A stretch of DNA of 64,000 nt from NCBI GenBank assembly GCA_951640195.1, contig OX621169.1, positions 62,001 to 126,000 on the forward strand, given 5' to 3'. The position numbers and the translations under genes were made by a program. Shown piece after piece: positions 1-64,000 of this stretch; within the stretch, counting starts at the first letter, position 1; each line of letters starts with the position of its first letter. The stretch comes from Porpolomopsis calyptriformis. Lineage: Eukaryota; Basidiomycota; Agaricomycetes; Agaricales; Hygrophoraceae. The notes beneath the pieces are model-generated. The model was not told the DNA's origin. It ran no database searches and saw only the letters and a program-made list of their open reading frames with translations.

Positions 1-1880
1 CCTCTGATACCTCTTGCATGCTAATTATGGTACCCCAATTATTCCGCACATGAGGATTGGACTACTCCTGATGTTTGTAGCACCAATGCTATTGATTGAA
101 CATAAAATCCTGATGCTTAGAGGGCTCTCTGATAAGTTGAAGGTATACCCTCCCATACCTGTTGTATACTTATTGCGGCACCCTAGTTAATCCACACATG
201 ATGATTGAACTATTCCTAACCTTTGTAATACTCATGCTATTGATTGAACATAAAATCCTGATACTCGGAGAGCTCTGTGATAAGTTGAAGGTATATCATC
301 CGATACTTCTTACATACTATACCCCAATCATTCCACACATGAGGATTAGACTACTCCTGACCTTTGTAACACTAATGCTGTTGATTTAACATAAAATCCC
401 GATGATTAGAGAGCTCTCTGATAAGTTAAAGGTATACCACCCCATGATATCTTATATACTTATTGCGGCACCCTAGTCAATCCATACACGAGGATTAGAC
501 TATTCCCAATGTTTATAACACTGATGCTATTGATTGAACATGAAATCCTGATGCTCAGAGAGCTCTGTGATAACTTGAAGGTATACCCCCCCCTACCTCC
601 TGTATACTTCTTGCGGCACCCCAGTCTATCTACACATGATGATTGGACTATTCCCAATGTTTGTAACACAGGTGCTATTGATTGAACATGAAATCCTGAT
701 GCTCAGAGAGCTCTGTGATAAGTTAGAGATATACCCCCCTATACCCCTTATATAGCTTATTGCAGTGCCTCATTCTGTCCATATATTGTCATTCCGAGCA
801 TCTGTAACACTGGTGCTATTGATTGAACATGAAATTGTGATGTTTAAAGAGGTCTGTGATAAGTTGGAGATATACTCCCCCATACCCCTTATATAGCTTA
901 TTGCAGTACCTCATTCTGACCATATATTGTTATTCCGAGCATCTATAACACTGGTGCTATTGATTGAACATGAAATTGTGATGTTTAAAGAGGTCTGATA
1001 AGTTGGAGATATACTCCCTCATACCCTTTATATACCTTATTGGAGTGCCTTATTCTACCCATATATTGTTATTCCGAGCATCTATGACACTAGTGCTATT
1101 GATTGAACATGAAATTATGATGTTTAAAGATGTCTGTAATAAGTTGGAGATATACCCCCCCATACCCCTTATATAACTGATTGCAGTACCCCAAATGGTC
1201 TATAACTTAGGATTTTTGTATTCCCCACCTCTATGACACTGGGGCTATTGATTGAATATAAAACCCAGGTTTTTAAAGACCTCTGTAATAAGTTGGAGAT
1301 ATACCCCCCCATACCCCTTATATAGCTTATTGCGGTACCTTATTCTGCCTATACATCAGGATTTTGTTATTCCGAGCCTCTATGACACTACTGCTATCGA
1401 TTGAACATGAAATCCTGATTTTTAAAGAGCTCGTGATAAGTTGGAGATATACCCCCCCATACCCCTTATATAGCTTATTGCGGTACCCCAAATGGTCTAT
1501 AAATCAGGATTTTTGTATTCCCAGTATCTGTGACACTAGTGCTATCGATTGAACATAAAATCCTGATTTTTAAAGAGCTCTGTGATAAGTTGGAGATATA
1601 CCCCCCCATACCCCTTATATCACTGATTGCGGTACCCCAAATGGTCCATAAATCGGGATTTTCGTATTCCCCACCTCTATGACACTGGGGCTATCGATTG
1701 AATATGAAACCCCGATTTTTAGAGCAGTCTATAGCTACTTATACTTATGCCTCCTCCTAAAACCTTACTATCTTCCACCACGACATACCAAATGCTCTAA
1801 AAATCGGAATTTTCTGTAGGCCCACCATTAGTTCACTGTGCCTATCGAATGGACATGAAATTGTGATTTATAGAGTGCAA
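1..1880. repeat. Satellite array, ~13 units of ~141 or ~148 bp
   Basis: The landmark ATTGATTGAACA (later ATCGATTGAACA) recurs at about 91, 239, 380, 529, 677, 818, 959, 1098, 1247, 1396, 1544, 1693 and 1844, giving spacings of 139-151 bp that fall into two classes, ~141 and ~148. Each unit also holds GATAAGTTGGAGATATACCC, CATACCCCTTATAT, TTGCGGTACCCC and a short inverted repeat around the landmark. Units near 1200-1720 are most alike and the left units have diverged. Short ORFs inside the array are not conserved between units, so I call no gene. The left edge lies outside the window. Confidence 0.9.
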
Positions 1881-2053
1881 TACAATAGCTGGGCTGCATA
1901 ATGGTATAAATGGAGTATTTTACATATATCTCAAGAATGGGACCGCCGATTTTTTTAATTTATGGCTTAAACTGATTGTATTGGGATGCCCTAACGATCC
2001 CCCAAAGAATTTTGAATTAATTTTGTGCCAGCATTTTGGTCATTTTGTTGATA

Positions 2054-2485
2054 ATGGGTCCCTGAAGGACTGGACCCTTCTCGATTCAGGAAAGAATAAG
2101 TGATTCTGCCTATCGCCTAACTCTACCCCCTAGCTGGCACGTACACCCTGTTTTCCATGTCTCACTCCTGAGACCTGCTGTTCTTGATGAACAACTCCAC
2201 CCTGATGATAATATCCAAAGACCTCCCCCTGATGTGATCGATGGCCATGATGAATATGAAGTAGAAAATCTTCTAGGACGACGATTGATGCGAGGACAGA
2301 CCCAATACCTTGTCAAATGGAAAGGCTACCCTACCTCTGAAGCCACCTGGGAACCACGATCTGAACTGATCAAACATGCCCATGATATTGTCCTACGTTA
2401 TGAAAACCACCATTCCCTTCATTCCATCAACTATGACTATTTCCCTTCAAACTTCGAGGACGAAGTTCCTTTTGGCAGGGGATGA
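2054..2485 (+). pseudogene. Gyp1: 3' end of Ty3/gypsy pol with chromodomain (truncated)
   Basis: This is the C-terminal piece of a gypsy polyprotein. From about 2081 the frame reads through the conserved block that follows the integrase core (SDSAYRLTLPPSWHVHP, then VFHVSLLRP, then DDNIQRPPPDVI) into a chromodomain with YEVE, YLVKWKGYP and ATWEP, which supply the aromatic-cage positions Y/W/W. It ends at TGA 2483-2485, directly against the LTR. Chromodomains of this class read histone marks and direct chromovirus integration. The 5' side is lost: upstream of ~2054 there is no gypsy sequence, and 2054-2080 seems frameshifted. Confidence 0.88.
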
Positions 2486-3063
2486 TGTCAGAAATATCTG
2501 CGCCAAACGAGCACACTCATTTTGCGCACTCTCAGGTGATGCTGTGACACCTTGCGCCAAATGAGCATACTCGTTCCGTGCACCTTTTATAGCGTTTATG
2601 CCAAAATCATGAAAGAGGCTGTAACTCAAGAACCAGTGATTGGATTCACTCCAAACTTGGTTCACCGGACTCCTTGAAAGCTGCGCCAAACGAGCACACT
2701 CGTTTCGCGCACTCTGAGCCACTGTGCCACTCGGATCATCCATGACGGTCCCTTTCACCCTTTCATTTCACTTCATTCTGTACTCTTATTGAACCCCCTT
2801 TAAAGACTATATTATGGACCATTATCCCTTACATATTAGGTCCCTATGACCTTCAAACACTCGTCCCTTATAGTCCTTCATAGATTTCCCTTTTATTGCC
2901 TCATATATAAAGATACACTTTTTCGTAGTAGACTCCCTAGTTTTGACTTACTAGTCTACATACTGGTTCCATCCTGAATCCAACAGTCCCTTTGGATCAC
3001 TTATCAACTCTATATTGTGTTGTGCTGGGCCCAGAGAACCCCCTTGGAACCTCGGTCCTGACA
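2486..3063 (+). mobile_element. Gyp1 LTR (578 bp)
   Basis: Begins TGTCAGAAATATCTG and ends CCTCGGTCCTGACA, so the termini TGTCAG/CTGACA are inverted. It follows the pol stop with no gap; the purine run GGCAGGGGATGA just upstream would be the polypurine tract. A homologous solo copy lies in reverse at 49419-49989. The sequence after 3063 is the interior of a DUF6698-like gene, so this LTR marks an insertion into that gene; the other flank and its target duplication are lost. Confidence 0.87.
2499..2711. repeat. Three hairpin repeats inside the Gyp1 LTR
   Basis: Three ~30-bp imperfect palindromes with 13-nt arms and a 4-nt loop: 2499-2528, 2553-2582 and 2682-2711. The third pairs TGCGCCAAACGAG with CTCGTTTCGCGCA around CACA, 12 of 13 positions complementary. 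The solo LTR at 49419-49989 carries the same three. They may be protein-binding or RNA-structure elements; function unknown. Confidence 0.75.
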
Positions 3064-4340
3064 ATATGTGTCGGAAGCACTAGTATAGTAACAAGATTAG
3101 TATAAGACTATTGCAACAATGAATCTCACTGAGAGGAGGAATGGCCCCCGGAGGAGACCATGATCAATTGCAGCAGGGTTGTATCCATCCTCAGGATACA
3201 AGAACAATGGCCAGTCTTCTGCAGTTATAGCCCTGTTACCATCACGAACCTCACGGTAGAAGCTAGATGCATTTAACATTAATATCATGTTAGAATTGAC
3301 AACCAAACATACTATTCAGGATCCTTATCAAATTGATCACGCAAGTTGCAAGGACACAACAGACGAGTGGTAGCATTGTGTACAAATCCATGGTCACCTT
3401 TGTTGCGGTTCGTTGTACTGACATGTAGCATCTTGGGATGCTCGGGGATATATGACATTGCTGTGTAATGCAAGCTGCCCACATGGTCAGTGTGAGAAAA
3501 GCGAGTAAAGTGTTCAATCTGTAGCTAGTACATCAGTTATTGAGATTTAACTTAGAAGATGAAAAGTGCACAAATGATACCAAGTCATGGAGAGTAGCCA
3601 CGTCGTTATGCATCTGAAGGTAGGCTATTTGCTCTTCTAGACCTGGAACTAGGAGGAGGATGCCATTGTATACAAATTTCAATTCATCTAGGTTATCGTC
3701 GCTCCTGTATACACATACTATCATGTAGCACACTTGATATTATGATTTTAATGACTCACATTTCATTGACGATACTATCCCGCTCCCCATCACCTTCAGA
3801 GAGCAAGCCAATCTGAAAGACTTGCAAGATATCTGCGAATGGGTTGAGTGCGCAAGGAATAAATCTTGTGGCTTCCTTGTAGATATCAAGATCATCTGAT
3901 TTTCTAGTATAGAATGAGATGTGAATATGAAAGAACACAAAGGGACTTACTTGCTCTTCTTATGAGCATCCAATGCATTTGCAACAGTCTCCTTCAGGCA
4001 TTTGTGTTTATTGTCAATCACATCTGGTATCTTGTAGGGATCCTCGTTTTCATTATAATTGATATCTTGCTCATTGTTATTTTCGAGGGGAGGTGAGACA
4101 GATCTGTCGTTACTTCCAGGTGAGCTAGGTGGACTTGAGTTCGCATTAGAACCCAAGGATTCATTGAGAAAATGAGTGTTCTGAGTGGACCGCTGTTATG
4201 AAATTGGCATTTACTCTCTTAAAATTCTGTTCTTTTCCTCTCTTTTCTATGCCTGTTCTTTTTAAAAGGGGGGCTGTCTTTATTGGCAGCAGAGACTATA
4301 TGTACAAGAAGGGGAGTCCATGTCCAACTAATTACCTAAA

Positions 4341-5171
4341 CTAGTCCATCTTGGCAATCTCCTGCACTATACTGTCCCTCAAGAACTCTATGAAACTAGA
4401 AACTACTTGACCATCTAAAGCAGCCAACTTATTACCCCAGTAGATTGCCCCATTAGTGTCACCACCGGAAGCCTGCAACTCGGCAGCCTTCCCTTTGATG
4501 AAACCCATTGCTATCTTTCTCGCTTCTTCACCTAACCAATCATTGGTAGGACTCCACAACAAACTGGGAGGAACTTCTTCTTCCTCAATCTTGACGTTAA
4601 CATTGGTCGACAACAAGGACAAATCTTCAACTAAAGACAAGGGATTAGTAACTACGAAGAGAGCGAGAGAGTTGAGAGCATTACCACTAGACAAAGGACT
4701 TAATGGACCGGGGGTCCAAGGATGGAAAGGGGGGCTGGCAGCCCAGTCCTCAGGCTTAGCATCATCAAAGGGGAGGGGATGCCCCCAATGATCGGAACTC
4801 CAATCAACTCGCTCCTCTAAAGGGAGCTTGGAACTAGGGGGAGGGGCATCATCATCCCAAGCTAAAAAGGGAAAAGCCTATTATCAACAAACACAGACTA
4901 ATAAAGACAAAACAAGATACATACCAAGCGGATCCTCCATCAAACCACAAACATGCTGGATTGGCTAGCAAACATACGGACACTTCCTGACTTTGTGCTG
5001 GCCACCGCAAGCAAAACAAGAGAAGGAGGACCAACAGAGGTCGGCATCAGAAGGAGTGTGCTGAAGGTAGTAGTGGAAAGAATCGCAATCAAGGAAGACA
5101 GGAGCGGTGCGGTGCACCACCCCAGACTGCTTGAAGAATTGGATGTAGTGGCCTTGGTGGGAGGGAGTCAT
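4341..5171 (-). CDS. ORF2 of the 1.7-kb unit (copy A), spliced, one in-frame stop
   Basis: Three exons, 5171-4925, 4861-4685 and 4630-4341, with introns 4924-4862 (GTATGT...TAG) and 4684-4631 (GTAATG...TAG). Exon lengths 247+177+290 sum to 238 codons, identical to copy B. The protein starts MTPSHQGHY, has CFACGGQHKVRKC (C-x2-C-x3-H-x4-C, close to a retroviral zinc knuckle) near residue 55, then an acidic/proline segment (AWDDDAPPP), then KIEEEEVPPSLLW and WLGEEARKIA, ending EIAKMD. A TATA motif (TATAAAAGG on the minus strand, near 5220) lies ~50 bp upstream of the ATG. The only defect is TAG at 4967-4965, where copy B has TGG. I do not recognise the family; the zinc knuckle suggests nucleic-acid binding. 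Confidence 0.62.
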
Positions 5172-5679
5172 GATGATAGACAAGGATTGAACTGAAGCAT
5201 AGGGATACAACTCCACACCTTTTATATGCCCATGAACAAGGGGAGGACCAAAAGGGGGTTCCTCAGTTAAAGAAGAGAAACCCGATACGCCAGGCAAGAG
5301 ATAGAAACAACGGTGATCTCATGACTAGAAGAACAATAGGAACCAGTTATAGGACAACACAGCCTCATACTGTGGAAAGGCTATACCTAATAGAGTCGAG
5401 TCATCAGAAGCACACAGCCTTCCACAGTATGACTAGGAACAATGGCAAACCTTAAATGGGAGGCTGTGAACAATAGAAAATGGGGTAACTGTGGAGGCTG
5501 ACTCATAATGACTCCTATTTTAGAAATACTATATAAACCCTGAGGGCAAAGCAGATCATCACTTTGTCCTCCTGTGAGATTACTTGTAGTAGCACGAACG
5601 CAATCAGAATCATCAGACTTCCTTTTCATCAGAACAAGGAAAGAGAAACATAAACTCGAAACTATTGAGCCAACTGTTC

Positions 5680-5890
5680 ATGCCTATATTCCCTAAACTC
5701 TCAGCAGAGGCACGAAACGGATTTAACCCACAACAGAACTTCTTCATAGAAGTCAAACTTAATACTGAAGGAATCATTACCCTTTACGAAGACGTTCCTG
5801 TCAGAACCTTTTTCTACATCCTTCTAGACTTATTAAGCTCCAAGGCCTGCCTTGTGATTAACGAAAAGACTTGCAACTACAGTTGTGACA
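5680..5890 (+). CDS. ORF1 of the 1.7-kb unit (copy A), runs off the unit end
   Basis: From ATG 5680 the protein begins MPIFPKLSAEARNGFNPQ and continues through ITLYEDVPVRTFFYILLD to EKTCNYSCD at the unit's last base, with no stop inside the unit. Copies B and C show the same reading frame and the same lack of a stop, and after the unit end each enters unrelated flanking DNA. A TATA motif, ACTATATAAA, lies at 5529-5538. The conserved frame and missing stop suggest it is the N-terminal part of a longer protein whose remainder lay in the internal region of a full-length element. Function unknown. Confidence 0.55.
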
Positions 5891-8800
5891 ACCACCTTCT
5901 TGGTGGGCTAAAGGTATTAGTCATTGGATCTAAGGGACTGAAGGATGTGTGAGTTCTGGGTTTATGGGTGATGGCTGGGTTCATTAGAGTGGTGTTATTA
6001 ACATTTCGTTTAGAGTTATTAGTAGTTGAATGAGATTTGCAGGCAGCATGTTTAGCCATGAGAGAGGAGAGAAAAGAGAGGGATAGATGAAGGAAAGGAA
6101 AGAGGAAGGGAGAGCGACGATAGACTTAGGAATAATTGACATTGAAAAATGACATCATATTGAAAGTGACTATTTTTTGTCCAAGCTAAGCACTGCCTGG
6201 ATCCCAAGAATGAAACTTGGCTGCTTTCCAGCAGTTCTCACCTTTATCACCAGCATGGTACTCTGTCTTGCATGCCAAAAGAGCTTCACAGACCGCCAAG
6301 GACTCAGCACACATCGCCGCTACTGCCAAAACAATATAAACCTCACTGCAACATCCTTGAAGTGGAAGAGGGAGATCTTGGAGAGGTCGAAAGCTACAAA
6401 ACTACAGCAGCTTGAGGACGTAGAGAATATCTGGAGGGAACATGAGATTCTTAGAGACCAAATCAACCAGGTATGTATGGATAATACTGTGTGCAAGAAC
6501 ATATGCAATGCAACCTATTTTACAGGATGCCCCACCAGAATATGAGCTTCCATTGGAAGCAGAACCCTCTGCTGATGGTCGACCTGATACCCCCATCTCT
6601 ATTAGTCATGCTGGCTGTAAACGTAGAATGCCTCATGCTCTATGTGATTACCTCCCAATGTCTACTGCTGGACTTCCTTCGCACATTTCTCTGCCAACTC
6701 GACAGCCTAAGAAACAAGGACATTCGACCATGACCCCTCAGGCTACAGCTCCTCTAGCACTGGATTTCACCGCCCCACTACCTGATGAGGAGATCAACAA
6801 GACTCCTTGCTTTGAAACTGAGCAAAACTACTTTGGGCTTTACAGACGCTATACTGTCAAACCAGCTACTGACCCTGAGGATGATATTATGCTTGATACA
6901 CTATGTGACTCTCCAGCACACAACATTGCTCCATCAGGTGACAGCCAGGATCATGGAAGTCTTTGTAGGTTTGGTCAAATACTCAGAAAGACAGTTCAAG
7001 ATGCTACGAACGATTTTTTCTTTCTATTCCTCAATGTCACTTCATTTTGCCTCATGAACTGGTTCTACAGCGTGTTTACAATAAAATTGGCAGGAGAGCT
7101 TGATCGTCTAGTCTCTGATGTCCTCTTAGCTGATAACTTTGATCAGGATCACCTCCGCCATTTCAAGACTACCTGTGAACTCAATCGACTTGATAACCAT
7201 AGCAAGATGGAGGCTGCCTTTTCTGCAAATGATGGCTAGCGAGAAGGCTCAGTTACGTTTCATTTGCCAAAAGAGAAGGTCAAATACAAGTCTGAAGATA
7301 AGGCTCCCGAGTTCACCATCAGTGGGATATACTATCATCCACTACTTGAAATTATCAAGGCAGTATTTCAAGACTTGACTGCCCACCGCTTTCACTGGAT
7401 CCCATTCAAGCTATTCTGTCAAACTGGTACTAACAAAGATGGACTAGCCTCACATACTCAAATCTTCAGTGAGATCTACAACTCGGATGCCATACTAGAG
7501 GAAGACACCAAGATCTGTGCTCAAGCTAGCCACAACCCTGATGTCAAGATAGCTATTGCCCCAATTCTTGTCTGGTCTGATTCTACTCACCTCGCAAGCT
7601 TTGGAATGGCATCACTCTGGCCAATTTACACTTTCTTTGGGAACCTGTCAAAGTATGTCTGTGGTAAACCAACTTCATTTGCAGCACAACACCTTGCATA
7701 CATTCCCTCAGTAAGTATTTCTTTTATCAAACTTCTTTTACATCCTCACTTACTTTACTTACAGCTTCCAGACACGATTCAAGATATTTATCAAGCAATA
7801 TACAGCATTTGAGTGACAGGATCAATACTGAGATTTTGCAAGCGTGAACTTATGCAGAGGATCTGGCTTCTGCTCCTTGACAGTGACTTGATGCATGCAT
7901 ATGAGTATGGCATTATCATTCAATGTGGTGATGGTGTCCGACCTCTAATTTTCCCCCAATTCTTCACCTATTCTGCTGACTATCCTGAAAAGTATGTAGG
8001 TTTACTTTTACTTCTCTAAACTTTTGATTCCACCCCTATAGGATACTTCTTGCTTGTATTAAGTACCTTATGCGCTGCCCTTGTCCCCGCTGCTTGATTC
8101 AGAAGAGTCAGATTTCAGCTCTAGGTATATTCACTGATTTGCAATGATGCATGAAGATCCGTGAGGATGACCATTGGCTCCAGTCCATGGTTAACCAGTG
8201 TCATCGTTGGGTATCCGAAAAAAGCTATAGTCCAACAAGTATAATGATTGGATGAATACTAGATACTAAGTCTTTACTTCCAACCTGGGTCTTTCTTTTT
8301 TGTTATACTATGTGTTGTCTTCATTGATTGTATCTTCTCTAGAGTGCCTTTTCTGTGTGGTTATCCAAGTTCAATTTCAATTTTTATTCAATGTTTGTCC
8401 CAGACCTTATGCATAAGTTTGAGCTGGGGGTCTGGAGAGCTATCTTCCAACATCTCCTGCAACTACTCTATGCACAAGGTAACAACAGCATTCAAACTTT
8501 CAATAGGTGGTATGTTAGATCAGCTTGATTCCACTATATTTCTTACTTCTTTTTACAGGTTCCACATGGTTCCAACATTTGGAAGAGATACAATTCGTCG
8601 CTTCAGCTCGAATGTCTCAGCAATGAAGAAGCTTGCGGCACGAGATTTTGAGGATATCTTACAGGTATGCAATCTCTCCCTGTGTGAATCTGAGACTGCT
8701 CATACGTACATAGTGTATAATACCTGTTATCGATAGACTTTTCCTCAAATACTACAATGATATCATATTAGACCTACTCTTCGAGCTTGCAAAATGGCAT

Positions 8801-9357
8801 GCATACACAAAGCTCCACATTCACACAGAAACGACAATAGTACACCTAGAAAACACCACAAAATCCCTTGGAAAAGCCCTCTGACATTTTCAAAAGACTA
8901 CCTATGAAGTATTCTATACAATCGAACTCCCACAAGAAGAAGCTGCTCGTGGACGTCAGACAGTAGCACTAGCAGCTAAGGGCAAAGGGAAACAATCTTC
9001 AGATAGAAAGTCAAAATGGAAAGATCTGAATCTGTCAACTTACAAGCTTCACGCACTTGGTGACTACACCCAAACAATTCATTGATATGGTACCACAGAC
9101 AATTATACAACACAAGTGGTGAGTCATTTCACCAATTCTGTCTTCCCTTTTGAACCTTTCATGTTCAGGGCGAGTTAAAACACTGTTGTGTTAAATGGTT
9201 TTACTCACAGACGAATAAAAACAAGCATGCCCCACAAATTGCAAAGCATCAAAGACGAGAGGTGCTCTTGCGACGGATGAAGTTGAATGAAGATGACCAG
9301 ATGGTAAATGAGGGTCAGCGAGGACTTCAAAAAAGTGATCAGGTTTCTCTTTCCTTT

Positions 9358-9568
9358 TGTCACAACTGTAGTTGCAAGTCTTTTCGTCAATCACAAGGCA
9401 GGCCTTGGAGCTTAATAAGTCTAGTAGGATGTAGAAGAAAGTTCTGATGGGGACGTCCTTGTAAAGGGTGATGATTCCTCCTGAGTTAAGTTTTACTTCT
9501 ACAAAGAAGTTGTTCTGCGAGTTAAATCTGTTGCGTGCCTCTGCTGAGAGTTTAGGGAATATGGGCAT
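9358..9568 (-). CDS. ORF1 of the 1.7-kb unit (copy B)
   Basis: ATG at 9568; MPIFPKLSAEARNRFNSQ, then GIITLYKDVPIRTFFYI and DEKTCNYSCDK at the unit end. Differences from copies A and C are mostly conservative (I/V, K/E, S/P), which hints at former protein-level constraint. As in copy A there is no stop before the element boundary; the frame then runs into Plavaka sequence. Its TATA motif is at 9711-9720 on the minus strand. Confidence 0.5.
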
Positions 9569-9710
9569 GAATGATTGGCTCAGTAGTTATGGGTTTATGT
9601 TTCTCTTTTCTTGTTCTGATGGAAAAGAAGTCTGATGATTCTGATTGCATTCGTGCTACTACAAGTAATCTCACAGGAGGATGAAGTGATGATCTGCTTT
9701 GCCCTCAGGG

Positions 9711-10028
9711 TTTATATAGTATTTCTAAAATAGGAGTCACTATGAGTCAGCTTCCGCAGTCACCCTATTTTCTATTGTTCACAGCCCCCAGTTTAAGGTT
9801 TGCTTTTGTTCTTAGTCATACTGTGGAAGGCTGTGTTGTTTTGATGACTCAACTCTATTGGGCATAGCCTTCCACAGTATTAGGCTGTGCTGTCTCATGA
9901 CTGGTTCCTATTGTTCTTCTAGTCATAAGATCGCCATTGTTTCTATCTCTTGCCTGGCGTATCGGGTTTCTTTTCTTTGACTGAGGAATCTCCTTTTGGT
10001 CTTCCCTTTGTGTCTGAGCATATAAAAG
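9711..10028. promoter_or_regulatory. Divergent promoter pair of copy B
   Basis: Two TATA motifs face away from each other: ACTATATAAA on the minus strand (9720-9711), 143 bp before the ORF1 ATG, and TATAAAAG on the plus strand (10021-10028), 48 bp before the ORF2 ATG. Both are present at equivalent sites in copies A and C. Between them lie the palindrome-like segments CATACTGTGGAAGGCTGTG and AGCCTTCCACAGTAT (about 9817-9880), inverted copies of each other. Confidence 0.6.
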
Positions 10029-10075
10029 GTATGGGGTTGTATCCCTACGCTTCAGTTCAATCCTTGTCAATCATC

Positions 10076-10905
10076 ATGACTTCCTCCCACCAAGGCCACT
10101 ACGTCCGATTCTTCAAGCAGTCTGGAGTGGTGCACCGCACTGCTCCTGTCTTTCTCGATTGCGATTCGTTTCACTACTACCTCTAGCGCATCCCCTCTGA
10201 CGCCGACCTCTGTTGGTCTTCCTTCTCCTGCTTCGCTTGCGGTGGCAAGCACAAAGTCAAGAAGTGTCCGTTCGTTCGCTGGCCAATCCAGCATGCTTGC
10301 GGCTTGATGGAGGATCCGCTTGGTGAGTATTTTGTTTTGTCTTTATTAGTCTGTGTTTGTTGATAATAGGCTTTCCCTTTCTTAGCTTGGGATGATGACG
10401 CCCCTCCCCCTACTTCCCAGCTCCCTTTGGAGGAGCAGGTTAATTGGGGGTCTAACAAGTGGGCTGATTCCCTCCCTTCTGTCAAGAAGGAGGCAATTGA
10501 CTGGGCTGCCAGTCCCCCCTTCTGTCCTTGGACCCCTGGTCCAATGAGTTCTTTATCTAGTGGTAAGCTCTCAATTCTCTCGCTCTCTTCGTGATTTTTG
10601 ACTCTTTATTCTTAGTGGAAGATTTGTCATCGTCGTTGACTAACGTCAACGTTAAGATTGAGGAGGAAGAAGTTCCTCCCAGTTTGTTATGGAGTCCCAC
10701 CAACGATTGGTTGGGTGAGGAAGCAAGAAAGATAGCGATGAGTTTCGTTGAAGGGAAGGCTGCCGAGTTGCAGGCCTCCAGTGGTGACACCAATGGGGCA
10801 ATCTACTGGGGTAATAAGTTGGCCGCATTAGATAGTCAAGTAGTCTCGAGTTTTGTAGAGTTCTTGAGGGACAGTATGGTGCAGGAGATTGCCAAGATGG
10901 ACTAG
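10076..10905 (+). CDS. ORF2 of the 1.7-kb unit (copy B), spliced, one in-frame stop
   Basis: Exons 10076-10322, 10386-10562 and 10616-10905; introns start GTGAGT and GTAAGC and end TTAG, the same positions as copy A. Exon lengths 247, 177 and 290 match copy A exactly. Protein starts MTSSHQGHYVRFFKQ and keeps CFACGGKHKVKKC, WPIQHACGLMEDPL, AWDDDAPPPTSQLPL and the C-terminal WLGEEARKIAMSF. One stop, TAG ~10184 (CTC TAG CGC), stands where copy A has CAG, a C-to-T change. The stops in A and B are at different codons, so the ancestral gene was open throughout. Confidence 0.62.
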
Positions 10906-12349
10906 TATAAATAGTTAGTCGGACATGGACTCCTCCTCTTTGTACAAGTAGTTTCAGCCGCCAATAAAGACAGCCTCCCTCCCAAAAGAACTGGCATAGA
11001 AAAGAAAAGGAAAGAACAGAATTTTTTAAGAGAGTGAATGCCAATTTCATGACACCTTTGCCGACAAGGAACCCCTCCCTTTCAGCTCTCCCAAAGATCA
11101 CCACCATATCTCAGACTCACAACATTACCCTCAAGATTTCACATGATGGCTCACCAGGAATCACAATGACCCTGCATTTAAGGTATGAATTCAATTAGCC
11201 AATTACAGATCGGCTGAGATTTTCTTGTAGGATTTTATGCCGCAACTCAAAGACCATCTTCTTGGTTGCCTCTCAGGTCACCCATATAATGGGGATGAGT
11301 ATTCTTTCACAGATGCTGAGTGTGATGGAATACATTTTATCAACAACTGGTTCTATCGACACAAAGTGGTTCATATCAATTACACTACTTACGACATGCG
11401 ACGTGCACAAGACACTGTCAATCCCCACACCCACCCAGATATCATAGTCCTCTCACAAGAAGACAACACTTGAAGCAGCTTGTATTAGTTTGCTCGCATA
11501 TTAAGTATTTTTCATGTGAACGTTAGGTGTGTCCTTATCATATTCATTTATTTGTACTGCAAAGCAACTTGGAATCATATTTAGATATACTGGACCCAGC
11601 TCAACATCAATGGAGAAGAATACCATGGAAGCTATCTGCATGGATGTTTTGTGGGTTCAGTGGTTTAGTCAAGATCCAGCCTCCCCCAGCAGCTTTCCCG
11701 AATGGCATCTCCCTTGTATAGGGTTTATCAACCGTGAGGACCCCAATGCATTTGGATTTTTGGATCCAAAGGAAGTCCTTCAAGCCATACATCTGATCCC
11801 TACCTTCAAGTATGGACATACTTCTGACCTCTTACCACCATCCATCGTGTGTCACTCAAGTGAAAATGATGAAGACTGGATGTACTACAATGTAATGCTA
11901 TATGTACTCTCTAATTCCTTTTCTCGCTCTGATAACTTACCTACGAGCAGATTCCCTGACTGCGACATGTTTATGCGGTCCCACGGTGGGGGGTATTGGG
12001 CACAAGGGCACACCAAGTTATACCAAACAGCTAGAGGAAGTCAATGATGATGACCAAGAAGATGGAATTGTTGCGGGAGGTGAAATGGCTGAAGAAGATG
12101 ATCAGGGAGATGGTGAGGAATCTGATGGACAGGAGGACGATTATGGCTATTATAGCCTGCAATTCGATGGTGCTGATGAAGATAGGGATGATGAAGGTGA
12201 TGGAGGTGATTTGGGACCCGAGGATGGGGAGGATGGTGACTTGGAGGATGTGTACAATGCGGAAGGGTTTGCTCCATTGTAGGGTGTGCGGGTGATGCAA
12301 TGACTACCAGTTCACCCCTCTGTACTTCAAGTGTACTAATATCTCATTT

Positions 12350-13088
12350 GTATTCAAGCTTGGAATGAATTGCAATCTCTTTTAAGGCTTGCAAAGCATA
12401 CCTTGGTGCAGGCAAAGAATGCAATTCAATATCGGTCTGATATTACCTTGCAAGATATTACAATATAACTACCATTCCATCCTATTCACTAACATTCTGT
12501 TGTTATATTGGATTCACCTGCCTGTCTGCACCTAATTATATTGTCTTAGCTACCCTCACAATTTGTCTGTTGTCTTGCATCAGTCAGCTGACCTTACAAT
12601 CTTTTTCTACTTTTGCTGATGCACCAGCAGAACAACTCTTACATTTGGGTGAGTATTTATTATTATTATCTCAATCAATATTTTATTAATGAGTGGCACT
12701 AGTATGAGGTTACATTCAGTGCAGGGTATGGAGATGCATGCAATATGATCAACTAAGGAGTTTTGGAGAGGATATTGGAGTGCCCATTAGGTAACAAAGC
12801 CATATAGGTGATTTTCAAGACTTAACTCAACTACTCACTGAAATCACACTATAGCAGATGGCAGGGGATGATGCTGCTCTCAGCACAGTCTCATTTAAGC
12901 ACACACTTGCTCCTATTATTACTGATCTCAGGAACATCTGTGGAGTTGTTGGTCATATGGGAAGCCAGGGGCAATGGGGAATTATCAACCAGAATGTGGG
13001 TCTTGCCCCTGTATCTTTCACAGTGCAGGATGAGCTACCAGACCCAGGTGAGTCCTCAGACTTTGACAGTGATGAGGACAATGACTAG
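12350..13088 (+). CDS. Unrecognised small multi-exon gene (tentative)
   Basis: Coding-like segments downstream of the Plavaka gene: one containing WNELQSLLRLAKHTL and VQAKNAIQYRSDITLQD (from ~12360), one with LQSFSTFADAPAEQLL ending near a GTGAGT donor (~12650), one with VWRCMQYDQLRSFGEDIGVP before GTAACA (~12790), and a last exon after a CAG acceptor at ~12857 running MAGDDAALSTVSFKHTL through NQNVGLAPVSFTVQDELPD to the acidic tail DSDEDND and TAG 13086-13088. Exon joins are inferred. I recognise no family; it may be a host gene or a transposon passenger. Confidence 0.35.
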
Positions 13089-13645
13089 ACTTCTTACACA
13101 ACACATTTTCCTTACTGCAGTGATCTGGATCACTGAAAAAACTACAGTGTTGCTTTTTTAGTGCATATGAACTTTTAGTGTCTCATTTTCAGTACCAATG
13201 CAATCCTTGTGTCTCATTTTCAGCACTCATATCCATAGTAGCATTGTTTTTCATTAACCTGATTTTTTTCTCACTGATTTACAGCAATGAGTGATACTCA
13301 TTAAAAAGATGTGAGGGGGGGATTCAATAATCCACTGACTAATTCTACCACGAATAGTGACTTTCTTACTGTTTTTCATTCATATTACTTCCTACAGTGT
13401 AAAGCCTATTCTTTGTGTCCTCTGGGACTGTTCCAAGCCTGTGCAGGCATATGGAAGTGGTTGTGGTTGTAGCCATTGTAGTCAGCTGGGGCAGTCCTAG
13501 ATGAAGAGGTAGTGGTTAGCAGTTAGCAGCAAATGACAGTGTGAAGAGAGTAGACCTTGAAGGTCTACTCATCTGATGCTCACTTAGACCTAAGCAGGGT
13601 GTGGCAGTCAGTGCAATCGAGAGTGATCAGTGACATAAGCTTGAG
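13089..13645. other. Intergenic stretch with a short perfect hairpin
   Basis: No coding segment was seen. GTGTCTCATTTTCAG occurs twice (about 13178 and 13211). At 13548-13570 GAGTAGACC and GGTCTACTC form a perfect 9-bp stem around TTGAA. The next LTR starts at 13646. Confidence 0.5.
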
Positions 13646-14004
13646 TGTTAGATGGCAGTCTATAGTTGATCACAAGGTTTTACTTCAGACTCTGAGTACA
13701 GGGTTTTCAAAGAGTTGGGAGACTACTGATTGGGGTGTTAATAAAAGAAACAGACTTATCCTAAGTCTATCTGCTGCTAGCTTTATATACTAGCTATATA
13801 TGAGTCATACTAACTACATGTAAGTTGTAATGACTATGGATGAGTCATGTAGATAAGGAGAGTAATGGTAAACTAAATATAGATATGGCTTAGTCACATT
13901 CTATTACTAAGCAGAGCTTGGGTGGCTAAGTGGCTATTGATGTAAACTGTCCAATGTAAATAGGAATAGATAAGCAAAAGAAGAGAAAAAATATATCTCT
14001 GACA
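13646..14004 (-). mobile_element. Gyp2-family LTR (359 bp), decayed copy
   Basis: Runs TGTTAGATGGCAGTC to ATATATCTCTGACA, the same length as the two LTRs of the full-length Gyp2 at 39671-40029 and 46280-46638. The following internal DNA (TTCACCTCCACAAAAAGG) is the Gyp2 3' internal end, so this is the 3' LTR of a minus-oriented copy. Confidence 0.85.
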
Positions 14005-14285
14005 TTCACCTCCACAAAAAGGAAATTTGTCCCTAATTTTAAGAGGTCTCCATGAAGGGAAAGGAGTGGTGTCAAGGGGAGGTGTAAAGGGGATAGTAGG
14101 AGTGGGTAGAGGGTGGTGGGAGAGGAGAGCAATAAAGGGGGGGATGAAGGGCTAGTAATACTATCCACTAGGAATACTCTTCCTAGACTCTCCAGTATAT
14201 CTCTTTCTCTAACCACACTCCTAGAAGGGAGTTGTAAAGTGTACCCAATTATTGGGAAACAGCATGCACTCCCTAGGTTGCACTA

Positions 14286-15308
14286 CCATAAGTAGGGGGA
14301 TGAAGTAGTTGTCTATCTAGGTCAAACCAGTGTCAATGGTTATCTATCTCCTGGAGCTATCGCAACCAAGTCTTCACAATACTCCTGCTGATTCATGCAT
14401 CCTCCTCCAAGTCAAGGATCCTTTCATACTTGGCATCCATCATTGAACACCATTCTAGGTAGTATAGAGTCACTCAGTAACATGGTGGATGTGGTATGAG
14501 ACAGGGTCTTCAGGGATAGTGGGGGTAGTGATGTTGGATTTGTCCTAGTCTGGTATAACTATCAAAAGTTGTGGTCTAACCTGGTATGCTTCCAACCAAT
14601 CTTTGAGCTGATCCTTCTTGTCGTTAAAGTCCTTGTCCTTCTCAAATGTGTACTAGTGATGGTTGTAGTTAAGCTTGCATTGATACACTCCAGAGATGAA
14701 GGGGATATATGTTTTTGGGCATGCAGAAAGGTGTTTGACCTTGGCAAAGTGGAGCCCTTGATAGTTTTGATTTCGTCTGGGCTTGTTAATTGTATCTGTC
14801 TGTCACCTTGGCTTCTTGAATCAGCGAGTGACCAGAACACTGTTGGAAGAGGAGTGTTACGATCGCATTCCATGCCATACGTGTCCGGGACTAGTCACCT
14901 GGTCCGCGGATGTACTCTATTTGGTCATGGTTGGTCATCCTTCTCTTATCTCATTTCTTTGCCTAGATTTATCAGATCATGTAATCTCGATTTGTAATAG
15001 CTTAGCCGGCTCCGTTTAACCGCGTAGTCAGTACTACTTCGTGTCCTTGATTAGTCATTAGGGTATAGGGTACACGATCATGTATATAAGAGTAGTCGGA
15101 TGGGCAAGGTCGGCCCATCCTCAGTTATCCACTTGATATTTGGGGTATCAGTCGTCCATCGCGAGTCTAACAAGGAGGAAGAGGAAGAGGAAGCAGGGGG
15201 GAGGTTGGAGGTAGAAGCAGAGAGGGGGTTGGAGGTAGAGGCAGGGGGGTTTCCTCAGGGTAGATGCCTACTAGTCGACTTGCAAGCATAAAGAATTTCA
15301 CAGGGCAT
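14286..15308 (-). pseudogene. Gyp2 ORF3 relic (third ORF after pol), heavily mutated
   Basis: ATG at 15308-15306 opens MPCEILYACKSTS, aligned without gaps to the Gyp2 ORF3 start at 41001 (MPREVRYACKSTG). A CGA-to-TGA change follows at LP*GNP. Downstream nucleotide similarity to 40310-40800 continues to about 14290 with many stops. It supports the view that ORF3 was a regular part of this family. Confidence 0.6.
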
Positions 15309-15409
15309 ATCATGCTTCTTTTGATAATTGTCAGGAAGGAGAAGTCCTTATAGTCATCAGAGATTGAAAAAGGAAAAAGAGATTCAATGATTGTGATGTT
15401 GGTAGTATT

Positions 15410-16829
15410 CCTGAAAGAGAGTTAAGTGGCTGCTTGAATTAACTTTTTATAATTCATCAAGACTTCTTTCATGTGCTTGAGGTTCCATCATGGTTCCCAG
15501 GTGGCTACCTCTATCAGGTAGCCTTTCCACTTGATTAGATATTGTTGATTTCATTTTCCTGGGGTATGATTCAGGATTCATTCCACTTCATACTTGGGCT
15601 CTCCTTTGATCACATCCAGAGGTGGTCAGAGGTTGTCATCTTCCTCAATTGGGGGGTGGAGATCAAGATTCTCCTCTAGAGCCTTGAGTAGTGAAACATG
15701 AAACATGGGATGGATTCTCCATAACATCAGCAGCTTTAGTTGGTAGGCTACAGGCAATACTTGTTTTAGAATTACAAAAGGTCTGAGCTGGGGGACATCC
15801 AGTTTCTTCACTAGCCAGCCAGTTTTAAAATTCTTGGCATCAAGCCAGACCCTTTGTCCTTTATAAAACATGGGTTCCTTTTGACATTTTCAATCAGTAT
15901 AGAGCTTCATTGAGTTAGCAGTCTTCTAAAGAGACTCTTCAGCATTCTCTCTAGCTCTAGTGAGCTACACATAGAACTTGTTGGGATTGGGATTCAAGGT
16001 TTGGGTCAGAACTAATAGTGGGGTGTAAGGATGTCGGCCATATTTGAGCTAGAAGGGTGATTGGTGGGTGGAGGAATGTTCTCGGTTGTTATAAGTGAAC
16101 TCCACTGGAGCTAACCAATCTTTCCAATCGTCTTGCATGAAATTGGTATAGAGCTGTACATATTGCTCTAACTCTTGATCAGTTTATTTAGTTTGTCTAT
16201 CTGTCTGGGGGTGATAGGCAGTAGAGAGTCCAGAGGTGGTTCCTAGGAGTTTATTTAATGATGTAGTGAATTTTGATGAGAACTGAGTTCCTTGATCAGT
16301 AATGATCTTCTCTAGCCATCCATGGTACTTCCAGACATGTTCTTGAAATAGGGCAGCAGTTCCTTTGGCAGATAAGTTTCCAGTTGTTGGGATAAAGTGA
16401 GCCCATTTAGTGAATCTGTCCACTGCAACTAGGATAGTATCAAATCCTTTCAAATTGGGGAGTTCCACAATTAGATCAGCAGTGATCTGTTGCTATAGTT
16501 TAGTAGGAGGGGGTAACAGTTGGAGAAGTCTAGTAGGTTTCTGAGGGTAAACCTTGGTTTATTGGTAAGCAAGGCAGGACTTTACATAATTGGTGATATC
16601 TTGTGGGGCACCTTCCCGTGTGTAGTTATGGAGGAGTAGTTCCTTCATCTTCTCAATGCTGGGATAGCCACTAGTGGGTGAGTCATAGGTTAATCAAATA
16701 ATTTCTGTGTGCAAAGATACATCCTTTGGCACAACTATATGATCTCCAGTATTGCACATAATGCCATCTACATGGTGTATCCAGAAGAGGGATCTTCAAT
16801 TTTAGCCATAATCTTGAGGGGTAGGGGGG
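15410..16829 (-). pseudogene. Gyp2 pol relic: integrase C-terminus and chromodomain
   Basis: Minus-strand remains in the order integrase core (DTILVAVDRFTKWAHFIP; DQGTQFSSKF; STAYHPQTD, 16468-16184), linker (KGQRVWLDAKNFKTGW; IHPMFHVSLLKA, 15871-15626) and chromodomain (YLIKWKGYLIEVATWEP, about 15580-15480). Many TGG-to-TAG and CGA-to-TGA stops. Similarity to the full-length Gyp2 ends abruptly at ~16829, after GAGGGGTAGGGGGG, where unrelated copia sequence starts. Confidence 0.82.
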
Positions 16830-17445
16830 GTAGATGTGTACGCATTCTGCATCTGAAGGTAGGCACTAATTCCAGGATTTCTAGGATTACTGGGATTTGT
16901 CTCCAGATTTCTGGAACATCTTCAGGATTGGGGGGTTGTTGTCTAGGTTTGTTGGGATAGTGCTAGATGACTTTACTCTTCTCCCCTTCATCCAGGGTAT
17001 CTTCAGGGATAGTAATACCTTTATCCTAAAGTAGATGTGGGTCTTCTGGGTTAAACACAACATCTCATTCGATAGTGATACTTCACTTATCAGGGTAGTA
17101 AATCTGGTACCCTTTGCTCTCAGAATCATATCTGACAAAGCAGCCTTTGTATGCATGTTCATCAAGCTTTCTGGCATGCAAGTGTTTTACATATGTGGCA
17201 GCTCCAAACTCATAGATCCCACACAGAAATAGTTCCTAACCTTATACCATCCCATAGGGGGTTTTGCCATTTAGTGCCCAGGTTCTAGCCCAGTTCTCTA
17301 GCTACACACAGTGGTGCATAGCTTTGGCCTAGAGGGATTGTAGTAATCCTGATGCAAAAAGGAGGGAATGGGCATATTCAGCATGGGTATGCATACCACG
17401 TTTAGAGATACTATCCTGTTGAGGAGAGTTATGGACTGTAAGTTC

Positions 17446-19121
17446 TGTTACAACTGTAGTTGCAAGTCTTTTTGTCAATCACAAGGTAGGCTTTCAAGCT
17501 CAATAAGTCCAAGAGGATATAGAAAAATGTTCTAACAGGAATGTCTTCATAAAGGGTGATAATTCCTTCACTATTTAGTTTGAGTTCTATAAAGAAGTTC
17601 TGTTGTGGGTTGAATCTGTTACATGCCTCTACTAAGAGTTTTGGGAATATAGGCATGAACAGTTAGCTCAATTGATTTGAGGTTATATTTCTCTTTCCTT
17701 GTCTGATAGAAAGGAAGTCTGATGATTCTAATTGTGTTTGTACTACTACAAGTAATCCACTTTGCCTCAGGGTTTATATCATATTTCTAAAGTAGGAGTT
17801 GTTATGAGTTGTTATGAGTCAGCCTCTGCAGTCACCTTCTTTCTATTATTCACTGCCTTCAGTTTAAGGTTTACCATTGTTCCTAGTCATACTGCGTAAG
17901 GCTGTGTGCTTCTGATAACTTAATTCTATTGAGCATAGCCTTCTACAGCACAAGGCTGTGTTGTCTCATGACTTGTTCCTATTGTTCTCTAAGTCATGAG
18001 ATCACTGCTGTTTCTGTTTCTTATCTAGTGTATCAGGTTTCCCTTCTTCAGCTGAGGAAGCTCCTTTTGGTCTATCCTTTGTCTGCAGTTATATAAAAGG
18101 TGAGGGGTTGCATCCCTATGCTTCAGTTCAATCATCATCAATCATCATGACTCCCTCCCACCAAGGCCACTACATTTGATTCTTTAAGCATTCTAGGTGG
18201 TGCCTCACACTGCTCCAGTCTTTCTTGACTGCAATTCATTTTACTACTACCTTCAGCATATTCCCTCCAATACCGATCTCTGCTGGTCATCCTTTTCCTG
18301 TTTTGCTTGTAGTGGCAAGCATAAAGTTAAGAAGTGCCCATATGTCTGCTGGCCTATCTAGCATGCTTGTAGTCTGATGGAGGATCTGCTTAGTAAGTAT
18401 ATTGTTTTGTGTTTAGCAGTCTCTGTTTGTTGATAATGGGTTCTTCATCTCTTAGCCTGGGATGACAATACCCCTCCCCCTATATCCCAGCTCCCTTTGG
18501 AAGGAGCAAGATCAATTTGGAGGTCCAACCATTGGGGGAACCCTCTCCCCTTCTCTGATCCCAAACCTGAAGATTAGGCTGCTAGTCTCTCCTTAGACCT
18601 CTGGTCCAATGAGTTCCCTATCTAGTAGTAAGTCTCTCAACTCTCTTGCTCTCTTCCTAGCTGTTCATTCCTACTTCTTTTTAGTTGAAGACTTGTCAGT
18701 GTCATTGACCAATGTCAATATCAATATTGAGGAGGAAGAGGTTCTGCCTAGTTTGTTGTGGAGTCCCACCAACAATTGGTTAGGTGAGGAGGCAAGGAAA
18801 ATAGCAATGAGTTTCATTGAGAGGAAGGCTGAGGAGTTGCAGGCCTCTAGTGGCAATACCAATGGGGTAATCTATTGGGGAACAAGTTAGCTACTTTAGA
18901 TGGTCAAGTAGTCTCTAGTTTTGTCAAGTTTCTGAGGGAGAGCTTGATGCAGGAGGTAGCCAAGACAGATTAGTTTAGATAGCCAATCAGTTATAGACTC
19001 CCCCTCCCTGTATAAATAATCTCTGCTGCCAATAAATAAAGACAGCCCTCCATGAGAAGCATAGCAAGAAAAGAAAGAAAAAGAGTGGAATTTTAAGAGA
19101 GTAAATGCCAATTTCATAACA
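17446..19121 (-). mobile_element. 1.7-kb coding LTR-like unit, copy C
   Basis: 1676 bp between perfect AGTTC duplications (17441-17445 and 19122-19126); plus-strand ends TGTTACAACTGTAG and CCAATTTCATAACA. ORF1 remains open (MPIFPKLLVEACNRF..., ATG 17656, running off at 17446), whereas ORF2 is broken by frameshifts and stops. Most differences from B are C-to-T or G-to-A. It sits inside the CopB integrase region. Confidence 0.92.
18147..18973 (+). pseudogene. ORF2 relic of copy C
   Basis: ATG at 18147 (MTPSHQGHYI expected, now with a stop), a decayed zinc-knuckle segment near 18300, exon 3 still readable as WSPTNNWLGEEARKIAMSF, end at TAG 18971-18973. TATA motif ATATAAAAGG at 18091-18100. Several indels relative to A and B make it non-functional. 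Confidence 0.6.
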
Positions 19122-19795
19122 AGTTCATGTTTCATCCCTTTCATACTGAGGTGGTGATCAAGTGATTACTCAGGAATTCTCCCCCTTGATTACACGAGAG
19201 GTATTTAATCCTGGCACCATTCTGTTAAGTATTAATGGCTACCTCATCCTTCTTGTAGGCATTGAGAGTTTCGCTTTCCTTCATGAGGAAGTAGACTTGT
19301 GCCTCATGGGAGTGGTCACCTTTCTAGAAGGCAGCATAGGCTAGATGTTGACGCAGGCCCCCAGAGATTCCAATGGACTTGTTCACTGTATTGTGTTGGT
19401 CAGGTAAGTGACTCTTTCACAAATAGTTTTTGTGCTACCTTCACCTTTATGCATAGCTCACAAAATTCTTCCTTGGACAGTAGGTTAATCTCAATACCCA
19501 ATATCATTCCATTTGGTACCATACGCTTTACTGTTGACACAGCAATATGGCCCAACTTCTAGTAGGCCTCTATCAGTGTCATCTTGGGTAGTTACAGCAT
19601 TTGCATGATTACACTGGGTTTGGGTTTCAGTTCTAGCTGTAATCCTATAATAACCCTTGGAATTGTGGGATCTTCACTATCACATATCCATGAGGGTGAG
19701 TAATAATTGCATAGTCTTTGGAAAAGACTACAGACTTGGCTAATGGAAACAAGTGTGAATACTAAATCCAGTGTGTACACACAGTTTTTAACATC

Positions 19796-20339
19796 ACTGA
19801 TTGGATCTATTTTGACTTTTTTTTTAAAAAAAAAAGCTCAGAATGAGATTTGAGGAGGATACCCAAATAGGAAATGCTGACTCATGATGACGTCATATTT
19901 CCTAAAAAGGAAGGTCACTGTATGATGTCATCAGGGTCCTTCCTAAAAAGGAAGGTCACCATGCTGACATAAGCGGAGTCAACCCTTCTTTCCGAACGGA
20001 ATCATATCAGGAAAGAGCTGTCAAGGCAGCAATAATTGCTTCCCAAAGCTTAAAGGGGTCTAGTCATAGCTTAGTCACTACCCATTATACTGTCACACTC
20101 CTACCCTCAGTCACAGTTACCCAACTCTGTTACCCATCCCACCTTTAGTTACAGTTACCTAACTCTGTTACCTATCCTACCATTAGTTACAGTCACCTGA
20201 CTCTATCACCTATACCTTCCTTATTAGTCTTACTGCTATCCATATTAGGTATCTCCCTACTACTCCCTCAGTATTATCTCTCCCTACTTACTCCTTCACC
20301 TACATCTCTTGCTACTGACTCTCTCAACATTGCCTAACT
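19796..20339. promoter_or_regulatory. Promoter-like non-coding segment with palindromes and 38-bp tandem repeat
   Basis: No gene. ATGACGTCAT, a perfect palindrome matching the bZIP (CRE/ATF) consensus core, lies at 19887-19896. TTCCTAAAAAGGAAGGTCAC, itself an inverted repeat, occurs twice (about 19899 and 19940). Three 38-bp tandem units (GTCACAGTTACCCAACTCTG and variants) fill 20110-20223. The segment precedes the plus-strand coding-like region at 20340 and may be its promoter or an LTR; I could not define LTR ends. Confidence 0.45.
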
Positions 20340-22980
20340 CTCTCAACATTGCCTACTATATCTCTCTCTACAAAAAGACCTATTCCTTTCATAGACCTTC
20401 CCTCCAAAAGGCAAAAGTTACCTACCCTGCAGCAGGAAGAAGAGCACTCTTCTCCCACACCCCCTTCTTCCACACCCTTTCTGTACACCTTCCCAAGGAA
20501 AATCACTCTCCTCATCAAAACAGGCCCATGCCCATGCCTATACCTAACTTGCCCTCTACACTCCCCTAGCTTACCTTGGCAAATAATATTTTCTCTTCCT
20601 CCACCACCTCCTGCACTCACCACACCTCCCCACCAGACCCCAACAGCCTAGACTATCACAGATGTACTACCCTCACTCACTTTGGCATGTACTTCTACAT
20701 CCCCCTCCACATGCTCTTTTGTGAAAGGTATTTATCCTTTATCCCCTTTGATACCTTCCACACCTACCTCAACTATAGAAGGCATGTGCCTTTGCTTCCT
20801 AGATCCCAAAAGCACCTCTCCCAACTCATTATAGATTATATCTAGCAGGCTTTCTCCATAGACCTATCCCAATCCCCCTTCACTTTCAAACACATCTTCC
20901 ACCTCCCCCTTCCCATCCCAGGTCTCAAACCTCAGCCTGCTCACTAATACAGAGGCTGCTCTAGCTAGTTCATGAAAAATACCCATGCAAGTCCCCAAAT
21001 CCCTCTCACCAGTTGAAGGACTATAAGTTTGCCTATATATATCATTGATATTTTCTTGGCTACTCAGGCCAATTCCAGAGGAGAGTAAGAGCCTCATTTT
21101 ATTCCCCCCCACTAATACCATTACCTCAACTGCTAATCCCTACCTCCATTATTAGTGTCTAGTCCAATTTCCCCTCCCACCTTGATCTACTTAGTTGGCC
21201 AACCTTCCTCAAGAATCTCCACATGATGCCAGCCACTATTGCTAGCTTGGTCAAGCCTCTAAGCTCCTAGCTTGGCAGCAAGCTTGAAGACAGCTTGAGG
21301 CTAGTGAGATACCTCTGTACAGTCTATCTTGAGTCAGCAGATAGAGATATCTTAGCACATTGCAACCTGCAGTGTGATACGCTATCACTGGAAGGGTAAC
21401 AAACCTACCCTTCCCCCCATTTTTTCTTTCCCAACAAAATCAATTTTTAGTGAAGAGAGCAAGTCCAGATATTGCCATCTCTCTCCAGCAGCCTATAAGA
21501 GATACAGTCTTGTGATAATGAGATCTATCACTCTCACATTGAGGTATCAGCTTTAGTGGTTGTAAGATAGAAGTAACCCTCAGCTGAGGCTGGCCAACTT
21601 CATTTTGAATGTCACCTCTAAGCAAACTCAAGCTACTGAAATCCTCTAGAAGGCCTGCCTGTCTCCCACTAATGCTAAGGGGATAGCAAAGGCTATCCAC
21701 ACCTTTGCTGGATCCCTTCTCCACACAATCACTCCTTCCACTAACTAAATTGGCACTATCCCAGATATAGCCCATATTTTCTCCTTCATTAAGCCTGATG
21801 GATCTATCATAGATGCATGCTCCATAACTAGCACCTTAGCCATGTTTCAGTACATGTTTCAATCTATCATTATCCATAGTATACAACTAGGTGGCCCTTA
21901 TTAACCCTTTGTCTTTTTTGATACCCCTTCTAAGCTGGATTCACATCTAGATATTTTTGAAGATGAGGAGAATGAGCAGGAGTAGGAGCAGGAAGAACAG
22001 GGAAGAGTAGCAGCTAGTGATAATAATCTCCTCCTCCTTAATGATCTCCCTCCTATGAATCTTGTTAGTGTAGATGCAGCTAGTAAATGCGAAGAGCTAT
22101 TGATGTAAGTGCAGCTAGCAAGTCTGACAGCCCTAAACCTAACTTAAACCACCCCCCCTAGGAGGCTGCTCAAGAATGACATAGAATGGTTACAGCCTAG
22201 GCTAGATGTTGCAAACTTGTCCCCAAGTGTAACCTCATTTCAGCATCTCAAAGCAACCTAGAAGATCCTGTTTAAGCCAGGGCAAGAGGTTGAAAGTAAG
22301 TCAATAGTTGTTTGAATAGAGAAGCCTTAACCTTCTTCTCTAGAGGTTCTAATCCCAAGTCCACTAAGATTGCACTATTAGATTTTGCTTCTGCAGTAAA
22401 GAGCCTAATAGACTTACTAGAGAACCTCTTGGCATCTAGGCTCCAAAAGCTAGAGGCTAATATCAACTTAACTTCCTTCCCCCTAGACACTATCATCAAT
22501 AATTCTATTCTCCAAACCTCTATCTTTGAATAAAACCTAACCATCTTTTTCAACCCACAACCTCCCACACCTACTTTTAGCTTAAAGGAATCTTCATCCT
22601 AGCTTAAAAACAATCAGCGAATCCTTAAGCTAATTGCCACCCTCATATACCTCACCTGCAGTATCCCTCCGAGAGCTTTTCAGGCTATCAACCTTCACTT
22701 CAGTAGGACCTCCCTGGAGACCTGAAATCTACTTCACCTCAATAGTCACCCAGTCATTACCTAGCTAAAGAGGAAGCAAGATTGTCAGATGCCACAGGCT
22801 AGCCTCTAGATGCTTCCCAAATAGCTTGCTGCCCCCATCTACCTCTACCTTGTGCTCATCTAACCAGTCTCAATCCAAGTTATAAATAGTCTAGGCTACA
22901 CACTTCTCTGAGCTATACTTATTATACTTTTTCCTAACCCTAGGCTCTTAGGTGAGTACTTGTACTCCTTTTTAGGAGTA
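20340..22980 (+). pseudogene. Unrecognised decayed coding segment, interrupted by CopA copy 1
   Basis: Long stretches of one-frame coding character broken by TAG/TAA stops. Examples: LPSKRQKLPTLQQEEE; FYIPLHMLFCERYLSFIPFD with YRRHVPLLPRSQKHLSQLI and FKHIFHLPLPIPGL (20576-20930); LANFILNVTSKQTQATEIL (~21580); FGSLL/GTIPDIAHIFSFIKPDG (~21800); KSTKIALLDFASAVKSLIDL and ASRLQKLEANINLTSFPLD (22312-22533). The CopA target site GCTAG lies at its end; beyond the element (29036 on) the frame seems to resume as TLDKKDELSYNRYDKG, so the gene was probably longer. No domain recognised; the proline-rich N-terminus suggests a transposon ORF1 or gag-like protein, but this is a guess. Confidence 0.4.
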
Positions 22981-23268
22981 GCTAGTATCAAGGCTGGAAG
23001 CTACTGCCTTAATAACCACACCTAGTGTCAAGCTTCACTGTCAATACTAATAATATGGTAATATAAATACAGGGAGTGACTAACCTGGTGTCAAGCTTCA
23101 CTATCAATACTAAGGAGCAGTGAGCTTGACACCAGAGACTTTGGACGCATTTTTGACCAAATAAGAACAAACAAATCAGCCACAACTTCGGACTGGTACA
23201 AACCAGTTACTGCTCTATGCAGAGAAGATCATCACATCCTAACACTCCCCCTTGATGAGACAACTCTG

Positions 23269-26200
23269 CTACTTCTTCAATCCCAACCTTTCTAACATCT
23301 CCAACACCTTCACTTTGCTCAAGGCCTTGGTCAAGATATCTGCAGGCATGGCATCTGTCCTTAGGTGGATCAACTTGATAGTTCCCTTCTCCACTTCATT
23401 CCTCAACCAGTAAAAACGCAAGTCCAGATGCTTCATATGTCTATGGTGTTCTGGGTTTTTGGCAACAGATAAGGCAGATTGGTTATCAATGAACAGAGTG
23501 GAAGGGGATGTGAATTGGTAGCCAAGTTCAGTGAACAGATTTCTCAACCATAGGATTTCTTGACTAGCTGCAGTAGCTGCAACATACTCTGCTTCAGTGG
23601 TGGATAGTGCAACTATAGCCTGGAGTCAACTAGACCAACTGATAGCACCAGTACCCATCTTGACTATATAGCCTCCAGTGGAACGCCCATTATCAGGATT
23701 GCCAGCATGGTCAGCATCAGTATAAGTGGTGAATATTTCAGATGGGTTGGAAAGTGGTGAGTAGGTTAATTTGAAGTCAAGAGAGCCTTTGAGGTAACGG
23801 AAGAGATGTTTGACAGCTTTCCAGTGCTGCATACCAGGGGTCTTGCTAAAGCGGGCTAAGACACCAACAGTATAAGAGATATCTGGTTGAGTAGCTGTAG
23901 CCAAGTACATTAATGAACCAACAGCTTGGAGGTATGGGATAGACCGCATTTCTTCAATCTCTTTAGAGGAAGTGGGAGACATGGATGTGCTGAGTTTGAT
24001 GCCAGGATCAAGAGGAGTGCCAACTGGGTTGCAATCAGAGAGGTTAAAGCGTTTAAGCAAGTCAAGGATATATTGGCGCTGAGACAATGATAAGGAATGT
24101 TCAGAACGATTCCGAGTGATTTCAACACCCAGTAGCCATGAGGTAGTCCCAAGATCACGTAGTTGGAAGTACTTCCTAAGTTCATCCTTGACATGAGCAA
24201 TCTCTGCAGTGGACTTTGCAGCAATAGTCATATCATCAATAAAGACTGGCACTATAATGCGCACATCATCCCTCTTGTAGATCCAGATACTGTGTTCACA
24301 GGTGATCCTCTTGAAGCCCATCTTCTCAAAGACCTCATTGAGTTTCTTGTGCCAACACCTGCCAGCCTGCTTTAAGCCATAGATAGATTTGAGCAAGTGC
24401 CAGACCCAGTGATTGCCCTTCTCAACAAAGCCTTCTAGCTGGCGCATATAGACCTCTTCTTCAAGTTCACCATTGAGGTAAGCTGAAGAGATATCAAGAC
24501 TTTCTAATTCAAGGTCTTCAAGTGCAGCCAATGCCAGGATAGCTCGGAGTGAAGCCCACTTTGGAGTAGGAGCAAAGGTCTCAGTATAGTCAAATCCAGG
24601 TCTTTGGGCAAATCCTTGGGCCACCACTCTGCCTCTATAGCGCTCAATGGATCCATCAGCTTTCCTTTTAACCTTGAACACCCATCGGCTGCCAATAGCT
24701 TTGCGGCCAGGTGGGAGTTGTACAAGTTCAAAGGTGCCATTTTCAATAAGTTTTTGGATCTCATATAAAGCAGCCTTGTGCCATTCTTCCTTCTCTTCAG
24801 GGGAGCGCTGCATTGCCTCATGGTATGTGTTAGGTTCACCATCATGAGTAGCTGTCTTGAATGCATGCTGAGAAGAGTTGAAGGCATACTCCACTGCTTG
24901 GTCCAGAGTAAGGTAATCAGTCTCTTGACCACTGCACAGATATTCAAATCCAGATTGGATAGCATCTGCATACTCAAGTTCACCATCACTAGGGTCCTTG
25001 AGCAGGAGTTCATCATCACTGCTAGACTCATTGACTAGAGATAATGGAGGTGAATGCATTTGGTGAGAAGCAGGAGGTGACATTGCAAGTGGGTCAGGAG
25101 TAGAAGCAGGTGGAGAAGCACTATTTGGAGTTGGAGAGGGAGTGGATTGGGGAGGCACAGAGGATTGACAACCAAGTAGAGTCTCATTAAGGGAGCCTTG
25201 AGGACGACTAGCACGAGGAGGGTTTTGACGTCTTGAAGGTCCAGGTGGATCAGAGGCAGGTGCCTTATGTGCAGAAGGAACTGGGACAGCAGGAGGTAGA
25301 TTGGGTCCAGGTATAGGTGCAATTTGTGGCAAAGGTAGTACTGGATGTGGTGCTGTATCATCACTATGGTCATCCTCTCCCCCTTGATCCAGCACCACTA
25401 CAGATGGTTCAGAGGGTGCAGAGCAATCAGGTAATATGGAAGGGGAAGAGACCAGATTTATAGCCACAGTAGAGTTGCCAGGAAAGCACCTTTCATCAAA
25501 CACAGCATGACTGCTGATAATGATCTTCTTAGCCACTGGGTCCCAGAATTTCCATGCTTTCACACCATCAGGGTAACCAACAAAGATGCACTTCCTAGAA
25601 TGAGGTTGGAGTGCTTTCCTCTTCTCTTGGCACACTAGCACATAGGCAAGGCAGCCAAAGATACGGAAGTAAGAGATGTCTGGTTTCTTCCCTTTCCAGT
25701 GGAAATATGGAGTGTCTCCATTCAAAGCAGAAGTAGGTGTCCTGTTCCTGGTATGCACATAGGTAGAGACAGCAAGTGCCCAAAAGGAGGGAGGGAGTTT
25801 AGCCTGAACCAGGAGTGCAGTGGCAGCAGCAGCAATATCTTCATTTGCACGCTCAGCTACTCCATTTTGATGAGGTTCATTTGGCTCAGTGTGCTGACGC
25901 ATAATACCATGGTCTGCACAGAACTGATTGAACTCCCTACTGATGAATTCACCGCCTTTATCATCCCTAGACATCTGAAGGCGTCTTCCAAGTTTGGTCT
26001 CAGTATAAGCCTTGAATTGCTTGAATGCAACAAGAGCTTCTGTTTTACGTCTCAGGAAAGCAATCACCATGAACCTTGACTTGTCATCAATGAAGGGTTG
26101 CCAATAATGGTATCCCTCTGGTGTCTGAACAGGGAGAGGGCCCTTTAAGTCTGGACAAGTGCAAGAAGAGAGGTTCGACGAGAGGCTGTCTTAGGGATAT

Positions 26201-27697
26201 TATGACAGTGCTGCTTTCCAAAGATGCATGGCTCACAGATAGGGTCTGGAGATGAGTTGGACTGGATGACCATGCCTGAGACAAGTTTATGGAGGTGCAT
26301 ATGCTTCAAATCACCAAAGTTAAGGTGAGAGCAACGCTGATGCCACAGAGTAAGATCCAAGGGAAGGGTTGACTGAGCTGACTGAGCTTGACTGAGGAAC
26401 AATGATCTTGCCATCAAGATAGCCAATATTGCACTCATTGATGGAGGCAGTGAAATGGAGTTCATTGTGATAATAGAACTCAACTCAAGATTGTTGGATT
26501 GAAATGGTATATTGTTTAACACGAGTAAGGTGGAAGAGTGAAAGTAGATTACTGCCAAGATCAGGGACATGGAGTACATCATGAAATACAACTGGTCGCT
26601 TGGGTATACCATCTATGACTGGTTGGAACTCAACTGAACCAATACCAGTAGAGTAGATTGTTGAATGGTCAGCTAGTTGAATAGCAGTGACATGGGGAGA
26701 ATATGAGCGAAACCAATGTTTGTGAGGGGTCATATGTGATGTAGCACCTGTATCAGTGTTCAAGTCAGTACAAGATTGAGACTTGAGCCATAGGGAGCGA
26801 TGGGATGAAGAGAGAGCACTTGCATGACCAGCAAATTCAATGGTAGCAGTGTTGGCATTGGTGGTATCTTCAGATGCTTCTTTTGCAGCAGGCTTGTTGC
26901 CTCTACCCCTGGCACCTCGACCATGTCCTTGCCATTGGGCAGTCTGCTGTTTGGCATCAGCAGAGGCCTTCTGCTTCTTGAAGCACTTGTCCTCTGTGTG
27001 GTTGGTTTTGCTACACAAGGAGCAAAGCAAAGCAGATGATGATGATTGGTAGGCAAGGCTGGGAGATGAGGAGGAGACATTTCTGGCTCTCTTCATTTTG
27101 GAAGGCAGATTGGAGTTTATTGATATCAAGGGAGTGAATGAGTAGGAGGGAGGATGCAAAGTTGTTGTATTCGGCAGGAAGGGCACGGATGAGGGTCATG
27201 CAGAGAAGTTCTTTATCCAGGTTGTCCAGTGTGAAGTTAGATGGATGGAGAGCTTTGATATCCTGCAGAGCTTTATCAGCTCTAGCCATTAAGGCAGGCA
27301 GGGTTTCAGCATCATCCTTCCTAATACTGAACAGTGCATCATAGGCATTGAAGCAGGTTCCTGGTCTCTTCTGCAGATGGACAGCCTCTAACTTAGCCCA
27401 CATTGCTGCAGGGTCAGCTTTGGCATCCTTCACATGCACCTTCTGGTTGTCCTCAATGGCAAGCCATATCTCTCCACTAGCTCTTCCAGATTTCTGGTTC
27501 CAATCCCTAAGCTCAGTGATTTCAGCAGGGGTAGGTTTGACGGGGTCAGCAGCAGTAGGCCTAGGCAGAGATCCATCCACATACTCCCAGAGTTCTTTGG
27601 TGTGAAGGTAAGCCTCCATGTTGTCAGCCCACTGCCCCAAATTAGTGGGAGTGAGGCAGGGGAATGTCCTCTTTGATTCATTGGTGGAGGCTGACAT
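23269..27697 (-). pseudogene. CopA copy 1 gag-pol polyprotein (broken)
   Basis: Starts MSASTNESKRTFPCL (ATG 27697) and ends ERLGLKK. Domains in order: gag (LGQWADNMEAYLHTKELW); CCHC knuckle CSLCSKTNHTEDKC; protease DTGATSHM; gag-pre-integrase HQRCSHLNFGDL with CEPCIFGKQ; integrase core with DDKGGEF and ...NGVAERAN; RT with GSRWVFKVKRKADG, FIDDMTIAAKS (F replacing Y in YxDD); RNase H LSTTEAEY and DNQSALSVAKNPEH. Breaks relative to copy 2: a 10-bp deletion (~27085), CGA-to-TGA at ~26484, a 4-bp deletion (~26145), and TGA at 23626-23628 after AISWSS, shared with copy 2. Coding length is 4429 nt, i.e. an ancestral 4443 nt (1480 aa) minus 14. The 814-codon segment 26070-23626 is still open. Confidence 0.92.
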
Positions 27698-28821
27698 GAT
27701 GATGATGATGGTGTGTAGGTAGGTGATAAATGGATTATGGAGTATAAAGGGGTAGTGGATGGCAAGGATAGGGTGAGGTTGGTAAATCAGTCTTCTGTGG
27801 GTCTCACACACACTACCAGCTTATTCTCAAGTCGATGAAATCAGTGCTAGCAGTGGTAGTTGATAATGGAGCTACTTCCAATAAATTGGAAGGGGAGGCA
27901 ACTGTAAACCCGCCAACCCAATCTCCCTACAACACTGCGTGCAGAGAGAGGTGCTGACTGGTGTGAACCAAGCCAAATAGCAACTGGGGTAACACTCTGA
28001 TAAGAGAGCCCAGGGAGGTAGCACTTCACTGCACTTCACTTTGTTCTAATCTCCTTTCAATAAACCAATGTGCACAGTGACAGCCACAGCACAGACTGAT
28101 GAATGATCAAGTGCTAGAGTCCAGAGAGGTCCCAAGAGTCCAAATTTTTGCCAGAGCACAGAGGGCACGTCCTAGAGTGTCTTGAAGTGATTACAACATC
28201 CTGGGAGCGATGGAAGTGATGGAACACGAATGGGAATGATTGGGAGGTAGATAGGAGTGGTGAATAATGATGGAGCACTCCTGGATGATCCGCGAATGCA
28301 GTAAGCGTATAAGCGAGGGAACCCGATTAGGACGTGGCCTTTAACATCCACAAGCAATTTCGGAGCGATTCGGTGCGATTTGAGTTGGTGGGCACAGGAA
28401 TGATGTGTCAGATCACAGAATGATGGTTTGGAGTGGTGGGGCTGTTACAGATGGCCACAGTGAATGGAGTTGATAACAAGCACCCACAAGTGTCCACAAG
28501 TGCCCACTGATGAGCTGGCAGTCACTGGGATGGATTGGGATGGGTAGGCCTATCACAGATGATGAATAGTGATGTGGACAATTGATTGGGATGTCCTGGC
28601 AAGGGAAATGAAGCCAGCAATGTGTAAATCGGTGGAGGCGCAGAAGGGAGCGTCCGAAAACGGTTGCAAAAGTTTCGAAGTCAGGGAGTGAAAATTGGGT
28701 GAGGACCAAGGTGATTTATATCAGTGGTGCTGGTAAGAGGTCTGGAGAGTGGTTGTAATGGTCCAGGAGTATGCAGGAGCTGTCAGACACAATAGGGGGT
28801 GATTTTAGGCAAAATTTGCAG
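27698..28821 (-). other. CopA copy 1 leader (no confident gene)
   Basis: An unusually long 5' untranslated leader between primer-binding site and gag ATG, the same length in copy 2 (32033-33170). It has several short ORFs, kept in both copies only because the DNA is near-identical. They include an in-frame upstream extension of gag (MCETHRRLIYQ...). Confidence 0.5.
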
Positions 28822-28835
28822 CAGGGCTCATAACC
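28822..28835 (-). other. CopA primer-binding site (half-tRNA type)
   Basis: Abutting the 5' LTR, the minus strand reads GGTTATGAGCCCTG, complementary to CAGGGCTCATAACC, the anticodon stem-loop of eukaryotic initiator tRNA-Met (CAU anticodon inside). Drosophila copia primes from a cleaved half of this tRNA with a similar site. Copy 2 has the identical site at 32033-32046. Confidence 0.65.
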
Positions 28836-29035
28836 TATCAAGGCTGGAAGCTACTGCCTTAATAACCACACCTGGTGTCAAGCTTCACTGTCAATACTAA
28901 GGAGCAGTGAGCTTGACACCAGAGACTTTGGACGCATTTTGACCAAATAAGAACAAACAAATCAGCCACAACTTCGGACTAGTACAAACCAGTTACTGCT
29001 CTATGCAGAGGAGATTATCACATCCTAACAGCTAG

Positions 29036-29690
29036 TACTCTGGATAAAAAGGATGAGCTTAGTTATAATAGATATGATAAAGGTTTACTCTGTGAAAAAA
29101 TTATTAGTACCTATAGTGTCTCAGTACCTTACTCTAAACCTCACTTCACTTCTACTTCTTTATACTTCTCTCTCTTCTTTTACTCCTGTCACTTCCTTTA
29201 CTTACTTTCTTCTTCTTCTTCCTCCCTACTTACTCACTCACTTCACTTAGGAAGTTACTTCCTTATTTACCTAGTTACTTTACTTACTTCTTCACTTGCT
29301 TCTTTACTTACTTCCTTAGTTTCTTATTATTAGTTAGTCCCTCACTTTGTTATTATAAGTTACTCATGCCTTTGCTTCTTCACCTAGTTAGTTTCTAGTT
29401 ACTTCTTTATTAACTTACTTACTTACTTACTTTACTTTAGTATATAGTTACTTACTTACTTTCTTAAATTCCTTACTTACTTACTTATCTTAATTAGTTA
29501 GTTACTCACTTCCTTAGTTAGTTATTAGTTACTAACTTATTTCCTTACTTATAAATTGCTACTTACTTACTTCCTTAGTTGCTTGCTTATCCTAGTTACT
29601 TTATCAATATACTCACTTCTCACTTGCTTACTATCTTTTTAACCCCCCCCCCCCTAACTTGCAAAAACATTACACTAGGGAGTTCCTATG
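29036..29690. repeat. Low-complexity CTTA/TTAC-rich tract and poly-C
   Basis: From ~29140 to 29640 the sequence is almost only ACTT, TTAC and TTCC repeats with long pyrimidine bias, ending in a run of 12 C at ~29643-29654. The first ~100 bp may hold the continuation of the gene cut by CopA (DKKDELSYNRYDKG). No other gene seen. Confidence 0.75.
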
Positions 29691-30339
29691 CTTGGTCTAG
29701 GTATGATTGAAGTTGAAGTATATTTGAATATAATTACCTAAGTAAGTGGTTGGTGAATTCATTAATACAATTTGACACTGATAGTATATAATTTCCATTC
29801 CTACATTGTTTATGCAATAAGCTGCACTCTAATTATCTTTAGATCAAACTTCAGAGTTGTTATCCATCTAGTACTTAAGTATCTATACCAATAACTTCTT
29901 AACCAACTTCTTGCATTCCTCAACTGGCAACATATGTGTGTTCTAGGTAGAGGGTGTGACCCACATTTCATTAAACTGCTTCTTTGATGATAGTTATTGG
30001 ATAGTAGGATTGGCTAGATTCATTAGCAACCCCTCTATAAATAGGATGTAGATAGGTTCATATGTGCAAAAGCTAATTGAGAATCTGCATGGATATCTTA
30101 GAACATATGTATCTTGCTAATATCAAAGCTTACTATAGTTTTGCTATTAGGGGATAAGGTATGGATGTTGTGGACTTAGTAGAATAGGGCTCTAGTGTAA
30201 TCATTATATTTCTATTCATAAGTGAATAACATATGATAATCAACTAATGGTTCAAACTAGTAAGATATCTATCACATTAGTTAATATCTGTCATACCCAT
30301 TAGAGAGTACTCACTATTATAAACTGGTCAATATTGAGA
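29691..30339. other. AT-rich non-coding stretch
   Basis: No ORF, LTR ends or repeats that I can support. Scattered short similarity to transposon-like AT-rich DNA only. Confidence 0.5.
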
Positions 30340-31200
30340 TGGTTTTACTTTAGGTGCTCTATCCTAGATGATAATAAGAGTCTCAGGTTCTAGTTATTGT
30401 AAGTAGCTAACAAGGAATCAGACTTAAAGTCTAAGTATGACTAACTACAAGTTTATATACTAACTATGCTACTATGGATGAGTCAGTGTTATATGAGGGG
30501 ATATATACAGTGAGTAAGAGATAAACATGATAGTGACTCAGAGCATATGAAAAGATAAAACATAAGTTATCAGAAATGAAAAGTATCCTACTTAGGTTAA
30601 ATGAGAAAGATAAGGCAATAGGGAATCCTAAGCAAGATAAGTAAACTCCAACTAAAAGAGACAATGACAAACATAGACAAGCAAAGGAAAATTTGAGACT
30701 ATAATATACACCTCACTTTTCAAGAAATTTGATCCAAATTTCAGATTTAGGTGATATTAGCCATTCCAGTCTCAGAGGCCTGGGTCAGGATTTCCTTGGT
30801 AGTCAGAGCCTCCTTGATGACTACTGAGGGGGGAGCAATGGGTTTGTCTTCCAAAGTTGGTAGGATAGGGGTGGCAGTAGTAGTAACATTGTTGTTATCT
30901 AGATACTCTAAATTGAGATTGATAGGATGTTCAACTAAACTCCTGTACTCAATCAGAGTCTCTCTTGTTGTGAGATCTTGATAAGTCAAGCCTTTGACAG
31001 CTTAACAATCTTCCAACATTTGGGAAAGAAGGGTACAGGTGGTAATATTTCCACAATCGATCCAGTTTCACTTCTTTTCATTCTAGAGCCTCCAAAACTT
31101 AAGCTCTATGGTGTCATAGTTTCTCTTCCAGCCATCAGTATGCTTCTTCTTAGTAGCCAGCTCCACTTTTACTATAGCTAATTCTGTATACAGCTCACAA
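30340..31200 (-). pseudogene. Possible 3' end of another gypsy family: ORF3-like relic plus LTR-like sequence
   Basis: 30440-30720 resembles the Gyp2 LTR in layout (ACTATGGATGAGTCA, AGACAAGCAAAGG, a TCACTTTTTCAAG stretch comparable to the Gyp2 CACCTCCACAAAAAGG junction). To its right a minus-strand frame reads ELYTELAIVKVELATKKKHT, GWKRNYDTIELKFWRL, stops, then TYQDLTTRETLIEYRSLVEH and ends IT at TAA near 30747. The order (coiled-coil-like ORF beside an LTR) matches Gyp2 ORF3, but identity is too low to be sure. Confidence 0.3.
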
Positions 31201-31704
31201 TTCTAGGTACTAATACTATTTAAGTAGACTGTGAGATAGGAAATGGTGACATTAGGATCTTCAGGGGAAGGAGTTAATTTATTACTGAGAAAATCAGCAG
31301 CAGTGGTACAAGGTTGTTGGTATAATTACCTAGAAACAGGAACAGGAATAGAAGGACCAGGGTAGGGGAACAGGTGCAAAGGGAAGGGATTCATTCTTAA
31401 TAGCAGGTAGCAACTTGTTATTCAGGTTTGGGGGTATAAGTGGTAAGCATTTTCGAAAGTCCAGTTCTATAATCACTGCGGAAATGAAAAAATAGTTTGA
31501 TTCGGAGATAGTTAGTAACAGACACACCCGAACATAGCATGACTCTAGGTATTAAGATGATTGGTATCAGGAAAGATAATAAAGTGACATTCTAATTGGA
31601 TGAAATCCTAACAAGGCCTGTGCATGTGGTCATAGTCCTGCTATTGCTTCTCCCATCTAATCAGGCCTCTAGCTTGTTTGTTACATGTCACTATATCGCA
31701 ACTT
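31201..31704. other. Unassigned DNA between the two CopA elements
   Basis: A minus-strand open stretch (31527-31330, beginning MCLLLTISESNYFF) shows no recognisable motif. The sequence before 31710 ends AGAAT, which is not repeated after copy 2. Confidence 0.4.
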
Positions 31705-31709
31705 AGAAT

Positions 31710-32032
31710 TGTTAGGATGTGATGATCTCCTCTGCATAGAGCAGTAACTGGTTTGTACCAGTCCGAAGTTGTGGCTGATTTGTTTGTTCTTATTTGGTCA
31801 AAAATGCGTCCAAAGTCTCTGGTGTCAAGCTCACTGCTCCTTAGTATTGACAGTGAAGCTTGACACCAGGTTAAGTCACTCCCTGTATTTATATCACCAT
31901 ATTATTAGTATTGACAGTGAAGCTTGACACCAGGTTAGTCACTCCCTGTATTTATATCACCATATTATTAGTATTGACAGTGAATCTTGACACCAGGTGT
32001 AGTTCTTAAGGCAGTAGCTTCCAGCCTTGATA
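31710..32032 (+). repeat. CopA LTR with three 64-bp internal repeats
   Basis: The unit contains AGTATTGACAGTGAAGCTTG, CACCAGGTTAGTCACTCCC and TGTATTTATATCACC. LTR lengths 195, 259, 323, 258 and 258 in this window equal one, two, three, two and two units. The repeat includes a TATA-like TATTTATA, so promoter dosage may vary. Confidence 0.85.
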
Positions 32033-33170
32033 GGTTATGAGCCCTGCTGCAAATTTTGCCTAAACTCACCCCCTATTGTGTCTGACAGCTCCTGCATACT
32101 CCTGGACCATTACAACCACTCTCCAGACCTCTCACCAGCACCACTGATATAAATCACCCTGGTCCTCACTCAATTTTCACTCCCTGACTTCGAAACTTTT
32201 GGGACCATTTTCGGACGCTCCCTTCTGCGCCTCCGCCGATTTACATGTTGCTGGCTTCATTTCCATTGCCAGGACATCCCAATCAATTGTCCACATCACC
32301 ATTCATTATCTGTGATAGGCCTACCCATCCCAATCCATCCCAGTGACTGCCAGCTCATTAGTGGGCACTTGTGGACACTTGTAGGTGTTTGTTATCAACT
32401 CCATTCACTGTGGTCATCTGTAACAGCCCCACCACTCCAAACCACCATTCTGTGATCTGACACATCATTCCTGTGCCCACCAACTCAAATCGCACCGAAT
32501 CGCTCCGAAATTGCTTGTGGACGTTAAAGGCCACGTCCGAATCGGGTTCCCTCGCTTATACGCTTACTGCATTCGCGGATCATCCAGGAGTGCTCCATCA
32601 TTATTCACCACTCCTATCTACCTCCCAATCATTCCCATTCGTGTTCCATCACTTCCATCGCTCCCAGGATGTTGTAATCACTTCAAGACACTCTAGGACG
32701 TGCCCTCTGTGCTCTGGCAAAAATTTGGACTCTTGGGACCTCTCTGGACTCTAGCACTTGATCATTCATCAGTCTGTGCTGTGGCTGTCACTGTGCACAT
32801 TGGTTTATTGAAAGGAGATTAGAACAAAGTGAAGTGCAGTGAAGTGCTACCTCCCTGGGCTCTCTTATCAGAGTGTTACCCCAGTTGCTATTTGGCTTGG
32901 TTCACACCAGTCAGCACCTCTCTCTGCACGCAGTGTTGTAGGGAGATTGGGTTGGCGGGTTTACAGTTGCCTCCCCTTCCAATTCATTGGAAGTAGCTCC
33001 ATTATCAACTACCACTGCTAGCACTGATTTCATCGACTTGAGAATAAGCTGGTAGTGTGTGTGAGACCTACAGAAGACTGATTTACCAACCTCACCCTAT
33101 CCCTGCCATCCACTACCCCTTCATACTCCATAATCCATTTGTCACCTACATACACACCATTATCATCATC

Positions 33171-36100
33171 ATGTCAGCCTCCACAAGTGAATCAAAGAGA
33201 ACATTCCCCTGCCTCACTCCCACTAATTTGGGGCAGTGGGCTGACAACATGGAGGCTTACCTTCACACCAAAGACCTCTGGGAGTATGTGGATGGATCTC
33301 TGCCTAGGCCTACTGCTGCTGACCCCGTCAAACCTACCCCTGCTGAAATCACTGAGCTTAGGGATTGGAACCAGAAATCTGGAAGAGCTAGTGGAGAGAT
33401 ATGGCTTGCCATTGAGGACAACCAGAAGGTGCATGTGAAGGATGACAAAGCTGACCCTGCAGCAATGTGGGCTAAGTTAGAGGCTGTCCATCTGCAGAAG
33501 AGACCAGGAACGCGCTTCAATGCCTATGATGCACTGTTCAGTATTAGGAAGGATGATGCTGAAACCCTGCCTGCCTTAATGGCTAGAGCTGATAAAGCTC
33601 TGCAGGATATCAAAGCTCTCCGTCCATCTAACTTCACACTAGACAAACCTGGATAAAGATCTTCTCTGTATGACCCTCATCCGTGCCCTTCCTGCCGAAT
33701 ACAACAACTTTGCATCCTCCCTCCTACTCATTGACTCCCTTGATATCGATAAACTCCAATCTGCCTTCCAGAATGAAGAGAGCCAGCGGCTTGCCAGAAA
33801 TGTCTCCTCCTCATCTCCCAGCCTTGCCTACCAATCATCATCATCTGCTCTGCTTTGCTCCTTCTGTGGCAAAACCAACCACACAGAGGACAAGTGCTTC
33901 AAGAAGCAGAAGGCCTCTGCTGATGCTAAACAGCAGACTGCTCAATGGCAAGGGCGTGGTCGAGGTGCCAGGGGTAGAGGCAACAAGCCTGCTGCAAAAG
34001 AAGCATCTGAAGATACCACCAATGCCAATACTGCCACCATTGAATTTGCTGGTCATGCAAGTGCTCTCTCTTCATCCCATCGCTCCCTATGGCTCAAGTC
34101 TCAATCCTGTGCTGACTGGAACACTGATACAGGTGCTACATCACATATGACCCCTCACAAACACTTGTTTCACTCATATTCTCCCCATGTCACTGCTATT
34201 CACCTAGCTGACCATTCAACAATCTACTCTGCTGGTATTGGTTCAGTTGAGTTCCAACCAGTCATAGATGGCATACCCAAGTGACCAGTTGTATTTCATG
34301 ATGTACTCCATGTCCCTGATCTTGGCAGTAATCTACTTTCACTCTTCCACCTTACTCGTGTTAAACAATATACCATTTCAATCCAACAATCTCGAGTTGA
34401 GTTCTATTATCACAATGAACTCCATTTCACAGCCTCCATCAATGAGCGCAATATTGGCTATCTTGATGGCAAGATCATTGTTCCTCAGTCAGCTCAGTCA
34501 GCTCAGTCAACCCTTCCCTTGGATCTTACTCTGTGGCATCAGTGTTGCTCTCACCTTAACTTTGGTGATTTGAAGCATATGCACCTCCATAAGCTTGTCT
34601 CAGGCATGGTCATCCAGTCCAACTCACCTCCAGACCCTATCTGTGAGCCATGCATCTTTGGAAAGCAGCACCGTCATAATATCCCTAAGACAGCCTCTCG
34701 TCGAACCTCTCTTCTTGCACTTGTCCACACAGACTTAAAGGGCCCTCTCCCTGTTCAGACACCAGAGGGATACCATTATTGGCAACCCTTCATTGATGAC
34801 AAGTCAAGGTTCATGGTGATTGCTTTCCTGAGACGTAAAACAGAAGCTCTTGTTGCATTCAAGCAATTCAAGGCTTATGCTGAGACCAAGCTTGGAAGAC
34901 GCCTTCAGATGTCTAGGGATGATAAAGGAGGTGAATTCATCAGTAGGGAGTTCAACCAGTTCTGTGCAGACCATGGTATTATGCGTCAGCACACTGAGCC
35001 AAATGAACCTCATCAAAATGGAGTAGCTGAGCGCGCAAATGAAGATATTGCTGCTGCTGCCACTGCACTCCTGGTTCAGGCTAAACTCCCTCCCTCCTTT
35101 TGGGCACTTGCTGTCTCTACCTATGTGCATACCAGGAACAGGACACCCACTTCTGCTTTGAATGGAGACACTCCATATTTCCACTGGAAAGGGAAGAAAC
35201 CAGACATCTCTTACTTCCGTATCTTTGGCTGCCTTGCCTATGTGCTAGTGCGCCAAGAGAAAAGGAAAGCACTCCAACCTCATTCTAGGAAGTGCATCTT
35301 TGTTGGTTACCCTGATGGTGTGAAAGCGTGGAAGTTCTGGGACCCAGTGGCTAAGAAGATCGTTATCAGCAGTCATGCTGTATTTGATGAAAGGTGCTTC
35401 CCTGGCAACTCTACAGTGGCTATAAATCTGGTCTCTTCCCCTTCCATATTACCTGATCACTCTGCACCCTCTGAACCATCTGTGGTGGTGCTGGATCAAG
35501 GGGGAGATGATGACCATAGTAATGATACAGCACCACATCCAGTACTACCTTTGCCACCAATTGCACCCATACCTGGTCCCAATCTACCTCCTGCTGTCCC
35601 AGTTCCTTCTGCATATAAGGCACCTGCCCCTGATCCACCTGGACCTTCAAGACGTCAAAACCCTCCTTGTGCTAGTCGTCCTCAAGGCTCCCTTAATGAA
35701 ACTCTACTTGGTCGTCAATCCTCTGTGCCTCCTCAATCCACTCCCTCTCCAACTCCAAATAGTGCTTCTCCACCTGTTTCTACTCCTGACCCACTTGCAA
35801 TGTCACCTCCTGCTTCTCACCAAATGCATTCACCTCCATTATCTCCAGTCAATGAGTCTAGCAGTGATGATGAACTCCTGCTCAAGGACCCTAGTGATGG
35901 TGAACTTGAGTATGCAGATGCTATCCAATCTGGATTTGAATATCTGTGCAGTGGTCAAGAGACTGATTACCTTACTCTGGACCAAGCAGTAGAGTATGCC
36001 TTCAACTCTTCTCAGCATGCATTCAAGACAGCTACTCATGATGGTGAACCCAACACATACCATGAGGCAATGCAGCGCCCCCCTGAAGAGAAGGAAGAAT

Positions 36101-37614
36101 GGCACAAGGCTGCTTTATATGAGATCCAAAAACTTATTGAAAATGGCACCTTTGAACTTGTACAACTCCCACCTGGCTGCAAAGCTATTGGCAGCCGATG
36201 GGTGTTCAAGGTCAAAAGGAAAGCTGATGGATCCATTGAGCGCTATAGAGGCAGAGTGGTGGCCCAAGGATTTGCCCAGAGACCTGGATTTGACTATACT
36301 GAGACCTTTGCTCCTACTCCAAAGTGGGCTTCACTCCGAGCTATCCTGGCATTGGCTGCACTTGAAGACCTTGAATTAGAAAGTCTTGATATCTCTTCAG
36401 CTTACCTCAATGGTGAACTTGAAGAAGAGGTCTATATGCGCTAGCCAGAAGGCTTTGTTGAGAAGGGCAATCACTGGGTCTGGCACTTGCTCAAATCTAT
36501 CTATGGCTTAAAGCAGGCTGGCAGGTGTTGGCACAAGAAACTCAATGAGGTCTTTGAGAAGATGGGCTTCAAGAGGATCACCTGTGAACACAGTATCTGG
36601 ATCTACAAGAGGGATGATGTGCGCATCATAGTGCCAGTCTTTATTGATGATATGACTATTGCTGCAAAGTCCACTGCAGAGATTGCTCATGTCAAGGATG
36701 AACTTAGGAAGTACTTCCAACTACGTGATCTTGGGACTACCTCATAGCTACTGGGTGTTGAAATCACTCGGAATCGTTCTGAACATTCATTATCATTGTC
36801 TCAGCACCAATATATCCTTGACTTGCTTAAATGCTTTAACCTCTCTGATTGCAACCCAGTTGGTACCCCACTTGATCCTGGCATCAAACTCAGCACATCC
36901 ATGTCTCCCACTTCCTCTAAAGAGATTGAAGAAATGCGGTCCATTCCATACCTCCAAGCTATTGGTTCATTAATGTACTTGGCCACAGCTACTCGACCAG
37001 ATATCTCTTACACTGTTGGTGTCTTAGCCCGCTTCAGCAAGAACCCAGGCATGCAGCATTGGAAAGCTGTCAAACATCTCTTCCGTTACCTCAAAGGCTC
37101 TCTTGACTTCAAATTAACCTACTCACCACTTTCCAACCCATCTGAAATATTCACCACTTATACTGATGCTGACCATGCTGGCAATCCTGATAATGGGCAT
37201 TCCACTGGAGGCTATATAGTCAAGATGGGTACTGGTGCTATCAGTTGGTCTAGTTGACTCCAGGCTATAGTTGCACTATCCACCACTGAAGCAGAGTATA
37301 TTGCAGCTACTGCAGCCAGTCAAGAAATCCTATGGTTGAGAAATCTGTTCACTGAACTTGGCTACCAATTCACATCCCCTTCTACTCTGTTCATTGATAA
37401 CCAATCTGCCTTATCTGTTGCCAAAAATCCAGAACACCATGGACGTATGAAGCATCTGGACTTGCGCTTTTACTGGTTGAGGAATGAAGTGGAGAAGGGA
37501 ACCATCAAGTTGATCCACCTAAGGACAGATGCCATGCCTGCAGATATCTTGACCAAGGCCTTGAGCAAAGTGAAGGTGTTGGAGATGTTAGAAAGGTTGG
37601 GATTGAAGAAGTAG
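33171..37614 (+). pseudogene. CopA copy 2 gag-pol polyprotein (broken)
   Basis: Same architecture as copy 1: gag from MSASTSESKRTF, CCHC knuckle CSFCGKTNHTEDKC, protease DTGATSHM, integrase HQCCSHLNFGDL/CEPCIFGKQ and DDKGGEF, RT FIDDMTIAAKS, RNase H LSTTEAEY. Lesions: one inserted base at ~33648 (LDKPG), CGA-to-TGA 34282-34284, CAG-to-TAG 36442-36444 (MR*PEGF), TGG-to-TAG 36745-36747 (GTTS*LLG) and TGA 37255-37257 (ISWSS*). Only the last is shared with copy 1. Total length 4444 nt equals the ancestral 4443 plus one. The 641-codon stretch 34519-36444 covering integrase and half of RT is intact. Confidence 0.93.
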
Positions 37615-37897
37615 CAGAGTTGTCTCATCAAGGGGGAGTTGTTAGGATGTGATGATCTCCTCTGCATAGAGCAGTACTGGTTTGTACCAGTCCGAAGTTG
37701 TGGCTGATTTGTTTGTTCTTATTTGGTCAAAAATGCGTCCAAAGTCTCTGGTGTCAAGCTCACTGCTTCTTAGTATTGACAGTGAAGCTTGACACCAGGT
37801 TAGTCACTCCCTGTATTTATATCACCATATTATTAGTATTGACAGTGAAGCTTGACACCAGGTGTGGCTCTTAAGGCAGTAGCTTCCAGCCTTGATA

Positions 37898-38285
37898 TCC
37901 AGACCCTATCTGTGAGCCATGCATCTTTGGAAAGCAGCACCATCATAATATTCCTAAGATTGCCTCTCACTGAACCTCTCTTCTTGCACTTATCTACACA
38001 GACTTAAAAGGCCCTCTCCCTGTTCAGTATCATGGCTGGAAGCTACTGCCTTAAGAACCACACCTGGTGTTAAGCTTCACTGTCAATACTAATAATATGG
38101 TAATATAAATACAGGGAGTAACTAACCTGGTGTTAAGCTTCACTGTTAATACTAAGGAACAGTGAGCTTGACACCAGAGACTTTGGACGCATTTTTGACC
38201 AAATAAGAACAAACAAATCAGCCACAACTTCAGACTGGTATAAACCAGTACTGCTCTATACAGAGGAGATCATCACATTCTAACA
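37898..38285 (-). mobile_element. Rearranged CopA tail: internal fragment plus inverted LTR
   Basis: 37898-38027 is a piece of CopA pol in the plus orientation (CCAGACCCTATCTGTGAGCC onward, equal to about 34630-34760). 38028-38285 is a complete 258-bp CopA LTR in minus orientation (TATCATGG...TTCTAACA). The arrangement 3' LTR, pol fragment, inverted LTR is not a normal element. Confidence 0.85.
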
Positions 38286-38499
38286 GTGAATGGCTGTGTT
38301 GATAGATAATGCACAGTTTGCAGATACAAGTGTGACTAATCGTGTTTCAAAGGTAGGGCTTAGAAAAACAAGAACAGCAGCTAGAATGGCTAGGATTGCC
38401 TAGCAAGCGATTTGGGGCAAGTGAAATTGTAGGTGGAGCCATGTAACAAGCACATAGATAACTTGTAGATAGAGGGGTTGCAAGGAAAAGTCAACTGAG

Positions 38500-39218
38500 G
38501 TGTTAGCAGATATGTCTACCTAGGTAGGCACAAGCAGGTCTGGATTATCCTCATCTATTCCCTGAGTCAAGCCTGTATCCAAAGCCTGACCTTCAGATTA
38601 GTCATCTGGGAAATCCACAGTTTCATCCAACTTGTTATCTAGATGATTATCTACTTCCTACTCAACTGGAAGCTTATGAGTTAAATCAAAATTAGGAGAG
38701 TTATTACTGCCAGAATAGCTATCAAGTAGTTTATGGACCTCCTTCTGGATATGACAATCAACTTGATCAAGCTGAGGATGTAAAAACATTGAATGAGTGG
38801 TAAGCTTGGATGATGATGCATGGGCTATGGAATTGAATCTTTCATAGTAGTCTACTAATCCTAGGAGTACCCTAGGATCATGTATGTTGGGTCTAAGGTC
38901 TAGTAGTTCTGAGCCAAATATCTGGATATTGAGGTCTTCACCTGTGAGAAATCTATAATTGACTATTTCTTGTTTGATGGATTCCAGGGAAGCCCTGCTT
39001 TGGGCATCAAGTTGAGGAATGAAAGGTTTGATTTGTGGTTTTGAAAGGTTGCAAGGGATGGGGGCAATGGATGGTTTGGCACTCTAGGGGACGACATGGA
39101 GTAAGCTCCCTCCCTGGGATGCTTTTGTTCTTGTAAGGTTTGAGGAACGTTTATAGGATCTTTTGATATTAGAAGAGACTATAGCACCCTTGCAAGCAGA
39201 GTAGAAACATACTGGCAT
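38500..39218 (-). pseudogene. Possible ORF3 of a gypsy-related element (decayed)
   Basis: From ATG 39218 a frame of ~240 codons has only a few stops (TAG after LLHVVP, TAG after LPVE, TAA after FPDD). It starts MPVCFYSACKGAIVSS. The A-C-K at residues 8-10 coincides with the A-C-K of Gyp2 ORF3 (MPREVRYACKSTG). Later parts: LESIKQEIVNYRFLTGEDLN, LLGLVDYYERFNSIAHASSS, DCHIQKEVHKLLDSYS. No known domain. Similarity to ORF3 rests on a short N-terminal match and is uncertain. Confidence 0.35.
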
Positions 39219-39597
39219 CTTCAGAGGAGGGAGGGTTATATTGCGTGTACAAGATATTGATAGTATGTGTTTACCTCTCCAAGTCCTGTAGTAGTAATAG
39301 TGAATATGGATGGAGGTTAGGATATAGGTACATTGCCAGCTGTGGGGTCAGGAGATAATAGCCACTTAGCTTGAAGATTGCATAGGTATTTGGAGCTACA
39401 GAGATTGTCAGGATACTTATCATAGCAAATAGTTAGATTTGAGATTGCAGCAATAACCGAACAATAGTCAAATGAGCTGGATATGTATAGTATTCACTGC
39501 CTACAACTCTGACAATGGTGCCTAGCTATAATAACATCCAACTACATGTGTAATTCTCCCTCAAAGAGGGTTGTACTAATCTGGAGTTTCCACAGTG
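39219..39597. other. Unassigned DNA
   Basis: No ORF or repeat end supported. It lies between the possible ORF3 relic and the older Gyp2 gag piece that starts at ~39598 (ATTGGGACAAGAACTAGC). Confidence 0.45.
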
Positions 39598-40308
39598 ATT
39601 GGGACAAGAACTAGCAAAGTGGCTAAATCATCCACAGTTGAAATATACTCCTTTGGGAATTTCTCCTAGTTGTTAGACGGCAGTCTAGGGTTGATCGCAA
39701 GGTTTTACTTCAGGCTCTGGGTGTAGGGTTTTAAAGGGTTGGAAGACTACTGATTGGGGTGTTAACGAAGGAAACAGACTTATCCTAAGTCTATCTACTG
39801 CTAGCTTTATATACTAGCTAAGTATGAGTCATACTGACTACGTGTGAGTCATAACGACTATGGATGAGTCATGTAGATAAGGAGGGTGATGGTAGACTAA
39901 ATATAGATATGGCTTGGTCACCTTCTATTACTAAGCGGAGCTTGGGTGGCTAAGCGGCTATTGATGTAAACTGTCTGATGTAAATAGGAATAGACGAGCA
40001 AAGGAAAAAGAAAAAATATATCTCTGACATTCACCTCCACAAAAAGGAAATTCATCCCGAATTTTGAGAAGACCCTTCGAAGTGAAGGAAGGGTGTCAAG
40101 GGGATGTGTAAAGGGATGGTAGAGGTGGGTAGAGGGGTGATGAGATGGGTGAGCGATGAAGAGGAGGGATGAGTGGATAGTTGTCAGATTAAAGACTATC
40201 CACTAGGTATGCTTTTCCTCAACTCTCCAGTAGATATCACCTTCTCTAACCACACATCCAGAAGGGAGGCGTAAGGAATACTGTTCGTTCGGGAACAGCA
40301 TCCGGTCC

Positions 40309-41001
40309 CTAGGTCGCGCCATCATAAACTGGGGGTTGAAGCAGGTGTCCATCTGGGTCAAACCAGTGGTAACGGCCATCCAACTCCCGGGCACGTCGCA
40401 ACCAAGTTTCAGCCAGCTCCCTACACATCACAGCATTCTCCTCCAGGTTAAGGATCCTTTCGTACTTGGCATCCATCATCGAGCGGTACCTGTTCCGGGC
40501 AGTATAGAGTCGGTCGGCAACGCGATGGATACGGTGCGAGATGGGGTCTTCAGGGATAGTGGGGGTGGTGACGTCGGATTCGTCCTGGTCCAGTATAACT
40601 ATCAAAAGTTGGCGCCCAACTTGGTATGCCTCCACCTAATCTTCGAGTTGATTCTTCTTGTCGTTAAAGTTGCTGTCCTTGTTGAACGTGTACCAGTGGC
40701 GGTCGTAGTTGAGTTCGCATCGACGTGCTCCAGAAATAAATGGGATGTAGGTCTTGGGGCACCCAGATAGGTGCTCGACCTTGGCAAAGGGGAGCCCTCA
40801 GTAGTTACGATTTCGTCCCGGCTTGTCAATGGTATCGGTACGTCGTCTCGGCTTCTTGAACTGTCGGGAAACTAAGACACTGTCGGACGAGGAAGAGGAG
40901 GAAGAAGAATCGGGGGGGAGGTTGGAGGTAGAAGCAATGGGGTTCCCTCGGGGTGGACGCCTCCCAGTCGACTTGCAGGCGTAACGAACCTCGCGGGGCA
41001 T
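40309..41001 (-). pseudogene. Gyp2 ORF3: third ORF with histone-H3-tail-like start
   Basis: 231 codons in one frame from ATG 41001, 113 bp after the pol stop, ending VYDGAT. Two premature stops: TGA after NRNY and TAG after NQLED. N-terminus MPREVRYACKSTGRRPPR aligns to H3 A1-R17 with A7, K9, S10, T11, G12, P16 and R17 conserved; CGC-to-TGC would explain C at the R8 position and GGG-to-AGG the R at G13. A serine-rich stretch follows (~residue 32), then PKTYIPFISGARRCELNYD, and a charged helical C-terminus (RNRYRSMMDAKYERILNLEE, ETWLRRARELDGRY). No known enzyme domain. Homologous to Gyp3 ORF3 at 63781. Confidence 0.72.
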
Positions 41002-41114
41002 TTCGTGCTTCTTTGATGATTGTCGGAAAGGGGAAGTTCTTATAGTTGTCAGAGATTGAAAAGGAGAAAAGGAGATTCAATGATTGTGATGTCGGTAGTA
41101 TTCGTAAAAGAGAG

Positions 41115-44100
41115 TTAAATCGCCGCTTAAATAGATTTTTCATAATTCATTAAGACATCTTTTGCGTGTTTGAGGTTCCATCATGGTTCCCAGGTGGCTG
41201 CCTCTATCGGGTAGCCTTTCCACTTGATTAGATATTGTCGGTTTCGTTTTCCTGGGGTGTGATTTAAGATACGTTCCACTTCATACTCGGGCTCTCCTTC
41301 GATCACATCTGGAGGTGGTCGGAGATTGTCATCTTCTCCGATCAGGGGGTGGAGATCGAGATTCTCTTCTAGAGCCTTGAGTAGCGAAACGTGAAACACG
41401 GGATGAATCCTCCATGACAGCGGTAGCTTTAGTCGGTAAGCCACAGGCGATACTTGTTTTAGAATTATAAAAGGTCTGAGCCGACGGACATCCAGTTTCT
41501 TTGCGGGCCAGCCAGTTTTCAAATTCTTGGCATCAAGCCAGACCCTTTGTCCTTCGTAAAACGTGGGTTCCTTTTGACGTTTTCGATTGGCATAGAGCTT
41601 CATTGAGTTAGCGGTCTTTTGAAGAGACTCTTCAGTGTTCTCTCTAGCTCTAGTAAGCTGCACATAAAACTCGTTGGCATCGGGATTTGAGGTTTGGGTT
41701 GGAACTGATAAGGGGGTGTGAGGGTGTCGGCTATATTTAAGCCAGAAGGGGGATTAGTGAGTGGAGGAATGTTCTCGGTTGTTATAAGTGAACTCCGCTG
41801 GAGCTAACCAATCTTTCCAATCGTCTTGCATGAAGTTAGTGTAGAGCCGTACATACTGCTCTAACTCTTGATTGGTTCGTTCGGTTTGTCCGTCTGTTTG
41901 GGGGTGATAGGCGGTAGAAAGCCCAGAAGTGGTTCCTAGGAGTTCGTTCAATGACGTAGCGAATTTTGATGAGAATTGGGTTCCTCGATCGGTGATGATC
42001 TTCTCTGGCCATCCATGGTGTTTCCAGACATGTTCTTGAAACAGCGCAGCAGTTCCTTTAGCAGATAGGTTTCCAGTTGTTGGGATGAAGTGAGCTCGTT
42101 TGGTGAATCTGTCCACCACAACTAGAATAGCATCAAATCCTTTTGAATTAGGGAGTTCCACGATTAGATCAGCAGTGATCTGTTGCCATGGTTTAGTAGG
42201 AGGGGGTAACGGTTGGAGAAGTCCAGTGGGTTTCTGTGGATAAACCTTGGTCTGTTGACAAGCAAGGCAGGACTTCACATAATTGGTGATATCTTGTGGG
42301 GCACCTTCCCATGTATAATTACGGAGGAGCAGTTCCTTCGTCTTCTCAATGCCGGGATGGCCACCAGTGGGTGTGTCGTGGGTCAATCGAATAATTTCTG
42401 TGTGCAAAGATACGTCCTTTGGCACAACTATACGATCTCCAGCATCGCGCACAATGCCATCTACGTGGGTGTATCCGGAAGAGGGATCTTCAATTTTGGC
42501 CATGATCTTGAGGGGTAGGGGGGAATGAAAACAAAGCTTGGATAAAAAGTTGGGGGATGATAAACTGATAATCGCATTGATGAAAAGCGCATTGACAAAA
42601 AGTTCTTTTGGCAGAAGGACCTTGTCCTCCACCTCCTCATAAGACTCCAGGTAATGATCTGGACGCTTGGAGAGTCTATCAGCCTTATTCTTGATTCTAG
42701 GCTGGTAGCTGATTCTGAACCAAAAGCGAGCTAAAAATTCAGACCATCTAGCCTGGCGCCTGGAGAGTTGATGACTGGTCATGAAATATTGGAGGGACTG
42801 GTTATCAGTCTTGATCATAATAGGCTGTCGTGTCCCTTGTAGAAGGTATCTCCATTCATTTAAGGCAGATATGATGGCCAAAAGCTCTTGGTCATGGGTG
42901 GGGTAATTTCGTTCAGCTGGGAGGAGGGTCTTGGAGTAGAAGCCAATGGGATGCCAATCTTCTTCGTCATTCTCTTTCTGGGTCAAGACTGCACCCAGTG
43001 CAACACCAGAAGCATCCGTCTCCAGAAGGTAAGGAAGGTCTGGCTTCGGGGTCCTCAAAACAGGAGCAGAGGTAAGCGCATTCTTGAGGGTATCAAAAGC
43101 ACGTTGTTGCTTAGGGGTCCAAATCCATTCTTGATCCTTTCGTAGGAGCTCATTAAGAGGACGAGCAATTAGGGAGTAATCCTTGATAAACCTTCGCCAA
43201 AAGTTAGCAGTGCCAAGGAAGGATTGGAGATCTCGTTTCTTCTGGGGGATAGGCCAGGTTCTGATCACCTCAACCTTCTTGGGGTTAATGGCAATGTGGC
43301 CTTTAGAGATCATCATCCCCAGATAAATCACTTCCTTTTTCTCGAACTGGCACTTGACAGGTTTGCAGGACAGTTGATTCTTCTCCATGATCTCTAGAGT
43401 TCGTTCTGTCCAATAGGTGAGTTCAGTGAGGTCCTTTCCCATGATCAGGATATCGTCAATATAGATATGGACCTGCTTGGAATCGATAACCTCTTTGAAG
43501 AGAACGTCAATCATTCGTTGGAAGGAGGCAGGCGAGTTTCGCATTCCAAAGAACATAACGGTGGGCTCAAACAGCCCTCGTCGAGTGTTAAAGGCTCCTT
43601 TCCATTTGTCTCCTTCTTTGATACGAATATTGTTAAAGCCCCATCGGATATCCATGACTGTGAACAGTTCCGCTTCTAATAACTTGGTCTGTTGAATAAT
43701 CTCAGAGATGAGAGGTAAGGGATAGGTGTCTGGGATTGTGTGAGCATTCAGATAGTGATAGTCTTAGATTGGACGCAGTCCAGCATCTTGTCCTTGGGCA
43801 TTAACTTCTTCACCTTTGGCAGCAAAGAAGAACAAGGCAGCTTGTTTGGAGTTTGATCGTCGTATTCGTCCACTTGCAAGTTGTTCCTCCAGGAACTCAT
43901 TCAACTTCCCCTGTTCGTACTCAGTGAGTTTGTACACCTTTCCGATCTTGGGTCTAAAGGTAGGTTCGAGATCGATCGCATGGTCAAATTCTGGTTGTCG
44001 TGGGGGAAGTTCATCAAAGGTGGTCTTCATAAACACCTTCTAGTGCCTCCAGTATTTCTTCGGCACATACTTCTTCATATCTTCCTCCACGGTAGTGGGT

Positions 44101-44696
44101 CTTGCATGGTCTCCCAGTGAGACCAATCTGATAATCTTGGCGTAGGAGTCGCCATTCAATGTAGAGCCTACTCGTGACACTATCACTCCAGCCTGAGAAG
44201 TCTTGGTTGGGGCCACAGTCTGACGTGAAGTCAGTGTTCCAGCCTTCCAGTCAACCAGGGGATCGTTACGTTTGAGCCATGGGTAGCCGAGGATAACCTG
44301 TATCATATCTCCTAAATTTGTCACTTCCAAATGGGTTCGTTCCCTAGGAAAATCCGGCGTCTCCATCCACAGGTCTACAGCATATTCGATGGGACCTCCT
44401 CAGTTGTCTGTCCCATCTGCGTTCCACACGGGGATTGGTCCTTCCAATCGATAAAAAGGGATATCGCACTCCTGCACAAAATTCCAGTTTATAAAGCATC
44501 CAGAGGCGCCAGAGTCTATCAATGCACTGGCGGCAATTCGTCTACCAGTGTCTGTGGTCTCCAACCAAAGGGGTATGGTTAAAGCTTCTTCGCTCGAATC
44601 AAGTGCACCAAGAATTTGGGAAATAGATTGCATAGGGGTAGTGGTACACATAGAAAAGGAGTCCGCAACGCACAAGCTATTGTCCGGACTGTTCAA
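41115..44696 (-). pseudogene. Gyp2 pol: protease, RT, RNase H, integrase, chromodomain
   Basis: One frame of 1194 codons from the frameshift (44696) to TAA 41117-41115. Protease ALIDSGASGCFI; RT VMDIRWGFNNIRIKEGD, FFGMRNSPASFQRMIDV, IYIDDILIMG; RNase H LLETDASGVALGAVL; integrase zinc module HPGIEKTKELLLRN with CLACQQ, catalytic core ITADLIVELP, VDRFTKRAHF, ITDRGTQF, HPQTDGQTERTNQE; chromodomain YEVERIL, QYLIKWKGYP, AATWEP. Premature stops: ADGTDN*GG, KYWRH*KVF, LRPI*DYHY, SSTH*SPF, ATWEP*WN, EKSI*AA, all explainable by C-to-T on one strand. 43655-41754 (633 codons) is uninterrupted. Confidence 0.94.
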
Positions 44697-46147
44697 AAAC
44701 CCTGTTTCTCCAAAACTCTCTTCAGCTCTTCTTTCCTCTTAGGCTCCCAGTTGACGATACCACACTTCTCGAAGTCTTGACGAGAATCTTCATTGGAGTT
44801 GACCTCCTCAATCGAGGCTGAGGTCTCCAGAACTCGAACATTTCTTCCTCGACTGGGTTTCTTTCCTCCATGACCTCTAGCTGCTGGGGTGAAGGGGCGG
44901 CTTCCAGAACCAGAAGTACTCGTCCTAGGAGCATTGGGACAAGAACTGGCAAAGTGGCCAAATCGTCCACAGTTGAAACATGCTCCTTTGGGAATTCCTC
45001 CTAGTGAAGCAGGCTTTTCTTCTTATTTGATTCTGGGGGCAGCAGGGTTGGAATAGGTGGAGGGACCAGCAGGTGGTCCTTGTCGGTAGGGGGTGTTGGT
45101 GATGCGAGTGTTGCGAGTCTGGGGCTTAGAAGATGTTCTAGCCAAAAATTCTCAATGTCGTCTGTCAAGTTCAGCAGCACGAGACTGCCATTCAAAGAGG
45201 GTGGTGGGTTGACGATCTGAAAGGTAGATCTGTCGCAAAAGGGAGGGGTTGAGTCTGTCTTTATATAAAGTTGTCGAAGCTTCTTGTCCGTATCCAGTAT
45301 CATAGGCCCATCAATTGAAATTAATGTTATACTCCTCTGCACTCTTGTTGAACTGCTTGACGTCCTTGATCTTCAGTTGAGCAGTTGACTTGGGGTCCAA
45401 GTCTCCAAAGTCTCGGGTAAGGGCTTGTTCAAAGACAGCCCAATCGGCACCAACCCAGTTCAACGTTGTGTAAGCATCTACTTGATGCTCAGCCCATGGT
45501 TCTGCATTTCCTCCGATCATAAACGACAAGGCATAGATAATCTTGTCGGCCTCTGAGATTCCTGGTCATCCCAAATGGTTCAGCTTCACTTGACGCAGGA
45601 AATTGCGAAGCTTGGTGGGATCACCAGAGAATTCGTCAGGAGGGTTCATTTTGATCTTGGCGGGGGCAGGGGCAGGGGCAGGGACAGGGGCAGGGGCAGG
45701 GACAGGTTGGGGGAATACTGGGGGTGCTTGGAGAGGTTGTGGGAATAGCCCAAGAGGGGCAGGGACAGGTTGGGGGCCTATGAGGTTGGCCATCAATACT
45801 TGGAGTTGTTGTTCGATTCTATGACTCGCTTGCGCTTGGTCTTGTTGGACCTGCAGCAATTGTTGATAATCCTGCTTCATGATCTCGAAGGCTACGCGTG
45901 GATCTTCTTCTTCATCCTCATCATTGTCCTTAGCTACACCTTTCTCTTTTGAGTGAGAGGGACCTGCTTGTTCTTCTTCTTCTTGGGCAGGGTCAACCAT
46001 CTCGTTGGGGATGGGAGCTGGGGCAGGAGGGAGAGAGCCTTCCTGGGAGAGAGGGATAGCAGGGTGAGGGATAGTGGATGATGAACGAGTCAAAACTATT
46101 GGTGGAACGGTGGCAGTTGGATATTGGGGGGCTTGACGGGAATACAA
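44693..46147 (-). pseudogene. Gyp2 gag (capsid/nucleocapsid), stops in frame
   Basis: 484 codons, ATG 46147 to TGA 44695-44693. Proline/acidic N-terminus, a PAPAPVPAPAPAPA run encoded by a GCAGGG minisatellite (~45660-45712), capsid region (NPPDEFSGDPTKLRNFLRQV; YALSFMIGGNAEPWA; KDRLNPSLLRQIYLSDRQ), zinc knuckle CFNCGRFGHFASSC, basic tail. Four in-frame stops (HLG*, NINFN*, DRRH*, RIK*). Confidence 0.9.
44696..44702 (-). promoter_or_regulatory. Gyp2 gag-pol -1 frameshift heptamer
   Basis: Gag codons GGT TTT TGA end the frame; G GGT TTT is a canonical X XXY YYZ slippery heptamer directly before the stop. Shifting -1 continues as GGG TTT TTG AAC, exactly the pol frame (GFLNSPDNS). Gyp3 has the analogous G GAT TTT TAG. 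Confidence 0.75.
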
Positions 46148-47648
46148 GGGGAGAGAGCAAGCCTAATCGATGTTAATGTCTGGGTGGTGAAATTGATCTC
46201 GTGGGTGAAGACCTTCAGCACTGGCCAGACAGAGTAGGGGTTGTATAGCGTGGAGTGAGCAAGAAGGAAGTCTGTTTCTTGTTAGACGGCAGTCTAGGGT
46301 TGATCGCAAGGTTTTACTTCAGGCTCTGGGTGTAGGGTTTTAAAGGGTTGGAAGCCTACTGATTGGGGTGTTAACAAAGGAAACAGACTTATCCTAAGTC
46401 TATCTACTACTAGCTTTATATACTAGCTAAGTATGAGTCATACTGACTACGTGTGAGTCGTAATGACTATGGATGAGTCATGTAGATAAGGAGAGTGATG
46501 GTAGACTAAATATAGATATGGCTTGGTCACCTTCTATTACTAAGCGGAGCTTGGGTGGCTAAGCGGCTATTAATGTAAACTGTCTGATGTAAATAGGAAT
46601 AGACAAGCAAAGGAAAAAGAAAAAATATATCTCTGACACTAGTGAAGCAGGCTTCTCTTCTTGTTTGATTCTAGGGGTAGCAGGGTTGGAATGGGTGGAG
46701 GGACCAGCAGGTGGTCCTTGTTAGTAGGGGGTATTAGTGATGTAAGTGTTGCGAGTCTGGGGCTTAGAAGATATTTTAGCCAGAAATTCTTGATGTCGCC
46801 TGTCAAGTTTAGCAGCATGAGACTGCCATTCAAAGAGGGTGGTTGGTTGGTGATCTGAAAGGTAGATCTGTTGCAAAAGGGAGGGGTTGAGTCTGTCTTT
46901 ATACAAATTTGTTAAAGCTTCTTATCCGTATCTAGTATCATAGGCCCATCAATTGAAATTAATGTTGTACTCCTCTGCACTCTTGTTGAACTGCTTGATG
47001 TCCTTGATCTTCAGTTGGGCAGTTGACTTGGGATCCAAATCTCCAAAGTCTCAGGTGAGGGCATGTTCAATGAGAGCCCAATCAGCACTAGCCCAGTTCA
47101 ATGTCACATAAGTGTCTAGTTGATACTCAGCCCATGGTTCTGCATTTCCTCCAATCATATATGACAAGGCATAGATAATCTTGTTAGCCTCTGAGATTCC
47201 TTGTCATCCCAAATGATTTAGCTTTACTTGATACAAGAAGTTGTGAAACTTAGTAGGGTCTCCAGAGAATTTGTTAGGAGGGTTCATCTTGATCTTGGTA
47301 AGGGCAGGGGCAGGGATAGGTTGGGGAAATACTAGGGGTGCTTGGAAGGGTTGGGGGAATAGCCCAAGCGGGGTAGGGGGTTGGGAGCCTATAAGGTTGG
47401 CTATCAATACTTAAAGTTGTTATTCTATTCTATGACTTACTTGCGCTTGGTCCTATTAGACCTGCAGCAATTGCTGATAATCCTGCTTCATGATCTCAAA
47501 GGCTACATGTGGATCTTCTTCTTCATTCTCATTATTATCCTCAGCTCAACCTTTCCCTTTTGAGTGAGAGGGACCCACTTGTTCTTGTTCTTGTTCTTGT
47601 TCTTGTTCTTAGGTAGGGTCAACTGTCTCATCATAGAAGGGAGCTGGG

Positions 47649-47859
47649 TGTAACAGATATGGCTGTTACAGAGCCTACAGAGGCAGGTGATCAGTGTTGA
47701 TAGGTGTTTGGTACCTCAGAGTAGTATAGAGGCTGTATTTACTACTATTTATAGTATATTTTAACCCTTTGCCACCACTTGTACCAGAGATACCACACCC
47801 AATAGATATTAGTCATATTCAGTCTGGTCTTGAGTAAGGCAAGAAACAAAACCCTTACA
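47649..47859. mobile_element. Solo LTR (211 bp) with CTGGG duplication
   Basis: TGTAACAGATATGGC...ACCCTTACA between CTGGG at 47644-47648 and 47860-47864, inserted in the older Gyp2 gag. The ends resemble the LTR at 47917 (TGTAACAGATATG...TTACA), with different interiors. Strand not determined. Confidence 0.85.
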
Positions 47860-47916
47860 CTGGGACAGGAGGGAGAGAGCCTTCCTAGGAGGGAGGGACA
47901 GCAGGGTGAGGGACAG

Positions 47917-48111
47917 TGTAACAGATATGTTACATACAGCTACTGTGCTGTGTTTGTACTTATTTGTACTGGATACCTTAAGTACCAGTTATGCTTAGGT
48001 AAACAAGAAGTTTACATCCCACTCCCACATATACCAGATTGCCCCAATACATTAGTTCTGTGCATATCCTGGTATTGAGCAAAGTGTGATAACTTATCCC
48101 CAACTCTTACA
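47917..48111 (+). mobile_element. LTR-like sequence (195 bp), possibly the 5' LTR of Gyp4
   Basis: TGTAACAGATATGTTACA...CAACTCTTACA. Preceded by GACAG, followed by CTTTT, so no duplication. It marks the end of Gyp2 gag similarity and the start of gag-like coding DNA, which fits a 5' LTR of the element whose later part lies at 55.9-58.1 kb; this is inference. Confidence 0.55.
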
Positions 48112-49418
48112 CTTTTTTGCACATCCACAAGAAATTGTGGAATATCTGTGTAAATCAACTCTTGATTGAAAAAGCTTCCCTGTCGACGACATGGCCTCCA
48201 TCAATGATAAAGACCCACATGAAGAATCGAATCATATGGGCCTCAATGGTGCGTAACTTGCAAGACAAACTGCCTGACGACGATAACCTGGGAATGGCAC
48301 AGATGAGCGCCATCACTGATTCAGGTGTGCCACATCACAACCTCAGCAACACCCAAAGACAGCCAGTAATGGCCATAAATTCACCCCAGAGTGAATAAAG
48401 ATATTGTACCAACTTAGATGATAGCAGCTTACAACTCACAGAAAGAGAGGAGTTGTCACCAACGACAAGTTGGCATGTAAGCATGACAATCAACCCTATG
48501 CTTAATACTTTAATGCACACCCTCACTGAGGGTCAAATGAGGATAGGAAACCCTTCCTCATCATGAAACCTGAATGAACGAGCATACATTCATCAAATGT
48601 TAAATCTATTACAGCGTAATAAAATAGACAACCAAGATGAGTGATGAGACCCATTGCCCACACCCAGTCAGATGTCAACTATTACACATAATAAGAGATG
48701 ACAAGAAAAGTGCCCACAGAATTGCAAGGCATTGAGTGAGACGCTATCCGATGTAGTTGATCAGGTTAATGTACTCGTTCAGACAAGAACAGGTGGAATT
48801 AGTTGTGAGGAATTCATGAAGCTAGCCAATGACCTTAATAAGGTTATGGTGTATAAGAATAGCAACAACACCCATCAAAATAAGACGGATACAACCATTT
48901 ATCCAGATAGGGACGAAGAAGATGAACTTCTTCAACAAGCAGAAGCTGAGCTTCGCTGTCCTCAACAAGAAGATGAGACAAGTTCCATCTATCAGAGATG
49001 GCAAGCTGCAGCTGATTGAGTCGATAAACATTGACATGGAAGTAAGAAGAGGAACAACTAGAATAGGTCATTCAAACAAGAAAATGAAGCGGGCTTGAGA
49101 CCAGGCACATTCACACTCAAGGACAGAATGGCCATCCAAAGGTTGAGAAATGGCGACATCTGTGAAACTGGAAGATCTAGCCTGGACAACCAAGGCATTG
49201 CCTTTGATGTTTCTGGAGAAACCATAGACTTATAGGCAGAAGGATAAAATGAGTGGTCTAAATGAGACTGCAGGCCACCCTTAGATAGAAGGTGGTATCA
49301 CCAGTCAGTCAATGGTGATTCAGATGACCCAGATCAAGGATCATCTTCTGATAATGAGTCTGATTGTAGCGAAACGACAGATACTGGAAGTGATCAGTTG
49401 AGAAATCAACCCTCCGAC
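48112..49418 (+). pseudogene. Gag-like coding segment, probably Gyp4 N-terminal gag (decayed)
   Basis: Open stretches on the plus strand: MSETLSDVVDQVNVLVQTRT and GISCEEFMKLANDLNKVM (48732-49019) with an acidic, glutamine-rich continuation; FTLKDRMAIQRLRNGDICET (~49120); then the acidic serine run DSDDPDQGSSSDNESDCSET just before the solo LTR at 49419. After that LTR a basic stretch DATRHGSKRMSKQTSKTTTR continues to ~50080. The acidic-then-basic pattern suits a gag. No conserved domain recognised. Confidence 0.4.
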
Positions 49419-49989
49419 TGTCAGGACCAAGGTTCCAAGGGGGTTCTCTGGGCCTAGCATGACACAATATAGGGCTGACAAGTGTTCCAAAGTGACTGTT
49501 GGATTCAAGACGGAACCACAGTATGTAGACGAGTAAGTCAAAACTAGGGAGTCTACTACGAAAAAGTGTATCTTTATATAAGAAGCAATAAAAGGGAAAT
49601 CTATGAAGGACTATAAGGGACAAGTGTTTGAAGGTCATAGGGACCTGATATGTAAGGGATAATGGTCTGTAATATAGTCTTTAAAGGGAGTTCAATAAGA
49701 GTACAGAATGAAGTGAAATGAAAGGGAGAAAGGGACCGTCATGGATGATCCGAGTGGTACAGTGGCTCAGAGTGCACGAAACGAGTGCGCTCATTTGGCG
49801 CAGCTTTCAAGGAGCCTGGTGAACCAAGTTTGGAGTCAATCCAATCACTGGTTCTTGAGTTACAGTCTCTTTAGTGATTTTGGCATAAACACTATAAAAG
49901 GTGCATGGAACGAGTATGCTCGTTTCGCGCAAGGTGTCACTGAGAGTGTGCAAAATGAGTGTGCTTGTTTGGTGCAGATATTTCTGACA
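49419..49989 (-). mobile_element. Gyp1-family solo LTR (571 bp)
   Basis: Reverse complement of the LTR at 2486-3063, with TGTCAG and CTGACA at its ends and the same three hairpins. Flanks CCGAC and CTGAT do not match, and no gypsy internal sequence adjoins it, so it is a solo LTR whose duplication has decayed. Confidence 0.85.
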
Positions 49990-50079
49990 CTGATGCTACC
50001 AGACATGGTAGTAAAAGAATGTCTAAACAGACATCAAAAACAACAACACGATACAGAAGTCATAGCTGTAAGCCTCATC

Positions 50080-50395
50080 TATAATATAACGTGACAGTGA
50101 GCTGCTTAGCCCACATGGGAGGCCATGTTTTGCCATGCGATGTACTATTTTTAGTCTAAATTCCTTTTATAGATGCTGTCATGGCATTTTCTGGTCTTTT
50201 TGATTGATCTTAATTCAGTTCTGTAATGATGTAATATAGTGGACAGTGATCTTCACGCCTTTTACACAAATGGTCACATAGCCACCAAACAGAGCCAAAT
50301 TCCTTCTATGTGGGGAGAGGGTGAGACTGGCTGGTTACACACATTGAGCAACACTTGATTGGTTAAAATATATCACCCCCCCCACACTTTTGAGT
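50080..50395. other. Unassigned DNA left of the Helitron
   Basis: No ORF. A run of C (about 50376-50384) and AT-rich sequence. The Helitron's 5' end is probably here, but I could not fix it. Confidence 0.4.
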
Positions 50396-50399
50396 GTTA

Positions 50400-53300
50400 G
50401 AAACTGCTATAAAATGTGAGCAGCTTTTTGTTGACAATGGGTGCTGTTATATTAACTGGGCTTTTAGGAATCCTAAAACTAACCCACTGCCTCTATATAA
50501 GGTGGATGAACATGGTATTGAATATATGAATTGGAACTTTCTGTGAGTTCTACTGTTTTTGCAATGCAGTTTTAACTGTGTTACTAATAATACTATCTTT
50601 GTAGGCTCTCACATAATACTAGAGCAAAACCACTGTGGACACCTGAAAGAGATTGTCAGAGTGAAAGAGAGCAACAGAGGATTCAACAGCTACAAATGAC
50701 ATCTCCATCAATATGTCGACAACATGTCTTTGATTATTATTAGCAGTTAAATGCCTCTTTGGATTAGCCACACTTTGGATAGTGTGCTATCCATTTATCC
50801 CCCTTCCAAGGGCAAACACCTTCTTATAATGATCCATTCCAGCCTCCTGTAGCAGGCCCAAGTCAGACTTCTGATAGTCCACAAGCTACATTAGATCAGT
50901 TACAATATAGAGGCCCTGGAGGTTTACCTTCTCGAGTTAACTAGAGTAAACAATTATACCAAGGGTTTAGTGCTAGGTATAATGAACGTGTCCGCCAACA
51001 GCAGAATCAGAGGCAGGCTCAACCACAACCTCCTCCTCCTATTCAACACCTTCCAATATCTCATACTAGACAAAGTAGCCGATATGAAGCTTTACTTGCA
51101 GAGCGACAAAGGCTACATCTGGAACGTGATAGGAGATATGTTAATGAAGCTTTTCAGCATCAGGTGGATCAAAGAGAGTTTGCTAGAGGATGTCAAGAGC
51201 AAGTAGAGCAACAGCAGCAAGCTGAAGTTGAACAGTATAATGCTAATTACCAACTAGCTATTATACATAACCAGATCCCTATTGGCTATCAACCTTATAC
51301 TGAACCTTTGATTTGAGATTATCTTGTACATATGGATGTGGAATGTTCTCACTGTGGTGCCCTTCACTTCCAAGATGAATGACTTTCTAACTCTAGAAAG
51401 TTAAACCCCAAGTTTGGATCCTGTTGTCTTCAAGGATAGGTTATATTAGATCCCCCCTTGGGTCACCCTCCTGTTTTAAAGAAGCTACTTAGGGAATCAT
51501 TACCTCAAGCTAGAAAGTTTCATGATAGCATATGCCAATATAATGCTGCCTTTGCTTTCACATCCTTTAGAGCAAAGTTAGATGTATCTGTTTTAGATGG
51601 GTCTGGCCCATATTCCTTCTGACTTCATGGTGGATTATATCATCAAATGGGTAGCCTTTTGCCTCTCCATGATCATGAAGCATCATATGCCTAGCTTTAC
51701 ATTTATAACCCACAAACAGCTCTTGCTACTAGGAGCCAAAGGAACCCAAATCTTGATCCTTTAATCATGTTTAATCTTCAGGACATGCTATTGCAGGTCC
51801 ATCCATATGTGCCTCTATATAAGCAGGCCTATCAAATCCTTATGGAGAAACCACCAGAGGAACATGGTAACTTACAAGCTAGAATAGCTTTGATGCCTAC
51901 TACTGATTATCAAGTCTTTAATCTACCAACTGCTGATAAAGTGGCAGCTATTATTCCCAATAGTGAAGGACCAGATGGAAGACCAGATCATGATATTATT
52001 GTTAGACTTAAAGGAGGAGGTCTTAGAAGAGTGTCTTATCTTCACCTATCTTATTCTGCTCTCCATTATGCCTTGCTTTTTCCACAAGGAGACCCTGGCT
52101 TTCACCCACTTATCCCTTCTATCCCTGGACCACATGGGAAGATGAGAAGTAAAAATGTTACTCAATGGTGCTATACTATTTATTGCTTACATCCTAGGAA
52201 GGAAGAACGAGAGCCCCAGGATCTCTTTCATGGTGGTTGACTTTTACAACAGTATGTTGTTGATGCATGGGCATCAGTAGAGGAAAGTGAACTCTTCTAG
52301 ATCCAGAGAAATCAGGCTACTATCAGAGCTGATTTGTATTAAGATCTCTATAATACTCTCTACAATGCTGATGCAAATGAAAATGTAAACCTTGGTCAGT
52401 GTGGGAAAAAAATCATTCTTCCTGGCTCTTATACTGGCAGCCCTCGCAGTATGTATCAGCACTTCCAAGACTCTATGGCTATTGCTCAACACTGTGGAAA
52501 GGCAGATATTTTCCTTACTATCACTGCAAATCCTAATTAGCCTGAAATTTAGGAACAACTTCTTAAATATTATAGTGATGGGGATCATCCAGATTATTCA
52601 CAGTCTCAACAGCATGCTTCAGATCACCCAGATATTGTTGCAAGAGTTTTTGCTTTAAAGAGAGCCCAGTTAATAAAAGAGATTCGAAAGGGTTTATTTG
52701 GTTCAGTAGTAGGCATAGTCTGTTCTACTGAATTTCAAAAGAGGAACTTGCCTCACAACCATATTCTTATTTGGCTTCGAGAACCTTACAAGATACATGA
52801 TGCTACCCAAGTTAATTATATTGTCTCAGCTCAACTCCCTAACTCTATTGCTTATCCAAAGCTTTATGCCACTGTTACTAAATGCATGCTTCATAGTCCC
52901 TGTGGTCCAGATCATCCAAATGCACCCTGTATGGTTGATGGAGTATGTAGTAAAAAATACCCAAAGAGCTTTTGTAATGAAACTTTATATGGTGATGATA
53001 GCTACCCTCAGTATGCAAGACCTAATAATAGCCAAACCTTTACAAATCCTCAAGGTAATATCTTTGATAATCGCAGTGTTGTCCCTTATAACCCCTACCT
53101 CTCTGCTAAATATGACTGTCATATCAATGTTGAAATTTGCTCTTCAGTTAAAGCTAAAAAGTATATTCACAAGTATATTTACAAGGGCCCAGATCAGGCA
53201 ACTATAGAGGTTGGTGAACAGGATGAAGTCAAGGACTTTATCAATGCAAGATATATAGGGCCCTGTGAAGGATATTGGCATTTGGCTGAGTTTCCAATGC

Positions 53301-55650
53301 ATGAGATGCATCCCTCTGTTTACCATCTTCCTGTTCATCTTCAGGATCAACAACAAGTTTATTATAATCCTAATGATCTTGCTGAGGATGTTTTAGAATG
53401 TAAAAGTGCTAAGAAGACACAGCTTTCAGAGTAGTTCACAGCTAATAGAACTATTCCTGAAGCTAAGAATTATCTCTACTTAGACTTTCCCCAAGACTTT
53501 GTTTGGGATAAAAATGCTTTAAAATGGAAGACCAGGAAACAGGACTATGCTATTGGCAGAATGATGTTTGTCAAGCCTACAGAAGGGGAACATTTCTATC
53601 TCAGGACACTACTATCTGCAGTTAAAGGTGCTATAGATTGGAAGGACCTTTGTACTTTTAATAGAATTGAGTTTCCAACTTATAAGGCTGCCTATAATGC
53701 TAGAGGGATGTTGGAGGATAATGGAGAGTGGCATCAGTGTCTTGAAGAAGCTGGTGGGATTCAACTTGGGTATCAACTTTGCTTTCTTTTTGCTACCCTT
53801 CTTTTCCACTGTAACCCTACAGAGCTAGCAGAATTGTGGAACACCCATAAGCATAATATTTGTGATGATCTCAAATATAAAATTATTGCTCTTGGAAATC
53901 CTGATTATATTAATCCCACTGATGATCAAATTTATGACTATGGACTACATCTTATTAATATTGATCTATCAAAATTTGGAAAATCCCTTTCTAACTTCCC
54001 TGATATGCCTCTTCCCCAAATCCAATGGGATGATATTATTCCTACTAATTCCCTTCTTCATCAACATCTTGCCTATGATGAGTTTCAACTTTTGATTGAT
54101 GTTAACCACTACAAATCAACTTTTAATATGCACTGCCTTTGATGCTATTATGAAGTCTGTTTATAATAACAAGGGAGACACCTTCTTTCTTTATAGTGCT
54201 GGTGGTTGTGGTAAAACCTATGTCTGTATTGCTATTGCTTCTGCTGTTTGTGCAGAAAAGAAGGTGGCTCTTTGTGTTGCTTTATCAGGAATTGCATCCC
54301 TTCTTTTACCTGGAGGTCATACAGCTCACTCCCAGTTTAAAATCCCTATTCCTATTCTTGACAACTCTGTTTACAACATCCTTAAAGGCAGTGATCTTCA
54401 TACTGTTATTTTACAAACAGGGATTATTATCTGGGATGAGGCTCCAATGCAGCATTGTTATGCTTTTAAGGCCTTAGATAGAACTTTACAGGATTTAACA
54501 GATAGACCTCAGCCATTTGGTGGTATAACTGTTCTTTTTGGTAGTGATTTCTACCAAATTCTACCTGTTATCTTTAAAGGTTCAAGGGAGCAGATTGTTA
54601 GAGCTAGCCTTCAGCGATCCAGGTTGTGGAGATCTATTCATATCCTTCATCTAACAGAAAATTGACATCTTGACCAAACCCTTGAAAGTGATGCCTTTAC
54701 TAAATTGCTTCTAAAAGTTGGTTCTGGTCAACTCCTATCCCCAATCACCCTTCCTGCTTCTATGCAGCTTAAAAACAATACCATTACTGGGTTAGTCAAT
54801 GTAATATACCCTGCTTTAGCAGAAGGAAATAAATCAGATGACTACTTCCTTAATCACACCATTCTCTGTTGCAAGAATGATACTATTGATGAAATCAATA
54901 GCTTCACACTTGATATGTTACCAGGTGCAACATCTATTCATTATAGTGTGGACAAGGTTATAGGTGTAGACCCAGTCTATACCATTGAATTTCTTAATTC
55001 CCAAAATGGATCTGGCCTTCCCCTTGCTCACCTTGCATTAAAACAAGGATGCCCACTTATGCTTCTTCGCAACCTTGATGTTACAAATGGACTGTACAAT
55101 GGAACTCAAATGGTTTTGATGAACATTAGATCACGTGTCCTCCAATGTCGTATTCTTGGTGGAACTCATGCTGGGAAAATGGTTTTTATCCCTAGAATGA
55201 CCCTTGAACCAAATTCTGAAAACCTTTCTATCCCCCTTTCCCATCACCAATTCCCTGTTCGCCTTGCATTTGCCATGACTATCAATAAATCTCAAGGTCA
55301 ATCAGTTCAACATGTTGGGTTGGATTTATGCATCCCTGTCTTTTTTTATAGTCAACTTTATGTTGCTCTCTCCCAATACACATCCAGTCAGAGGATCAAA
55401 GTATTGTTCTCTCCAAATTCACAAGCAGCTAAAGCTCTCAATGTTGTATATCCTGAGATTTTAAGAAATTTGGTGAATATCAATAATTGGTATATTTCTA
55501 CTTACACATCTCAATGCTCAGTACTCACCTTATTCTCCAGATATTAATAAAAGGTTTATAGAGGTTGAGAGTAAAAATGTTGATAGTAATCAACAATTGG
55601 CAAGTGTTGCACTTATTATACAACACAAAGTACTTATTTAAATGGCTTCT
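50400..55650 (+). mobile_element. Helitron (rolling-circle transposon), decayed
   Basis: One Rep/helicase coding unit, with a possible 5' exon (CEQLFVDNGCCYINWAFRN, YKVDEHGIEYMNWNF, donor GTGAGT at ~50541). Candidate 3' end features: stem TGTTGAT/ATCAACA with loop AGTA (55578-55595), stem GTGTTG/CAACAC (55604-55626) and CTAG at ~55668. The A|T target rule was not satisfied at that CTAG, so exact ends are unsettled. Confidence 0.75.
51300..55547 (+). pseudogene. Helitron Rep-helicase (stops and one frameshift)
   Basis: N-terminal zinc-finger-like HMDVECSHCGALHF (~51330), NAAFAFTSFRAKLDVSVLDG, NPNLDPLIMFNLQDMLL. Rep domain: TQWCYTIYCLHPR, AQHCGKADIFLTITANPN, HUH motif NLPHNHILIW (~52750), two-tyrosine motif KYIHKYIYKG (~53160). 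Helicase: Walker A SAGGCGKTY (~54200), Walker B IIWDEAPM (~54430), LAFAMTINKSQGQS (~55265), YVALSQYTS (~55355; family usually R where Q stands). Stops: LFHGG*LLQQ (52240, R position), SELF*IQRN, ANPN*PEI*, TQLSE*FTAN, LTEN*. A frameshift lies near 54110. Ends VLTLFSRY at 55547. Confidence 0.9.
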
Positions 55651-55880
55651 AGATTTTCCAATCTATTTCTTATTTTTCTTGAAATAGTCTCTTAAATTAC
55701 AATTTCTCTCTTCCTACTGCATCACTCTGTATTAGAATTAGAAATGGTGATGTAGAATCAATTATTGGCTTCAAAAAACTACTGTGTGAATTACATGAGA
55801 CAAGGAAATAAAAGTATAATTAAGTCGAAAATGCAAGTGGGTTCTATAGCCATCACCTAGTAAATATGAGGGGAAAGATC
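55651..55880. other. Short AT-rich spacer between Helitron and Gyp4 gag
   Basis: No ORF. From ~55840 a frame KYEGKDRCSDYLRDIHHK leads into the Gyp4 gag. Confidence 0.4.
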
Positions 55881-56915
55881 GATGCTCTGATTACCTCAGA
55901 GACATTCATCATAAATATCATAAATTAATTGATAAACAAGTAGGCAAACTACTAAAAGGAAACCTATCTGGTTTCCAAACCTCATCACCTAAACTGCCTA
56001 CTCCAAAAGAGTATAGTGGTGAAGAGGACATTGAGAAATTTGATGGGTGGCTTCAATCATTCCTGAGATGGCTAAAATTGTCCAACTATGCTAGATCTAA
56101 TGCGGAGCTAGAGTATATTGCTTTAACAGCTATTTATCTTGCGGATAAAGCAAGACAGTAGTTTAATGACAATGTCGACAGCGTGTCTAGGCAGAAATGC
56201 TGATGGACATTTAAAGAGGTTATAACTGGACTGTATGACCAGTTTATCCATGAAGCATCCATACAGGATGCTACAACGAAATTCTATTCAAGAAAGTACA
56301 CTATGGAAGGTGGTGTTTCAGGATGTTTCTACTACCTCAAGAGGTACACAGGATGTATGATACATGAGCCTGACTCATATACATTCAAAACCCAATTATT
56401 ATTAGGTCTACCTGCATGGATAACTGATGTAGTTGTCTAGAAAGGCATTACCACTGAAACCTTATCACTTAATACAATTCTCAAAGTGGCTTGACATGTC
56501 GAAGAAAGCATTCGAATAAAGCATCACTATGATGAGTGGTGCAAGGCAACATCTGGAGTAACCAGTCAGCCGAAGGCAACCGCAAATATGCAGCCACCAA
56601 CAAATCAGATGATGAATAAAGAAACGCTGTTATATTCGAAGCCAGCATACAATAAGTATGCTAATAAACGAGGTCTATACAGACCATATAGACCCACTGA
56701 CAACTGTCAGCCTTACAGACCACCACTAAATTGACTAAGTGGTTCTGGAAGTAAACTGATGCCACAGGCGCCAGTATATAATTGACACCAGACAGGATTG
56801 TCTGGTGTGAAATGCTACATATGTGGCAAGTTTAGCCACTATGCGACTGATCTGAAATGTCCCAATTTTGGGAAGCCCTGAATAGTAGCTATCCAAGAGG
56901 GGGGATGCATTCAAA
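55850..56915 (+). pseudogene. Gyp4 gag, central and C-terminal part
   Basis: Coding pattern of a gypsy capsid: IDKQVGKLLKGNLSGFQTSS, PTPKEYSGEEDIEKFDGWLQ, ALTAIYLADKARQ*FNDNV (TAG at a W position), TGLYDQFIHEASIQDA, YYLKRYTGCMIHEPDSY, LLLGLPAWITDVVV, ending with a knuckle-like CYICGKFSHYA (56815-56847). Stops at VV*KG, KVA*HVE, PLN*LSG, VYN*HQT. The N-terminus may be the 48.1-49.4 kb segment, separated by the solo LTR and Helitron. Confidence 0.7.
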
Positions 56916-57683
56916 ATGGTAGCAGAAGACGCTATCAATGAGAACAACCAAGAGGCAGATGAGCCTCAAAACAACTATAGAATCATAGTTGAGGAAGAGG
57001 AGGACAATCCTTTACAAGGATCGCAGTATATATCACAAGGTGAAGAGTATCACCTCCAAGAATATGATGAGTATGAAGAGTACTCACAAGAGGAAGATGA
57101 CAATAACATCGTCAACAAACAGATACGTTCAATCAGAGAAATAAGTAACCCTGCTTGTGAATTTATGGCATCTATACATGACAAACAAGTGGTCAAAGAG
57201 GACACTCAACCCAAATCATGGGTGCATAAGTCTACTAGACAGCAGGACTGCCCAGCAAAGCTGAGCATGAAAGTAAGGCCTTTAGTGGCTCGCATGGAAT
57301 TAAACGGCCTCATAGCCATTGTAATGTTCGATACAGGCAACACCTCTGATGCCATTAGCCCAGAATTTGCGAGAGTTGCAAATTTGAAAATATATCAGTT
57401 AAAGGACCCTGTTCCAATCCAACTAGGATACTGCGGTAGCAGATTGCGGATTAACTATGGTACTTACTATCCCATGCGGTACAAAAGTATCGCAAAGAAA
57501 TACTACTTTGATATTGTAAATATCGACAGATTTGATGCTATAATTGGCATTGGGTTCATGTGTGAATTCAAAATTACGCTAGAGCCTAGCGCGAACCAGA
57601 TAATGGTCTGCAGGGTAGCCACTCCCACTCTAACTGAAGGGGAGGAAAACGATGAAATTGTGTGCAGACAATTGCTGCGATAA
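56916..57683 (+). CDS. Gyp4 protease region (open)
   Basis: 255 codons open from MVAEDAINENNQEAD: an acidic N-terminal stretch, then a retropepsin fold region with the active-site triad as DTG in IVMFDTGNTSDAISPEF and a later hydrophobic-G stretch FDAIIGIGFMCEF. It would cleave the polyprotein. It overlaps the end of gag in another frame and ends at TAA 57681-57683, probably a decay stop because RT-like sequence follows. Confidence 0.72.
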   Translation: MVAEDAINENNQEADEPQNNYRIIVEEEEDNPLQGSQYISQGEEYHLQEYDEYEEYSQEEDDNNIVNKQIRSIREISNPACEFMASIHDKQVVKEDTQPKSWVHKSTRQQDCPAKLSMKVRPLVARMELNGLIAIVMFDTGNTSDAISPEFARVANLKIYQLKDPVPIQLGYCGSRLRINYGTYYPMRYKSIAKKYYFDIVNIDRFDAIIGIGFMCEFKITLEPSANQIMVCRVATPTLTEGEENDEIVCRQLLR

Positions 57684-58128
57684 ACTGAACAAAGGTCTGC
57701 TGAATGACTAGCAGATGCAGAACCAAAAGGTTCTGCAGGGAAGACATCCAGACAGGATATTATAGAAACCAACAAACCAAAAGGTGTTCAGACACGAACA
57801 CAAAGAAAATAAAAGAGAGTACCCCTACTGGGTCTAATGAAAAGATGCTACTGAGTGTAGCTCAAATTGTTCAACCAAATGAAAGGACCAAAATGTCCCT
57901 AACAAATGAGGACAGACCTCGCCTTTGAGCCAAATGGATCGAAGCATGCCAGGATATTATGCACAGAGTACCCAAGGAATTGCCTCCAGTGTGTGGTGTT
58001 AATCACCATATACCTCTTATCAATGAAGATAAGAAGTACAGTTACTGCCTGCCCAGATGTCTGGACTTGCTAAAGCCTCAGCTTATAGCAAAGATTGCGT
58101 AGTATATGCACACCGGATGGTGGGAATT
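57684..58128 (+). pseudogene. Gyp4 start of reverse transcriptase, cut by Gyp3
   Basis: Across frames: KGVQTRTQRK, then WIEACQDIMHRVPKELPPV, GVNHHIPLINEDKKYSYCLP and RCLDLLKPQLIAKIA*YMHTG, WWEF, the block that precedes RT in this gypsy clade. The sequence stops at GWWEF where the Gyp3 LTR begins (TGTCACGG, 58129). Confidence 0.75.
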
Positions 58129-58496
58129 TGTCACGGACACTTTTTTCTTTTTCCTTTTAGTCATACTTGATCAGTCTCCATTCCGTTTATCCTTCTGCTT
58201 TACCATTTTATATATAGACTGATCACATGTACCTTCCTTCCGACTCTTTCACGAGTCACATTCCGTTTCCGCTATTGTTTTCGTGACTCTTCACTAGTCA
58301 CATTCCGGATTCCACTTTGTAATCGTACATACGACTGACTCATGGCGACTCAGGTAGTTAGTATATAAAGCCTGATCTTTAGTCAGTAGGATAAGTTCGA
58401 TTCCTAGTTAGCTCCCCCACTCTTTAGTCGAATTCCATTTCCTCATCAGCCCCTCAAACGCGAGAAGTAAAACCCTTCGACTACCGAATCATAACA
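58129..58496 (+). mobile_element. Gyp3 5' LTR (368 bp)
   Basis: TGTCACGGACAC to GAATCATAACA. The end is set by comparison with Gyp2: after the LTR, Gyp3 reads AGAATCGAACTTCCTTCTTG and Gyp2 AGAAACAGACTTCCTTCTTG. TATA box TATATAAA at 58362-58369. GAGTCACATTCCG is duplicated within it. Confidence 0.75.
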
Positions 58497-58671
58497 AGAA
58501 TCGAACTTCCTTCTTGCGCATCAAACCACTTCCACTCTGGATCCTGCCGAAGACTTAACAAGGTCAATCTTCTCATCTGCAGATTCAGATACTCCCTTTC
58601 AACCAATAGTATTCCAAACCCCCGCACAATCCATCATCCCCCTTTCCCCCTCATCATCATCACTGACATCA

Positions 58672-60096
58672 ATGTCTCAACAAGAGTACGAAGCCGATCA
58701 ATCCGTTCCCGCACCAGGACCCAGCAACATCCCCCCTACCATTCAAGAAGAAGAAGAAGACGTCGTCCCATTTAACATGGAACAAGAGCTCAGAGATTTA
58801 AGAGCACAAATCGACCAGTTCCGCGGTTGGTACTACAACGAAGTCGACGTCAATGACGAGCTCCGAAAGGAGCTGAAAGCTCTCAAAGAAAGTCGACACG
58901 AAGAATCTGAACCAACCACCCCTCCCCCACGACGACGATCTGTACTTCGGGGACCTGGACTTTCCCCCTCGAATCCTTTCGTTTACCCCACAAGAAGAAC
59001 CCAATCCGTCCAACCTCCATCCCAACCAACCTTTCCCACTCAACTACCCACCCAGACGACTGCTCCCCCCGCATTACCAGCCCCCACCAAAATCAAGATC
59101 GCCGATCCGACCAAGTATGATGGAACCTCCGAGAAGCTTGAAGACTTCATTCATCAATGTCGACTCAACTTTGTGGTCAAAGACTACAACGACAAACAGA
59201 AGATCGTCTATATGCTCTCCTACCTCGGTGACGGCAATCCACGGGCCTGGGGACGACTGTTCACAGAAGGAGTTGACAGGACGAGGAATTTTGTATGGGA
59301 CTACGCAACATTTTTGGACGATTTTAGGGAAGCTTTCGGAAGGATCAACCCCGCGGCGAAGGCACGGATCGAGCTAGAGAAAGTGAAGATGACAGGAACG
59401 ATAGAAGACTACAACCTTCGGTTCATGCAACACGCAGCAAGAACTGAGTACAACGAGACCGCTCTACTTCGGTTTTACAAAGCCGGACTCCCCCAGCCGA
59501 TCCGAACGCGGATCTACTCGATGGATAATATGCCGTCGACTTTGCTGGACTGGACGACGAAAGCGGCCCAGTTCGAAGAACAGTACCAGGAACAACGAGC
59601 CGAACAAGCATTGTGGTCAAGTCGAGACCAAAAAGGAAAGAAGTCTGAAGCCAAATCGAGTCCACGAGGAAACCCTTCCCGCTCCATCACTACCACCACC
59701 ACTTCATCCCCGATCAAACAAGAATCGAGAGAAGCCTCTCTCAAGACAGCGAAACGAGACAACTCCTCCATCACTTGCTACAATTGTGGCAAAAAGGGAC
59801 ATTATGCCAACGAATGTCGAAGCCCACGTGCTGAAGACGTTCCGGCACGTCAAGAATCCTCAAACTCTACTCGAGGAAAAGGAGGAAATCGCGGTCGAGG
59901 CAAAGGACGGAATGTCCGAACGATCAATCGGGTCGATACAGAAGAATTGGAAGCGTGGATAGAGGAAGTATCGGAGGACGACGAAAAGGAAAAAAGGATG
60001 GCAAAGGATGACTTGAAGGATATGGGAATCGCAAATTGGAACAAGGAGAGACGGGCTGCGCTAGCTCGAGCGTTAAAGGAGCAAAAGGATTTTTAG
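58672..60096 (+). CDS. Gyp3 gag (capsid/nucleocapsid)
   Basis: 474 codons from ATG 58672 (MSQQEYEADQSVPAPGP) to TAG 60094-60096. N-terminal acidic/coiled-coil region (ELRDLRAQIDQFRGWY), proline-rich linker, capsid core (IADPTKYDGTSEKLEDFIHQ; MLSYLGDGNPRAWGRLF; ALLRFYKAGLPQPIRTRIYS), zinc knuckle CYNCGKKGHYANEC, arginine/glycine-rich stretch (GKGGNRGRGKGRN), acidic segment, basic C-terminus. It packages RNA into virus-like particles. No defects. The 5' region 58497-58671 is its short leader. Confidence 0.95.
   Translation: MSQQEYEADQSVPAPGPSNIPPTIQEEEEDVVPFNMEQELRDLRAQIDQFRGWYYNEVDVNDELRKELKALKESRHEESEPTTPPPRRRSVLRGPGLSPSNPFVYPTRRTQSVQPPSQPTFPTQLPTQTTAPPALPAPTKIKIADPTKYDGTSEKLEDFIHQCRLNFVVKDYNDKQKIVYMLSYLGDGNPRAWGRLFTEGVDRTRNFVWDYATFLDDFREAFGRINPAAKARIELEKVKMTGTIEDYNLRFMQHAARTEYNETALLRFYKAGLPQPIRTRIYSMDNMPSTLLDWTTKAAQFEEQYQEQRAEQALWSSRDQKGKKSEAKSSPRGNPSRSITTTTTSSPIKQESREASLKTAKRDNSSITCYNCGKKGHYANECRSPRAEDVPARQESSNSTRGKGGNRGRGKGRNVRTINRVDTEELEAWIEEVSEDDEKEKRMAKDDLKDMGIANWNKERRAALARALKEQKDF
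60087..60093 (+). promoter_or_regulatory. Gyp3 gag-pol -1 frameshift site
   Basis: Gag ends AAG GAT TTT TAG; a -1 slip on G GAT TTT leads to TTA GTC CGG, the pol frame (GFLVRPSAK). Gyp2 has G GGT TTT at the same place and pol likewise starts GFL. The Gyp3 heptamer deviates from X XXY YYZ at the third base. Confidence 0.6.
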
Positions 60097-63000
60097 TCCG
60101 GCCAAGTGCTAAAAGCCCGAGCACTTTGGCTGTGTCCCACGTATGTGTACCACCATCTATGAAAAGTTTTCGTTTTCTTGGCACACTTGAACAGGGCGAA
60201 GGCGCTCTCGAATTCTATCTTTGGATCACGAGTGCCGACAATCTTCGACGAGTGGCTATCATAGCACTCATTGACTCTGGCGCCTCAGGGAATTTTATTG
60301 ACGAAGCATTCGTTCGTCAAATGGAGATATCGACCTATCTGTTGGATGAGGTTATACCGGTACGAAACGCTGATGGTTCCGAGAACCGAGGAGGTCCCAT
60401 CACGCACGATACAGACCTGTTTATTGAGGCACCAGATCTATCCTTTCGAGAACGAATCCGGTTGGAGGTCACCAACTTAGGAAAAAAGCAACAGGTCATC
60501 CTCGGCTTCCCATGGCTTTTGCGACACAACCCCACCATCAATTGGACAAAAGGCACCTTAACTTTTGCGTCTGGTGACACGCTGTTCAGTAGTATGCGAG
60601 TCGGAGTGTTGCCCCCACAGGAAGAACTCTACGTCTTCGATTCGAGTCTGAAACATGACTCCTTTATCCATTTGGTCGGAGTTGACCACTCCCGACCAGT
60701 TTCCATCGAGGAGGATATCAAATCCTTTATTCCCAGTCGTTATCACAATTTCTGGCGTGTTTTTCATACCGCAGAATTCGACAAGCTTCCTCCTCGACGT
60801 TCTTTTGATCATGCGATCAACCTCTACCCGAACACCAAGTTTCAAGTCGGAAAACTCTATCCCCTTTCCCCCTATGAACAGGTAGAACTTAATAAGTTTA
60901 TTGACGAAAATCTCAGAACAGGTCGGATACGTCCATCGAAATCACCGCAAGCTGCTCCCTTCTTCTTTGCGAAAAAGGCTGAAGAGATCAATGCTAAAGG
61001 TCTCAGTGCTGGTCTACGTCCCATCCAGGACTATCGCTACATCAACTCAAAAACCATTCCTGATCGTTACCCCCTTCCCCTTCTATCGGAAATCCTCCAA
61101 GTACCGAAGCTTGCTACTGCTTCACTCTTTACAGTCATCGATATTCGATGGGGATTTAACAACATACGACTCAAGGAAGGTGACGAATGGAAAGCAGCTT
61201 TCATCACCAATCGAGGACTCTTCGAACCGACCGTTATGTTCTTTGGACTACGGAACTCCCCAGCATCTTTCCAACGAATGATAGACGTTCTCTTTAAAAC
61301 CGTTCTGGACTCTGGCTGTGTCCACATTTATATTGACGACATTCTCATCATGGGCGACACCCCCGAAGAAATCCGCCACTGGACTGACGAAACCCTTAAG
61401 CTCATGGAGAAGAATCAACTATCCGCCAAACCCGTCAAATGCCAAATGGAGAAGACCTCTGTTACATACCTTGGTACAATCATCAGTAAAGGTCAACTCG
61501 CTATCAATCCAAAAAAGGTAGACGCCATCATCAATTGGCCGACGCCCCAAAAGCTGCGAGACCTCCAGTCCTTCCTTGGCACCACCAACTTCTGGCGTCG
61601 TTACATCAAAAGTTTCTCCTCAGTCGTTCGTCCCCTCTGTGGCCTTTTGCGGAAAGACCAGCCTTGGGATTGGTCTCCCTTGTGTCAAAAAGCCTTTGGG
61701 CAACTCAAACATCTCGTCACTACAGCCCCTGTCCTTCTTACCCCGTGGCCAGACCTTCCTTACCTCTTGGAGACTGATGCCTCAGATTTCGGTATTGGCG
61801 CAGTCTTATCTCAGAAACACGACAACGGTTGGCACCCCGTTGGCTTTTTCTCAAAGTCTCTACTCCCTGCCGAGTACAACTATCCTACCCATGATCTGGA
61901 GATGCTTGCAATCGTCACTTCCCTCAAATATTGGCGTTATCTTTTAGAGGGCGCAAGGGATACTGTGTTGATAAAGACGGACAATTTAGCGCTCAAGTAT
62001 TTTATGCAGAACAGATCCCTCTCCAGACGACAAGCACGTTGGATGGAATTCTTAGGCAGATTCGACTTCAAAATCGAGTATTCCCCTGGAGTCAAAAACA
62101 AAGCCGATGGACTCTCCCGCCGACCCGACCACCGTCATACAGAAAAAGAAGAATTAGAAGGCCAAGCCCTCCTCCCCCCTGAACGTTTCATCAATGCTAT
62201 CATTTCCATGTCCGAACCTTCCTTTATGTCAAGACTTCGCTTCCCCGACTTCAACGAAATCCCAGAGGACATTCGCATCAAGTTATCCGATCCCTCTTCC
62301 GGCTACTCCTTCACTGACGGAATTGTGAGAGATGCAGGAGATCGTATTGTCGTGCCAGCAGACGTATTGCTACGCACAGAGATAATTCGATTGACCCACT
62401 CCCTGCCCCATGGAGGCCATCCCGGAATCGAGAAGACACGTGAGCTTGTGTTGCGGAACTACACCTGGAGTAGTGCTGCCCCTGACATCCGTGTATTCGT
62501 ATCATCCTGTCCGACCTGCCAACAAGTCAAGCTCTATCCTTCAAAGCCTGCAGGTCTCCTGGAACCCATTCCCCCTTCGTCTCGACCTTGGAAAGAAATC
62601 ACCGCCAATCTAATCGTGGAACTCCCCCAATCATCTGGCTACGATGCTGTCTTAGTCGTTGTCGACCGCTTCACCAAGCGCGCTCACTTTATTCCGACGA
62701 CATCAAATATTTCTGCAGAAGGAGTCGCAAAACTCTTCAGGGACAATGTATGGAAACACCACGGCTGGCCAAAGAAGATCATAACCGATCGAGGAACTCA
62801 GTTCGCTTCCAAATTTGCGAAAGCTCTCAACACTCATTTGGGAATCATCTCCGGTCTATCTACCGCTTATCACCCCCAAACTGATGGTCAAACGGAACGT
62901 ACCAATCAAGAACTCGAACAATACCTTCGTTTGTATACAAACTTTATGCAAGACGATTGGTCCAACTGGCTATCCTCAGCTGAATTCGCTTACAATAACC

Positions 63001-63656
63001 GACAGCACTCCTCGACGAAACACACTCCCTTTTACCTTGATACTGGCCAACATCCCTTCGTCCCACCTGTCCCTACGGCCCCTACTTCCAACCCCGCAGC
63101 AGATACCTTCCACGATCATCTCACAGAAGCCTGTGAAGAAGCCACAAAAGCTCTAGAAACAGCGGCCGAAACCATGAAACGCTTCGCAGATCGCAAACGG
63201 AAAGATACCCAACTCCAAATAGGTCAATTTGTTTATCTTGATACTCGTAACTTAAAAACAGGTCGTCCAACCCTCAAACTTGATGTCCGACGCACCGGAC
63301 CGTTCAAAATTCTAGAAAAGATCGGAAAAGTCTCTTATCGCCTGGCCCTCCCCTTATCATGGAAAATACACGACGTCTTTCACGTTTCACTCCTGAGACC
63401 CGCTAACATTAACTCCGATCTCCACCCAGAGGAAGTAGATGATAATCTCCGTCCACCTCCGGATGTCATTCAAGAGAAAGAAGAATATGAGGTCGAACAA
63501 ATTCTCCAACATCACGGGTCCACCCGACGTCGTACGTATTTGGTCAAATGGGTCGGCTATCCCATTGAAGAAGCAACCTGGGAACCGAAGAAGAATCTCC
63601 TCCATGCGAAAGAACGAATTCTAGAATACGAACAATCAATTCAAACGGCGACCTGA
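60093..63656 (+). CDS. Gyp3 pol: protease, RT, RNase H, integrase, chromodomain
   Basis: 1187 codons after the shift, fully open to TGA 63654-63656. Protease ALIDSGASGNFIDE; RT TVIDIRWGFNNIRLKEGD, FFGLRNSPASFQRM, IYIDDILIMGD; RNase H LLETDASDFGIGAVLSQ with TDNLALKYF and NKADGLSRRPD; integrase zinc module HPGIEKTRELVLRN with SCPTCQQ, core VVVDRFTKRAHF, ITDRGTQFASKF, HPQTDGQTERTNQE; chromodomain YEVEQIL, TYLVKWVGYP, EATWEP. The first catalytic aspartate of the integrase triad is replaced: ITANLIVELP here against ITADLIVELP in Gyp2 (AAT at ~62608). The second D and the E are present. Integration by its own enzyme should therefore fail. Confidence 0.96.
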   Translation, partial: LVRPSAKSPSTLAVSHVCVPPSMKSFRFLGTLEQGEGALEFYLWITSADNLRRVAIIALIDSGASGNFIDEAFVRQMEISTYLLDEVIPVRNADGSENRGGPITHDTDLFIEAPDLSFRERIRLEVTNLGKKQQVILGFPWLLRHNPTINWTKGTLTFASGDTLFSSMRVGVLPPQEELYVFDSSLKHDSFIHLVGVDHSRPVSIEEDIKSFIPSRYHNFWRVFHTAEFDKLPPRRSFDHAINLYPNTKFQVGKLYPLSPYEQVELNKFIDENLRTGRIRPSKSPQAAPFFFAKKAEEINAKGLSAGLRPIQDYRYINSKTIPDRYPLPLLSEILQVPKLATASLFTVIDIRWGFNNIRLKEGDEWKAAFITNRGLFEPTVMFFGLRNSPASFQRMIDVLFKTVLDSGCVHIYIDDILIMGDTPEEIRHWTDETLKLMEKNQLSAKPVKCQMEKTSVTYLGTIISKGQLAINPKKVDAIINWPTPQKLRDLQSFLGTTNFWRRYIKSFSSVVRPLCGLLRKDQPWDWSPLCQKAFGQLKHLVTTAPVLLTPWPDLPYLLETDASDFGIGAVLSQKHDNGWHPVGFFSKSLLPAEYNYPTHDLEMLAIVTSLKYWRYLLEGARDTVLIKTDNLALKYFMQNRSLSRRQARWMEFLGRFDFKIEYSPGVKNKADGLSRRPDHRHTEKEELEGQALLPPERFINAIISMSEPSFMSRLRFPDFNEIPEDIRIKLSDPSSGYSFTDGIVRDAGDRIVVPADVLLRTEIIRLTHSLPHGGHPGIEKTRELVLRNYTWSSAAPDIRVFVSSCPTCQQVKLYPSKPAGLLEPIPPSSRPWKEITANLIVELPQSSGYDAVLVVVDRFTKRAHFIPTTSNISAEGVAKLFRDNVWKHHGWPKKIITDRGTQFASKFAKALNTHLGIISGLSTAYHPQTDGQTERTNQELEQYLRLYTNFMQDDWSNWLSSAEFAYNNRQHSSTKHTPFYLDTGQHPFVPPVPTAPTSNPAADTFHDHLTEACEEATKALETAAETMKRFADRKRKDTQLQIGQFVYLDTRNLKTGRPTLKLDVRRTGPFKILEKIGKVSYRLALPLSWKIHDVFHVSLLRPANINSDLHPEEVDDNLRPPPDVIQEKEEYEVEQILQHHGSTRRRTYLVKWVGYPIEEATWEPKKNLLHAKERILEYEQSIQTAT

Positions 63657-63780
63657 TCACTCTTTCACGGTATCAACTCCCCTCGTTTATATTTTCACTT
63701 TTGTCACCTTTTCCAAACTCCGACTCTTCCTTATAATCTCTTTCGTCTCCGTCTTTCACTCTCAAGAAATCGATCTCGCT

Positions 63781-64000
63781 ATGCCCGCCGAACGCTCACA
63801 TCAAACTGCCCGCAAGTCTACTGGTGGTCGTCCACCCCGCACTCCTCGCATGTCCACTGGAGGGCAACCCCCTCGTCGCGCCCCCCCTCCGCTCGCTTCC
63901 ACCTCCTCCGCTTACGGTGAAGCCGAGCTCGCCGGACAACTCTGGCAGCACAACCGTCGCGCACGAAATCGAGACCTTCCCATATGGCCAGAGGAAATCG
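63781..64000 (+). CDS. Gyp3 ORF3 (partial): histone-H3-tail mimic
   Basis: Begins 125 bp after the pol stop and is open to the window edge (73 codons seen). The start is MPAERSHQTARKSTGGRPPR. Aligned from residue 4 to histone H3 residues 1-17 without gaps, 12 of 17 are identical (R2, Q5, T6, A7, R8, K9, S10, T11, G12, G13, P16, R17); K14 is R. A second, weaker copy follows (PRMSTGGQPPRRAPPP). The rest (GEAELAGQLWQHNRRARNRD) is unrelated to H3, so this is not a histone gene. Position and the PPRxxPxASTS stretch match Gyp2 ORF3. The mimic could attract H3-tail writers or readers, including the element's own chromodomain. Confidence 0.82.
   Translation, partial: MPAERSHQTARKSTGGRPPRTPRMSTGGQPPRRAPPPLASTSSAYGEAELAGQLWQHNRRARNRDLPIWPEEI

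Follow-up and report, generated by a model that had tools for sequence, protein, structure and literature searches.

What is the function of an open reading frame that follows the pol gene of a retrotransposon and opens like the tail of histone H3? This question is raised by ORF3 in the window, the whole stretch of 64,000 nucleotides that we analysed (G000:C7:62001-126000), which forms part of a host genome of 33.5 Mb in 17 contigs that was searched alongside it. Intron-containing H3 genes (by reading) and the chromoviruses in this genome point to a fungal host, probably a basidiomycete. A first-pass annotation had reported that the frame after pol begins at 63781 with MPAERSHQTARKSTGGRPPR, as we can affirm, and proposed that its protein could sequester silencing factors, target integration or tether the element's own particles.

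The element that carries ORF3 spans from window position 58129, where its 5' LTR begins (368 bp, 58129-58496, + strand, delimited by LTR comparison), to L009:1308 beyond the window end, where the 3' LTR is found (L009:941-1308). The LTRs have TG..CA ends (TGTCACGG..CATAACA), and since 1 of their 368 positions differs between the two and a direct repeat, the 5-bp target-site duplication GAATT (58124-58128 and, after the 3' LTR, L009:1309-1313), borders them on both sides, the insertion is young. The internal region comprises a gag open frame (stop to stop, 58495-60096, + strand) with a Ty3 capsid-like domain (PF19259) and a CCHC knuckle (PF00098), followed by a pol frame (60012-63656, + strand) in which Pfam recognises protease, reverse transcriptase (RT), RNase H, integrase and a C-terminal chromodomain. 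The PR-RT-RH-INT order, the chromodomain at the C-terminus of the integrase, the TG..CA LTRs and the 5-bp target-site duplication identify this element as a Ty3/Gypsy chromovirus. Elsewhere in the window, we observed by reading a set of open frames resembling a Helitron-type Pif1 helicase (53435-55547), located upstream of the gypsy element that received the chromovirus insertion. Further features are an array of diverged direct repeats with a spacing of about 139-149 bp at the window start (14-1873) and a large inverted repeat (22984-38285) with arms of 2910, 1679 and 699 nt, 97-98% complementarity and a 3-kb centre.

Pol and ORF3 are separated by a pyrimidine-rich leader of 124 nt (63657-63780, + strand) without any ATG, and the first ATG downstream of the pol stop is the one at 63781. 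The frame upstream of this ATG is open in many copies of the element, and we take 63781 as the start of ORF3 because three of them (L034, L035 and L060) carry a stop there. Extension past position 64000, as recommended in the first-pass annotation, delivered both the 3' LTR and the full ORF3 of 192 residues, whose first 73 codons lie in the window (63781-64000, + strand) and which runs on to L009:857 (G000:C7:126356), 356 bases beyond the window end. The remainder of the protein is not histone, in agreement with the earlier description: Pfam gave only sub-threshold coiled-coil-type matches, H3 matches among PDB sequences are confined to the ORF3 N-terminus (best E 0.084), and a histone fold is absent, with no histone domain in Pfam and only helices and disorder predicted. 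An AlphaFold2 model of ORF3 (9-row alignment, mean pLDDT 64, pTM 0.31) features a helix at residues 47-64, a long helix of high confidence at residues 80-139 and a low-confidence end, and residues 1-42 mostly have a pLDDT below 50. Based on this pattern of confidence, a disordered tail on a long coiled coil with a disordered end is the likely architecture of ORF3. We further note an acidic/aliphatic C-terminal end, PITIPDDGDISPVDIISLS (L009 about 770-857), which in our view resembles a SUMO-interacting motif.

The likeness to H3 resides in the predicted disordered tail. Residues 8-16, QTARKSTGG, reproduce H3 5-13 exactly, and an ungapped comparison of residues 4-20 with H3 1-17 gives 12 of 17 shared positions, both just as the first-pass annotation had counted. 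All other six-frame 17-mers of window positions 1-63700 reach at best 8/17 against H3 1-17, and the single case that does so belongs to a related tail, that of the F6 ORF3 found elsewhere in the window (see below). The H3 5-17-like segment, QTARKSTGGRPPR (residues 8-20; 63802-63840, + strand), includes lysine 12 as the equivalent of H3K9, which is the sole lysine in residues 1-88 and the only one kept among the H3 tail lysines, with H and R standing at the H3K4 and H3K14 places. Downstream follow residues 21-34 (63841-63882, + strand), which vary more freely among lineages and include a degenerate second unit without lysine, PRMSTGGQPPR; taken as GRPPRTPRMSTGGQPPR within residues 16-32, this unit matches H3 1-17 at 9/17 positions. 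The ARKS context of K9 is placed by the model in the low-confidence part of the protein that is predicted to be disordered. Because the ORF3 tail begins three residues further in than H3, readers of the free H3 N-terminus would not find their ligand mimicked.

The nucleotide pattern for QTARK[ST]TGG has 70 matches in the 33.5-Mb genome, 67 of them within copies of ORF3 (14 contigs) and three in host H3 genes, with S encoded at the [ST] place in 70/70; the reversed-pattern control has 0. We used nucleotide patterns because protein searches are weak for such short matches, as illustrated by a 41-residue H3 tail query that missed ORF3 entirely. A chance match can be rejected given 67 ORF3 copies against 0 control matches, and so can misassembly or contamination because these copies are spread over 14 contigs. 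Searching the genome with ORF3 itself gave 132 matches, among which some copies are split across two rows and the weakest rows are mostly of the distant F4 type (see below). Comparison of the N-termini of 94 loci, representing 93 distinct places (L120 repeats L003), revealed QTARKSTGG in 66 of the 93, and the 67th pattern place lies outside this set.

Intact ORF3 copies belong to three lineages, F1 (that of the window), F2 (about 90% identical) and F3 (77%; L086 and kin), and selection was assessed in five pairs of individual copies from one genome by tallying synonymous against amino-acid differences. Outside the motif, dN/dS is 0.08-0.15 across the five pairs, so ORF3 behaves as a working gene under purifying selection. 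Within the motif, dN = 0 in all five, with a dS over its nine codons of 0.32, 0.55 and 0.89 among F1, F2 (L033) and F3 and of 0.14 in two other F1-F2 pairs. Synonymous versus amino-acid differences in codons 8-20 number 5/0 for F1-F3, 6/0 for F2-F3 and 4/0, 1/0 and 1/0 for the three F1-F2 pairs; codons 21-34 of the F1-F3 pair have 3 synonymous and 8 amino-acid differences. Residues 1-7 and 21-34 vary between the lineages compared, whereas residues 8-16 do not. In a shuffle test, zero amino-acid change in codons 8-20 has a P of 0.0255 (F1-F3) and 0.0166 (F2-F3), two values that are not independent of each other, and of 0.27 and 0.22 in two F1-F2 pairs. Windows of 13 codons that are equally unchanged, with the motif's own counted, make up 4/180 (F1-F3), 3/180 (F2-F3) and 61/180 and 70/180 (F1-F2 pairs).

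A broader view is provided by codons 8-16 of 92 copies compared with the window copy (92 copies x 9 codons, gaps omitted), which yields 808 codon cells that share ancestry. Not a single amino-acid change in these cells falls outside the C-to-T/G-to-A class, and synonymous changes outside this class occur in 9.4%; the amino-acid changes within it (3.7%) look like post-insertion decay. This decay dominates old copies and is unable to change the meaning of the lysine codon AAG. Altogether, the motif residues appear to be kept by selection, with the shuffle test lending modest support for the motif alone. A test for purifying selection on the H3-matching positions, as advised in the first-pass annotation, gives dN = 0 in five pairs and modest shuffle values, all from within one genome; the opposite scenario of a match unique to this copy and free of selection is countered by the 67 copies and by the lack of amino-acid change between lineage representatives.

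Three related types of elements in the same genome show how far the mimic extends. F4 is a Gypsy element without chromodomain in pol whose ORF3 starts with MSTPYSAEAQ, has no motif and resembles ORF3 in its coil portion (residues 88-161 or so, at about 30-35% in most rows). F5 is a sister chromovirus with a chromodomain 71% identical to that of the window element; its ORF3 at the equivalent place (L130, one copy) starts with MPATRSTRSP, has an Arg/Ser/Pro tail without motif and matches ORF3 at 25% (E 5e-4 when the two sequences are compared alone and composition is left uncorrected). F6 is a chromovirus inside the window with two open pol pieces (41181-43763, - strand; with identities of 68.5% and 56% to pol of the ORF3 element described above), of which the second ends in a chromodomain scoring over the Pfam cut-off. 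The F6 ORF3 starts with MPREVRYACKSTGRRPPRG... (40801-41001, - strand), which is identical to the ORF3 N-terminus at 12/20 positions with ARKSTGG not intact, and its match to ORF3 has an E of 0.008 when compared in the same way. At window position 15308 (- strand), an older copy of the F6 type reads MPCEILYACKSTSRHLP and then a stop. An F6 search gave 120 matches in the genome, with some copies split, and the ARK[ST]TGG pattern (control 1 and 1) had no match in the genome beyond the 67 ORF3 copies and three H3 genes and none in F6. We therefore withdrew the notion that F6 shares the intact mimic, given that ARKSTGG is not intact in F6 copies; F6 seems to share the ORF3 tail by descent without an intact K9 context.

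The first-pass annotation had regarded related ORF3s without the H3-like residues as evidence against its proposal; such proteins do exist in F4 and F5, and F6 has a related tail in which ARKSTGG is not intact. The mimic is therefore a trait of one chromovirus family and not of chromovirus or Gypsy ORF3s generally in this genome. Motif and chromodomain do not co-occur one-to-one: the chromodomain does not require the motif, because F5 and F6 have chromodomains without an intact motif, and the motif is an accessory of one family, since F5 and F6 manage without it. In addition, a chimera exists in which an F3 piece composed of the pol end with the chromodomain and ORF3 sits inside an F4 element (e.g., L086); at L102, positions 3900-5093 are 79% like the window element, and the sequence to either side is of the F4 type at 99%. 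Based on the same match spacing, the chimera is probably also present at G000 C4, C5, C9, C11 and C12, and it appears amplified.

The chromodomain of the window element (pol residues 1159-1208; 63486-63635, + strand; PF00385) aligns with HP1 (PDB 1kna, E 2.9e-8), and its Y, W and Y fall on what we take to be the aromatic cage residues. It agrees with the earlier description as a C-terminal chromodomain with an intact aromatic cage, is HP1-like and may bind methylated H3K9. This cage-bearing domain and the H3K9-like tail are encoded by one and the same element. HP1-type chromodomains contact H3 5-10, and SUV39-type enzymes read about H3 8-12, two stretches that are presumably both covered by the conserved ORF3 segment. 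The host genome encodes a Pre-SET domain over the family cut-off; a search of it for the chromo shadow domain of HP1 had no match, with the search control equally silent.

We favor, with a probability of roughly 0.45, the reading that ORF3, a true third gene of this fungal Ty3/Gypsy chromovirus family, codes for a coiled-coil protein with a K9-methylatable docking tag for chromodomains. Once expressed, the coiled coil would probably self-associate and display a flexible N-terminal tail with QTARKSTGG, of which the single lysine (residue 12) may be methylated by a host enzyme of the SUV39/Clr4 type. The methylated tail would then form a docking site for chromodomains, with the element's own integrase chromodomain or a host HP1-type reader as the likeliest partner, and multivalent display on the coiled coil could offset weak binding at a single site. 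A benefit to the element is conjectural, as are the sequestering, targeting or tethering originally envisaged. A docking tag is favored because the kept segment covers the presumed footprints of readers and writers and because the host has a Pre-SET domain. Automethylated G9a/GLP motifs and small multi-tail proteins (for both, see below) also speak in its favor. If the tail works in this way, ligand and reader of a host silencing mark would both be encoded by one transposon. The evasion or exploitation of heterochromatin by elements could then be tested simply at the peptide level, and natural H3K9 substrates would be available from a new source.

The best-surviving rival, though an unlikely one, is that the tail constitutes a basic, disordered arm binding nucleic acids or the capsid, H3-like by descent or convergence and with no role for lysine modification. 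Its richness in Arg and Pro and its predicted disorder would fit such an arm, as would the tails of F5 (Arg/Ser/Pro, no motif), F6 (no ARKS) and F4 (also no motif). However, a generic basic arm would accept K/R swaps and a shuffled order, whereas the nine residues match exactly and differ in no amino acid between the lineages compared, next to variable residues 1-7 and 21-34.

Also improbable on balance is a decoy, in which many H3K9-like tails would titrate the H3K9 methyltransferase and HP1 of the host away from element chromatin to counteract silencing. Like the docking tag, this idea draws on the presumed writer and reader footprints included in the conserved segment, and it agrees with sponge-like proteins elsewhere that carry three or four tails each (see below) and with the capture of the segment spanning the chromodomain end and ORF3 by another Gypsy element, where several copies exist. 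Yet nucleosomal H3 is generally known to vastly outnumber element protein, and ORF3 has one intact tail next to a second unit without lysine.

We consider it very unlikely that the motif is a short stretch of host H3 mRNA or gene that was acquired by template switching and kept by inertia, with capture from host H3 as such being a faint possibility to which some nucleotide matches point. The 27 motif nucleotides of F1 are 25/27 identical to H3 gene L122 and those of F2 (copy L042 and like copies) 26/27 identical to H3 gene L125, and the best value over the three H3 genes is attained by random synonymous coding in 0.019 (F1) and 0.0026 (F2) of draws; furthermore, by reading, introns of the host H3 genes interrupt the G13 codon, and QTARKSTGG of L123 lies between two introns. 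On the other hand, none of the H3 genes is an unusually close match for F3 (23/27, P 0.29), the flanks are, by reading, without DNA similarity to H3, and dN = 0 in nine codons despite a dS of 0.32-0.89 (0.14 in two F1-F2 pairs) marks a conserved and not a drifting motif.

Least probable of all is a mimic of the centromeric H3 variant that would steer the element to centromeres, since H3 fits slightly better than the host CENP-A-like gene (11 vs 10 of 13 positions, by reading) and young copies are scattered over many contigs, even though this gene (TARKSSGGRAPRRS) shares with ORF3 an R at the K14 place. The CENP-A-like gene (L128, G000:C1 about 1282600, - strand) carries this sequence as a K9-like motif of its own in a long N-terminal tail.

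Mimicry of the H3 tail is already known from viruses and host regulators, and none of the matches listed in a title/abstract search of the literature concerned an H3-mimicking retrotransposon protein. Viral histone mimics tabulated in PMC10208167, whose text lacks "retrotransposon" and "transpos-", include influenza NS1 (ARSK), SARS-CoV-2 ORF8 (ARKS) and adenovirus VII, although the nuclear role of SARS-CoV-2 ORF8 has been disputed (PMC10833455). Like ORF3, these are proteins of a mobile agent with a short H3 N-tail motif; the viral motifs tabulated there are about four or five residues long (PMC10208167), in contrast to nine exact residues near the N-terminus, conserved in many copies and beside a chromodomain, for ORF3. 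Among host proteins, G9a and GLP automethylate H3-like motifs and thereby generate sites to which HP1 binds, as described in PMC9768651, which also covers non-histone substrates. They share with ORF3 an H3-like lysine context in a non-histone protein, but G9a/GLP are host enzymes acting on themselves and ORF3 belongs to a mobile element.

Drawings of fungal Gypsy LTR retrotransposons have included an extra ORF before, termed additional and without an assigned function (PMC2864245, section 5 and Figure 3 legend); the sections consulted give neither their sequence nor any histone likeness, making this a comparison by description only. The same sections report that the integrase chromodomain of chromoviruses targets heterochromatin via recognition of histone modifications and describe no element-encoded ligand of it, a part for which ORF3 is a candidate. 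Fungal LTR elements are also described in PMC3248453, in which a search for an additional or third ORF had no match.

Beyond this genome, a search of 5.8 billion proteins with ORF3 gave no relative at E 0.001 among 165 candidates. Searches of viral contigs with pol, ORF3 and the multi-tail proteins described below gave no relatives either. The QTARK[ST]TGG pattern matched three viral contigs, which we treated as background because their in-frame readings are QTARKTTGG (within a frame of 28 residues), QTASKSTGG and QTASKTTGG. The 13-residue pattern had no match in the prokaryote genomes searched. An alignment of nine ORF3 sequences found P0002 only (E 0.35, among 3781 candidates), a protein that matches ORF3 around the motif only and contains one unit 13/13 identical to ORF3 residues 8-20. 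With P0002 as query, we obtained four further proteins, P0003-P0006, with E-values to P0002 of 1.7e-5, 6.8e-3, 0.54 and 3.1; for the weaker ones, the alignments establish likeness for the repeated motif only. P0002 to P0006 comprise 3, 4, 4, 3 and 2 ARK-centred H3-like units, respectively, all without lysine at the K14 place, and Pfam detected no domain above threshold in 5/5. P0002-P0005 are similar to ORF3 in having the first unit near the N-terminus (within about 14 residues of the start) and many units ending in GGR[PA]P, but differ from it by their three or four units.

These multi-tail proteins suggest that the mimicry is wider than one element. Tentatively, and with more doubt than confidence, we propose that agaricomycetes possess a group of proteins, selfish or of selfish origin, with one to four ARKSTGG-centred mimics of the H3K9 tail in which K14 is replaced, and that such methylatable tails would capture chromodomains; the element described here would then combine tail and reader in a self-contained lock and key that depends on the writer. 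P0004 comes from Daedalea quercina (Polyporales), and the sources of P0002, P0003 and P0005 are labelled lgn or jgi with contigs of 1.2-4.1 kb that are taken to be metagenome assemblies; the only name given to any of the five proteins is "hypothetical protein".
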